Source: Quercus robur
Taxonomy: Eukaryota; Streptophyta; Magnoliopsida; Fagales; Fagaceae
NCBI RefSeq assembly: GCF_932294415.1
Contig: NC_065545.1
Location: forward strand, 18,542,857 to 18,606,856
Length of the DNA: 64,000 bases
Reading direction: 5' to 3'
The notes beneath the pieces were generated by a model. The model was not told the origin of the DNA and ran no database searches. It saw only the letters and a list, made by a program, of their open reading frames with translations. Position numbers and translations under genes: made by a program. Shown here in pieces: positions 1 to 64,000 of this stretch; position 1 is the stretch's first letter, and each line of letters begins with the position of its first letter.

Positions 1-449
1 ACAAAATTAGACAACACTATAAATATTTATTTTCAACCTTTTAGAAAATTAGTTTCTCAAGTATCTTCTTCCTCCTGGTACACTTATAAAAATAAACATA
101 TAGGATATGTACACATACGCATGTGTATATATGTACATACATATGTATTTGTGTATATGCACACACTTGATACATGTTTATTGTAAGACTTAACACACAT
201 TCGTCAGATTTATGAATTTGGATTATAAAATTTATGTTTGAGCATGTTTTGAATTTCTCGTCAAATATGCTAAGTCACTTTAAGCTATATAAACAATTAC
301 AATAAACCTTAATTGTGATTTCTCCCATGTCATGATTAAACAAAATTGGCAATGACGTGGCTCAAAGGCACTTTAATGTGAAAAGAGTCCTAATAACGAT
401 ATATTATAGACGACAGGTATAGTACTCATCAATCAATTCTCACATAGAC

Positions 450-511
<62 letters not shown>

Positions 512-718
512 ATAATAGAAGAAAACTATTAACCATTGTTTTAACGATGAAAATCGTGAACTAAGCCAGTTGAATTGGTTTAGGGTGGTTATGTTTTTGG
601 AGCAATTGAGGGATTGTTTAGTTGGAGCTTTTAAGAAGTGTTTGACTCTTTCCGCCAAAAATCTTTACAATTGACACCATCTTGTGCAAACCCACCCAAG
701 TGGCTTTAAGTAAGAAAA
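1..718. other. AT-rich non-coding stretch with a (CT)n(TA)n microsatellite
   Basis: No convincing coding sequence. A compound CT then TA dinucleotide tract lies at about 450-503. The first bases (acaaaattagacaaca) resemble a stretch inside the putative Helitron copies near 21.3 and 36.9 kb, so the window may open inside another copy of that repeat. Confidence 0.5.
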
Positions 719-1099
719 CACATGCACTTTTGGGGCCCATGGAGGCGAAGGCAAAGGCTTTTGAAGTTGACCTTTAGTTTGGAAAGGATGTTGACATTCA
801 AGAGTTTTTCATTGAAGGTGACTCTCAAGTTGTTTATCGGGCTCTACGTGAAATATCCCCCCCTACCCCCCTTTCTTATTCATGGTTTGTATTATCTTTG
901 GTATGCAAGCTCTTTGTATTGAGTTTTGTAGGGTTGAATTCTCTCATGTATGTATGCAAGGTAATAGACCGGTCCACCTTTTAGCAAAACATGCTAGCTT
1001 TAGACACAGGTGATTTCCATGCTTGTATTGAAAAGAATCATTGTTTTATAGAACAAGTTCTTATCCAGAACGTTGTTTCTATTTCCAATTATGAATAAT
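719..1099 (+). mobile_element. Relic of a plant L1-type LINE RNase H domain
   Basis: Conceptual translation over several frames gives the C-terminal half of the RVT_3-type RNase H domain found at the end of plant L1-like LINEs. MEAKA..EV lies at the start. A stretch like EGDSQVVYRAL follows at about 815-850, then a remnant like the usual NRPxHLLAKHA near 965-995, and a tail like DFHACIEKNHCFIEQ near 1010-1055. Stops and frame changes interrupt it, so it cannot be a working gene. No poly-A tail or target duplication was found. It could also be a relic of a host RNase H-like gene of the same family. Confidence 0.6.
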
Positions 1100-1479
1100 G
1101 TTTTTAGTCTTCCCAAATATATATTTTTTTTAATACACCACTGTAGTCATTAAAGCTACCATGATGGTGCACAATATTAATCCAATTCGACCATGTTGCC
1201 ACGAAGAGTGGACACAAAAGTATTGTAACTCCTCTAATTCACCAAGCTAAAGTTAGCGACCACAACTTGATCAAGTTTGTCGCAAGACTCATGCCAATTT
1301 CACACACCCATCATTGAAATTAGCTTATGCACAACACACACCAAAAATATTGTTTTCAAAAAATTAATCTCCATATATTTTAAGAGCAAACTTTAAAAAA
1401 TTGAAACTAAAAACTTCGAACCAAAACATCCTTATGAAGGATTTTCTTTCCCCCTTTTTTTTTGTTTACATTGTTTGAA

Positions 1480-2362
1480 GGCTGTGTTTGTTTCACATGA
1501 AAATGTTTTTAGGAAATTGTTTTACACTCTTCTGTCTGTTTGGTACACATGGAAAATACAGTCAAACGGAAATCCAGTAAACCGTTGACTGTAAAATAAC
1601 CCACTAAAGCGTAAAATCGTTTATGCACTCGTTTTACCTTCAACCATTTTCCGGACACCACACTCGAAGAGAGAGACTGAGACAGAGCTTAAGCACACTC
1701 CACCTGAAGCACATCCTCGCCGGTCAGATAGCCATCCCCGTCCCCTCCACGCGACGGTGAGTGCTCTGTTCCTCTTCCTTCCTTTATTTGCTTGCTCAAA
1801 CCCATCTGTTCAAACCCAGCCTCGTCGGAAGTCCCCTCAATCTTTGTCGAGCAATGCCCAAACCGGTTTGAGCCTCGTCTTAAGTCCCCTCCAGCTTCGT
1901 CGTCCCCTCCATTTTTTCTTGTTCAAACTCAACTCGATTTGATTGCATCCCACCACACCCATTTTTTGTGCTTTCCGAAAACCCATTACTCAAACCCACT
2001 ACGATGAACTCATTCCTCAAACCCACCACTCTGACGAACCCATTCCGTAAACCCATTTCTCAAACCCACCACTCAAAGCCCAACTCTGACGAAATTTATA
2101 TATTCATATATATATTTATATATTTGTGGAGCTTCATTTTCTGATATGTTGGGTTTGATTGGGTTTTATTTTTTGGCAATTTCAGGAAACTGTTTTACTT
2201 TGGGGGCCCAAATGTAGGAAATTGTTTTCCGGAAAAATGCTTTTACATGCACAACCAAACACTGAAAATACTTTTCTGGTGTTTTTCCTACAATCCAAAA
2301 CAAACATTTGAAATTTTTTTTTTTTTCGTAAAATATTTTCCCCTGGAGCCAAACGCAGAAAA
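1480..2362. mobile_element. Possible MITE-like element with degenerate terminal inverted repeats
   Basis: The left end (GTGTTTGTTTCACATGAAAA) and the complement of the right end (GCGTTTGGCTCCAGGGGAAA) are similar and are followed on both sides by AAAATNTTTT-type sequence. This layout matches the clearer elements at 38.4, 55.3 and 58.8 kb. No target duplication can be fixed. The inside is C-rich with repeated caaaccca words around 1795-2080 and codes for nothing recognisable. Confidence 0.35.
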
Positions 2363-2469
2363 CAATTTTTAAATTGTGCTACCAGACAATCTAAGCAGCT
2401 GCGCTTTTGGTCAAAACGACACGTAGTTTTTCCGTAAACGGTGCCGTTTAAATGCATTTGGGCTTAGAG

Positions 2470-2587
2470 ATTTGAGTCGGACCGAGAGCTCTCTCTGATT
2501 TGACTCATCGAAGATTCTACTCTCTCTCTCAAGGGTTTTTGCTCTTCTCTCTCTCTCTGAACCTTAGGGTTTCAATTCAGCACAGCC
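2470..2587 (+). promoter_or_regulatory. 5' leader of the U1C gene, CT-rich with a telo-box-like motif
   Basis: The 100 bases before the U1C start are pyrimidine-rich (repeated tctctctc) and contain aaccttagggttt at about 2560-2572. This is close to the telo-box (AAACCCTAA) often seen upstream of plant genes of the translation and RNA-processing machinery. The transcription start cannot be fixed by eye and no convincing TATA box was seen close by. Confidence 0.4.
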
Positions 2588-4168
2588 ATGCCTCGCTACT
2601 ACTGCGATTACTGTGACACCTACTTGACTCACGATTCTGTAAGTCTCTCTCTCTTAAATTGTTTGGTGCATTTGGATTATATGTATGTCAGTTTAAGGAT
2701 TTATGTCAATATTGAACCAAATCATTCAAATGCGATGGCTCCTCATATGTTTGGTATTATTTGTTAGTAAAAGTGTGGTTTTTCTTGCACATGATGTCTT
2801 TTACTAGAAGCTGATGGGTTTATCTTTGTGAACTTGATTGAGGTCTTAGGTTGAAGTTGAACTGTTATTCTTATTATTATTTACGTGGGAGCTCAATTTG
2901 GTGAGTCTTGTGTTGTGGGGATCTTCTGGGTTCTTATGATTTCAAAATGCTAAAAATGCACTTTACACACTCTTTAAGCTTGTGGTAGCTTTTAAGTCAG
3001 TGTCTCAAAGCTTGCAATTCTCACCCTCGAATATTATAATGATGTCAATATGCTCCTACTGTTATGGTCCGGCACATTTTCGCCATTAACCTTCCTGAAA
3101 ATGATGTTGTTTTTTGTGTGGGTTAATTGCAAGATTCTAATGGATGTTGACGGAAAGGGCACATTGACATTATTGTAATACTCTAGAGTGTAAATTAAAA
3201 GTTTTCATAGTCAAGGGGCCGATTTAGAAACAACCTCAAACTTAAGAGGTTGTAAATAGTATTTTGGGATTTTTAAATATCAAGGATTCAATATTGCTTA
3301 GAGTCTGACTCTGGACCTTGGTGTGATGGCAAGTGTCCTCCATTCAAACAATACATTGAGGGTTCAAGTCCGGGAATTAGTTCCTTAAAAGTTGTTGGTA
3401 TGACTGCTTACTAACCACCTCTCTCAGTTCAAGATCCCGCAGAAAGAGGAGCTTGTGCAATGGGTACAAAGTTTTTAAAGGGTTGAAGAACACTTCACTG
3501 TTGTTCATTGCCTTGTTTATTTTTTATTTTTATGTTTTTGGTGTTTCTCTTATGTATTCTCTGTGTCCTTGAATTTGTGTGTTTGTTTAATAAAATTTTA
3601 TGTTATTCATAAAAAGTAACTATGAAAATCTGCATGGTTTACCGTATATATGTCCTTTGAAGTTTGAAATTGTTCATGCGCCTTCTCCTGTATATCATAG
3701 TTACAGCTCCTAGAAATTGACATAATGAATGTTTTTATATTGCTGATGATATCGTCTTTCTATCTCAGCCATCTGTGAGAAAGCAGCACAATGCAGGTTA
3801 CAAACATAAGGTACTTCACATCTCTCTCTCTCTTTCTCTCTCTCTCTTAATTATATGGGAAAATTACACTTTACCACCTTAAAATATCCACTTTGCACCC
3901 TAAACTATCTGACTGCACACTTTGCTCTCTAAACTATCATACTTATCACACTTTGCACCCCGGTGTTATTTTTACTATTATATTTAATAGAATCTTGTTG
4001 CATGTGACAAGCACATGCTTTTTGCTTAGGTAGAATAAAGTTAAAAGACTGAAACACCCTTCCTCAAAATTAATTAAAACAAAACCCAAATTTTTCCACA
4101 TCTCCCTCTATCTCACGTGGGGCCATCCTCTTCCCCAGACGCAGCTTCATTGGCACTGTTTCTAAATA

Positions 4169-4225
<57 letters not shown>

Positions 4226-7200
4226 CAGAGTTTCTCTCGTATCTTCCTTGGCCATTGACGAAGTTCAAATCTTCTATTACAGGTTAGCAAAATCAAAATG
4301 CATGGATGTGATTTTGAGAAACACAAAGTTCCAAATTCACGGATGTAATTCTTGACTGTTTTTTTTCTTTTTTTTCTTTTTATCATTCTCTGCTTAGATC
4401 AATTTTGATGATTATTTCTGATGAATTCATCAGATTCTTCTTTTTAAAGTGGAAATGAAATGAGAAACACAATTTCAATACCCATGATTGCTTTACCATA
4501 ATTCTCCCCCACCAGGGCCACCATCACCAAATAAATAATATAAAAAAACATAATAATAAAAAATACAATCTAATAGAGTGGCAACTCAGTTGGCAGACTG
4601 GGCTGGTAGAGTAAATGAGTTTTATGTCTGGCTAGAGGAGGGCTCTGACTTCTTCAAACATTAGTACAACAAGAACTAGTAGTCTAGTACTTTAATACAA
4701 CTATTGCTATTTTAATTAAATTAAAATAAAAAGGTTAAGAGATTGTTATGGCATTATGTCCCCATAAGTCCTCTATCAGCTAAGTTTTACCTATCCATGG
4801 CATTCTTTAACATGGTTTTAGACATTTACTTGACTAGCTAAGAGAAGACATATCACATACGGATCACAACACAGAAATGCTTGAATTCCACAAATTGCAA
4901 ATCAAATATCTGAGAATTTACCACTTGTCACAAATTGCTAAATTGTATGATACAATAACATGGCCTTAACCAGTGTAAAAATACCTTGCAAATCATTGCT
5001 AGAAAGCAAAATATTTTTGAACTCACAGGGTACCTGGTACTAAACCACCATGATGCTACATTATATGAGTTCCACATGACGATGACACAAAATAAAGTGC
5101 TTTGACATTAATAGCTTTACTCATTGTTCACAGATGACAATGACACCAAAAAAAAATCCAAATGTATGGATTACGTAGAACATAAAATTGTTAATGTCTA
5201 GTAAAAATCATTGTTCACAAATTGACAATTAAAAAAAAAAAAAAAAAAAAAAAAAACCCCAAATGTAAGGATTACATGTTGTTAATGCCTAATACAAAAA
5301 GCTTGCACAACCCAACACAAACTAATTATATTTTCTCAAACCCAAGGTTTTTCTTCTTCTAAGCCTGCATCGTTTGAATGGCTTTTTCCAAAGTTGGCAC
5401 CACCACACACTCACTGTTAGCACCACCACCATATATTGTTAATGGTGCCGTTGAAGTTCTTACACTGGTGGAACTTGCAACAACAGCCTTTGAACCTCCA
5501 GCCCTTGAATTTACAGCACTTACAGCAATAGTCTTTACACCTTTAGCCCTTGAATCTACAGCACTTGCAGCAGTAGCCCTTGCACCTCCAGCTGCTCGCT
5601 TCTTGTTTGTTGTAGGTGTCTTCTCAGCATTGGTAGACACTGTACCCTACATTATAACACAAAAAAATATATAAATATCAAGAATTAATGATGGCAAACA
5701 TAACATAGAGCACACAAAACTAACCTTGTCTTTTTTGGATGGACATGTTCTGCTATTATGTCCCACCTTCTTACACTCAAAGCACTTGATGATTGTACCA
5801 GCCTTGCTTAGCTTATATGGGTTTTTAGGTTCTGAAGGATGCCTCTTTCTCTTTATCTTCGGTCTACCACGTTGTATCTTATCCTTGGGTGGTTCCAAAG
5901 GATCTATTGATGTCCTTCTCCACTGTTCCATGCTAGCCACAGGGTAAATTATTGGTTCATATGCCTTCATGTATGTCTCAATTGTGTAATAAGGATGCAC
6001 ATAATCTTTAGGTACACTTCCATCAAATAGTATGCAGATATGGCATGTTGACATGGGATGCTAGTAAGATCCCACTTCCTACAACCACATGTCCTCTTAC
6101 TCAAGTTCACAACAAACCTTTGATGTTTGCACTCAACCTCAAATAAACCAATTCCAGCATACTTTGACACACAATCAAAAGTCTTCTAACCTTCATTGTC
6201 CAACTTCGCTTGAGTTTTGGGACATATTTTCCCTGTCAATGTAGACATCCCTTCCCTCTTCAATTGGAACCTCCTCATCAGCTTTCTCCTAATCTTTTCA
6301 ATCATGGTTACTATAGGCTTGTCCCTAGCATCTAAAATGTATGAGTTGAAACTCTCTGACAGATTATTCACAAGCAGGTCACTCTTTGAATAGTCTGTGA
6401 AATATGACCTAGACCACATGGATGGATCTACATTATCCAAATACTCATAAGTTTTTGGGCACAATTTCTTAAGCTCACCCATTTGTTCAAAGAAACTCAT
6501 GCTCTGTATACGCTGTAGCTGCAGCTGACAAGTTGTCCTTAAGTGCTTTCCCCTTGTGGCCTTTATCTCTATAATTGGCATACAAATGCCTCACACATGA
6601 CCTATGATCTGCCATAGGACATACCACGTCAAAGCTTTGGATCAAGCCCTACATACAAAAGACAAAAACTTTAATAAAAATAACAAAATATATAAAGGTC
6701 AAATTTAATAAATGAAAAAATGAAAATTGCCCCTACCTTTTGTCTATTTGAAAAAATGCCCATCCATGTTCAACTGGGCCAAGATCCTTCAATAAGCAAT
6801 CAAGGAACCAAGACCAACTGTCTTTTCTCTCAGTTTCTACAATAGCCATAGCAATGGGGTACATGTTATCATTGGCATCTCTTCCCACAACACTTAAGAT
6901 TTGTCCTTTTTGGTCGCCCTTCAAGAAACATCCATCTAGCCCAATTAAGGGTCTACATCCAGCCTTGAACCCTTCCTTTGTAGCTTGGAGACAAATGTAT
7001 AACCTTTGAAATGTACCTGCCACATCAAGAGTAGGCCTATCCACCAACATCAATGTAGAGTTATCCACATTTGTAGCCTTCAATGTCTCACAGTAGTCCC
7101 AAATTCTATTATATTGTTCATTATCGTCACCATCAATTACTTTTTCAGCACTTTGCCTTGCTCTATACACCTGCATCCTACCCACATCAACATGAAACTT

Positions 7201-8788
7201 ATTCTTGATCTCTTTCTTCATTCCAGCGGTAGGGCAGTTTAAATCATATCTAAACTTCTGCATATACCTCTTAGAAATCCACCTTGATGTACATGCTGAA
7301 TTTTTGTATGCCCTAGTGCAAGTGTCAGTGGGGTTCAATGTCTTAATTTGGAAGGTCATTTCATCTGTTACTGAGAACCATAAACCGTATATTTGCATCC
7401 TTCAGCTTTACATCTCACAATCACCTTGTCTTTATTGTTCTTCACAAAATGTAAATCTTTGCCTTTAATCAAGTTGGCCTCTCTGACAGCTTCTCTAAAA
7501 GTGGCAACGCCACCAAACTTCAAACCTTTCACAAGTTCTGGACAGGCCATATCAATTTCATTAAATTCAAGATTTTTGTTGGTGTTATAGTTATCCTCTT
7601 CAAATGTGGGCTTAGGAGAAATCAGCTCATGATCTTTTGCCAATATCAGAACCACAATCCTTACCCGTTTGCTCTCCATGTGTCAAATACAATACCTTCT
7701 TGGGGTCATTTTCCTTCCCAATTGGCTCAAATATGTCTTCATCACCACTTAGTACCTCACCCCAAAAACGATCTTTTTAAGCTCTACTGTTTTCTACATC
7801 AAACTTCTCTTCTTCACTCTCATTCAAGCTTTCATATTCATCTTCAACTATATTTTCATGCTAATCCACATCAAGGTCACTATCGGCATCATACCCTAGG
7901 GGGACAACATCATCACACACCTTCTCCTTCCCCTTCCTATTGCTACCAGTAGACTTGTTTTTCCCACCCTTAATCTGCAATTTTGGTCTATTAAAACCAG
8001 CAGCATTAGCAACACACTTCTCTTTTCCCTTCCTTTTGCTCCCACCAATAATATCACTTTCAGGTAGGTTATGAGTAAATGGTATGCAATCACTCTCAAT
8101 TTCTTGACTAACAGTGTATAATACCACACTTTCTACACTTTTATGACAGTCAACCATCTTCAACACATCTGGATCTGTTTTTATCTGCACAAGCCCTTCA
8201 TCCAAATTCATGCTAACTTGTTTGTAATAAACTAAATCCCCCCTTTTATATCCACTTGACTTCAAAATACTCTCAACCTCAATAAAAGACATATGGTCCC
8301 TATCATATCCCTCACACCATGAATTGATATGTCACCACCAACATAAATTAACCCATTCAAATTCTTGAACCTTCCCCCATGGTGAATCTCAAATATTAAA
8401 TCACCTTCTTCCATGTTTTGGCCGTATTTTTTTCTGCATTAAAATATTCTAGTCAAAAACATGCTTTCAATATTAAGAGTGGGACAAAAATTATTCTATA
8501 CAGTGTGGGGACCAATTGAAGACACCACCTAAGTCAATACAAACACATAATAATATTCTATAACTGTGTAAAAACACACACACACACACACACACCCATC
8601 CATAATTAAAAAATTCAAAAAGCTACCAAATAGCAAAATCCCTGACTACTAGTTCCAGTACTCATCAGTAACACAAAACTAGTGAGAGAGTAATAAGTGA
8701 GAGTGAGAGAGTGTGAGGTTCAAACGCAAAACCTTCCCCAAATCTGCTTAGACAGATGCTCAATCATATGAAATTTAACACAAAACCG

Positions 8789-8819
<31 letters not shown>

Positions 8820-10821
8820 ATCAATCCGAACCCAAAGCAACATCACACATAAAATAAATCACCGATTTAAAAGAGGCAGTTAGGAAGTGAAATTGAAATT
8901 TTGGTCATCATTGAAAGGGTTATATTTGGTCCATCATTCCTCATTGCCTAATGTGGTGTCTTTGGAGTGAGAAATAGTAGATGTTTTGTAGATATTGAGA
9001 GATCTATTCCAGACCTCAAGCTACTCTTTTTTAGAACTTTAAGGGATTGGTTGTTTGCTTTGCAAAATCAATCATTCCCTTCTTTTATTGATTTCCTAGA
9101 CTCTTGCAATTTTTGTATTTGATTTCTTATCCCTTGTTCACTCCCTGTGTACTAGGGTGTTCCTTTTTTATATCAATATAATCTTATTACTTATCAAAAA
9201 AAAAATTTTAGAACAATAATCTCATAAACTGAATGCATTTTGATTTTGCTAACTTGTGATAGAAGATTTAAACTTTGTCAATGGCCGAGGAAGATATGAG
9301 AGAAACTCTGAGATTTTGTGTTCTTTTATAGAGAGGGAGAGTGCAGATGAAGCGGCGGGAAACCAAACAAATAAGAAAAAATTTGGGTTTTGTTTTAACT
9401 GATTTTGAGGAAGGGTGTTTCAGTCTTTTACCTTTGTTCCACCTAAGTAAGAAGCATGTGCTTGTCACATGCAGCGAGATTCTGTTAAATATAACAGCAA
9501 AAATAACACCGGGGTGCAAAGCGTGATAAATGTGATAGTTTAAGATGCAAAGTATAATCTAGTGCATAGTTTAGGGTGGTAAAGTGTAATTTCCCCTAAC
9601 TATATTTATATGCTAATTATTTTAATAAATATAGGCAAATGTTAGGTCATACTATCAGCAATTTGAGGAGGCACAAACTCAAAACTTCATTGACCAAAGG
9701 ATTAAGGAACATCTTGGGCAAACTGCAGCATTCCAGCAGGTTGGTGCTGCTTACAATCAACATCTAATGGTTCAGAGGCCCCGCCTTCCTGTTCTACCTA
9801 CACCTGTAATGCCGATGCCTGGTAGCACACAGTTACCTGGAAGTTCACCATTAATCCCAGGGATTAGGCCTCCTGTTTTGCCAAGACCCCTTGGTGCTCC
9901 AGGTAAATTGAAACACATTTTGCATTTATCCTTATGTTAGCACATTTTGCATGTAGATTTTCATATTTTGAATTGTTTGGATTTGTCTGTGCCTGCTATC
10001 TTTCTTTGACTTGGTGTATTGCTTTTGGCACTGCTAGTTGATATTGTTGTGCACATCTGTTTTCTTTCTTTTGTTATTTGCGTGAACTAGTGAGCAAATC
10101 ACTGAATTGGGATGCTATTACTCCCTCCCATAAGCAAACCTTTTTAAACTGGTTAGGACTGGGTGCCACTATCCCAGCCCGGATCCAGCCAGGATCTGTT
10201 GGTCATGTCCCCTTCCCAACTTTTTGCTGCTGTATTCTATCCATCTTTAATTAGGTTCCCAATATTTAGCAGTCAAATGGTGGATAGACAAGAACATTGG
10301 CAGATTATTATGATTTGTGTCTGCATGTTTACTACATTAAATAATTATCACCATGTTTCATTAATCAATGGTTCTACCCTAAACTCCTTTGTCAGACACA
10401 TGGAATATAAATTTGATGCTAGTTCTCTTCCAGGTTTATATTTAATGTGTGATCTTGGTACACAATGTTTGATCCATGTGCAAGACATGCAATGCAAACT
10501 GTTCTTTGTCTGTAAGCATGTAGCAACGTGTTATGTTAAATAATTCTCTTGGGTTTGGCAGGTTATATGCCTTCTCCGGCGATGGCACCTATGATGGCTC
10601 CACCTGGTGCTCCTTCCTTACCTGCTCAATTAAATCCTATTCCAAGGCCTCCTGGTAGTGTAGCCACAACAGTTCCTGGAAGCACAGCAGCACCCACCTC
10701 TTCCAACGGTGCACCACCTATGGTCACACCACCTTTGTATCAAGCCAATCCAGTGGCATCAACAGGTGGAGGCTATGATAGTCTCAATGCCAAAACTCAA
10801 GCTCCTGAGGCTAATCATTAG
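2588..10821 (+). CDS. U1C: U1 small nuclear ribonucleoprotein C (U1C), four exons
   Basis: U1C is a core protein of the U1 snRNP that stabilises pairing of U1 snRNA with the 5' splice site in the nucleus. Coding exons are 2588-2638, 3769-3810, 9635-9902 and 10562-10821. All introns are GT-AG, and the exons join to 621 bases, or 206 residues plus a TAG stop, the usual plant length. The N-terminus has the matrin/U1-type zinc finger with Cys6, Cys9, His24 and His30 (starts [17 protein letters not shown]). The signature [13 protein letters not shown] follows, then a Pro/Met/Gly-rich tail ending PEANH. The ATG is fixed by family conservation. Intron 2 is about 5.8 kb because a MULE and a SINE sit in it; intron 3 is about 660 bases. 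The reading frame is unbroken, so the gene looks functional if the long intron is spliced. Confidence 0.96.
3300..3612 (+). mobile_element. tRNA-derived SINE in U1C intron 2
   Basis: A box-A-like word (TGGTGTGATGGC, about 3328) is followed about 35 bases later by a good box B (GGTTCAAGTCC, about 3361-3371). This is the internal RNA polymerase III promoter of plant tRNA-derived SINEs. The tail (ataaaattttatgttattcataaaaag) resembles the 3' end of the LINE fragment at 9.2 kb (aatataatcttattacttatcaaaa), consistent with mobilisation by that LINE family. Ends are approximate and no target duplication was identified. Confidence 0.6.
3857..4302 (+). repeat. Left terminal inverted repeat of the MULE
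   Basis: This pairs with 9233-9596. Matching blocks include the acactttaccacc end, the ctttgcaccccggtgttatt block, the catgtgacaagcacatgctt block and the gttagcaaaatcaaaatgca inner edge. An A run of about 52 bases at roughly 4171-4222 is absent from the right repeat, so this copy is longer (446 against 364 bases). Confidence 0.9.
5359..8415 (-). pseudogene. MuDR/MULE-type transposase, decayed
   Basis: The reading begins near 8415 ([16 protein letters not shown]), the N-terminal module of plant MULE proteins. It continues through the MuDR-type N-terminal domain (about 7370-7680, with [15 protein letters not shown]). The MULE catalytic domain follows (about 6733-7240, containing [15 protein letters not shown] and the YPIAMAIVE block). 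A SWIM zinc finger is at about 6060-6150 ([20 protein letters not shown]), and a CCHC knuckle at about 5740-5790 ([14 protein letters not shown]). The product would bind the terminal repeats and catalyse cut-and-paste transposition. The frame changes between blocks near 8300, 7680-7860, 7390, 6560-6580 and 6170, so no single protein is made unless a few of these are introns. All key domains survive as sequence, which suggests moderate age. Confidence 0.85.
8916..9206 (+). mobile_element. 5'-truncated L1-type LINE tail nested in the MULE
   Basis: The translation runs through the end of a plant L1-like ORF2: words like [26 protein letters not shown] and then [12 protein letters not shown] short untranslated tail (aatataatcttattacttat) and an A run at 9196-9204 follow. 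It lies between the right inverted repeat and the transposase start, so it inserted after the MULE. No clear target duplication was found, and the left end is approximate. Confidence 0.7.
9233..9596 (-). repeat. Right terminal inverted repeat of the MULE
   Basis: Inverted partner of 3857-4302. It lies upstream of the transposase reading frame and so would hold the transposase promoter. A TATA-like ttctataaaag (reading minus) occurs near 9320-9335. Confidence 0.9.
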
Positions 10822-13080
10822 CCTTGATCTTCTGGTTGGTTTAATTCCATACCTAATATCTTAAGAAACTGAAATATATATTGTTTCTAACTTACAATGG
10901 GTGGGACTCTAAGGCAGTTTTAAATGAAATTCCCCACATTGTTATTTTCTTTTATCAACTCTAGTGACTATTGAAAACTAATATAGATTCTATTGTATAT
11001 CCTTAATATAATTGAAGAAAATTACATAAATCCTCCATGTCTTTAATTTGTTTATTTTTTGATAAGTACATCTGTTTGATGCACCAAGTATCAAACCCTG
11101 TATTTATGATAGTGACATTAGTGATAATGCTCTTGTCACAGGCAAATGAAGCAAGCCAAGAAATTCTTGTGGTTCAACTCTTATGTTGGGATTTCCATCA
11201 TTTGGTCCAGTGATTTTCAGTTCTCACTGTGTAATGTGCATTAAGAGCTTGTCACCTGATGCTGAACATAAAGAATAGTTGTGCATTCTCATTTTTGTAA
11301 GAATCATGTCATAGATGCATATCTAGTTGTAGCTACTTGAAAAGAACTGTTTGCAGAGAGTTATTATCTACTCTGACATGCTCTTATGCTGTAGCAGCAA
11401 TTATTGCTTGAAATATGTATTCAGAAACCAATTCACAAGCAAGTGCTGGTTGCAAGGAAAAGACATAATTTTTGGTCAATCTGTATTGTAATTTTGTTTG
11501 GGTTCTCGGTTTGCGGCTTCCTGCAACCCCCTTTCTCTTCCCCCTTCTCACTAAGTAAAAAGAAATTGTGTTCAAGGACCATTTTTTGTTAGAATGGCAC
11601 TGGGGCTTGAAGATAGCTTGGCTCCAATAAGGACCTTGCTCGTCCTGTGGCTTGTTATCCTTACGCCAATTTTACAGCTTTATTTCCTATTAGTTTGTCA
11701 CTCCTTGGATTGATTGGCACTGGTATTTTACCATGTGCCGCATTTAAAATATACGAAATATTGGAAAGAGATCACTTGCCTCCTTTACACTAAATGCTTG
11801 TTATTTGCTCGGACATAATACTAGCAATTGATTGATGCTTCTATACTCATACATACGTGTATATATGGGGTATATCGTTTTAAAGGTGTGAGTTATGGAC
11901 CAAAATGCATCTTCAATGCTACGCTTGCATTATATTTTTCTTGCTTTAATGTTTTTTTCAAGAAATTAAGGCAAAGGAAAAAGAAATTTACAATATAACT
12001 AGGTTGGGGCACTAATGCCCTGAACAACAATGTTACACAAATCAATATATGCTTAATACTCTTGGGGCATGTATATTGCAGGGTGTCCTTAAAAAAGCAA
12101 TTACAAACCCCCAAATCCTGGCATAATGCTTACGCTATACTACACTACACTACATTGATTAGTAGACAACAATTTAGTGCTCTTTTTTCCCAAAGAAATT
12201 TGATGAGTTTTGACATGAAACAAATATGCAAAAGTTTCTATGATTACCAAAAGAACTCCGGTGAACTACTGATATATAATTTACAACAAAAATGACCAAC
12301 CCCTCCCTTTCCAGCAGAAAACTGATTCGGCTGCAAGGAATTCTAGCACCCACAAACGCAAAAACCAATAAGGGAAAACTAAATACATGCTTACACAAAG
12401 ACAAAAGTCATCATCTTTCTTTGATCTTGTGCTAGAAAGATTCAGATTATCAATGTGATTGCAAAAATGCAATGCTACTGTTATAGCAAGTGGCTTCTTG
12501 ATCATGTGCTATAGAGATTCCTCTTGATTTGTGAACAGCTTATGTCTGTCATAAACAAAATGAAACGGAAAGTTAGAAAAATAACAAATGGCTGAAAATA
12601 TTCACTACATTTGCCTGATGAGAATAGCATAAATCCCATAAATCCCATACGTGTTTAATCAAATCAAAGTCGCATGGTATTTTCTTACTAGGGCAATTAA
12701 GGGCCCTGGTTAATACTTTATTTGGTCTCCAAAGTTATCTATTGTCTACCATTAACTTAAGTGGAGTACTCATCTTCACCAGATCAAATTTCTGAAGTAA
12801 TTTGGTGAGACCTTTAGCACTTTATGCTACTCCATGAATTGAGTTGCTGTAACATACTACCAGCTAAGCGCCACTTGGACTTAAAAAAAGTGCCTGGTTA
12901 ATCATTTGTTCAGTGAAAAGCTTTTAAAAGCATTAAAAACATTTTCAAGGTGGATACTAGCTAATGATGAGTTGGTGTGAACCAGATTTCTGGAGCCTGT
13001 GAATGCCAGATTCAAACTCAAACCTCAGCTTGCATATGCACACTTCAATATTACAATATAGTTGTCATACCAATACCAAC
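10822..13080 (+). other. U1C 3' flank and intergenic DNA
   Basis: The first few hundred bases are presumably the U1C 3' untranslated region. The rest is AT-rich, with no open frame that resembles a protein family on either strand. The final exon expected for the neighbouring minus-strand BRCT gene was looked for here and not recognised. Confidence 0.5.
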
Positions 13081-13082
13081 CT

Positions 13083-16000
13083 TACGTATTCCAATTTCTG
13101 AATAACTATTCCATTCAGTAAAGGCTCTGAACTCTAAACTGCTGCTCCTGCAAGAACAGGTGGTACAATATGTCATTTACAACAACTCGTATTTGTTTTA
13201 TAGAAAAAGAAGATGGATGATAGATGTATACCTTTCTGAAGGAAAGGCCTACAGATTGCATGATCTTCTTCACAAGAAAGAATCAAAAGATCATCTAGGA
13301 TCTTTTCATCCTTTGCTGGAAATACTTGACTTCTCTCCACTGGCTGAGGAGCAATTTATCAGAAACTCAGTAAACACCAAAGAGGTAAATAGTATATAGA
13401 AAATCATTGCATCTGTGAGATGCAGGGAAAAAACAGAAAACAGATCATAATATAATTTAACTACGTTAGGACAGGCACTACATTGCTACCAACAATAAAC
13501 TAATAGATGCTAGCTTTGGATTTACACATGTTGACATATTACATACCTGGCCATGAACTGCTTTGACCAAGCTTGTAATCATTTCTTTATCAGGTTTTAT
13601 ACTTGGGGTAATAACGACTCTGCGACCCTACAGGGAAGAAGCGACAATTGTAAGGTAACGATTATAAATAATAAAAAAATAAAAAATAAAATAATGTAGG
13701 GCAACAGACATCAGCATGTAAAAACAGCTCAATTGACAAGACAAGAGATAACCAATTTGCAAGCAGGCCAAAGCTCTATCTGGTTAGAGCCAATTTATAA
13801 ATGCCTACCTTTAGAATTGGATGTTGGCTTGCACGAGTTAGTGAGACAGGCATGCTAAAGCCAATTTCCTTTTCCTTTTTGGTATCCCTCAGAATGTAAT
13901 TTTTCTCATCAATGAAGCGGCTTGCTTGTCCACAGCTCTCTAGCCATAAGTGTGTCACCACTGGTTTTCCTAGAGCAATGGATTCCAACATATTCCTTGT
14001 ACGTGCAAATTTGTCAGCTATGAAATGTGTGGCATCCCTGCAACATGACGCAACGGATATGCCCAGTCATCCCAGGATCTGCCAGAAGAAAATAAATATA
14101 AGTTAAGACATGAATTATGGTAATTTCACATGCGGTGTACAAGTGTTATGGACATTGTTTTTGTTAGTTGCTTCAAGGGAACCAAAACCTCCAAATTTGA
14201 TAAAATGAACAAGTAAATACGAAAAGCATTTTAATTGAAAAGTTTCCAAGATCTACCTTTTTCTGTTGCTTGATGATATTGTTGTCCAAGTGCTGGCTAA
14301 ACAAGACTCGAACAAATGCCATATCTCTTCGTCTTCTTGAGTCTTTCCAGGTAATCTCAGGTGTTGACTCAGGGACACCCAGTCTTAAAAGCTCTTTCAA
14401 AAAGGATGATTTTGGTAGGTTTTTGTTGCATGGTTTTCTGTGATAATCATAATATATACAATTGGATGTTGCCACATTTATGCCCTTGGCAGAGCTAAAT
14501 GTAATAGTTTTTTCTGAACCAGATGGCTCAGTAGTCTTGTTTGATCACACCTCCAACTTATGGTTCTTTCCTGCACCACCAGTAGATGATATATAATCTT
14601 TCCCATTTAGACTTCCAGATTGCATAGATGCCCTGGCTCTGCACAAACCTGTAGGAAATACTCTTGTATTGATGGCATCTGATTCACAGTTTGAAATAGC
14701 ACCAGCAGAATCTGGTTCATCAGTTTCTGTAGAATGCCGATGTGGGCAAGTATATACTGGTGAATTTGCTTTCCCCTTCACTTTTCAATGCCCTCTGAAC
14801 TTTTTTGACTTTCAATACAATGAAGATTTCTGTCATTTCAATCTACTGTTGTGAATGAGGCATGCATGTTATTAGGTCCACTTGAATGTCTTCGTACACT
14901 ACGATATGTTCTTTTCCCTCTTGGATATCTCCATGAATTTGATCTTAAGGAATTGGTTATGGCGGTGACCTCTTGAATCGATTGATCATCTTGATTCAAT
15001 TTGCTGTTTCTAGCTTCGCAAGATGAACTGAAGTCCAATTTGGAATATTCTCCATCAGCACTCAAAACTTCAACTGGATCAACTACTACACGGCTCCTCT
15101 TTCTTCTGTATTGAATTATAACACCATCATTTATCCTTTCTCCTAGATTCTTAGTCCTCATCAACTTAAGGAATTGGTTATGGCGGTGACCTCTTGAATC
15201 GATTGATCATCTTGATTCAATTTGCTGTTTCTAGCTTCGCAAGATGAACTGAAGTCCAATTTGGAATATTCTCCATCAGCACTCAAAACTTCAACTGGAT
15301 CAACTACTACACGGCTCCTCTTTCTTCTGTATTGAATTATAACACCATCATTTATCCTTTCTCCTAGATTCTTAGTCCTCATCAACTTACCCTCTGACAT
15401 CCTTTGGCTGTTTCTTTGGGCAACAGGACATAGATTCATACACTTCCCTTGGGACTGTCCCTTGGCAAGTGAGATATTTTCAACTGACACAGAAGAACAC
15501 ACATCAATCTCAAACTCTTTAAGTTTGGTACCTTCCGAAGATGCCTCTGCCTTTCTTTGAACAAATTGATCTTTGTGATTCAATTTGCTGTTTCTAGCTT
15601 CCCTAGATGAATTGAAGTCCAGTTTGGAATTTCCTTCGTTGGCTCTCAAAACTTCAACTGGATCAGCAACTACACGGCTCTTCTTTCTTCTGTATTGAAT
15701 TATATAACATCTCCTGGATTATCTAATTGATTCTTAGTCTTTATCACATTACTCCCTGACATCCACTGCCTGTCATGGTGGGCAATCAGAGATAAATTCA
15801 TACACTTTCCTTGGGACTGTACTTTGCCAAGTGAGACATTTTCAACTGACAGAGGTGGACACACATCAATCTTAAAATATTTAAGTTTGTTCCTTTCTGA
15901 AGATCCCTCTGCCTTTCTTTGCTTATTAGGCTTAACAGATCTTCTGCCTAAACTTTCAATTGCATCACCAGAATTTCCACTGTTTAACTGTCTCTGATCA

Positions 16001-17923
16001 GAGGACTTGCCTCTTCTCACTTTTGTTGTTATTACCAACTCAAGATCTAACTCCTGATTTACAGACTGCTTCTGAAATGAACCTGAACTTCCCCTACTAA
16101 ATCTTCTAGCAGAACGCTTTCTTCGCTTTGTTTTTCTTGCTGTCTCCTAAATCAAAACAAGCAGTCTCTTGGAAGGACGGATGTCCAAAATGAGCTTCAT
16201 TCTCATTTACACCTCTTGTAGAATGATCAAGGGTGTTTTCTGGACTTTGATAAGCATTACCATAACTGTCCATATGCTAGAGCTTCCATAGCTTCAACAG
16301 CCACTTGAGTGTTAAAACCAATATCAAACATGTCAGATGTTTCTCTTTCCATATTGCTAGCTTCCAACTGTTGTCCTGTTAAGCTAGCATCTAACCGATC
16401 CTCTAATTCCTCAACAGGGTTATTTTCAATTACTTGTAATGTCCTGTTAATCTCTTTTGAGCTGAATAAGGCAGACCTTGAATCAGCACAAGTTGAATGC
16501 ATCATTTCCTTACTGAGATTTAGGAACTCATTGTTCTCTTTGCCCTCATTAACTAAGCTGCCACCTTGTTTAATGTGAAGATTCCTGGTGTCCTGATGAC
16601 TTGTCACTGATTTCTGCCTGCAACCTCCAAAATCAATAGATGCCTCCATCCTTTTGCTAGCAATTTCACCACCTCCATGCTGATCACTATCAGTCCATTC
16701 AAGGGCTCCTGTTTTTACAATTGCGGTTCCAAGTTTAATTCTCTTTGCCAAACTTGAGTTCCTTTTGCACTGAATACAGGAAGTGATTCTCCCTAAAAGT
16801 CTTTCCATGGCCAACACTTGGAGACATGCCAACATTGTTAGATGACAAGAAGTGATCCACAAACCTGAGTGCATTGGCTTCAGCCGACTCCCCAGGTTCC
16901 TGAGAATTGATGTAATTCAATCTAGCAAGGTTGTAATCACTTGGAGGTGGATGAGATAGATTTTTTCCCCTACCAGTGCTCTCAAAATTTATAGAAGATC
17001 CTTTATTCCCTTCAAACAATCCACATAATAGTTTTCACAAAATTGCCCTTTTTTTCTCACAGAAGGATTAAAGAAATGCATATACATGTAAATGTAAGTT
17101 CATTTATAAGTTATAACACAACATGAAGACTCAACAATAGTCATAAATAACACGAAGAAAATAAAATTCAAAACCCACTAACAAAATACTATTTCAGATA
17201 AAACTAGTGGACACTAACCTGCTCCAAATTGTTCCTGGTTGGAGACATTTGATGCCAATGCCATGTCCACTCGCTTCCAAGGCGAACTGAGCTGCCCCTT
17301 CCACAAGTCCATCACATTCCATTTCAATCTTCTACCGGCTTTACCGTCCAATACGCCATTAACAACATTAACCACTTTACTTCCCTGCACTCCCTCATCC
17401 TCACTGTCAAGCACCACCTCTTCCTCATACTCACATACTGCACCCCCAATCCCATCACCCACAACCTCGTCATCAAAAACAAGTTTTTCCAACTGGGTTT
17501 CGCTAATGAACTATCAAGCACAACAGTATCTTCATAAGCCATAGCATACCCAACTTCTGTCACATCATTAGCTTCATTTCCTACTTTTGTACCCAAAAGG
17601 AAAGTCTCATTACACAAACTAACATTACCATATATTTGTCTACTTTACCACATAAAAATCACTTTATTATTATTAAAAAAAAAAAAAAGAATCATTTATC
17701 AACATCTACTACCAAATAATAAAAATAATTAAAAAAATTCTACTTTTTAAGACATGGGTAGTTTACAATTTCCCATTTTCAATCATTTGATCAAAAGCAA
17801 AGAGCTGAGAAATCAATAGAGAAAGAGAGAAAAAAAAAAAAGCTTACCAGATGGTGGTGATCATGGGGGCTGAGGCTGAGAGTCAAGAATCTGAATATTG
17901 CTAGAGTCGCTAACATCAGCCAT
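13083..17923 (-). pseudogene. BRCT-domain (PAXIP1-like) DNA-repair protein gene, decayed
   Basis: The start ATG is at 17921-17923 (MADVSDSSNIQILDSQPQPP) and the gene reads leftward. Recognisable parts are an acidic N-terminal region (17214-17613, with VFDDEVVGDGIGG and VMDLWKGQLSSPWKRVDMAL), a Ser/Lys-rich middle with internal repeats (14838-16038), and C-terminal tandem BRCT exons. These are about 14270-14475, 13806-14084 (FARTRNMLESIALGKPVVTH), 13547-13627, 13232-13343 (DEKILDDLLILSCEEDHA) and about 13083-13147. Family members act in nuclear DNA-damage responses by binding phosphoproteins through the BRCT pair. It is broken: a 1-base loss in the first exon, frame changes near 17500, 16740 and 16150, TGA for an expected Trp near 14065, TAG for an expected Tyr near 13133, an exact 221-bp duplication and no visible last exon. 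Introns remain, so it decayed in place and is not a retrocopy. The intact U1C next door argues against poor sequence quality. Confidence 0.85.
14944..15385 (-). repeat. Exact 221-bp tandem duplication inside the BRCT pseudogene
   Basis: Bases 14944-15164 and 15165-15385 read identically, with cttaaggaattggttatggc at each start, and ctta recurs after the second copy. The length is not a multiple of three, so the duplication shifts the frame. A diverged relative of the same unit at about 15570-15740 shows that the coding region already held older internal repeats. Confidence 0.95.
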
Positions 17924-18266
17924 TGGGAAAATTTATGAACTACATATATACATACATTCATTATTTTGCTGCTAAATTTCCTTACCCATCATAGAAGAAC
18001 AAAAAAGAGTGTGCTTTTGCATCTGGGTCACTCTTGATTAGCCTAAAAGTAAAAGAAAACCACAACAAAACATGATGAGAAATAGTGGAAATTAAACAGG
18101 GGTTTGGAGGGGAACTGAAAAAAGACAGTGGGAAAAGATTTGGGTGAAAGCTGAGAATGTTTGGGAGGGAAATTTGTTTTTTGTGATATTATTCTATATT
18201 TTATTCATAAAAAGTCCCAACAAAACGACACCGTTACTAGTTGAAAAAAAAAAAAAAAGTTTCTAG

Positions 18267-18338
18267 GGGGCATTCCGAGAATCGAACTCGAGACCTCTCG
18301 CACCCAAAGCGAGAATCATACCACTAGACCAAATGCCC
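18267..18338 (-). tRNA. tRNA-Pro (anticodon UGG)
   Basis: The minus strand folds as a 72-base cloverleaf. The acceptor stem is GGGCATT/AATGCCC, box A is TGGTCTAGTGGTATG, the anticodon stem-loop is TCTCGCTTTGGGTGCGAGA with anticodon TGG, and box B is GAGTTCGATTC. No intron is present. One T-stem pair is a U-G wobble. A T-rich run follows downstream as a possible Pol III terminator (ttttttttttt reading minus, 18246-18258). It appears functional. Confidence 0.95.
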
Positions 18339-18712
18339 TCTTTTGTTGTTACTTCATTTGTTATTAATATTTATACATTAATGAAGTAATGAGGTGGTCA
18401 TTTCAGGTTCATTAAAATCCACAACCAGTGGATCTCACTCTCACATCCGATTGCATTTGGAATCTATTTCAAAGCTACGATGTTTTCAATCATAAAAATA
18501 ATAACTGATTAGTACGTTATTAGATGTGTTAAAGATTGTGAAAACTACCTAGTATTTATCTTTGGAAAATCTGACAGCTGTTAGTGAACTAGTGAAACTA
18601 AAATTCTTGTGTGTGTGCGCGTACTGGTTAGTCTGGTTTGGACTTTCTCAACACATAGAACAATACTATGTGGTTTAGTATTTTTGCACTTATCACAGAT
18701 TAACATTGTGAT

Positions 18713-18786
18713 GGCTGATCCTCACTCTGTAAATCTAGATCTCTGTTCTCTTGAGGAGGGGGTTTCTTCACCCCAATCTCCAAGGT
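18713..18786 (+). other. Possible short upstream exon (MADPHSVNLDLCSLEEG)
   Basis: An ATG opens a 74-base frame ending at a GT-type donor (CCAAG/GTAATA). The same exon-like stretch is at 33644-33717 in the other copy. It could be an upstream exon of the F-box gene, but no acceptor joins it in frame, so it may be only duplicated sequence. Confidence 0.25.
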
Positions 18787-19197
18787 AATATAATGCATGT
18801 GTTCTTGTTGATTTGTCTTTGTTTCTCTCGATTGTAGCAGGTTTGCCATAAAATGTCATGCATAGATGATCCATGATTATGATCAACAAGCGTACATTTT
18901 AAAGTTGTATTTTCACACCCATCTCAAAAATCATGAATACATATACAATACGTGACATCAACATTTCTGAGTTCTTTTCAAACAAAAAAGAGTGGCAATT
19001 CTGATTGTAATTTTAGTAATATGTTGCTTTGATGCTTGAGTATCCTTCATTCCCCCATCTTAAAATTTTGTTCCTGACAATATTTGATATGTTAATGTTT
19101 TGTGTAGCTTCAAACAGGGTTTTTTTTTTTTTTTTGGGTTAATTGATTAGAAAGAGAAGAGTATATATATATCCTGTAAACAATGCTTAGGATTTGT

Positions 19198-19579
19198 TTG
19201 ATGCAAGGCAAGTTGCTCCATTCAATTCTGGGATATTAATGGTGTACTTTTTACCCGAGCTGCTTAACAAAATGCATTCAGAATTCGAACCATACACCAG
19301 AAACCAAGGTTCATGATCTGGCAACTTGCCTTGCATCAAATAAATGATCTACCAATTGGTCGTAGGATGAGACATTTTATACATATGAACATGAAGAATG
19401 AATTGGGGTTGCCAGAGAATGTTTCCATTTCTACTTGTGGGACACTAGTTCATGATCGTATTGACAAGCTCGTACTTAATGAGAGGATTGAAGCTGCTGA
19501 AGATTCCATAAGCTACCAACTTAAAGGGGTGTGGATCCAACCAAGATTTTTCCAAGTCTCTCCAAATCAGAGCTGGTGA
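19198..19579 (+). pseudogene. F-box/DUF295 gene remnant, scrambled
   Basis: The reading from about 19340 gives the last 78 or so residues of the protein encoded intact at 34917-35837 (from NDLPIGRRMRHFIHMNMKNE to the final SPNQSW). The F-box and most of the DUF295 region are gone. Immediately upstream, about 19198-19318 is the reverse complement of about 35080-35204 of the intact copy. It is followed by a short forward repeat of the same edge (gcaacttgccttgcatcaaa), then the jump into the C-terminus. The product, if any, would lack the F-box and could not recruit an SCF complex. Confidence 0.9.
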
Positions 19580-19998
19580 CTATGAGGACTTACCCTTTTC
19601 AGATTATCTCTCTCTTGCTCTTTTTCAAGTTTTTGTTTAGGCACATTCTTCTGTGTTTTATGGAAGCACTTGACTTTCTAGCTACTTGCATAATTATTAA
19701 GGTCTTTTATGTTGGTGAGCTTAGTAAGAAAATTCCAATTCCAAGTAGTAATCTATTAATTTTTTTTTCCTTTTAAGAAAATATTATAATCTTCTATTGC
19801 TAGGCCAAGGGCATATAGTTTCTGAATTTGAAATTTTTATAAATCAAAAGCTACTGACTTGACATAAAAGTCAAAATTGTAAAAGCATAAATTCAGAACT
19901 TGTTGCAACTAAAATCAAGAATGCTTAAAGTGGTGGTATCATATATAGAAATTGTTCAACTAGCAAAAGAAATGGATAAGCCAACTTTGTATTATTAT

Positions 19999-20675
19999 TG
20001 TAGTTGCACGATTTTCCTGGCCCAAACCCTATTGATCAGGCCCTGGCCCAAGGCGCAACACACAATAAATACTTGTAGAGGATGGGTCAAAGAACTTAGC
20101 CTCAGTGAGCTCAGTTGGTCTAATGTATGGAAAATACTGTTGCGGGAATAAAAACACCGGAGTGGATTCTCAACAGAAGATTTTATTTTCTCAATGCTGA
20201 ATACATTTCTCATCCCCTTTCTTTGAGGGACTCTATTACATTATATAGTTCTCTCATTCTTATCTGAACCTTACACTTGTTGATCATCTAAGCCCCCACT
20301 TGAGCACCTGTCCTATCAAACACCTTTATCACCCTCTTGTGAGTTGCAGTGGCCAAGGTAGTACTGTTCAGGGGTCTTTTCCTCATTAATGTGGCCAAGA
20401 GGGTGGTTGTGACACATTTAATGTGGTGGTAGCAGCTTTCCCTGAGATATTTTGGGTTTTATTATTTTTTATATGCTTGGAGGATGAGCTGCAGTGGTTG
20501 GGGCGAGCTTTTGGTCTGGACTTCGTAGTGTCCGAGGAGGTGTTACTCCTCGGACAGGTTTCTTTTACCGCAGTTGGGCTTGAATAATATTTTGGCTATG
20601 ACTTCTCCTCGAACACGTTGCTTCTCGGACGGGCCTGTAGTTAATTAGCCCATTATTTTGGGCCGGGCCCCTACA
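19999..20675. mobile_element. Solo LTR, 677 bp
   Basis: The insertion begins TGTAG, ends CTACA and is flanked by attat on both sides (19994-19998 and 20676-20680). It is absent from the matching place near 36.25 kb in the other segment copy. There is no internal retrotransposon sequence, so it is a solo LTR of an unassigned LTR retrotransposon family. It post-dates the segmental duplication. Related in sequence to the element at 21403-22129. Confidence 0.82.
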
Positions 20676-21070
20676 ATTATTATTACTAGTCGCATATCTA
20701 CGTGATGTGTGAGAATAAATAATTATTTTTTATTGTAATATAATGTATAATTTTTTCTCTAAATTTTTTTTGAAGATAATTTGTTCTCCCTAAAAATTAA
20801 ACAATTTATATTCGGTCCAATTAGGTCTACTTTGGTCCAATTCGGTCCACTCAATCAATTTTGGTCCCCCTTTAGTCCATTTTAGACTAATTTGGCCTAA
20901 AATTGATTCTTTTTGTAAGTTTTCTTTTCAAGTTTAGCTCAAAATTTTTTTTTTTCATTTTTTGGTTGAAAAGTATGAAATTTTATTATATTTGGCCTAA
21001 AATCTTTAGTTTTGATTTTAAAAAATACAAAGAAAAATACTAAAATAGACATTAGAAATTTGAAATACTA

Positions 21071-21402
21071 GTGTATAACCCATGCATATGCATAGTACAA
21101 TTAAAAACAATTACAATTACGCACATATATAGGTTCAAATTATACTCTCTCTCTTTTATTTTTTTTCATTTTAATTTCTTTTGGATATACACGAGTTTAC
21201 TCTTTTTTTATTATTATTGATTTTTGATGATTTATTTATATTAGACCATTCGACTTTTGCACCTCATTAACTCACCTAGAAAATAAAAAATAAAAAACCT
21301 TAAATAAGACACGTGGCACAAAATTAGACAACAATTGGAATCTAATTTAAAATCTAATTGGATTTTCTCTCAGTTTTACTTATTTGTATATATATATATA
21401 TA
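21071..21402 (-). mobile_element. Possible non-autonomous Helitron, copy in segment 1
   Basis: Read on the minus strand it runs from a TCTATATA-like, TA-rich start through the usual AACTGAGAGAAAATCCAATT and GTGCCACGTGTC words. It ends ATACACTAGT after a small palindrome (atgcatatgcat). CTAGT-type ends with a nearby hairpin and lack of target duplication are Helitron traits. The same unit is at about 36668-36995. Confidence 0.5.
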
Positions 21403-22126
21403 TGTAAGGGCGGTTTTTGGGGCCCAGGCTCAGCAGGCAAGCGACTCTGGCCCAAAAGACCCTCAACAATGAATTTATAGAGAGTGGGTCACAGAACTAG
21501 GTCTTGACAGAGTAAACGTAGTTATAAGCAAGCCATGCAACCATTTGAATGTGGGGATATTTCATTAAGCTTCCTGGGATAACAGTTCGTGGGGCTGTAT
21601 CTTATGCTTTGTTTACAGAACTCCTTTCTCTTTTCCTCTTTTTCTTCCTTTTTTCTCTCTCTCCTCCGATCCCCTGGTCATGAGGATTTTCTTCTCTTAT
21701 ATAGCATCCTTCGAACGATAATGACCCTACACTTGTTAATCATCTGGGCCTCTACTTGAGTGCCTGTCCCATAGGACATCCTCCTTCTTTTCTGTGAGTT
21801 GCACTGGCCAAGATAATTCTGTTTTCCTATCCTTTCCACATTAATGCGGCTGGAAAAGTAGCTTCCTTGCATTTAATGTGGCAGTTGTGGTTGCCCCCTG
21901 AACGTCCTGCATTTTCCCTTGATTTTGGATGACCTTTCACCATGTAAAGGGTGTGAATCGGACTCCCATTTGGTGCGTTCGAGGAGGTACTCCTCGGACG
22001 CCCCTTAAGCAAGCCCGGCCCAACATGATTGGGCTGGGGGGTCCTCTGCCCGTGTCTTCGCCTCCTATTATGGTTGGGCTTCGTATGAGTACCATGACCC
22101 AACGTTGACTGGCGAATTTTACCCCC

Positions 22127-22129
<3 letters not shown>
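21403..22129. mobile_element. Solo LTR, 727 bp
   Basis: Begins TGTAAGGG, ends CCCCCACA and is flanked by atata on both sides within a TA tract. The other segment copy has only the uninterrupted TA tract at about 36985-37006. It shares blocks with the 677-bp solo LTR (cacttgtt-atcatct, gtgagttgca-tggccaag, ctcctcggac), so both belong to one family or two close ones. It post-dates the duplication. Confidence 0.82.
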
Positions 22130-22168
<39 letters not shown>

Positions 22169-22197
22169 CCCTAAAAATGAAATAAAAATGATAAATA

Positions 22198-22735
22198 TTC
22201 AAAAGTCTTATTTGGTCCACATTGGTTCTATCTGGTCCATTCTACCATCTTTGGTCCAATTTAGTCCAATTTAGTCCATTCTTCTACTAAAATTATATTC
22301 GGTCCAATTCATCCCATTTGGTCTTATTCAGCCCACTTCAGTCTAATTCGGTCCATTTAGTCCACATTGGCTCTAATTGGTCCACATTAGTCCTATTCTG
22401 TCCTCTTCAGTCTAATTCGGTCCATCCAGTCCAATTGGCCCAATTCCGTCCACATTGGTCCTATTCAGTTGATTATGTCTACTTTAGTTCTATTTGGTCC
22501 TATTCGGTCCATTCTATCCACTTTGACCTACTTTAATCTTATTCGGGCCATTCGGTCCACTTTGATCCTATTTGGTCCATTTTGTCCACTTTAATTCTAT
22601 TCAATCCATTCTGTCCTATTTAGTATGAATTGATTCTATTGGTCCACTTTGTTAGGTATTTGGTTCCTTTCAGTCCATTCTGTCTACTTTGGTTCTATTT
22701 GGTCCATTTGTTCTTATTCGATCCTATTATCTCTA
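22198..22735 (+). repeat. Degenerate GGTCC-type minisatellite
   Basis: Dozens of imperfect 10-12-base units of the form ttyggtccatt or ttyggtcctatt follow one another, with similar units at 20820-20895, 36395-36480 and 37050-37130. After the foldback element a short run resumes at about 23045-23095, so the array was interrupted. Confidence 0.8.
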
Positions 22736-23041
22736 TGGGAGGGACGAATCTTTGACCCCAAGAAGGAATTATCCCCTTTGGAAATGACGTTAAGCCTTAA
22801 TTCTCAAGGTCTTACTCAATCCTATATCGGGGAGAGACGTCTCCCACTCATGCCTTATAAGGTTTTGGCCTATGAATGAACTTGTAGTAGTGGTACACTC
22901 ATCCTTAGGCCAAAGGCTTATAAGGCATGAGTGGGAGGCGTCTTTCTCCGATGTGGGATTGAGCAAAATCTTGAGGATTAAGGTTCAATGCCATTTCCAA
23001 AGAGGACAATTCCTTCTTAGGTTAGAGATTCGTCCCTCCCA
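22736..23041. mobile_element. Foldback element of about 306 bp inside the GGTCC array
   Basis: Arms at about 22736-22872 and 22906-23041 are inverted repeats of each other over roughly 135 bases, from tgggagggacgaatct at the edge to atgccttataag near the centre, with a loop of about 30 bases. No coding potential, and the target duplication is unclear. It would form a strong hairpin if transcribed. Confidence 0.8.
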
Positions 23042-23044
23042 CAA

Positions 23045-24186
23045 TCTCCATTTGATCCAATTTGGTTCATTCATATCACTTTAGTTCATTTTGGTATCTA
23101 TTTTTGTGCACTTACATAATGGGAAAAGACATGTTTGGGTCGAAAGCACCTAATTTAAATACAAATTTATTATTAAAAAAAAAAAAATCTCAAAGTTGTA
23201 ATATATAAAATCCTAAGTATAGTATTTATTGTTATTACGCTTTTGTTGAGCCACATTAATGTTGCATTTTAGTCCACTTCGATATGGTTAAATTTAAGTG
23301 AAAGTCTTTATAAATATAAAAGCTATAAATATATAAATATAATCTTTAAGGCAGTTATTTGTTTGGTTTAGTGTAGTTACTTAAAGAAAACCACAACAAA
23401 ACATGTTATATTTTAAAAAATTTGAAAAAAGAAGAAGATAGTGATGAGAAATAAAAGAGGGTTTTACGAGATTTTTATCATCATCATTATTATATTAAGG
23501 CTTTGCAGTTTGGAGGGGAAGTGAAAAAGACAGTGGAAAGATTTGGCTAAATATTTTGAAGGAAAATTATGATATTTTTTCTATAAAAATTATTTTAATC
23601 ATAATAGTAAAAACAAATGGGCATTTGGTCTAGTGGAATGCCGATTGCCCACAACTCTCTTCTTTTTTCTTTTTTTTTTGAAATCACAACTTATCTACTT
23701 GTGGTTTGGCTGAAATTTAAGTTATTTACTTGTGGTTTGAAATTTGACATTTTACCTATTTGAGATTAGCTTAATTAGAGTTTCGTAACCCATCTATGTT
23801 AAAAATTGGGCTAAATATGTAATTATGTTCCACTTTTATATTTCTCTCCTTGGAAAACACAAAAAAAAAAAAACATAAAAATACAAAATGATAAAAAATA
23901 ATCTAATGGAACATTTGTTTCATGAGATTTCAAACTATACGTAAGAAACTTAAATTTTGATCAAATCTCAGGTAGGTAAAGTGTCGAATTTCAAACCACA
24001 GTTATTCAATTTAAATTTTTGCCAAACCATAAGTGAGAAAATTGTAATTTGGCTTTTTTTTTTTTTTGGAACAAAACGACATCGTTATACACTACTCTAA
24101 AAACCCTACTAGCCGACATATATAGGGTTTTATATTTTTCCGAAGAAGAAAAGTAGTACAGAAAACTTGATGATTACTTTTGAACA

Positions 24187-24220
<34 letters not shown>

Positions 24221-25228
24221 AAACAACAATACTGGATTTGGCTCTACAAATACAGAAAACCAAACCTCATGGTTGATGGTTTCTTTAGATGTTCTTTTTC
24301 AGAGTCTTTCTTGTACTTTCTAAGATGGGACTCTGTTTTGCAAAAGCATAAAGGTGAGACAAGAATCAAGATCATTAGATCAACTTCTTTTTTTTTTGGT
24401 AAGAATTTTCTTGTTAAAGTTCATGTAACATAGGACTTTCTCATTAAAAGTAAAAAAGTTAATAGCTTTGTCATTATAACTTTCATTCTCTTCTTCACAG
24501 TGAATATTGAAAATATGAGATTTTTATTCATGGGGTATAGCAACAATGATCAATAAGTTTTTCATTGTGTAAAATGACACGTGAAGTTATTTGAGATTGT
24601 ACCACAATATGTAAACAAATTGATTCCTACCCGTATTATTATTGGTTATGATTGTCATGACCCAAATGCTGTTGATCATGCAATATATATAGTTTGTACA
24701 TCACATCACACAAGTATTATTACGTTTTTGTAGAAGCACCATTCACAAGCATATATACCTGTTCTATTCTGTAACATAATCTTATTTCAAAGATTTGATT
24801 TTTATAATTTTTTATAGCTTGTCTGTAGTGTTATGATATTATGATGTTGCTGAACTAGCAAAATAAACATTGATATGTGTTGTGTTGTGTAATATAACAT
24901 TCAAAAAAAGCCTGCATCACTATCGCAGTCGGATATCAACTTGAGGTATTGAGTGCATTGGCTTTAATTAGAAGCATCAGCACAAAGACACCTACTTTCA
25001 TTCATAACTACTCAAAAATTATGCAAGGGAAAAACTCTGTTTGAACAAACTACTAATAATTAAATATTGTGCTCACATGTTTGTTTTCATTTGAATATAT
25101 TCATCTGCAATGCCTTATTATTTTTCTCACTTATAATGTTATGTTATATGCTCAGAAAACCTAGTTGCGCTAGCAATGGCAAAGTAACATCAAGACAACT
25201 CAGTATTCTCAGAGTCGAAGAAAGTAGT
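23045..25228. other. Intergenic DNA with a diverged copy of the BRCT-gene upstream region
   Basis: Bases about 23385-23595 resemble 18055-18225 (aaaccacaacaaaacatg, ttggaggggaa-tgaaaaa-gacagtgg, aagatttggc/gt). The rest is AT-rich, with a TA microsatellite at 24189-24217, several T runs and no recognised gene. Confidence 0.6.
23619..23640 (+). pseudogene. tRNA-Pro 5' fragment
   Basis: gggcatttggtctagtgg matches the first 18 bases of the tRNA-Pro at 18267-18338, then breaks directly into aatgcc, which resembles the 3' acceptor strand. The middle of the tRNA is missing. Its orientation is opposite to the intact gene although the flanking DNA is collinear. Confidence 0.75.
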
Positions 25229-26173
25229 ATGACCTCTTCAAAAAAAAGAAAAGAAAGTGGTATGACAGGACTTTGGTCTGGTCTTCCTGCAGACCTTCTA
25301 TCATTAATTGTGGATCGATTAGGCCTAATTGAGCTTCTGAGTTTTCATGGTGTATGTAAGGCTTGGAGAGCTGCTGCATCCACAGCTTTATCTATGATTG
25401 AAGCCTCAGCCAATCATAAACCCTGGTTTCTAATCTATGGTGAAAATTCACAATGCCATTTGTATAATGAATCTGGAAGAAGGTACACTACTAGCATCCC
25501 AGAATTGGATGGAGCAACTCGCATTGCATCACACCAAGGATGGATTCTTGTATTTCAAGGAGGCTCAATGTTCTTCTACTGCCCATTCTCTCATGCAAAA
25601 ATAGATATTCCTACGTTTCCCCTTTCGGTACTCTCTAACCATGCTGCAGCATTTTCATCTCCTCCCACCACTCGTGAATGCATTGTTGCTGTCATGCATC
25701 GTGACATTATGTCTGGATTCTCGCTATACGTTCTTCAACGTGGAGCTAATGCATGGGCTAAGTGTGAACTCGTTCAATTTTATAATGTAAGGGAATTAGG
25801 TAGTGCTATATATGGGAATCAAAATTTCTATTTTTTTGACAAAATAAACAAATTAATTACCTTCTCTGTCAAGGACAAAACCTGTGTACAGCACACTCTA
25901 CTTAAGAATGAGAATTCAACCGCCATAAAGCATCTCCCCTATGTTCGTAGTAAGAGTCATTTTGTGAGAAGAAACATGAAGAAGAAATTGGGGCTGGGTG
26001 AAGATGTTTCAATTTCTATCTGTGGAACAGTGGTACAGAATGATAGCACTGACATTATTATATGTAATGAGGAAGTTGAGTCTGCTGAAGAATTTGAAAG
26101 CTGTTACCTCAAAGGGGTATGGATCCAACCAAGATTTTTTCACCTCTCTCCAAATCAGAGCTGGTCATTTTGA
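25229..26173 (+). CDS. F-box protein with DUF295 (KIB1-like) domain
   Basis: A single-exon frame encodes about 314 residues from the ATG at 25229 (MTSSKKRKESGMTGLW). In-frame upstream codons exist, but this start best matches the length of the paralogue at 34917. The F-box is at about residues 14-55 (LPADLLSLIVDRLGLIELLS and GVCKAWR). DUF295 follows, with the SMFFYCPFSHAKIDIP block and the C-terminal LKGVWIQPRFFHLSPNQSW. Plant F-box/DUF295 proteins are substrate adaptors of SCF ubiquitin ligases or their degenerate relatives; the target is not predictable. The frame is intact to TGA. It is clearly diverged from the 34.9-kb gene, so it is the older duplicate. Confidence 0.88.
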   Translation: MTSSKKRKESGMTGLWSGLPADLLSLIVDRLGLIELLSFHGVCKAWRAAASTALSMIEASANHKPWFLIYGENSQCHLYNESGRRYTTSIPELDGATRIASHQGWILVFQGGSMFFYCPFSHAKIDIPTFPLSVLSNHAAAFSSPPTTRECIVAVMHRDIMSGFSLYVLQRGANAWAKCELVQFYNVRELGSAIYGNQNFYFFDKINKLITFSVKDKTCVQHTLLKNENSTAIKHLPYVRSKSHFVRRNMKKKLGLGEDVSISICGTVVQNDSTDIIICNEEVESAEEFESCYLKGVWIQPRFFHLSPNQSWSF

Positions 26174-26375
26174 GGGCTGATTTCTTCCTGCTATTTTTTT
26201 AGCAAAGTTTTACTCATACTTTCTCTTGTATTATAGAAACACTGAGATTTCACCTCTCTCAAAATCAGAGTTGGTCACATTGAGGGCTTGATTTTTTATA
26301 GCTCTTATTTTTTAGCAAAGTTTTACTCCTTATACTTTCTATTGTATTATTTGGAACACTGAGATCAATGACTTT
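26141..26375 (+). repeat. Tandem duplication of the F-box gene's 3' end
   Basis: The stretch cacctctctccaaatcagag...cactgagat (about 26141-26250) recurs, diverged, at about 26251-26365, including the last coding bases and the agcaaagttttactc block. The second copy lies in the 3' flank and codes for nothing. Confidence 0.8.
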
Positions 26376-29026
26376 GTTCTCACGTAAAGAGTTGACTTCG
26401 AATTGGTTCTTATTTTGGTGAACTCAGTTAATAATGCTATTTTCATTACCAACTAGTAGTATCTATATCTAGTTCTGATTATGTTACAATATATTGCTAT
26501 GATTTATTGTTTTGTAATGCATAGTCTGAGAGTTTCTGAACTGGGAATTTGTAGCAATCAAAAAAGCCAATTATAGGACATTCACATACATAATTAAAAA
26601 AGGAGAAAGCACAATGTTCTCGTACTTGTCTTGTATTCAATTTCCATTTAAGGAATGAATTGGATCTACTTATTAATGTACAAATCAAATAAAAGTAATA
26701 AGAACTTATCAGTTTTATTTTTTCCATTGCCGCAGCTAACCAAAAAAAAAAAAAAAAAAACTGGAAATGCCAGGCAAATTGCTATTATGCAAATGCAGCA
26801 TCTGAGCTTTTATTAGGTACAAGTAAACAGAACACTTGCAGAGCCATGGAATCCAGTGGTAACTAATTAGCAGGAGTAATAAGAAGAAGACAAGTTTGAT
26901 CAACACCTTCCCAAGAAGCCATGGAAATTAAAGGAGCATATAACAAAAACGTTTCAACCCTAGCAGACCAGACCAGACCAATCACAAAACAAACAATAGT
27001 CATCAATACAGCTTATCATATACATACTTGTAAGCTGTAAGAGCTTGTTGGATAATACAACAACTACATGTCGTTTTTTAACTGAAAAATTGAATGGAGA
27101 AAAGGGCTATGGCTAATGTTGATTATGCCATTGAGAACTTTTTATTTATTTATGAGGAATGCTAATGTTGATTATAACTACCCCTTTTCTTTTGCTGATT
27201 AACACTTTAATAGCTCAGCCAATAACTCAAAAAAAAAAACCTAAAGACTAGTAATACTTATTATTATCAAAACCAGAAGATTAGTTTTTTCGTTTCAGTC
27301 CAAGCCTTGCTTAGAGTTGACCTCTGCTCCCTTTATGGTACATGTTCTTATCAACACTCCTTACAAAACGCAGTAAAAAAGACATTTGAGGTTGGCAACT
27401 TGGAGACTGCCTTGTGAGAAATGGCAGTATGGCACTCCAATCAATCACACTCTTTCACCACTCATGAAAAATCTTAGTTTTTGCAAGAGATGCCTTAAGT
27501 GAGTGCATATGTAATTTGCTAAGTACCCACGATTCTAGGTAAAAGATTAATGACGTAATTTTTTTTTTTTGAGAAACAATTAATGATGTAATTTGGATAC
27601 ACAGTATGCAGAGAAATTCCAGTGTATAAGAGATGCTACTTTCATAGCAGAGAAATTCCAGTGTATAAGAGAAACAATTAATGATGTAATTTTTTTTTTT
27701 CCATCTCAATCATATAGATTTCATTTATTGATAACCTATTAAGCCTTGATTAGTCCCTAATCAACCTAAATCTTAGATAGTAGGTGTGCTGGTTGGTCAA
27801 AGCTCATCAGTGTGCTTGGCTTTGATAATTGATACTATTGTTGCACAAACAACATTACACTGGCTTTGGTTGACCTGCCAAAATTACCCCTCAAAACTTT
27901 TGGTTTTTAATATTTTGTCTTATGGTCCAATCCAAGAAGTTGCAACTTGGAAGGGTGTTTTTCTGTCCATCACATTTTGGTGGGACTGTGGCACGTTGCT
28001 ATCTATTTTAAAGCTCTCTTTCTCTCTCTCTCAAACCTTGTACTTGTCTGGTGAGCCAAGCTGAAAGCTCAAAATACAATCTTTCTGCAAGAAATTATGT
28101 TAAGGTATGGCCTAAGGTTGGTTTCTTTTTGTGTTTACTTTTTCTATGTTGATCCTTGGAAAGAAGTACTTGAAGTTTCAGCTTTTGTTTCTTTCTCCTT
28201 CAACCGAATCTTTTTTTTGGGGTTTAAAGAGCTTAAGGGGCATCATCTTCTTCCTGGGCAATTAAAAACAAGGCAGATTTGATTTCAAGTCCCATTTTGA
28301 CCCATGTCTTTTCTATGTGAATGGAGGACTCATTTCTCAATTATGGGTTACTGAAATGGCATAATTGCTGGCCATTTCAAAATTGATCAATATGGGTGCA
28401 CCTCATTTAAATTAGCCCTTTAATTAATGAAATTTAGTTTTGTTTGCTTTGTTTCATATATGCTGAAGTGAATATAGCTCATAATATGTTCCTATTGTTT
28501 TAACAGCAAAAATGTCTCCATTTCAAGAGCTTTGCTTGCTCAGAGCTTCTACAGGTTACTATCAACCCAGACCGGAAGGTGTGTCAAAGTTACCTATACT
28601 TTTACCATATATTTATATTCAAATTTACTTTTCTTACCTTGGATATTTCTTTCTTTCTTTCTTTTTGTTTTTGATATGACCACATTAGATGCGCGTGCTG
28701 TTCCAATAATAAGCTGTAAAATATTATTATATGCTAGGAATTTTCATGGATGGTGGTATAGTAATGCCAATATTAGTTTTTTTTTTTTGAGAATGATACA
28801 ATAAAAGGTCTACCTATATTAGTTAAATGATACAATAAAAGGTCTACCTCTTTTTTCTTTTTCTTTTTTTCTTCTTTTTTTTTTTTTTTTTTTAATTTTT
28901 TTTTTTTTACGTAGTGCCTAGAGTTGCCACATTACTGGGTATCTGCACAGACCTTTCCATGATACAATTATAAAACACTTTGTATAAAATATAAAACATT
29001 ATTATATGTTTTATATTTCTTTATTT

Positions 29027-29069
<43 letters not shown>

Positions 29070-29142
29070 CTTACTATAAAATGCTGTTGCGAGTAGTACT
29101 CACCAGTTTTTGGTCTACCTGGAAGTATGTTTCAGCACCACT
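26376..29142. other. Intergenic DNA with small local repeats, no gene recognised
   Basis: A cagagaaattccagtgtataagag unit occurs twice at about 27606-27670 and is bracketed by repeated attaatgatgtaattt words. A TA tract lies at 29031-29063, T runs at 28868-28909. An exon-like stretch with an acceptor (taacag) and donor (gaaggtgtgt) at about 28507-28579 is followed by nothing recognisable. No protein family seen on either strand. Confidence 0.5.
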
Positions 29143-30573
29143 TAGGGATGGCCCTAGACATTTTGGGACCTAAGGCGAGAACTAAAAATGAGACATTTTT
29201 TTTTTATACTTATATATTAATTAAATTAATATTTATTTAATATTTTTATATTATATTTTTCATCATTATTTTCATTTTCTTCTAAATTATTTTGTAGTTC
29301 ATTATCAAGATTTGTTGTATTGCAAAATTGAACATCATTTTCTTCTAAATTATTTTGGTGAATTTCTTGCTCATTTGTGATATTTTCATCTAAATTTTGT
29401 GTTATATTTTGTTTATTACTAATAACAAATTTATCCATTGATCATTTTTGAGACTCAATTAATTTTTCTTCTTTTTTTCTTTTTTTAAGTTTTTCATATT
29501 CAGATGCATATTTTCTAGTAGACATTTCTAATCAAACAAAATATTTATAAAGACTAAAATAAAAAATAACTTTCAAGTGTAAAGCAAATGAGAAATAGAA
29601 TCTGATTTATATAAAAAGTATTGTTGTATTTTCATCGAATAATAACAAGTTTTTAGCAACCTCAACCTGCATAAATTAAAAAAAAAATTAAGTACAAGTA
29701 TAACAAAAATTTAAGCACAGCCATAACATTGACACAAGACTTACTAATAAGACCCACTCACCAACAAAAAAAACACAAAGCAAATCCTATCTATAACCAA
29801 AAAAAAAAAAGAAAAAAAAAAGCAGGCTTTGAAAAAAAAAAAAAAAAAAAACTGGAAGGCCCAAACTTAACGCCCAGTCCAGGGAGGGTCCAGGCAGCCA
29901 TAATGATAAACTGATAAGTGATAAACAAAGTTACAAAACCAGCCAGGGACAGGGAGGGCCCAAATAAACAAAGTTATCTTTAAGTTCTTAACAAAAGCCC
30001 AAATATTTATTATAATTTTATACCTGAGTCCTGAACCTCAGAAACTGATACGGTGAGGTGAGCAGTTGAGAGTTGAGAGAGGCTGAGGCGGAGAGCAGAG
30101 AATCAGAGAGAGGCTGAGGCGGTCCAGCTGGACCAGCCGTCCAGGCGGAGGAGCTTCAAGCTTGCTGCCTTGCTTGAGCCTTGAGCTGTTGTCTGTTGAG
30201 CAGATGAGAACAGACTGAACAGTGGAGACTGGAGACTAGAGAGAGGCCGAGAGCAGAGACTAGAGAGAAAGGTTAAATTTTTAGGGTTTTGAGTGGATTT
30301 ATTTGTTTTGATTTGTGATTGTTTTGTGGTTAATCCCTTAGACCGGATTTGTAGTTTATCTGTTTGTTTTTTGGTCAATGATTTTGTTTAGAACCAATGT
30401 TTAATAGGATTTACCAAATTTTTTTTTTTTTGGTTAGAAGGATGTGCCAGATTATTTTTATAATTCATTTGAAACTATTTTTTTTTTCCCTCTACTACCC
30501 GGTTCTTTTCTAAAATTTTGGGGCCCGGGGCCTTAGGCAATTGCCTAACTCGCCTAAGGGAAGGCCCGGCCCT
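29143..30573 (-). mobile_element. Internally deleted hAT-type element
   Basis: The left edge (TAGGGATGGCCCTAG) and the complement of the right edge (CAGGGCCGGGCCTTCCC) are hAT-like ends, followed inward on both sides by cctaaggc words. Inside, the minus strand holds the start of a transposase gene of the hAT family with an N-terminal TTF-type zinc finger. About 29226-29540 reads STRKYASGSE-like, then lysine-rich, then SQKGSMDKFVISN and an Asn/Glu-rich stretch. The catalytic and dimerisation regions are absent. An 8-bp target duplication could not be confirmed. Confidence 0.65.
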
Positions 30574-30609
30574 GGTTGAAAACACAAACACAGCGTGGTG
30601 TTTGTTGGT

Positions 30610-30745
30610 GTGTTTTACTTGCGGAAAAAGAAAATATTTTTCTTTTTCCGCAAGTAAAACACTTGCATGGTATTTTCTTTTTCCGCAAGTAAAACACTTG
30701 CATGGCAAACAAATTTTCTTTTTCCGCAAGATGGCAAACAAGCAA
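30610..30745 (+). repeat. Perfect 25-bp-arm hairpin followed by direct repeats of one arm
   Basis: Arms at 30610-30634 and 30638-30662 are exact inverted repeats (gtgttttacttgcggaaaaa and complement) separated by three bases. The right arm plus cttgcatgg then recurs in direct orientation at about 30673-30706 and, shortened, at about 30714-30735. It lies 160-300 bases before the OMA1-like start codon. Confidence 0.9.
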
Positions 30746-30905
30746 AAAAATAAAACTAACCGCCGGATACCAAAAGCCCTAGATTCGGTATGTAGTCCTA
30801 TATAAGACATATATGGTCACAACGCCTCTCACAGACCCTCTGCGTCTTAAAGTGGCAGAGAAAACAAATTTGTTCAATATTGTTCTTAGCTTAAGGTGAA
30901 GGGTA

Positions 30906-32915
30906 ATGGGGTTTTCTTTGATAAAATTGATGGGAAGCCAGTTCATGTCAAGTAGCCATAACACGATTGCAGCAAGTAGAATTTTCAATTCGAAGATTGT
31001 TCCTTCTGTGGGGTTGGCTGGAGTAATTGGAGTGCAACATATGATTCATACATGTACAAGGAGATTTTACCATGCAAATTTTTCTCAGAAATTCCTAAAC
31101 GGTGCAGCTACAACTCCTTCACTTAATTTGTGGGCACAAAGATGTCTGAGATTTTGTAAAAGAAACAAAGGCAGTTTGCTGTTTGGTGCTTTTGCTGCTT
31201 GTGTTACTCTTTCTTATGTGAGAATACAAAGAGTACCATACACAAAACAAATTCAATTTGTTACCAAAGAAACAACGGAGGAAAGGAGGGCAGAGGATCG
31301 CTGGAAGACGTTTATGGAGAGATACAAAGAAGATTTACTCCCTTTATCAGACCCTAGGAGTATTAGGGCACAATCCGTAGCTACAAATTTGATTAGAGCA
31401 ATGAAGGTGGGGTTAAGGCTTGAAAAGGAGTGCAAGGTCAATGGGAATTCATGTGAGGATGGAGTTTTTAGAGAGTATAGGGTACGTAGCGAGTGGGAAA
31501 GAGATAATGTAGATCACCTTAACAGCTTTAAATATGAAGGAGGGAATCTTCTTTCTGATTGTAAACTTTTATGGAAACCTAGTACTAAACATTTGGATGG
31601 AAAAGATTGGGAAGTTTATGTGTTGGATTGCCCTCATGAAGAAGATGCTTTACACTTCTGCCACTTCTCCCACTTTAATAAAAGGATTGTTATTCCTAGG
31701 GGGTTGCTCGACAGTCTAAAGTCCGATGCAGAGTTAGCATTATTTATTGGGCATGAGGTCTGTTTCTTTTTCTTTTTATATTAATTGTTTCTTTGGATAT
31801 TTTATGATTAGGATATTACAATTTTTTTTTTCTTCTTAGATTGGGCATATTGTGGGTCGACATATAGCAAGAATTTATATCAGGTTTTGCTGGAATATCT
31901 ATCTTCTCACTCGTATATTCGAAGAGAAGTTTGGATTTGAAGAGTTGTTTTGGGCTTATACTCGCAGATGGTATTATTTTCTTCTTTATCAATTTTTGGT
32001 ACTATGTGTTTAAGTCATTTTAATCATTGCAAATGCATTGGTTCAATTAATTTATTTTCCCTTTTGAATTCCTAAATATATATAATTGGTTTAAAGAATT
32101 TTATTTTTGAAAGTAGGAATCACAAGGATGTATAATTTGGTCGTTTATTTTATTTATTATGGTCAGGAGGCCCATAAATCAAGTAAAATAATACGAATCC
32201 AAACTATTAGCATGGTATATATACTATATACTACAATCCTAATTTAGGATTAGCTTCTTCTCAAGGAAAAAAAAAACATAGGATTATAAAAAAAAAACAT
32301 AGGATTATCTTTTTCCCTAGCAGTGACTGTTTGGTAAATTCACCCAAAACCGTTAATGATACTAAAACAATTGTTGAGTGGGACCACTTCCTACGGATTG
32401 AAATACTTGAGATTATATATAGATTTGTGAATCTAAAGAAAGCATTTGAATGTACTTTGAAAGCTTTTTTTTTTAAATTTTAATTCTGTTATTGTCTATT
32501 CTCTTTTAGACTTTTAGTATTGATCAAACAAAGCCAAAAGTGGTTGAAATTTCTTTTTGTGTGCTGTCCATAATATCGTTTGAAAATCCAAATTCTTCTA
32601 CCTTGGTTTTTTTTATTTGCACTAACTTTTACTTAAAAGTTTAGTTACATGTTTTTCATGTCAAATTAAAATAATGCTACACTTTGTTTCAATTATAGGA
32701 ATGAAAGGGAGGCAAATTATATTGGATTAATGTTAATGGCATCTGCTGGATATGACCCTGAAACAATAATTGGCGTATTAGAGAAGTCGGGCCAAACTTT
32801 CAATAAGAATCTACTAAAAGAGGCCAAAGAAATGGGAGAAGTGTTTGCTGTGTTCAAGAAAGTAAAAGATTACATGAATTTGAGAAGCGTGATTTATAGG
32901 AGCATGCTTGATTAA
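30906..32915 (+). CDS. OMA1-like mitochondrial metalloendopeptidase (M48 family), three exons
   Basis: Exons 30906-31757, 31840-31970 and 32699-32915, all GT-AG, join to 1200 bases, or 399 residues plus TAA stop. The N-terminus (MGFSLIKLMGSQFMSSSHN and an Arg-rich stretch with no acids) looks like a mitochondrial presequence. A hydrophobic segment (about residues 97-110, SLLFGAFAACVTLSYV) could be the inner-membrane anchor. The zinc site spans the first splice junction: GHE/IGH gives HEIGH, the HExxH motif at about 283-287, and the third ligand is in NEREAN at the start of exon 3. OMA1 proteases cleave inner-membrane substrates under stress. The frame is intact. The ending (RSVIYRSMLD) is shorter and more diverged than a standard plant OMA1, so this may be a specialised paralogue. 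A broken relative is at 51.5 kb. Confidence 0.85.
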
Positions 32916-33028
32916 TGGAAATTTAATGCTTGGTTGGTTTTCTTTTGTTTTTGTTTTTGTTTTTGAGTCTTTTAAGTTTTGACACATTTCACAGTGGTTA
33001 CAATACATTTCACAGTGGTTTTGAGTCT

Positions 33029-33260
33029 GTGACCATTGCTAATGGCGGTGTTTTGCCTAACATTCATCAGAATTTGTTGCCCAAGAAAGCTGGGAAAGGA
33101 AAGGGTGATATTGGGTCTGCTTCTCAGGAATTTTAGGTGTACTGGGTTGTTGGGTTTTGTTAGGTTATGGGTTTGACAGCTTTGTAATGAAGTAGCTTTT
33201 TGTCATTTAAAGCTTCACTTGGAGTGATAATGAAATATTGGGTTTTGTCTCAGATTTTCA
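33029..33260 (+). pseudogene. Histone H2A.X 3'-end fragment
   Basis: From 33029 to the TAG at 33134-33136 the sequence reads [20 protein letters not shown] and then a Lys/Gly stretch ending GSASQEF. This is the plant H2A.X C-terminus with its SQEF phosphorylation motif. The histone fold is missing. The following ~120 bases are probably the parental 3' untranslated region, since they recur at 61.1 kb. An acatttcacagtggtt unit is duplicated just upstream. It begins about 110 bases after the OMA1-like stop. Confidence 0.9.
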
Positions 33261-34128
33261 ATTTGTGTTATGTGAATGGTGTCTTTTGTTTTACAATTTG
33301 GAAATTATAGGAATCTGAATTTCAATTAAGCACATAACATGGAAATGTGATTATTGAATTTAATGTTTCAGATTGAATGTGTTTTGAATTCGGAGTAATT
33401 ATCTTTAATTCTGTGACTACACTTGGCTAATTTTAGTGGTAATTGGATCTTAAATTGTTCTTTGTAAATGTTAAATTTTGCTACCTAGTATTTATCTTTG
33501 GAAAATCTGACAGCTGTTAGTGAACTAGTGAAACTAAAATTCTTGTGTGTGTGTGTGTGCTTGTACTGGTTTGGACTTTCTCAACATATAAAACAATACT
33601 ATGTGGTTTAATACTTTTGCACTTATCACAAATTAACATTGTGATGGCTGATCCTCACTCTGTAAATCTAGATCTCTGTTCTCTTGAGGAGGGGGTTTCT
33701 TCACCCCAATCTCCAAGGTAATATAATGCATGTGTTCTTGTTGATTTGTCTTTGTGTCTCTCGATTGTAGCAGGTTTACCATAAAAATGTCATGCATAGA
33801 TGATCCATGATTATGATCAACAAGTGTACATTTTAAAGTTGTATTTTCACACCCATCTCAAAAATCATGAATACATATACAATACGTGACATCAACATTT
33901 CTGAGTTCTTTTCTAAACAAAAAAGAGTGGCAATTTACCAATCAAGAAAAAAGAGAGTGGCAATTCTGATTGTAATTTTAGTAATATGTTGCTTTGATGC
34001 TTGAGTATCCTTCATTCCCCCTTCTTAAAATTTTGTTCTTGACAATATTTGGTATGTTAATGTTTTGTGTAGCTTCAAACAGGGTTTTTTTTTTTTTTTT
34101 TTGGGGTTAATTGATTAGAAAGAGAAGA

Positions 34129-34161
<33 letters not shown>

Positions 34162-34916
34162 CTGTAAACAATGCTTAGGCTTTGGTTAAATCCTGTTTTG
34201 GACACGTTCTCTACTAAACAATATTAGCAATCATAATTAATATAATTTAGTGAACTAATACTTAAATATAAATGCATACTTCATTGAGATGGAAGCCTAA
34301 ATAAAGAGAATTTGAAGGAATGTGCTACATAACCGAACCTCATGCTCTCACGCATGAGGTATTTGCTTTATGATTATTGATTCTTGTTGGTGATGAATTG
34401 CATTCTTTGAGTACAGTCATTTTGGTGATGAATTGCATTGTTTGGTTATTGAGCTATTCAGTACGCTAGTTAGTTTCTTTTGTGGTAAGAACTATACACG
34501 ATGACCAGTTTGGTTGTCGTTAGAATTTGTTTGACCTCATTCACATTTTCTATAAGACCATATAACATATAATGAATAATTCATCATGTTGAATAGGCTT
34601 TGTTTTTCTGATTTCATTAAATGCCCTTATTCTTTTTTCTTTGTTCTTTCTTTAATGATGGTGATGGTGATGATGATGACCACAATGATATGAGTAGCTC
34701 CACCACTGGTGTCCTTTTAAGCATTAGGAAGCTTTACTACTTCCAGGACACTCCACTACATTGATCAGGGCATGCCTGTATGAATGTAAAATTCTTTATG
34801 TTTTGTCAGTTCCTTTCTTGCTAGTTCTCCAGTAATCCTTTTCTATGTTCTTATAAGTTATAACATGTTTAGCAGGCATAGAATGTCCATAGAAACGGGT
34901 CTTATCAGGACTACAT

Positions 34917-35837
34917 ATGGCCAAAATGGCAGAGAGAAAATGGTCTGACCTTCCTTCTGACCTGTTATCACCAATTGCAGATAGGTTAGGCCTAATTGAG
35001 CTTCTCAGTTTCCGTGGTGTCTGCAAGGATTGGAAATCTGCTTCTACCACAGCTTCGGCTGAGATTGAGTCCTTACCAGATCATGAACCTTGGTTTCTGG
35101 TGTATGGTTCGAATTCTGAATGCATTTTGTTAAGCAGCTCGGGTAAAAAGTACACCATTAATATCCCAGAATTGAATGGAGCAACTTGCCTTGCATCAAA
35201 CAAAGGATGGCTTCTTATGTTCCAAGAAGGATCCATGTTCTTCTTTTGTCCCTTCTCTCATGCTAAAATAGACCTTCCAAGGTTCCCTCACTCGCAAGTC
35301 ACTGACCACGTTGCTGCGTTTTCATCACCTCCTACTTCTCAAAATTGTCTTGTTGCTGTTATTAATCGTAGTAGTGAAACCACGTTGGAGTTGAATATGC
35401 TTTGTCATGGGGCGAAGGTTTGGACTAATCACAAAGGGTATCTTCCGCGAGACACCATAAAGACAATCAAAGGTGCTACTTATCATGATGAAGAGTTTTG
35501 CTTCTTTGACAATTCAGAGAATCTAGTCACCTTTTCAATCGACAAAAGCTGGAATTTCTTTGTTATAATTCCTCGTCCCGAAGATAAATTACCGGGTATA
35601 AATGATCTACCAATTGGTCGTAGGATGAGACATTTTATACATATGAACATGAAGAATGAATTGGGGTTGCCAGAGAATGTTTCCATTTCTACTTGTGGGA
35701 CACTAGTTCATGATCGTATTGACAAGCTCGTACTTAATGAGAGGATTGAAGCTGCTGAAGATTCCATAAGCTACCAACTTAAAGGGGTGTGGATCCAACC
35801 AAGATTTTTCCAAGTCTCTCCAAATCAGAGCTGGTGA
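34917..35837 (+). CDS. F-box protein with DUF295 (KIB1-like) domain
   Basis: A single-exon frame of 306 residues begins MAKMAERKWSDLPSDLLSPI. The F-box is at about residues 9-48 (LPSDLLSPIADRLGLIELLS and GVCKDWKSA). DUF295 follows, with the FLVYGSNSE, SMFFFCPFSHAKIDLPRFP and FCFFDNSENLVTFS blocks, ending LKGVWIQPRFFQVSPNQSW. Its expected role is substrate recognition in a ubiquitin ligase complex. A second in-frame ATG lies three codons on, so the exact start is uncertain. A possible upstream exon at 33644-33717 is not clearly joined. The frame is unbroken, and this copy is likely functional while its duplicate at 19.3 kb is not. Confidence 0.9.
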   Translation: MAKMAERKWSDLPSDLLSPIADRLGLIELLSFRGVCKDWKSASTTASAEIESLPDHEPWFLVYGSNSECILLSSSGKKYTINIPELNGATCLASNKGWLLMFQEGSMFFFCPFSHAKIDLPRFPHSQVTDHVAAFSSPPTSQNCLVAVINRSSETTLELNMLCHGAKVWTNHKGYLPRDTIKTIKGATYHDEEFCFFDNSENLVTFSIDKSWNFFVIIPRPEDKLPGINDLPIGRRMRHFIHMNMKNELGLPENVSISTCGTLVHDRIDKLVLNERIEAAEDSISYQLKGVWIQPRFFQVSPNQSW

Positions 35838-36518
35838 CCATGAGGACTTATCTCTTTTCAGATTATCTCTCTCTTGCTCTTTTTCAATTTTGTTTAGGGA
35901 CATTCTTCTGTGTTTTATGGAAGCACTTGACTTTATAGCTACTTGCATAATTATTAAGGTCTTTTATGTTGGTGAGCTTAGTAAGAAAATTCCAATGCCA
36001 AGTAGTAATCTATTAATTTTTTTTTTCCTTCTAAGAAAATATTATAATCTTCTATTGCTAGGCCAAGGGCATATAGTTTCTGAATTTAAAATTTTTATAA
36101 ATCAAAAGCTACTGACTTGACATAAAAGTCAAAAATGTAAAAGCATAAATTCAGAACTTGTTGCAACTAAAATCAAGAATGCTTACAGTGGTGGTATCAT
36201 ATATAGAAATTGTTCAACTAGCAAAAGAAATGGATTAGCCTACTTTGTATTATTATTGTTATTATTACTAGTTGCATATCTACGTGATGTGTGAGAATAA
36301 ATAATTATTTTGTATTGTAATATAATATATAATTTTTTCTCTAAATTTTTTTTGAAGATAATTTGTTCTCTCTAAAAATTAAACAATTTATATTCGGTCC
36401 AATTAGGTCTACTTTGGTCCAATTTGGTCCACTCAATCAATTTTGGTCCCCTTTCAATCCATTTTAGACTAATTTGGCCTAAAATTGATTCTTTTTGTAA
36501 GTTTTCTTTTCAAGTTTA

Positions 36519-36552
<34 letters not shown>

Positions 36553-36667
36553 CATTTTTTGGTTGAAAAGTATGAAATTTTATTATATTTGACCCAAAAT
36601 CTTTAGTTTTGAGTTTAAAAAATACAAAGAAAAATACTAAAATAGACATTAGAAATTTGAAATACTA

Positions 36668-36995
36668 GTGTATAACCCATGCATATGCATAGTACAATTA
36701 AAAAAAATTACAATTACACACATATATAGATTCAAATTATACTCTCTCCTCTTTTATTTTTTTATTTTAATTTCTTTTGGATATACATGAGTTCACTTTT
36801 TTTTCTTTTATTATTGATTTTTGATGATTTATTTATAGTAGACCATTCGACTTTTGCACCTCATTAACTCACCTAGAAAATAAAAAATAAAAAACCTTAA
36901 ATAAGACACGTGGCGCAAAATTAGACAACAATTGGAATCCAATTTAAAATCTAATTAAATTTTCTCTCAGTTTTACCTATTTGTATATATATATA
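36668..36995 (-). mobile_element. Possible non-autonomous Helitron, copy in segment 2
   Basis: Same unit as 21071-21402: minus strand runs from a TA-rich start, through gtgccacgtgtc-like sequence (here gcgccacgtgtc), to ATACACTAGT. Present in both segment copies, so it predates the duplication. Confidence 0.5.
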
Positions 36996-37411
36996 TATAT
37001 ATATATGAGCCTTAACAATGAAATAAAAATGATAAATATTCAAAAGTCTTATTTGGTTCACATTGGTTCTATTTGGTCCATTCTACCATCTTTGGTCCAA
37101 TTTGGTCCTATTGAGTTCATTCAGTCCTATTTAGTCTTTTTTTTTATTATTATTTTAATGGCCACGTCAGGCCAACAATACATGCCGTTTGCCACATCAA
37201 CAATATCCGTTTATGATGTAACGGTAGGGACCAAAATGGAACGGTTTTTCAGGAGAGGGACTAAAAGCGGTAAAAAAAAAACTTAGGAACTAAAACGGGA
37301 ATCGGCTGAAAATATAGGGACCAAAATGTGTTTTTCGCCTATATTATTTTATTACGTAGAAATATTATTACACAATCCACTATCATATAAAAATTCCAAG
37401 ATAATATAAAA

Positions 37412-37600
37412 TCATAACACAAAAATTAGGAGAAGAGCAGATGTCAAAAGAAATAAAAAGGCACAACGTACACACAAAATGGGGTGTTTTACCTTTTTGA
37501 CATTCTCAAGCACATATTGGTCCACCTGGCTAGAAAGGACTAATAAGTGACTTGATTTCCACTGTCCACCTCCAACCGCAGTAAAATGTCTGTGAGTCAT
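37412..37600 (-). other. 62-residue open frame preserved in both duplicate copies
   Basis: The minus-strand frame begins MTHRHFTAVGGGQWKSSHLL and is identical at protein level to 42493-42681. A donor-like GTAAAA follows VLENVKK, so it might be an exon. No family is recognised. Identity may simply reflect a recent duplication. Confidence 0.25.
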
Positions 37601-38413
37601 GCTTCTTTGTCTGTGCGCTGGACTGGTTATGGTGGACCAGGGATTTTTGCATTTGTCAGTAGTTGTCTTTGGTTAATATTGAACGATTGATGTATGCGTA
37701 TAAATTTGAATAATCTCATGATAAAATCCCCAATCAAATCAAATTTAAAATTGAATCCCTTCCATATAAACCAAATCTGACCTTTTTCTTAACTTACAAA
37801 TTTGAATAATTTGATCTATTTACAACGTAGTTTTTTAATTTGAATAATTTCATCCATTTACAATGTAGATTTTTTTTTTTTTTTTTTTTTTTTCCCTTAG
37901 TCTAATATCTAAACTTTTCAATATAATAAAACTTATGTGCATAGTATACGGCATACGGGTGATGATGATAAATGAATAGTAATCTGAAACTTTGTACCAG
38001 TGGAGAATAAGTATTTGAAAAAAGTGTAATATACAAACATTTTTGCCAAAAAAAAAATGTTGGGAGCCATTGAAAGATGAGATGAGGAAGCCCACAAAAC
38101 TGAGTACTACTCATCTTCCTGTATACAGTGAAATATTTCAGAAGAAGAAGAAAATTCCCCCTGCAAATCCTGTCTTTTTATGACAAATTTATGGGCTCCA
38201 CCATGAATGCGTGGGAGTTGGATACGCCGTGTTTTGAGTGACGTGGTGTTCGAACCAATTCTCTCTCTCTCTCTAAAATTCAACCTCATATTCAACCCCT
38301 ATTTGACTGCCAAGTGTCACCAACCCATTTCCTAGAAGACTCATTGAGAGACCTTGCTTTCCTCCACCTTTAAAGAAAAGAAAAGAAAAGAAAAGAAATA
38401 AATTTGTCACTAA

Positions 38414-39345
38414 CGTCCTGCTTGTTTTGATGTAAAATATTTGTAGGAAAATATTTTCATATTTTACCGTATTTGTTTGCAGTAAAATATTAAAATGTTT
38501 TATGCTTAAAAAATTGGTAAAATATTTTACATTTGTTGCTGTCTCTCTCAACAGTCTTGAATCCCGATTAGCCCCTCTCTCACTCTCTTTCAGTTTCTCT
38601 CCACAACCCAGCTCACCTTCACTCATCTCCCTCCCATCACCGGCTCTACCTTCTCCGACGGTCCCTTGGGACTTTTGACTCTTGGCATCAATGTTTCCGA
38701 CGTGAGCAAAGGCGGTGCAGATCGACAACCACTACCCCTTTTATGGTGCAGATCGGTGATAAGGTCGGTAGTGGGGTGGGTCGTCGTCAGATTTGAGTGC
38801 CGGTGTCTCTCTCTCGGTGGTGGGGTGGGTCGTCGGTGATGGGTTTTGGTGGGTTGGGTCATGGGTTTTGGGTTTTGGTGGGCTGGTTTTGGTGTTTTCA
38901 GGTCTGGTTTTGAGTTTGGTGATTGGTTTTTGGTGGCCAGAACTGCTATAATTGTGGTGGTTTGTGGGTTTTGATGGTGGCTAAATAAGGGTGGGTTTCA
39001 TTGATCTTTGATTTTCGAATTTTGTTTTCATTTGGTATTGTTGCTTCCTGTTGGTGGTGGTTGTTGTGGTGGTGTGGCCATATGAGTGGTGGTGTTTAGT
39101 CACTAGATTTTGGTGGCAGTGGGGCGGTGGTGGCTATTTTTTTTTTCCTCTTTCCAATTTGGATTTTGGGTGGTTACTAGTGGCGGTGGTGCTTGTATTT
39201 GGTGGCTGGTGGTTGTTTACATTTTCAAATGTCTAATCTTGCCAAACACTTAAAAATGTTTTCAATGAAAATATTTTACAGTAAAATTTTTTACATGTAA
39301 AATATTTTACATTTAAAAATATTTTACATCGAAACAAATGGAGCG
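38414..39345. mobile_element. PIF/Harbinger-like MITE, 932 bp
   Basis: Ends CGTCCTGCTTGTTTTGATG and (complement of the right end) CGCTCCATTTGTTTCGATG, both followed by repeated gtaaaatattt words. Flanked by TAA on both sides (38411-38413 and 39346-39348), the 3-bp TWA target typical of PIF/Harbinger. The inside is rich in ggttttggtggg and codes for nothing convincing. Confidence 0.7.
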
Positions 39346-39537
39346 TAAAAAGTAAAAAGTAACCCTCTTTTGGTACCCTTATTTATTTGCCTACACAAAA
39401 CAAAACAACTAAACAAAAAACAGAGCAAAAGCAAAGCAAAGTTGTTGTCTTCAACAACTCTGCAACTATTTCCTCCCCCATTTCTCATGCCCTCACCAAG
39501 CCAACAACCCATTCTCTTCCACGCAAACTACTCCACA

Positions 39538-40263
39538 ATGCTTAAATCACTTAACAAGAAGCTCTGCCTCCTCTGCTCTCGCCTTCGCTGGCCCAGTCAC
39601 CGCCGCTCCAAGCCTAAAATTATCATCGAAAGGTTTGGAAAAAATAGCTCCAAATTTCAAGATGATGCCAACAGTGAAGTGAGCATTAATGGGTCGGCTG
39701 CAGTTCATCCAAATGGCGAATTGGGTAGTCTAAAATCGGAAAAGCCTATACGGATAGCTACATTCAATGCTGCCCTCTTTTCCATGGCACCAGCAATTCC
39801 TGAGGCTGAGAAGAGAACAAGTTTTGAAATTGGAAATGGAGATATAATGAATTTTAGGAGGTCAATGGACTTGAATTTACGTGCAAAGTCTGTGAATGAT
39901 CGGCCAAAAAGTATTCTAAAGCAGTCTCCCCTGCATCCAAATTCCATGAATGGTACAAACAATCTTTCAACGCAACAGAAGTATGTGAAGTCCAAGTTAT
40001 GGGTGTCGATAAACTTACCTGATAATGAGATTTCGTTGTTACGGAATAGACAGTTGAGCTTTGATGAAAGAGAAGGTTCTTCTTCTTTTTCTGCTTCAAG
40101 TAGTACAATAAGTAGAGTTTTGAAAGGGAAGGCTCCCCTAAGATCCAATTCAAGCTTGCCTATAATAAGTATGCTAAATGGTATAGTTGGCGAGACCTAT
40201 AAAAGCAGCAGGACTGTGCTTGACTTAGTGCTAAACTTGTATCAGGCTCAAAAGTCGATATGA
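39538..40263 (+). pseudogene. N-terminal part of an endonuclease/exonuclease/phosphatase-family gene
   Basis: A frame of 241 residues begins MLKSLNKKLCLLCSRLRWPS. It carries the conserved N-terminal features of the plant EEP (DNase I-like) family as I remember them: a basic SKPKIIIERFGK stretch, PIRIATFNAALFSMAPAIPE, SILKQSPLHPNSMN, and VSINLPDNEISLLRNRQLSF. After SSRTVLDLVLN the frame runs into unrelated sequence and stops at 40263. The catalytic phosphoesterase core that should follow is absent, and LINE-derived RNase H sequence comes next. A product could be made but could not be a nuclease. No intron signal is visible in the part present. Confidence 0.8.
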
Positions 40264-40329
40264 CTATTGAGAATTCGAGATACAAAATGCGCCCCTATCT
40301 TCTTGTCCCTTATCGAATGAATGAAAAAC

Positions 40330-41032
40330 CCACCTATGGTGGGGCCATTTTTGCCAATATCGATGGATCATATGTGAACAGCCTAAGATTAGTTAGAAGT
40401 GGCAATCTTATTAAGAATCAGCTTGGTCATTGGATTTGTAGTTGTGTGAAGGATATTTGAATTACTACCAGTTGCAAGTTCTTAGGGATGACTAGCATCT
40501 TTCCAACACTGAGAGAGTACGAGGTTTACTAGTTTTGAAGTTGAATTGAACACCTTATACTAGTTATGCTTATTACTTTGGCTAAATCCACCTGAGAACT
40601 CCCTTTCTTCCTTTGGCCACTTTATTACTTTGGCTAAATCCACCTTAGTTACCAATACTTGTATCTCCTTTTCTTATGCATGCAGACTTGGTAACAAAGT
40701 AGCTTACAACCGAGCTAGACATGCAAGATATGTTAGAGGTTTGTCAGTGTGATTGGAGGATGCTCCCCCTCACCTTTATTTTGTTCTCTTTGCCGGCTTC
40801 GGCTAATAATATTAGTAGTCTTCTTTCTCAAAAAAAAAAAAAAAAAAAAGTTGAGTTTAATCATGTGCTAAGACATGCCAACAAGGCAGCCTACAAAATT
40901 GCTAGACATACAAGACATGTTAACGAGTTTTCGGTGTGGATGGAGGATGTTTCTCTACACCTTTTCCCTATAATTCAAGTTGAATTGGCTTTTGATCAAT
41001 AAAATTACAATGTTTCCTCTCCAAAAAAAAAA
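40330..41032 (+). mobile_element. Two L1-type LINE 3' ends in tandem
   Basis: The first piece has an RNase H start (ANIDGSYVNSLRLV and NQLGHWICSC, about 40350-40455) and end (LGNKVAYNRARHARYV near 40690, then LEDAPPHL), closing with an A run at 40831-40850. The second begins straight after it with HVLRHANKAAYKIARHTRHV and SVWMEDVSLHLFP, an aataaaattacaatg tail and an A run at 41023-41032. Both are 5'-truncated relics. Confidence 0.7.
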
Positions 41033-41499
41033 GGTGAAATTCAAGTCTCCAACAATAACCGCAATAAATATATTTTGTCCAAGTGGGTTTTAACAACTCA
41101 CAAACGAATAAGAATTTCAACTATTTATATCAATTAAGAATCTAAGATGAAGCTCTATTTGTTAATTGAAACATACTGAAATTTTAGTAAAAATAAACAA
41201 ATCACCTTTTAAACTATGACCAAATTAAGTTGCTGTATAAATCCCTAATTTATTTATCTCTTTTTTTTCTTTTTTTCTTTTTTTGTTGAAACCTAATTTA
41301 TTTATCTCACTTTTTGCTTATATTTTTTGTACATCCATTGTTTATTTATTTATTATTAAAAAAATCTCAAAAGTCGTTTTGTTAAAAAAAAAAAGAAAAA
41401 AAAAAAAAAAGAAAGAATGGTGGCTCACCATTACGACACCCCACGTCACTTAATAAGCCTTTTTCTTTTCAATAAATGGACTGTCATTTGAGGTCACAT
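41033..41499. other. AT-rich non-coding spacer
   Basis: A/T homopolymer runs and no recognisable gene, up to the start of the second block of the split duplication. Confidence 0.5.
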
Positions 41500-42435
41500 A
41501 TAGTATAGGAGATTAGGAGGGTCCCTTCAGAAAGTTGTAGCATCTTGATATCATCTTAACCCCATGATAATTGTTGCATCTAATTTGAGAACATGGAAAT
41601 GTTCTTTTTCCTTTTGTTGCTTGAGTGGGCAATTGGGCATGCCAAAATTGCTTGATAAGATTTGTATAGACCTTTTCGTGCTAGTCCACGAGCTAATAAT
41701 CAAATCAACAGAACCATTAAATGATCATATGTTTATTGCTTTTGATTTCTTTTGTTGCTTTGAACCTTAAAACTTTAAAGTGTGGTGAGGCCCCCTTTCC
41801 CCAATTCCACGAATCTTTAAATCTTTGATATGGTGATAGCAGAATATCCAATTAACTATCAATTTAAAGAAGACCCATTAAAGTGTAATGAAGCTGTCAA
41901 GAGTTATACCACAATTGGTATTTTTTTTTTTTTTTTTTTAGTATTAATAAATACGTCGAATTCAAATCTTACTTCTCCAACTAACAAATTAAGGAAAATA
42001 AAAAAAATGAGATCAACTCTAATATGGCAAACTGTGAGTAGGGTTGTTCACGGGTTAGGCCGAGTTGGGTTTTTGTCCAACCCAGAAGGGTTGGAATCGA
42101 CCCGATCACTTGGGTCCCCGAGATTTGAACCTGGTGCTGACCGATATGAGGAGTCAGTTCAAGTAGACCTACTCGGGTAGCAATTAGTCTTCGGTCGAAG
42201 TCTAGCTGGCCAAACTTGTTGGGTCTTGACGAGATCTTGGGTCAGTGGATTTGCTGCCTAGGTTTTTTTTTTTTTTTTTGGTGTTGACGGTAGATTATGG
42301 GTTACTGCTAGTGGTAGTGGTGCTGGTGTCAGGTGTGTGTAGTGCGACTGTGGTGGTGATTGTGGTTGTTGAACAGAAATAAAGAAAAAAAATTAATAAA
42401 TAATATGTTATATTGTAAATAAAGGTAATTATAAG

Positions 42436-43775
42436 ATATGAAATATTATTACACAATCCACTATCATATAAAAATTCCAAGATAATATAAAATCATAACA
42501 CAAAAATGAGGAGAAGAGCAGATGTCAAAAGAAATAAAAAGGCACAACGTACACACAAAATGGGATGTTTTACCTTTTTGACATTCTCAAGCACATATTG
42601 GTCCACCTGGCTAGAAAGGACTAATAAGTGACTTGATTTCCACTGTCCACCTCCAACCGCAGTAAAATGTCTGTGAGTCATGCTTCTTTGTCTGTGCGCT
42701 GGACTGGTTATGGTGGACCAGGGATTTTTGCATTTGTCAGTAGTTGTCTTTGGTTAATATTGAACGATTGATGTATTCGTATAAATTTGAATAATCTCAT
42801 GGTAAAATCCCCAATCAAATCAAATTTAAAATTGAATCCCTTCCATATAAACCAAATCTGACCTTTTTCTTAACTTACAAATTTGAATAATTTGATCTAT
42901 TTACAACGTAGTTTTTTAATTTGAATAATTTGATCTATTTACAATGTAGATTTTTTTTTTCCTTAGTCTAATATCTAAACTTTTCAATATAATAAAACTT
43001 ATTTGCATTAAATTTCTCTATGGTAAAAGTAGTTATTCAATGGTAATAGGAGGGTCCCTTGAGATAGTTGTAGTATCTTGATATCATCTTAAGCCCATGA
43101 TAATTATTGCATCCAATTTGAGAACATGGAAATGTTCTTTTTCCTTTTGTTGCTTGAGTGGGCAATTGGGCATGCCAAAATTGCTTGATAAGATTTGTAT
43201 AGACCTTTTCGTGCTAGTCCACAAGCTAATAATCAAATCAACAAAACCATTAAATGATCACATGTTTATTGCTTCCGATTTCTTTTATTGTTTTGAATCT
43301 TAAAACTTTAAAGTGTGGTGAGGCCCCCTTCCCCAACTTCCACGAATCTTTAAATCTTTGATATGATGATAGTAGAATACACAATTAACTATCAATTTAA
43401 AGAAGACCCATTAAAGTGTAATGAGGCTGTCAAGAGTTATACCACAATTGGTATTTTTTTTTTTTAGTATTAATAAATATGTCGAATTCAAATCTTACTT
43501 CTCCAACTAACAAATTAAGGAAAATAAAAAAAATGTGATCAACTCTAATATGGCAAACTGTGAGTAGGGTTGTTCATGGGTTAGGCTGAGTTGGGTTTTT
43601 GTCCAACCCAGAAGGGTTGGAATTGACCCGATCACTTGTGTCCCCAAGATCTGGACCGGGTGCTGACCGATATGAGGAGTCAATTCAAGTAGACCTACTC
43701 AAGTAGCAATTAGTCTTCGGTCGAAGTCTGGTTGGCCGAACTTGTTGGGTCTTGATGAGATCTTGTCGGATCTCA
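42436..43775 (+). repeat. Tandem duplication, second copy
   Basis: The compact form of the unit split at 37346-42240. It includes the conserved minus-strand 62-residue frame (42493-42681) and, near its end, the gttgggtttttgtccaaccc palindromic word shared with 42063-42090. Between the copies, 42241-42435 is T- and GT-rich and unassigned. Confidence 0.88.
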
Positions 43776-44749
43776 TCAGATTTGGCCCAAACTGACTGGA
43801 AAACTGCTCATTATTCTTAAAATATTTAATTTTCTAATAAAGAAAAAAATGTTTCAAATTTTTGCTCATTCATTAAAAATAAATAAATAAATAAACCTTC
43901 TATCTGGGACTCTAATTTACTTTTCTAGTTGACAACAAAATGAAGTTGTTTTTCCTTGCACTTTTCTTCTTCATCAACAAAAAATTACACTACCGTTCCA
44001 ACCAATTGATCTATATTTATATCTGTGATTTCTTTCTTCATTCTTTATTTCTCTTTCTCCAATCTATGTTTTCTTAGTACAATAATTGTTTGATCAAGTA
44101 GTTTTCTTAGCTTTTATCTCTATTTGCTCCAATTCTAAGAGAGTGACCATGTGTATGGTTAAAAAACCGTACACTTCAAACGCAAAAATTTATATCAAAT
44201 TTTTTTTCTTAGTTCACATTTACTCCTAGTCACACTCCTAAGTTTGTTATTATTCTTCTTTATCATATATTTGTATTTAATTAATATTACATATAAATAT
44301 AATAAGTTATTATACATTCAATGGTTGTTGTCTTACTAATCTTTAAACTATTAATAATTTTTTAGACTATTACAAGATATAGTCGTATTGTGTACTAAAT
44401 TGTATTTATTTTAGATTATTGTATATAATATGGAAGCTGTATATACCAAAAAAAAAATTAATCATTTTATTTTTTAATCGCTCCCATATATTCTGTTTGC
44501 CATCCTCATGTGCACCTAGCCAAATTATTTTATAGAATTTTCTTCCGCCTCCTGTGATTCTCCATGTAATTTTAGGCACCAGTATAAAGCTATTCTAGAA
44601 AAGTTATGTGAGAAAACGTCAACTTAGCGATCAAGGGGGGTAATAACATGATTATGTAACCAGCCCCCTTTTTATGTTTTTCCTGTCTTACATGTGGTCA
44701 AGAGTCATGATAGAAGATCGTCTATAAACTTTGAGGAATCAAATCAAAG
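43776..44749. other. AT-rich intergenic stretch
   Basis: No gene, tRNA or structured repeat recognised on either strand. Composition is strongly AT with short T and A runs. Confidence 0.5.
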
Positions 44750-44937
44750 GATAAAATTAGGGGTGGCAAAATCAACCTAAACCCATTTGTCCACCCAAAC
44801 CCACCCAATTATTAATTGGGTTAAATGGGTATTAACCCAATTAAACCCAATTAACATTAATGTTTATTGGGTTTTAATTGGGTACCCAATTAGACCCAAT
44901 TATGATCCAACTATCATTTCTACAAATCACCCAACTC

Positions 44938-45740
44938 TAAAATGCCCCAAAACCATTAAAATTACCAAAATACCCCCCAAAACCCAAAAAATGACCAAAA
45001 TACCACCGAATCCCAAAAAATGACCAAAATACCCTAGAAACCTAAAAATGACCAAAATACCCCCAAAACCTAAAAATGACCAAAATTCCCTCGAAACCCA
45101 TAAAATGACCAAAATACCCCCGAAATCTAAAAATTACCAAAATACCCCTGAAATCCAAAAAATGACCAAAATACCCCCGAAACCTAAAAATTACCAAATT
45201 CCTCTGAAACCTAAAAAAGGGGCAAAAATAACCCCAAAGCTTAAAAAATGACCAAAATAACCCCAAAACCTAAAAAATGACCAAAATACGCCCCCCCGAA
45301 ACCTAAAAAAATGACAAAAATACCCTCGAAACCTAAAAAATGGCCAAAATAACCCCGAAGCCTAAAAATTGATCAAAATAATCTAGAGACCTAAAAATGA
45401 CCAAAATACCCCCCTAAAACTATAAAATGACCAAAATACCCCCTAAACCTAAAAAATGACCAAAATACCCATGAAATCTAGAAAATGACCAAAATACCCT
45501 CAAACCTATAAAGTGACGAAAATACCCCTAAACCTTACCCAAATAAACCCAAAACCTCTAAAATGGCCACAAACTACTTGAAACCTCTAAAATTACCAAA
45601 AATACCCTGAAACCCCTAAAACGACCAAAATACCTCTAATCCTAAAAAATGACCAAAATACCCCTCAAAATATCTAAATGACCAACATACCACTAATCCT
45701 ATAAGATGAACAAAATACACTCGAAGCCTCTAAAATTACC
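44938..45740 (+). repeat. Minisatellite array, left arm
   Basis: About 27-31-base units of the form aatgaccaaaatacccc followed by gaaacctaaaa, imperfect and in direct orientation, roughly 25-28 units. Units drift more toward the centre of the element. Confidence 0.92.
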
Positions 45741-45744
45741 AAAA

Positions 45745-47345
45745 TAGGGGTTTACGGTATTTTGGATGTTTCGAGGGTATTTTAGTTAAATTAAAGGTTC
45801 TAAGAGTATTTCAGTCATTTTGTAGGTTTTGATGGAATGTCACTAATTTTTTAGGTTTTAGGGGTGTTTAGTTAACTTTTAGATTTTGGGGCCTTTTTTT
45901 GTAATTTTCTAGGTTTTGGAGGTCGTTAAATAACTTTTTAGGTTTTGGGGATATTTCAATCATTCTTTAGGTTTCTAAGTTATCTAAGTCATTTTTAGGT
46001 TTAGGGGTTATTTTGGTCATTTTTTATGTTTAGGGAGTATTTTGGTCATTTTTTAATTTTAGGAGGGATTTGGGTAATTTTTTAGGTTTAGGGTGCATTT
46101 TTATCGACTTATAGGTTTAAGGGGCATTTTTGTCATTTTATAGGTTTCGGGGTATTTTGGTCATTTTTTAGGTTTCGAGAATATTTTAGTCATTTTAAGG
46201 TTTAGGGGTTATTTTTGTCATATTTAGGTTTCAGGGGTACTTTGGTCATTTTTTAGGTTTCAGGGGGCATTTCAGTTAATTTTTGGGTTTCGAGGGTATT
46301 TCGATAATTTTTTAGGTTTCGAGGGTATTTTGATATATTTTTTTTGGGTTTTGGGGGTATTCTGGTCATTTCTAGGTTTCGGGGGTATTTTGGTAATTTT
46401 TTGGTTTCGGGTGTATTTTGGTCATTTTATGGGTTTTGGGGGTATTTTGGTAATTTTTAGGTTTCAAGGGTATTTTGGTCATTTTTTGGATTCCTGGGGG
46501 TATTTCAGTTAATTTTTGGGTTTCGAGGGTATTTCGATAATTTTTTAGGTTTCGAGGGTATTTTGATATTTTTTTTTTTGGGTTTTGGGTGTATTCTGGT
46601 CATTTTTAGGTTTCGGGGGTATTTTGGTCATTTTCTATGTTTCGGGAGGTATTTTGGTAATTTTTTGGTTTCGGGTGTATTTTGGTCATTTTATGGGTTT
46701 TGGGGGTATTTTGGTAATTTTTAGGTTTCAAGGGTATTTTGGTCATTTTTTGGATTCCTGGGGGTATTTTGGTCTTTTTGTAGGTTTCGTGATTATTTTG
46801 GTAATTTTTAGGTTTCATGGGTATTTTGGTCATTTTTTAGGTTTTGGGGGTATTTTGATCATTTTTTGGGTTTTGGGGGTATTTTGGTCATTTTTTGGGT
46901 TTTAAGGGTATTTTGTTCATTTTTTGGATTTTGGGGGTATTTTGGTAATTTTTTGGGTTTCGGGTGTATTTTGGTCATTTTTTGGGTTTCGGGGGTATTT
47001 TGGTAATTTTTTGGGTTTCAGGGGTATGTTGGTCATTTTTTGGATTTCGGGGGTATTTTGGTAATTTTATGGGTTTCGGGGGTATTTTGGTCATTTTTTA
47101 GGTTTCGGGAGTATTTTGGTCATTCTTTGTGTTTCAGGAGTATTTTGTTAATTTTTAGGTTTCGGGGGTGTTTTGGTCATTTTTTGTGTTTCTGGGGTAT
47201 TTTGGTCATTTTTTAGGTTTCAGGGGTATTTGTCATTTTTTGGATTTTGGGGGTATTTTGGTAATTTTAAATTTGAGGGTATTTTGGTCATTTTTGAAGA
47301 TTTTAGAGTATTTTGGTCATTTTCACTTTAGTGGCATTTTGATAA
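45745..47345 (-). repeat. Minisatellite array, right arm (inverted)
   Basis: The same unit in reverse orientation (ggggtattttggtcattttt then aggtttc), roughly 50 units. A block of about 250 bases (about 46265-46515) is repeated nearly exactly at about 46510-46760, so this arm grew by block duplication. Confidence 0.92.
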
Positions 47346-47821
47346 TTTTGATAATTGGGTAATTGGGTGGGTTGGGGTTTACCCATAATAATTGGGTTGG
47401 GTTGGATTTGGGTTAGAAGCAATTAATTAAATGGATTTTAATAGGTAAATGGGTTTTATATACCCAACACAATTATGTTCACCCCAACCCCACTTATTTG
47501 CCACCCCTAGATAAAATAGACTTGTTTTTAAGTTGAGGAATTAAATCAACATAATTGAAAGTTCAATGACTAATAATAATATTGACACTATTAACGTACA
47601 GTAGAGTAGTAACCAAATTGAACTTTTCCTAGTACTTCAATAATTGTGAATTGAGCTTTATTTTAAGTATTCCTACCTAAAAATTCCCATACTGGCTAGT
47701 CTCTTTTGTAAATTGCTTACGTATGTTGACCAATATACCATATATTTAGACTTAGAAAAAAAGAGAGACAGACTCCATTTTTTCACTTCTTCGATCTGAA
47801 AAACGTAACTCTCATTGAAAC

Positions 47822-48132
47822 ATGGCAAAGAAACCTGTCAAGTACTGCGTGGTACTTCTCAGTTCTCTCTATCTGTGTTACATATTTATCAATGGGATTC
47901 TGAGTTTGTAGTGGGACTTAATTGGCAGGTGGACACGTTCACTGAGTCAGCGTTCAAGGGGAACCCGGCAGCTGTATGTTTGTTAGAGGAAGAAGATCAA
48001 AGGGACGAGAAGTGGTTTCAACTGGTGGCAGCCGAGTTCAACATCTCCACTACGTGTTACTTGACTCAGCTCACTCACTCTGACTCACCCACTCCTCACT
48101 TCCGTATCAGATGGTTCAGCCCTGTAGCTGAG
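47822..48132 (+). pseudogene. PhzF-family (phenazine biosynthesis-like) gene, first two exons only
   Basis: Exon 1 is 47822-47851 (MAKKPVKYCV). Exon 2 is 47929-48132 (VDTFTESAFKGNPAAVCLLE ... FRIRWFSPVAE). Both have GT-AG signals and join in frame. This is the N-terminal part of plant PhzF/isomerase-fold proteins, including the FxGNPAAV signature with the region expected to hold the catalytic Glu just after it. The next exon, which should carry the CGHATLA-type motif, was searched for down to 51 kb and not recognised. Either intron 2 is very long and later exons are lost, or only a fragment is here. The frame of the part present is clean. Confidence 0.8.
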
Positions 48133-48807
48133 GTATGTGCTTTGGCTTGTAACTCATTGACAAAATAAAGAAATAGCAAATCAGATAATAAAAATAAAAT
48201 AAAAATTTGTTGTGTATGTACGCATGCTACTTGTTTTTTTTTTTTTTTGGAGAAGGACATGCTACTTGTAGTTGGTAAAAAAGAAAGTAGAGAATTATAA
48301 AAAGAAAAGATATTTATTATTAATTTACTACTTTCTTTGGGAGGCTATATTAATTTGCCGCCCAAAAAAAAGAAAAAGAAATATTAGAATTTTGAAATTT
48401 GAAAGAAAAAGGAATTAGTTTAAAAAAAAAAAAAACAGTTAAATGCGCCTTTGAATAGCCTTTTTATGAGGGCTACAAAAGTTCAGTTTATTTTTATTAT
48501 TATTATTATTTAAAAAAAAAAAAGACTAACATATTTGTATCTAAAAAATCTGGGATTCGAAGAAAATGTACATAAGTACAGGAATGGAGCCAGAACTTTG
48601 AGTTAGGGGGGCAATTTTATCGTTGAGATTTCAACCTCTGATTTTGCTACTTAGATGTTGAGATTTTTTTTTTTTGGTAGGTAAGAATAAAATTATTTTT
48701 GTGTAGATTTTTTTTTTTTTTAAAAAGGGCAAGGTTATTTATTTTTGATAAAATTAGTTAATTGAGCCTAATTTTGTTTTTAGTTTTACTCGTAATTTTT
48801 GTTGTTG

Positions 48808-48842
<35 letters not shown>

Positions 48843-48904
48843 GGCTTGTATATTTTGTTTTAGATTTTAGATCTATAAATTTTTTTATGGTCACTAAAAT
48901 GAGG
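48133..48904. other. AT-rich stretch after PhzF exon 2
   Basis: Probably former intron. T runs at 48235-48249 and 48811-48840; no exon or gene recognised. Confidence 0.45.
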
Positions 48905-49068
48905 AAAATGCTAGAGTTACAAGTTTTTTATAAATTATTTATGTAATAAATGGTTACTGATAAGTAAAAAAATGATGTGAGTAGTGTGCCCATATGTGAA
49001 CCAATAAGAATTTGCTGTAAAAAAAATTTGTAAAAATGTTATAAAAAAGTTTGTGAGTATAACATTAC
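48905..49068. mobile_element. Small MITE, about 160 bp
   Basis: Ends atgctagagttacaagtttt and the complement of the right end (atgttatactcacaaacttt) form terminal inverted repeats running into ttataa on both sides. Non-coding. The target duplication is not certain. Confidence 0.6.
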
Positions 49069-49084
49069 TCTTACCCTCCACATT

Positions 49085-49411
49085 TTGTGGAACCTAAAAG
49101 GGATTCCTATATAGAAAGGATCCCGTAAAATACACCCAAGGAGACTCTTATAAGGAAAAGACTTCTACTCCAAGGAAAATGGGTTAAGCCCTACTACTAT
49201 AAAAACCCAAGCACCCTCACGAACCAAGGTACGCATAATCTACCCTTTCTAGCACTCTAGAGCAGTGAGAATAGTTCTCACTTGACCTTCGGAGGGTATT
49301 TGGCCGGTACCACACCGGTGCTCTCTGCTAGGTCCTTTCTTTTTGCTGTGTAGGTGCTATTTGGAGTGCGCGAGGACCGTGTGGCTTACTGGTGATATTT
49401 TCGACAACATC
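49085..49411 (+). mobile_element. LTR fragment of an LTR retrotransposon
   Basis: A TATA-like tataaaaaccc (about 49199) is followed by gttctcacttgaccttcgga, a gtaccacaccggtg block and a tttcgacaaca end. This is the order of blocks often seen in plant Ty3/gypsy-type LTRs. No internal region is attached and the boundaries are approximate. Confidence 0.5.
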
Positions 49412-49919
49412 ACATCTTATTTTTATCTTTTCTACTATTTTGTCACTCTTAATATGGTGACTAAGAGCATGATTGGACTTTCATTCCATATGAGGATTTT
49501 CCTTTGTTGATTTAGACAGTAATAATAATGTGTTCTAGCTCTTCATTTGCAAATGTTAGTGTTCATGGAGAGATCAACATGACATTTGGCATAGATCATT
49601 TGTTCATAAATGGTTACAATATTGACGTGTTTGGGTGTGTTTTGGCAAGATTGATGGGAAAGTATTGTCATATTTTATTCCTTTTTTATTATTATTGCAT
49701 GTGTGTGTGCTATGCTGACTTGTTTAAGATTATCTTATTGAAAGTGCAGTCGTTCATTTCCAATTATATTTTTTTCCAAATTCAATTACAAAGGATCTAA
49801 TTAAATTGATAGACTTTTCTGACAATTGTGTTGTATGCAGATGCTCTCTTATATGGGGGAGAACAAAATTGAAGTTCAGGAGTACGGTGCAGTGGGCTCA
49901 AATGCAATATGAGGATTAG

Positions 49920-49984
49920 GATGATGAGAGTTTAAAGAGATGGAAGGAACAGCTTCTTGGGAGTGGACTTCAATTCCGTTGGAG
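49920..49984 (+). pseudogene. Rho GDP-dissociation inhibitor exon fragment
   Basis: The reading DDESLKRWKEQLLGS (49920-49964) matches the conserved stretch that opens the plant Rho GDI domain. After GGGAGT a 2-base loss moves the frame. With that allowance the following bases read as the expected VDFNSVG up to a GT donor at 49985. The upstream part is degenerate. It is a single exon without neighbours of the same gene, so it is a captured or transposed fragment. Confidence 0.7.
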
Positions 49985-50620
49985 GTAATCATTTTGTCTT
50001 TTCCTAATTGTTTATTTGTGAATTTTGTTTGGTTGTGAAGAAAATGGAGGGCAAAAAATACAAATCTGGAATCTTTCATTGTTTTTTTTTGGTAAAAGAA
50101 TCTTTCATTGTTTTGAATTCCAAATTCTACCTCTACTTCTCTTTTTCATGGAATCAGAAGTCATAACTTATGTTATGCTCTAAGATAGCTAAAATTAGCC
50201 AAAAAGAAAGGTGGAAAATAAAATTTTCCAATGTTAATTTTATGGCCTTCAAATTAAACAAAATGTACTGACTTTCAAAACAATTTTGCTTCCAAATTTT
50301 GCTAGCTCTTACTTTAAATCTAGGCTGTTTGATGGTCTAACTTCAAGTTTTAAAATAAGTTTTAAAAATGAAGTATCTTTGGTGTTAATCCACGTTATAT
50401 ATATACCAATGCAATAATTTCCTTCTATGGGTACTTAATTTGGCCGCTCCTTTTTCTACTATTAATTACCTCATATTGCTAATCTAATAGGTGCAGAGGA
50501 TCTTGCCCATCTACTTTTAACTTCTAGCCATCTATTACTGTTGTGTTACATATTCAATATAAAATAGTAAGAGAAGTTGCTAAGTGGCAGTGCACTTTGT
50601 ATGACTGTTTTCATATAGCT

Positions 50621-50680
50621 TTAAATGAAGCACTGAAGAAGAAAGTTGAGAGGCTGAAGATTGCAACTGGAGAAATAATG
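50621..50680 (+). pseudogene. bZIP transcription-factor leucine-zipper exon fragment
   Basis: The reading LNEALKKKVERLKIATGEI matches the end of the leucine zipper in plant group I (VIP1/RSG-like) bZIP proteins. It is preceded by an acceptor-like tatag at 50614-50618. No basic region or other exon of the gene lies near. About 640 bases after the Rho GDI fragment and in the same orientation. Confidence 0.65.
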
Positions 50681-51059
50681 ATACATGCTGGGGAAAAGCT
50701 CTAAAAAAGTGCGAAAAAAGGCCATGGCTTCTTCTTCTACATTGTGCTGCGAAGGAGAGGAGAGAATATGTGTGCTGCTTCTACGTGTGGCTGGTGTGTG
50801 GAGTCTCGGCTTTTGTTATGCTAGTTTGGTTGGGGAGTAATTTTGGTTTTCGGCCTAGGATCTATTGGGAAGTAATGACTAAGGACAAGGATTCGTTACT
50901 GTAAATTTAAGAGTGTAAGGGTTGTCTTTAGGCAGAGTAGTTGAGTTGTAAACAGAGTAGTTGAGTTGTGTTGATTTGTTTCACTGTGTTATAAGTGTAG
51001 TTGATGGACCGTTGTAATTTAATTTGGAATTACACAATTGTGTTTACATTTATATTTTT

Positions 51060-51459
51060 AATCATTTTATTAAATTTTGATTAATGTGAAAGTGTGCATC
51101 CAATTTTTTTTTTTTAAATAAAATACTTATTTCAATGGTTATAAACTATTGAAACTTATCTCAAGATACCTTTTGCCAAGGGTTAGGTGCCTGTGGATAA
51201 AAGTAATAAGCAAACTTTAATCTATATTTATGTGTATATATTTCAACGGTTTATAATAATATTTTGACCTTTATTAACCGTTGACAAATGTGTAACACTT
51301 TTTTCAACGGTTATATAGGCTGTAGAAAAATGTTCTCGACACAGTTTTTAATAACGGTTCTCTACGGTCATTCCAACCGTCGAAAATACTTTTTTCGACG
51401 ATTTTTAGTACTTTTTTTTACGGTTTCAACTGTTGAAAATAACCAAATTTTTTGTAGTG
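51060..51459 (-). mobile_element. CACTA-type transposon terminus
   Basis: The right edge ends TTTTTTGTAGTG at 51459, the complement of CACTACAAAAAA, the classic En/Spm end. Over the preceding 350 bases short words of the type caacggtt and accgtt recur in both orientations, as expected of subterminal transposase-binding repeats. The opposite CACTA end was not found in the window, so the element is truncated or rearranged. Confidence 0.75.
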
Positions 51460-51461
51460 AA

Positions 51462-52951
51462 CATATGATTCATACATGTACAAGGAGATTTTACAATGCA
51501 AATTTTTCTCAGAAATTCCTAAACAGTACAGCTACAACTCCTTCACTTAATTTGTGGGCACAAAGATGTATGAGATTTTTTAAAAGAAATAAAGGTAGAT
51601 TGCTGCTTGGTGCTTTTGCTGCTTTTGTTGCTTGTGTTACTCTCTCTTATGTGAGAATACAGAGAGTACCATACACAGGACGAATCCAACTTGTTTCCAT
51701 TGAAGAAGTCGAGGAAAGGAGGGTAGACAAGCGCTGGAACATATTAATGCGTTACAGCAAAGATTAAGTACTCCCTTTATCAGACCCTAGAAGTCTTCAA
51801 GCACAATTCATAGTTGCAAATGTCATTAGAGCATTGCATGTCAGGTTAAGACTTGAAAAGGATTGCAAGGTAAATGGGCATTCATGTGAGAATCCAGATT
51901 TTAGAGACTATAAGGCAAGTCACGAGTGGGAAGGAGATAATGGAGATGAAGATCATGTTAACTGCTTTGAAGAAAAGAGCATTCCTTTTAAGGAGGATCA
52001 TAAACTCTCGATATGGAAACCTAGTACCAAACATTTGGATGGAAAAGATTGGGAAGTTTATGTGCTGGATTTAGGCGGAACAGGAGAAAATTCAATTAAT
52101 TCTAGAATTTATGGAAACCTATTAGATTGGGCATATTGTGGGTCGACATATAGCAAGAATTTATGTAAGGTTTCGCTGGAATATCTTATGTTTCGGCCAT
52201 TTATTAACTATGGAGCCCTTTCCAGCTTTAATGCCTTTGGTGGAGTGCAGTTGGGCTGCTTCGCAAAAATGGTATAATTTTCTTCTTGTTGATGTTTGAT
52301 ACCATGCGTTTAAGTCAATTCATTTTTGAGAGTATGTTTAAGTTATTCCAGTAGTTCCTTTTTGAGAGTATGTTTAAGTTATTCTAGTAGTTTGCAGTAG
52401 TTTATTTGTTTTGTCCTTAGCAGTAATTGTTTTATAAATCCATATTCAAACCCAATGCTACTAATAGAATTTTTGAGTGGAGCTACTCCCTTAAGGGATT
52501 GAATTTTTTTGAGTTTATATTTGGATTTGTGAATCTGAGTGTGTGTATATATATATATATTCTTTTTGTCTTTCTTTTTAGTATTGGTCAAACAAAACCA
52601 AAAGTGGTTGAAATTTCTTTTTGTGGTGTCCATAATTGTTTTGAAAATCCAAATTCTGCTACCTTGATTATTTCCTACACATTTACAGTTATATAAAGGT
52701 TTAGTTTTATGTTTTTCATGTCAAATTATAATAATGTTACATTTGGTTTCAATCATAGGAACGAAAGAGAAGCAAATCGTATTGGATTAATATTAATGGC
52801 AATCACTGGATATGATCCTCTAATGGCATATGAAGCATTCGATAAGATGGGTCAATCTTATGATGATAACGTACTTATAAGGTTCAAAGATATGAAAGAA
52901 GCGTATAACTTGTACAAGGAAGAGAAATCTTCCACAAATTTGCGAAGCTAG
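51462..52951 (+). pseudogene. OMA1-like metallopeptidase copy, decayed
   Basis: The first piece (51462-51767) reads HMIHTCTRRFYNANFSQKFL and onward as in the gene at 30.9 kb, but without its first ~43 residues; the CACTA end directly abuts the break. The frame stops at SKD in 51765-51767 and resumes at about 51770. It changes again after VYVLD near 52068, where the exon coding the HExxH block is lost and exon-2 sequence follows directly, lacking the intron and the GHE part. The last exon (about 52759-52951) reads NEREANRIGLILMA and ends KSSTNLRS. The zinc site is gone, so it cannot be an active protease. Divergence from the 30.9-kb gene is moderate. Confidence 0.9.
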
Positions 52952-52954
52952 GAG

Positions 52955-53522
52955 GATGCTTCCGAAGTGGAAATCTTAATGCTTGTTTGCCTTCAAAAAA
53001 TACTAATTGCATGGAGAGGATAAATGCTCTATCGTATAATTCATTCTTTATTTAGAAGTATAAGTACAATCATCAATCTGATTAATTTTGATTTTACGAA
53101 GGAGATTTTTTATAGTCTTTTATTTTATATTGAATATTTGAGCCATTAAATTTTGTAATAGAATCAATAGCTCATTTTTTGGCGTCTACTATGTATATAT
53201 GTCAAGGGTCTTACAACTATCATGATCTATTTGAGGACAAACATTGATCACAGTTGTCAAAGGGCAAGGCAGACCCAAACTGGTATGCGTTAAGAAGGTC
53301 TATAAAACCATGCCCTACGGTGCTCATCAGACAACTAGACAAGAAGTAAAAAATAGAGTTTTTTACATATATAGCAACATGCACTTTATACTTTTTGTGC
53401 ATATTTTTGCCTATACACTACATCACAAACGACCACAAAATCACACCCACGTACAATCAAATATCTCCACAGATTGGATAGTTTTGTCTAGAAGCTGAAG
53501 TAAGTGAACCTATTTTAAGTGA

Positions 53523-53561
<39 letters not shown>

Positions 53562-55007
53562 GTGGGTTAGTTGACCCAACCCAATTTGGTGAGGATTTTG
53601 TTATGTCCAACCCAAGTTTGCTCTAAGCCCAACCCAAAACTAAGTCCATCCCACTCTTTTTGCACACTAACCCTAATTTCCAAACTTATCTCTTACACTC
53701 ACAAAACTCAAACCCAAGTTAATTTCCAATCCTCTCAGGCCCAATATGAATGCAATACCTGGAAAATCACAATGTTAACTTTTTTAATTTTAATTTTATA
53801 AGAAAAAACCTTTATGAAAAAAAAGATCGGGCTTGGTTCTGGTCTGGGTATCCATGGGTAAAAATTCAAATAGTAATCTATATCTATATATATAATAATA
53901 GGTGAAGTTAAGAGAAACTCAAATTAGAATTCCAAATTAGAGTTCCAATTTTGTGCCATGTGTCCTAAGTTATTTATTTTTAAAGAGTATGCATGAGGTT
54001 ACGAGTTAGTTAAGTACAAATGCTTAATGGGTATTAGGATCCAAGTATTCTTGATTAATGTTTTGGGTGAAGTATACCCAACCCAAACTAGGTTCAACTT
54101 CCCTAAATCCAGGTATGGCATAATGGCACAACCCAACCATGTCACAAATTTCCATGCCATGTATATGAATTCAAGAAATAAATTAAAACCATTGACCCTA
54201 TCAAATAATAAACAATAGAACTTTCATCCCTAAAGAGACTTACCTTTCCATGTTTCCAATTCAAAATTGTGCTAAAAGTCCACAAGGGAATGAAGACAAG
54301 TAGCACATTCAACCGATGCAAATAGAATAAGGAAGGGAAGGCATACACAACTTAGCCAACATATGCGAGTAATCCATGTGCACTTCAACTTGCCAAATGG
54401 AAACTCCAAAAGGATAGTGCAAACAAGGAAATCCACCAGAGTTTTTATTTACAGTTTGACATAACTAGACTTGAAATGCTTGTACAACTTAAAATACCAA
54501 GAAAAGTTGCAAAGACATCAAATGGGAAAAATTAAAGTATACTATACCTTATACTTCATTTAGGAGTTTATAAAGGAATGAAATGAGTAAATAAATGATT
54601 GAAATGAGGAAATAGTGAAATGTAAGTAATTTTGTTTTAGAACTTGGAATTAACATAAAAGAAACAAATGGCTTTTTGTTGGAGCTAGGATTCATTGGTT
54701 TTGGGTCATCTGGGTTTTCATTGTGTTTTGTTGCTAAAACAAATCACTTGGGATTTAACAGTATTTTTGTCTATTTATATGATCATTCCCCTATTCTCTC
54801 ATCTTATTTCCCTCTTCTTATCCTATTTTTACTGAGTGAGTCATTATGCATGGTCACTACTAGTGCTATAGAGAATTGGTACTCTTTCTCTCCAATTCAA
54901 TCTTTGGAATTGATAGAGTTTCCGCCAACATTTCATTTAGGAGATCCATAGCCACCTTTACCCGAATGTAAATTTTCCATTTTCCAATTCATTAATTTTT
55001 TTTTGTC

Positions 55008-55043
<36 letters not shown>

Positions 55044-55315
55044 TTTTGTCATATATGATACTTTAGCAAAATAGTTTAGTAATCGAATGTAGTTTTCACT
55101 TTGAGATTTTGATGGCTTTGTGTGTGTTTTAAATTGATTAGTAAAGCTGTGATTTATATGTATGTATGTACACACATGTCTCTTTATGTAATTGATGTGA
55201 TTAAAATCTAACAGTAGAATTCATAAACTCCATTGTTATAAAGTAAAACCTAATGAACAATGGAATGGGTGTGGCAGTAGGCCTAGTACTTTTTACTTTT
55301 TCAATCCGAGATTAT
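52955..55315. other. Intergenic DNA, no gene recognised
   Basis: Contains a TA tract (53526-53557), a stretch rich in cccaaccca words (53570-53720) and a TCTATATATA-type word followed by gagaaactcaaattagaatt and gtgccatgtgtcc at about 53880-53965. The latter resembles the 5' part of the putative Helitrons. Another TA/T tract is at 55010-55046. Open frames here match nothing known to me. Confidence 0.5.
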
Positions 55316-55876
55316 GAGCATGTTTGGTTTATCAGTTTAAACAGTAGTGTTCAGTGTTTAAACACTGAACACTAGTGTCCAAAAACAAAAAAGGACGTTT
55401 GGTGTGTCATTCCTGTTCAGGGATTGTTTGGAAAATAGTGTTCAAAAATCAGTGTTTAAAATGATATTTTTGAAATCATCTCTAACCTGTTTTTAAACAA
55501 CAAAAACTAGTGTTTTAGTGGCAATTGTGTAATTATGTTGAACATTGTATGGCCCACGTCAGACATCAAAGCTGTATTGTCTCGGCAGTCGCACCCATAC
55601 AGTCCTGTTAGGCATTAAAAAAATATTTTTTGAATAAAAAAATGTTTATTTTGGTTAAAGGTGTCAGTTTTTTCACTTTATTTTTAAATCAAACACACAT
55701 ACCAAACACATTTTTATGTTTTTTTGAACACTAAAACATGTTATTTAAACTATGATACCAAACACATTTTTTTGTTTTATAAACACTAAAAACACGTATT
55801 TTAACAACACTTTTTAAACTACAATTTTCACATCTTTTTAAACAACAATTTTTAAACTCTATGACCAAACGGGCCC
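55316..55876. mobile_element. TIR element (MITE), 561 bp
   Basis: Ends GAGCATGTTTGGTTTAT and (complement) GGGCCCGTTTGGTCATAG, flanked by TAT on both sides. Subterminal regions on both sides are rich in gtttaaac and aacactaaaa words. Non-coding. The GTTTGGT ends and 3-bp repeat suggest the PIF/Harbinger group, although TAT is not the canonical target. Confidence 0.6.
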
Positions 55877-56364
55877 TATATCTCTGTAAAGATGTGCTTA
55901 GACATTCTCTGCTTGTCCTCTCATATGCTCAAACCCTCCCCCACCTCCCTCTCTAGGCTCTAAGCACTAGGCACTAGGATTCTAGCTTCTCTTATTGTTT
56001 TTGGAATTAGCTTCCGGTGCATCATGTGTTTATTTAACATCAGATTTAACGTGTGATGGTATTGTGTTAATCAATTGAAAGGAACATACTATTAAAAGAA
56101 AAAAAAAATTCTAGTAAATTTAGACCAGGATTGATTTTAATCAATTATTATATTCTAAAAAAATTGATAAATTAATAAAGTAGTTAATCAATCACTGCTA
56201 GGAACAACTGAAACGATCAAGTTAAAATAATTGGTGTCATTTATGTAAATTCAAGAAATTGGGAAATTAAAAAGGAAAAGATAATAGTAATGACTACTTG
56301 TCTAATAAGAGCTTTCATGTTAGTGCTGTTTGTGCTTGAAATAGCATGGAACGTGGAGTAATAG

Positions 56365-56405
<41 letters not shown>

Positions 56406-56627
56406 AACACACAAAACAACACATCTTCCAAGAGTAAAAAGAAAACCTTTCCATTACTACTGCTACTAGCAAATACCTTTTTGAAACTCGCTGTACGATT
56501 GGCTCACTGTTCCCACCAATCCCAAAACCTAGCATATAACTTTAATTTTGTCCTAACCCTGACTATGTATGACTATAATGGAAATATTTGTTATGACTAT
56601 AAAATGAGAATATTTGTTAGCTTCTAA
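55877..56627. other. AT-rich spacer
   Basis: Includes a TA tract at 56370-56400. No gene recognised. Confidence 0.5.
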
Positions 56628-58170
56628 GGGTGAGTTTGGTTCAGCTTTTTGAAAAAGTACATAATGAAAAAGTGGAGTTTTATAAAAGTGCATAATGAAA
56701 AAGTGGAATTTCAAAAAGCTGAGTGTTTGGTAAAAGCTGTTAAAAAGTGCATAATGAAAAAGCTGAGTGTTTGGTAAAAACTGTTAAAAGTGGCTTTTTG
56801 AGGGGTAAATGACCAAAAAGGACAATGTATATATAAGAGAATTTATTTCATACTTTTTTTTTTTTTTTTTTTATGTGAGTTTGTTTCATACTTAAATCAA
56901 TTATTTCATCATACTTAAATCAATTTTTCTTTTTCTAAAAAAAATATTTTTTTCTCACCAATATTAGCTAATAATAACTTACCACTTAAGATTTATTATG
57001 AAAGTATTGTGAAAATATTGTGATAAAAATTGATACTAATTTTAATTTTAACATACTATTAAAATTATTTTTTTCTCTTTCTAAAAAAATTATTTTTTTC
57101 TCACTAATATTAGCTAATAATAACCTACCTTAAGATTTATTGTAAAAATATTGTGATATAATTTTTTTTCTCTCCCCACACACACACACACACACGGGCT
57201 CTCCTTCCCTTCTTTCTTTTTTTCTTTTTTTTTTTTTTTCCCTCTTTTTTTCTCCTCCACCCACGTACCCACACTCTTTTCTTTTGTTTTTTCCTTCTTT
57301 TGTTTTTTCCTTCATTCCTCTTTTATTCCTACCACACCAGCACCATCCAGAACATTCATTCCACAGCTCTTTCATCTTTTTTTTTTCCTCTTAAGCACTT
57401 CAGGCCAGAACAGTCGCTCTCTTTCTTCTTCTTTTTTTTTTTTTTTTTTTTTTCCTCTTAGCACTTCAGGCCAGAACAGTCGCTCTCCTTCTTCTTCTTT
57501 TTTTTTTTTTTTTTGTTCTCTTAGCACTTCGAAACGAATGAAGGAACCAGCTCTCCTTCTTCTTTTTCTATTTTTTTTTTCTTGTTCTTGGATCATCGGG
57601 AAGATTGGATGATCGGGAAGATTGGATGGTCAGTAAATCTCTCCCTCCCCTTTTTTTTTCGTCAGTCTTTTTGATCCATCGGAGGGTCATGATCTGCTGT
57701 TGTTCTAATTTTCTTGTTGTTGTTGTTGATCTGCTGTTGATCCGAAAGAGTTGTTGCTCTAATTTTTTTTTTTTTTTTTCTGTTCTTGATCTACTGTTTC
57801 CGAAAGAGTTGTTCTAAATTTTTTTTCTTTTTTTCTGTTCTTGATCTGCTGCTTCCGAAAGAGCTGTTCTATTTTTTTTTTTTTTCTGTTCTTGATCTAC
57901 TGTTTCCGAAAGAGTTGATGTTCTAATTGAATGGGTATTTCCGTAATTTTACCGTAGCAACGGTAACCATCCAAAACGTGCACTGCGCGTTTTCATTTAT
58001 GGACCCTCAGAGGTCCATAAAATTTTTCGCGTTTGTTCGCGTTTTTGCTCTATGCCCAAAACGCAACTTTTTGATAAAAGTTGCGTTTTGGGCTTGACCA
58101 AACGCAAATTTAGGGCTGGCTTTTTTTAAAAAGTGCTTTTTGAGCTGAAAATGTGGAACCAAACGGGCAC
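56628..58170. mobile_element. PIF/Harbinger-like non-autonomous element, 1543 bp
   Basis: Ends GGGTGAGTTTGGTTCAGC and (complement) GTGCCCGTTTGGTTCCAC, both followed by aaaaagt words. Flanked by TAA (56625-56627 and 58171-58173). Inside are a gctgagtgtttggtaaaa duplication at the left and two T-tract-bearing tandem arrays. One has units around cttcaggccagaacagtcgc (57395-57545), the other units around cttgatctgctgtttccgaa (57720-57920). No transposase. Confidence 0.78.
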
Positions 58171-58569
58171 TAAGTGTTGGAACTTGGAAGTTATATTATA
58201 ATATCACGAGAAAGTTTATGTCAGTATTAAAAAATTAGGATTAGATGACCAAGCATTAACATTAGTAAGGGACATGGTCGAGAACCATTGTATGGCCAAT
58301 TAACAAATTTGTAAGTATTCCATTCCCGTTAGACAGTGTCCACAAGAGGTGTAATTATTACACCATTAAAGTTTTGTTAATCCCATGAAACTCTTATGAC
58401 ATATTAAAGTGCCCACAATATTAATTACACCACTAAAATAGCATAATGTTAATTCTTATCAATTAAAAGAGTCGACTAAAACTAAAACAGTTAACTACAA
58501 TCCCGTTTAAATTCACAACATGGATAACAAAAGAATCCCCCTAAGCACATGTTTTTCTTTGTGGCCAAG

Positions 58570-58727
58570 GAAAAATTATTAAGTACTCCCGGAGTACCAT
58601 AAATGCGTACTCCCTCCTCTCACATAAATAGTGGGTCCCACCATGAATTTAATTAGTGAGACCCACCATTCATGTGAAAGGAGGGAATATGCATTTATGG
58701 TACTCCGGAAGTACATAATAATTTCCC
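58570..58727. mobile_element. Mutator-type hairpin MITE, 158 bp
   Basis: Almost the whole element is two ~70-base inverted arms (tactcccggagtaccataaa and its counterpart tactccggaa). A perfect 9-bp direct repeat gtggccaag flanks it (58561-58569 and 58728-58736). The 9-bp target and GRAAAATTATTA ends fit MULE-derived MITEs. Confidence 0.88.
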
Positions 58728-58808
58728 GTGGCCAAGGGATGATGGGGCGGGAATGAGTTTTGTTTATGTTGTCCCTTCCTGAATGTGTGTCTATAAAATT
58801 TTAATTTA

Positions 58809-58848
58809 GTATATGTTTGGATCTGGATGAACTTGCGTTTGGCGTTTT

Positions 58849-58905
<57 letters not shown>

Positions 58906-59080
58906 CTGCACGTGTTTCAGCTTTAGGGGGACAAAATGTACTGTTCACAGGTCTCACAACCACTTTATTCAGAAAAAAAATATATTAAAATGGGTTCCAC
59001 AACACTATTCACACATTTAAAAATTATTTTGCTATAATGTTTTCAAGTTTTTGTAAAATAAGCTGTATCCAAACGGACCA
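58809..59080. mobile_element. PIF/Harbinger-like MITE, 272 bp
   Basis: Ends GTATATGTTTGGAT and (complement) TGGTCCGTTTGGATAC, flanked by TTA on both sides (58806-58808 and 59081-59083). Contains a T run of about 50 bases at 58851-58900. Confidence 0.75.
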
Positions 59081-59083
59081 TTA

Positions 59084-59430
59084 TTGTATACAAAACATAT
59101 TTATACTTTTTTTCACATATTCTACTACTATAAATACTTTTGGATCACTTTGTTTCTTATTCTTTGTAGATCATAAATGGGGGAATGGAAAATACGTTTT
59201 TTATTTTTTTTTTGCAACAAATTGAATCCTAAAAAAAAAAAAAAAAAAAAATTGGTAACAAATTTACTAAATTGTACATTAAATCCTATAAACTAATAAA
59301 AATTTGATTTGTTTCACAAGAAAATAAAAGAAAGGACAAAATTAAACTTTATAAAAAAGTCTCAGCTCTATTGTTTGAAATTAACTATAGAAAAATTATT
59401 TTTAGGTTTAAAAATGAAGAAGAACATTTT

Positions 59431-59474
<44 letters not shown>

Positions 59475-60398
59475 TTAGTTTGAATTGGGTAGGGTTTGGG
59501 TACCCATGGGACCAAGAGCTGGGGACAATGGCGGCTCCATAAATTTTCTTGAGGGTGGACATTAAGAAACTTTAAATTATACAAAATCTAATAAAAATAA
59601 AATTTTATATATTGAAAAAAAAACACAAATACATTAAGTTTTACAATTTTCTTCTACGAGTTTTCATATTTTGAAACTGTTGTACAATAGTCTTATTATC
59701 AATGCTACTACAAGCTACACCACTTTCAAATTTAAGTTCAATAAATCTTTTCATGGGCTTCTTCTTTTTGTTTTGTTTTGTTTTTTTGAAAGGCTTCTTT
59801 TTGTTTGAAATGGCCTAATATATTGTTAAGAAGAGAAAATTTAAAAAAAAAAATTTGTTGGATCTTAAAAAATTTAGGGTGATCACAAACTCGCAGTTTT
59901 TTAAGGTTAAACAAATCATAATTAAAAAAATGTGTATATATATATATATATATATGCCAAGCTGGCTTGTGTCCATTCTACTGCTTAGAGAGAATTTAGC
60001 CCCTTAAGCATGTGTGGGAAAATGAGTAACAAAAATGATAGATTTATTATTATTTTTTAGTACAGCCAGATATTATAGCTTAACTGAAATGAAAATAGCA
60101 ATGGGATTCAACTCGGCCCAAGTTTGAACTAGCTTGAATTGGGCCAACGACAACAACCTGTTCAATTCATCTACATTTTCGAAAGCCCATCATCATCCCT
60201 GAAAAAGGTTAAAAAATCGAAATCTTTGTAAAAAAAAAAAAAAAAAAAAACGGTTAACTACGTTTGGTTAGGTTATCTAACCCTATCCCTAACCCTACAA
60301 TCCCTATAAAACCCCTAAAACCCCACCCCTAAAACCCATCACTGTTCATTCAAAAAAAAAAAAAAGAAAAAAACTCAGTCTCTACTCTAGCTTTGAAA
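59084..60398. other. Intergenic DNA with a possible hAT relic
   Basis: At about 59525-59830 a hAT-like edge (atggcggctcc) is followed, reading minus, by a tail resembling the C-terminus of ZMYM1-like hAT transposases (near 59650-59760: ELKFESGVACSSIDN then FQNMKTRRRKL). Also T and A runs (59433-59471, 60229-60250), a TA tract (59936-59955) and repeated aaccctaaccct-like words at 60280-60330 before the next gene. Confidence 0.35.
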
Positions 60399-60893
60399 AT
60401 GGCTCTCCGTCGTTTTTTGATCAAGTCTACCACTACCACTACCCCAACCCCAACCCGCTTTCCTCCACCACCACCACCACCACCCTCTGCTCCTACCACC
60501 ACCACAACCCCAACCCGTTCTCCTCCTCTCAAGCCTCCACCCGCTCCATTTACTCGTCCCCTCCTCCTCCTCACTACCCATCTCATCCCTTCTACTCCAC
60601 CCGCTCCATTTACTCCTCCCCATCTCCTCACTTCCCGGGCTTTCTCAAGCCCTGGGGAAAACTCACCCGCCAAGGTGCTTGTCCATCAGTTCATCGAAAA
60701 GATGAAAAACCATGTATCCGATTTGCCTTTTCCACCAGCGGTCAAGGCGGCCCTTCACACCATTTTGAAGGGCATGCTCTTTGCCGCTGGTGAAAGAGCA
60801 TTCGAGCTGCTCGTGAGGGTCTTCCTCTGGCTCAAGGAGAAGCTCTTGACGTGGTGGAAGGGCAAGAAGAAGGCGGCGGAGGATGAAGAGTGA
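60399..60893 (+). CDS. Small unknown protein with organelle-targeting-like N-terminus
   Basis: The frame of 164 residues starts at ATG 60399 (MALRRFLIKS). The first ~80 residues are Arg/Thr/Pro-rich without acidic residues, with PPPPPPPP and the near-repeated PPAPFT and HLIPSTPPAPFT stretches, ending TSRAFSSPG. This looks like a mitochondrial or plastid presequence with a cleavage region. The rest (about 90-164) is a compact helical domain, ENSPAKVLVHQFIEKMKNHV to an amphipathic LLVRVFLWLKEKLLTWWKGK stretch, ending acidic (AAEDEE). No family recognised. A single exon with an intact frame, preceded by a CT/A-rich leader. GC-rich coding composition unlike its surroundings supports a real gene. 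Confidence 0.65.
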   Translation: MALRRFLIKSTTTTTPTPTRFPPPPPPPPSAPTTTTTPTRSPPLKPPPAPFTRPLLLLTTHLIPSTPPAPFTPPHLLTSRAFSSPGENSPAKVLVHQFIEKMKNHVSDLPFPPAVKAALHTILKGMLFAAGERAFELLVRVFLWLKEKLLTWWKGKKKAAEDEE

Positions 60894-60954
60894 AGACCGA
60901 AGCATCTGGGTTTTTGTTTTTTTTTTTGTTTTGAGTAAAAAAAAATTACGGGCA

Positions 60955-60986
<32 letters not shown>

Positions 60987-61007
60987 TGAGTCTTTTAAGT
61001 TTTGCCA

Positions 61008-61172
61008 CATTTCACAGTGGTTTTGAGTCTGTGACCATGGCTAATGGCGGTGTTTTGCCTAACATTTATCAGAATTTGTATACTGGGTTGTTAGGTTATG
61101 GGTTTTAACAGCTTTGTAATGAAGTAACTTTTTGTGTGATAATGAAATATTGTTTCAGATTTTCAATGTGTT
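61008..61172 (+). pseudogene. Second histone H2A.X 3'-end relic
   Basis: Similar to 32965-33260: cacatttcacagtgg, then [16 protein letters not shown], then a deletion of most of the C-terminal tail, then the shared 3' flank (gacagctttgtaatgaagta-like). The SQEF end is missing. Confidence 0.85.
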
Positions 61173-61395
61173 ATGTGAATGTTTTCTGGTTTCTTCTATG
61201 TGAATGTTTTCTGGTTTCTTCTCTGTGTTGCTGTGTATTTGGACTTTGTTGTCTTCCATTTTCAGTTGATTGAATGAAAACTGTTGAGCATCAGCATTTG
61301 GCTTCTCAAACGCCAAATTGTAAAATACATTTGGCATTTGGGCCCAAATTGCTCCAGCAACTGGATTGTTATTAATGCCGAATGGGTGTATGTGG

Positions 61396-61652
61396 CTCCG
61401 TCGGAGTGGGTTTGCTGCGTGGGTTTTTTTTTTTTGGTGGTGTGGATGGTCGGAGAGGGTGGTGTTGGTGGCTGTGCTGTGTTGGCGTTGGTCCGTCGGA
61501 GTGGGTTTTGGGTAAGTGGGTTTGCTGCGTGGGTTTTTTTTTTTTTTTTTTTTTTTGGTGGTGTGGATGGTCGGAGAGGGTGGTGTTGGTGGCTGTGCTG
61601 TGTTGGCGTTGGTCCGTCGGAGTGGGTTTTGGGTAAGTGGGTTTGCTGCCTG

Positions 61653-61695
<43 letters not shown>

Positions 61696-61980
61696 GTGGT
61701 GTGGATGGTCGGAGAGGGTGGTGTTGGTGGCTGTGCTGTGTTGGCGTTGGTCCGTCGGAGTGGGTTTTGGGTAAGTGGGTTTGCTGCGTGGGTTTTTTTT
61801 TTTTTTTTTTTTTTTTGTGGTGTGGATGGTCGGAGAGGGTGGTGTTGGTGGCTGTGCTGTGTTGGCGTTGGTCCATCGGAGTGGGTTTTGGGTCAGTGGT
61901 TTGTTGCCTGGTTTTTTTTTTTTTTTTGTGGAGTGGATGGTCGGAGAGGGTGGTGTTGGTGGTGCTGTGTTGGCGTTGAA
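61396..61980 (+). repeat. Five-unit minisatellite with variable poly-T
   Basis: Units of about 105-130 bases carry gtgtggatggtcggagaggg, gttggcgttggtccgtcgga and gtgggtttgctgcgtggg, each followed by a T run of 11 to about 36 bases. Unit length varies mainly with the T run. Long frames on both strands are repeat artefacts. Confidence 0.92.
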
Positions 61981-62423
61981 TTGTATATTTTTTTTTTTTT
62001 TGGTTCGTTTGAGGTTGTTGCTGGTGGTGCTGAAAGTTTGAGATCCGTACAACTCTGCCATAAACATACAGAGAATTAAAAAAAAAATTAATTTTTTTTA
62101 TATTTTTTTATTTTAGGTAGCTCAAAGATTTTGTGTTAAGATATTTTTTAATCGAATAATGAAAAATTGTGCTTTGAGCACATTGAATTTTAATTGCTAT
62201 TGCTATAAGATTGTGAGTTATAAACACAGCGCGGTTTTGTGAACTGGAAATTATTATTTTTTAAAATAGTGTTTTTAGATTGAATGGCCGTTTCTTTGTT
62301 AATCCCTTTCCAGAGCGAATTTGTATTTTTCAATTCGATTTTTAATGTAAAATGTTATGATACGTGAGTTCATGATTTGATTTTTTGTGTTGTTTGGCTT
62401 GTGTTTGTTGCTTCTCGTTGCAG

Positions 62424-62630
62424 TGGTGGGGTCCTTGTCTCCTATGCTGAGGCAAACTCGACCAACGGTGCTCCTGCCATTGCTTCATCTGAATCGGAGA
62501 ACGTGAAAAAGAAGGTGGTGGTACTAGGAACTGGTTGGGCTGGAACTAGTTTCTTGAAGAATCTGAACAACCCCACATACGATGTTCAAGTGATATCGCC
62601 CCGTAATTATTTTACCTTTTTACCCCTTCC
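62424..62630 (+). pseudogene. NDB-type external alternative NAD(P)H dehydrogenase exon fragment
   Basis: Preceded by an acceptor (cgttgcag). It reads GGVLVSYAEANSTNGAPAIA, then KKKVVVLGTGWAGTSFLKNL with the GxGxxG dinucleotide-binding motif, then YDVQVISPRNYFTF. This matches the second exon of plant NDB proteins of the mitochondrial inner membrane. After NYFTFLP the homology ends with no donor and runs into the leader of the UTP15 copy. No other exon is nearby. Confidence 0.85.
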
Positions 62631-62746
62631 TGCGTGGTATTCTCAGTCTAAAACCCCACAAGCACACATAACACATATTCGGTATTCCCTGTCTAAAACC
62701 CTGAACTTCCAAAATTTAGAGCTTTCACTTTGCACAACCTCCTTCC

Positions 62747-64000
62747 ATGGCGGAACCAAATTCAACCTTCAAACCCATCAAACCGAAGCTCAAACCCAAA
62801 CCCAGAACCCCAAACCAAACCCCAGAATCAAAGTACTGGTCCTCCTTCAAAACCCACCAAATCCCAGACCTCATCTCCTCCATCACTTCCCTCACTTTCT
62901 CTCCCTCACCACCTCACTCTTTTGCCGCCACTCACTCCACTTCCCTCAAAATCTTCAATCCCCAAACCCTCTCTCCTTCCTCCACCATCTCCTCCTTCTC
63001 CGACGTCGTTTCCTCTGCCTCGTTCCGCTGTGACGGCCTCTTGATCGCTGCATCTGACCTCTCGGGTCTAATCCAAGTGTTCGATGTCAAAACGCGGACC
63101 CCACTTCGCAAACTCAGGTCCCACACACGCCCGGTACGTTTTCTCAAATACCCACTTCATGATAAGCTCCATTTGGTCTCTCTCTGGGGCGATGATGATG
63201 TTGTTAAGTACTGGGATGTTGCTTCTGAGACTCCACTTTTAGAGCTTTTGGGTCATAAGGAGTAAGGACTATGTGCGTTGTGGTGATTTTTCACCTGTTA
63301 GTCATGAAATGTGTGTCCCTGGGTCTTATGATCATACGGTTAAGCTCTGGGATGTGAGATTGACTGGGTTAGTTGCTACTGCAGGTGGGAATTCGGTTAA
63401 GATCTGGGATTTTATTGGAGGTGGGAAGATGGTTTATTCGATGGAGAGTCATACCAAGACGGTTACTTCAGTTTGTGTAGGGAGAGTTGGGAAGGAGAAT
63501 GTTGAGGAAGGGAGGGAGCATAGAGTTTTGAGTGTGGGATTGGATGGGTATATGAAGGTGTTCGATTATGGGAGGATGAAGGTCACACATTCTATGAGGT
63601 TCCCAGCACCACTTATGTCAATTGGGTTTTCACCAGATTGTGGGGTGAGAGTGATTGGGAGTTCGAATGGGGTAATGTATGTTGGGAAGAGAAAAACGAA
63701 GCAGGAGAATGTGGGGAGGAGAATGTGGAGAGTGGTTTGAGAAGCTTTTGGAGTTTAGGTGTGGAGGAGGAGAGAAGGGTTATGAGGCCTTCATATTTTC
63801 GGTATTTTCATAGAGGGCAGGGCGATAAGCCTAAGGAGGGGGATTATTTGGTTATGAGGCCAAAGAAGGTAAAGTTGGCAGAGCATGGTAAGTTGTTGAA
63901 GAAGTTTAGGCACAAGGAGGCACTGCTGTCAGTGTTGGGCAATAAGAATCCGGAGAATGTGGTGGCGGTGATGGAGGAATTGGTGGCAAGGAGGAAATTG
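62747..64000 (+). pseudogene. UTP15: UTP15 (SWA1-like) U3 snoRNP WD40 protein gene, broken and cut by the window end
   Basis: UTP15 is a nucleolar WD40 protein of the small-subunit processome, needed for 18S rRNA maturation. The start is MAEPNSTFKPIKPKLKPKPR. WD repeats follow (SDLSGLIQVFDVKTRTPLRK, YDHTVKLWDVR, GNSVKIWDFIGGGKMVYSME, VLSVGLDGYMKVFDYGRMKV). The C-terminal part (RPSYFRYFHRGQGDKPKEGD and VVAVMEELVARRKL) continues to the window edge. A TAAGGAG duplication near 63263 breaks the frame after LLGHKE. About 25-30 residues of one WD repeat are missing in frame after LWDVRL, and the frame shifts again near 63700. No introns interrupt it. It therefore looks like a decaying copy. A retrocopy cannot be excluded, but I do not know that the parent has introns. 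Confidence 0.87.

Follow-up and report, generated by a model that had tools for sequence, protein, structure and literature searches.

The FB element of Drosophila and the TU element of sea urchin are built of inverted arms of short tandem repeats, and TU generates target duplications of 8 bases. Elements of the hAT superfamily have the terminal consensus YARNG, and in Ac the transposase binds clustered subterminal motifs. Foldback elements are known in Drosophila, sea urchin, Arabidopsis, rye and Chironomus, with repeats also in the terminal inverted repeats (TIRs) of Galileo that hold extra transposase sites (PMC4079207, available in part). In the same partial source, Tetris of Drosophila virilis is a foldback with an outer non-array domain, two arms of tandem repeats, and inner and middle domains; its 220-base repeat units are few (the example carries 3 or 4 in its left arm) and vary in number, no ORF is conserved, target duplications are of 8-10 bp, and its authors suggest membership of Mutator (PMC4079207). 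In the available part of PMC10741241, hAT elements are defined by TIRs of 5-27 bp, an 8-bp duplication and a length typically below 5 kb, and MITEs are described as small, mostly under 500 bases. Non-autonomous hATs and hAT MITEs, exemplified by BniHAT-1/2 of Brassica nigra and Mar of Drosophila willistoni, have short TIRs (11-25 bp), 8-base duplications and AT-rich sequence, and Mar has no coding capacity (PMC7385995 and PMC3517528, both available in part).

We analyzed an element of 2752 bases (44758-47509) in a window of 64,000 nucleotides of Quercus robur (contig NC_065545.1; all positions are those of the window). It resembles BniHAT-1/2 and Mar in the characters given above, and the end of Mar, CAG(G/A)GGTAGGC, resembles its end (PMC3517528). 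However, BniHAT-1/2 and Mar measure 610-673 bases and the available parts of both sources mention no tandem-array body, whereas here approximately 86% of the 2752 bases are minisatellite. By its layout the element is a foldback, closest to Tetris among the systems compared in these partial sources, with the same outer non-array domains and arms of tandem repeats, but unlike Tetris it has 29-base units, 28 in one arm and 55 in the other, no middle domain and hAT-like ends. FB, TU and Galileo come from other hosts, and in contrast to the extra transposase sites of the Galileo repeats the unit here is unlike the terminal repeat. Among the literature matches listed, as far as their available text goes, none described a hAT element with a minisatellite foldback body, which is no proof of novelty since subscription papers lay mostly outside the scope. 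The features of the locus are collected in Table 1.

Table 1. Features of the element and its surroundings, in window positions.
Feature	Position	Strand	Remarks
Left target duplication copy	44750..44757		GATAAAAT
Left terminal inverted repeat	44758..44770	+	TAGGGGTGGCAAA, exact 13 bases
Left subterminal region, non-array, 187 bases	44771..44957	+	8 of the 48 CCCAAT/ATTGGG sites of the window
Left arm, 28 units, outermost partial	44957..45746	-	GGTATTTTGGTCATTTTTTAGGTTTCGGG on - strand
Centre of element	45739..45765		CCAAAATA, 11 bases, TATTTTGG
Right arm, 55 units of 29-base repeat	45747..47330	+	2-base central piece uncounted
Block duplication copy 1	46266..46498	+	units R20-R27
Block duplication copy 2	46499..46762	+	units R28-R36, one extra unit
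Right subterminal region, non-array, 156 bases	47341..47496	-	3 CCCAAT/ATTGGG sites
Right terminal inverted repeat	47497..47509	-	TAGGGGTGGCAAA, exact 13 bases
Right target duplication copy	47510..47517		GATAAAAT
Putative start codon and first exons, PhzC/PhzF-like gene	47822..48132	+	outside the element; exon split is an interpretation

A preliminary description of the locus, made from the letters of the sequence, had reported 13-base perfect inverted ends and a perfect 8-bp target duplication, and both were recovered, the flanking copies of GATAAAAT matching at 8 of 8 positions. Scanning the whole window for perfect inverted ends of 13 bases, 60-6000 bases apart and flanked by a perfect 8-base repeat, returned six pairs, of which five lay in (AT)n microsatellites at two places (22154-24200, and nested pairs within 56390-59946), leaving the element as the sole end pair in the window that is not an AT microsatellite. 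When the whole window was dinucleotide-shuffled 15 times, no pair of inverted ends with an 8-base repeat arose, and the feature is genuine, not chance. The window contains a single copy of the element, and comparison of the 2-kb flanks revealed no paralogue within the window that crosses its site.

The length, the exact 13-base TIR and the 8-base duplication of the element all fall within the ranges given for hAT, and TAGGG, present at both ends, fits YARNG. The size is above that of MITEs, and the long inverted arms with tandem repeats are those of a foldback. No hAT transposase was found in the 10 ORFs scanned out of 24 in the window of at least 150 aa, and no Pfam match at E 0.1 was found in the element among 10 scanned of the 12 overlapping frames of at least 60 aa. 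The ends, the duplication and the opposed arms support the earlier assignment to a hAT-type foldback; its hAT component, which rests on the ends, is a probable one, 8-base duplications being found in other superfamilies as well. The terminal 13-mer was found once in the literature, in the tobacco primer NtTD-R (TATAGGGGTGGCAAATGGGC; PMC11677473, available in part), a lead suggesting that such ends may exist in tobacco sequence.

The preliminary description had taken the whole body for minisatellite. The array does account for 2374 of the 2752 bases, but not for the whole, as non-array ends of 200 bases on the left and 169 bases on the right (terminal repeats included) remain, and these are rich in CCCAATTA. 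The motifs CCCAATTA/AATTGGGT were dense in both subterminal regions. Of the 48 CCCAAT-type sites in the 64-kb window, the 369 end bases contained 11, whereas shuffling these ends 300 times gave 2.2 on average. Inverted similarity between the outer ends was marginal, the alignment scoring 40 where 300 shuffles averaged 22.6 and reached 38 at most; in direct orientation the score was 29, and a long inverted similarity of the ends was not retained.

Units were called by wrap-around alignment with consensus updating, starting both arms from one seed unit, and the centre pieces (12 bases left, 2 right) were excluded from the counts. The two opposed arrays of approximately 29-base units reported earlier were confirmed, their numbers being 28 and 55 in our decomposition rather than about 25 and 50. 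Both arms have the 29-base majority unit GGTATTTTGGTCATTTTTTAGGTTTCGGG in common and join at the centre with no unique spacer. At least 24 aligned positions were present in 26 of the 28 left units and in all 55 right units; the two short left units were dropped from the identity, column and methylation counts and kept in the register and lag tests. Seventy-eight of the 83 units were distinct, and the five occurring twice all lay within the block duplication. This recent duplication in the longer arm, previously put at about 250 bases, was confirmed by an alignment of its copies with 229 identical positions, 4 mismatches and 31 gap positions, mostly due to one extra unit. The hairpin is imperfect, with arms of unequal length, and the four longest BLAST matches between them were 76-79% identical in four different registers.

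The idea that the unit descends from the terminal repeat was rejected (best ungapped match 6/13; null mean 6.6), and aligning the outer ends locally to the unit gave nothing remarkable (p 0.23-0.56). No sequence common to the arrays and the ends was detected, so that the ends do not account for the unit. Unit strings of 14-15 letters had no text match in the literature and an exact 20-mer had no match in viral contigs. A two-unit pattern matched one stretch in viral contigs and one in bacterial/archaeal contigs (Peribacillus), which says little on plant copies; the viral match was rejected, as approximately 400 bases of it resemble an unrelated repeat, and the Peribacillus match was taken for chance. 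Phrases like GGGTATTTTGGTCATTTT are presumably common in plant genomic sequence, and if so the arrays may be widespread.

The units of the two arms were not distinguishable, with mean identities of 0.765 within the left arm, 0.746 within the right and 0.751 between arms (permutation p 0.53). The order of the units was not mirrored: the best mirror register between arms scored 1.80 compared to a null mean of 1.71 (p 0.29), and the best 4-unit diagonal, 15.8, was under the null mean of 19.1. The same consensus and indistinguishable units, yet in an unmirrored order, indicate that the arms have a shared origin and seem to have been rebuilt independently. One may ask whether the hairpin arose instead when an array that had already grown was duplicated in inverted (palindromic) form, the arms being mirror copies, as the single majority consensus and the centre without a unique spacer would allow. 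However, the score at offset 0 was 0.85, not above the within-arm averages of 0.90 and 0.98, and together with the diagonal score this gives the mirror-copy origin no support; what is left is a duplication old enough for later turnover to have erased the order, and we consider this origin unlikely. An artefact of assembly, with the array collapsed or inflated, appears very unlikely. Short-read assembly is prone to errors in arrays of this type and the nearly identical block duplication could be inflated, but the distinctness of most units speaks against such an error, and the perfection of the ends and target duplication on both sides makes gross misjoining unlikely, the exact unit number being less certain.

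The superfamily is a separate matter. The element could be a foldback of another superfamily (Mutator-like or P-like) that has an 8-base duplication by coincidence and ends only resembling those of hAT, and a MULE transposase fragment does lie in the same window (6733-7401 on the - strand; PF10551; E 1.2e-9). Within hAT, the Buster family has the duplication consensus nnnTAnnn (PMC3517528, available in part), and GATAAAAT, with AA at the two middle positions, does not fit it, a mismatch that lends this reading some weight although it counts against Buster only. However, the end motif and the short 13-base TIR suit hAT better than the long TIRs of Mutator, and so do subterminal regions with little inverted similarity to one another, and we regard membership of another superfamily as improbable.

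Similarity between neighbouring units was observed in the right arm, where of 12 lags tested lags 1, 2 and 8 stood out (permutation p 0.000, 0.004 and 0.004); lag 8 is consistent with the block duplication. Of the 12 lags in the left arm, lag 4 was the only notable one (p 0.022). Together, the block duplication and the neighbour similarity in the right arm support local tandem duplication, in line with the earlier suggestion of growth by unequal exchange or slippage. Twenty of 26 left units had a right unit as nearest neighbour, and 47 of 55 right units had another right unit, counts that decide nothing because ties were resolved in favour of right units and the block duplication itself raises the number of right-right pairs. 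Identity to the consensus by quarters from the centre outward was 0.783, 0.833, 0.892 and 0.852 in the left arm (all 28 units; 0.787, 0.862, 0.885 and 0.897 for the 26 full units) and 0.756, 0.873, 0.878 and 0.866 in the right arm (55 units). The apex quarter was the most decayed in both arms, a descriptive gradient that would suggest turnover in the middle and outer arms.

Taken together, the element is very probably a non-autonomous foldback-type transposon of the hAT superfamily that was inserted as a unit and whose arms, of common origin, then changed separately. Insertion as a unit would have produced the 8-base duplication that is observed. Mobilization would have required a hAT transposase encoded at another locus and acting in trans, one that recognizes the 13-base ends and perhaps also the CCCAATTA-rich subterminal regions. 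The interior, a 29-base minisatellite in two head-to-head arrays, goes back to one source, as the same majority consensus and the indistinguishable arms show. Each arm would then have altered its length and content separately, via unequal exchange or slippage, which is argued by the block duplication, the neighbour similarity in the right arm, the unequal arms and the absent mirror register. The middle and outer arms would have been the sites of turnover, with the units round the hairpin apex left to decay, and, judging from the predicted fold, a long imperfect hairpin RNA could, if the element is transcribed, feed small-RNA silencing.

Changes of the C-to-T type were counted at 11 C/G columns of the unit in 81 units (two CG columns, a single CHG column and eight CHH columns). 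They amounted to 38/155 at CG, 21/80 at CHG and 55/636 at CHH, with 16, 3 and 54 transversions at the same columns, respectively. CG and CHG combined differed from CHH (Fisher p 1.2e-9 for transition vs unchanged; 5e-4 for transition vs transversion), although these p values are optimistic, too small because the units descend from each other. An excess at CG and CHG would be expected if the cytosines of the arrays had been methylated and is a hint of this rather than proof, the CHG class being one column and the comparison being one made without an unmethylated control array.

The RNA of the whole element had a predicted MFE of -1181 kcal/mol, compared to -707 to -733 kcal/mol in eight shuffles and -580 to -799 kcal/mol in nine other stretches of the window; one stretch (46001-48752; -583 kcal/mol) has most of the right arm and not its partner. 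For the antisense RNA the predicted value was -1022 kcal/mol (calculated without shuffles). In the predicted fold, 789 of 1078 pairs cross between the arms. Perfect complements in the right arm were present for 91 of 778 21-mers and 43 of 775 24-mers of the left arm, and complements in the left arm for 126 of 1548 21-mers and 61 of 1545 24-mers of the right arm. The long double-stranded transcript proposed in the preliminary description stands as a fold prediction, and a long paired RNA from the element is possible. Phased or 24-nt small RNAs, also proposed there, would be a conceivable product, with the C-to-T excess at CG and CHG positions as the sole and indirect hint.

The element ends 312 bases upstream of a putative ATG at 47822, and a frame at 47923-48132 matches PhzC-PhzF (PF02567; E 3.5e-22). 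On our reading of the sequence, the ATG (MAKKPVKYCV) and the exon at 47923-48132 would be parts of a single gene, separated by a short intron. Exact CACTACAA was absent from the + strand of the window and occurred twice on the - strand, at 47906 and 51452. Further along, 51452-52989 is related to 30900-31784 (81% over 627 bases); the latter matches Peptidase_M48, and the former is an apparent decayed M48-like copy, with an in-frame stop at 51765-51767 and no Pfam match for 51285-51767. Bordering the decayed copy, 51160-51459 contains repeated CAACGGTT-type motifs terminating in TTTTTTGTAGTG and resembles what we take to be the end of a CACTA element.

Other repeats and duplications were observed elsewhere in the window. 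A segmental duplication (18545-21406 / 33481-37003) consists of three matching pieces of 89-98% identity, and its second copy is overlapped by an F-box/KIB1-4 frame (34893-35837; KIB1-4 is a beta-propeller domain beside the F-box in this gene) with a remoter relative at 25064-26173. Genes such as this one and the MULE fragment are suggestive of a flowering plant. Two local duplications were 96% (37359-37942 / 42440-43008) and 94% (41514-42239 / 43047-43765) identical. A perfect 221-base tandem duplication (14944-15389; 100%) lies partly within a - strand open frame, with a further copy, 81-82% similar, at 15557-15921. At 61424-61978, a unit of 121-138 bases containing long T runs is repeated in tandem, giving long low-complexity open frames on both strands. 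A search with Rfam at gathering thresholds across the window detected one tRNA only.

A broader reading is that the element stands for a family in which a hAT transposon has turned into a mobile minisatellite hairpin, with turnover in the middle of the arms, a transcript feeding small-RNA silencing, and the role of a length-variable epigenetic switch near a promoter, here that of the PhzF-like gene; we think it unlikely that all of this holds. The concentration of decay at the apex translates into a testable prediction of where foldback arrays turn over. The element illustrates a route by which inverted minisatellite arrays could be carried and spread by a cut-and-paste transposon, and such inverted arrays are candidates for producing double-stranded RNA and for generating length variation close to genes.
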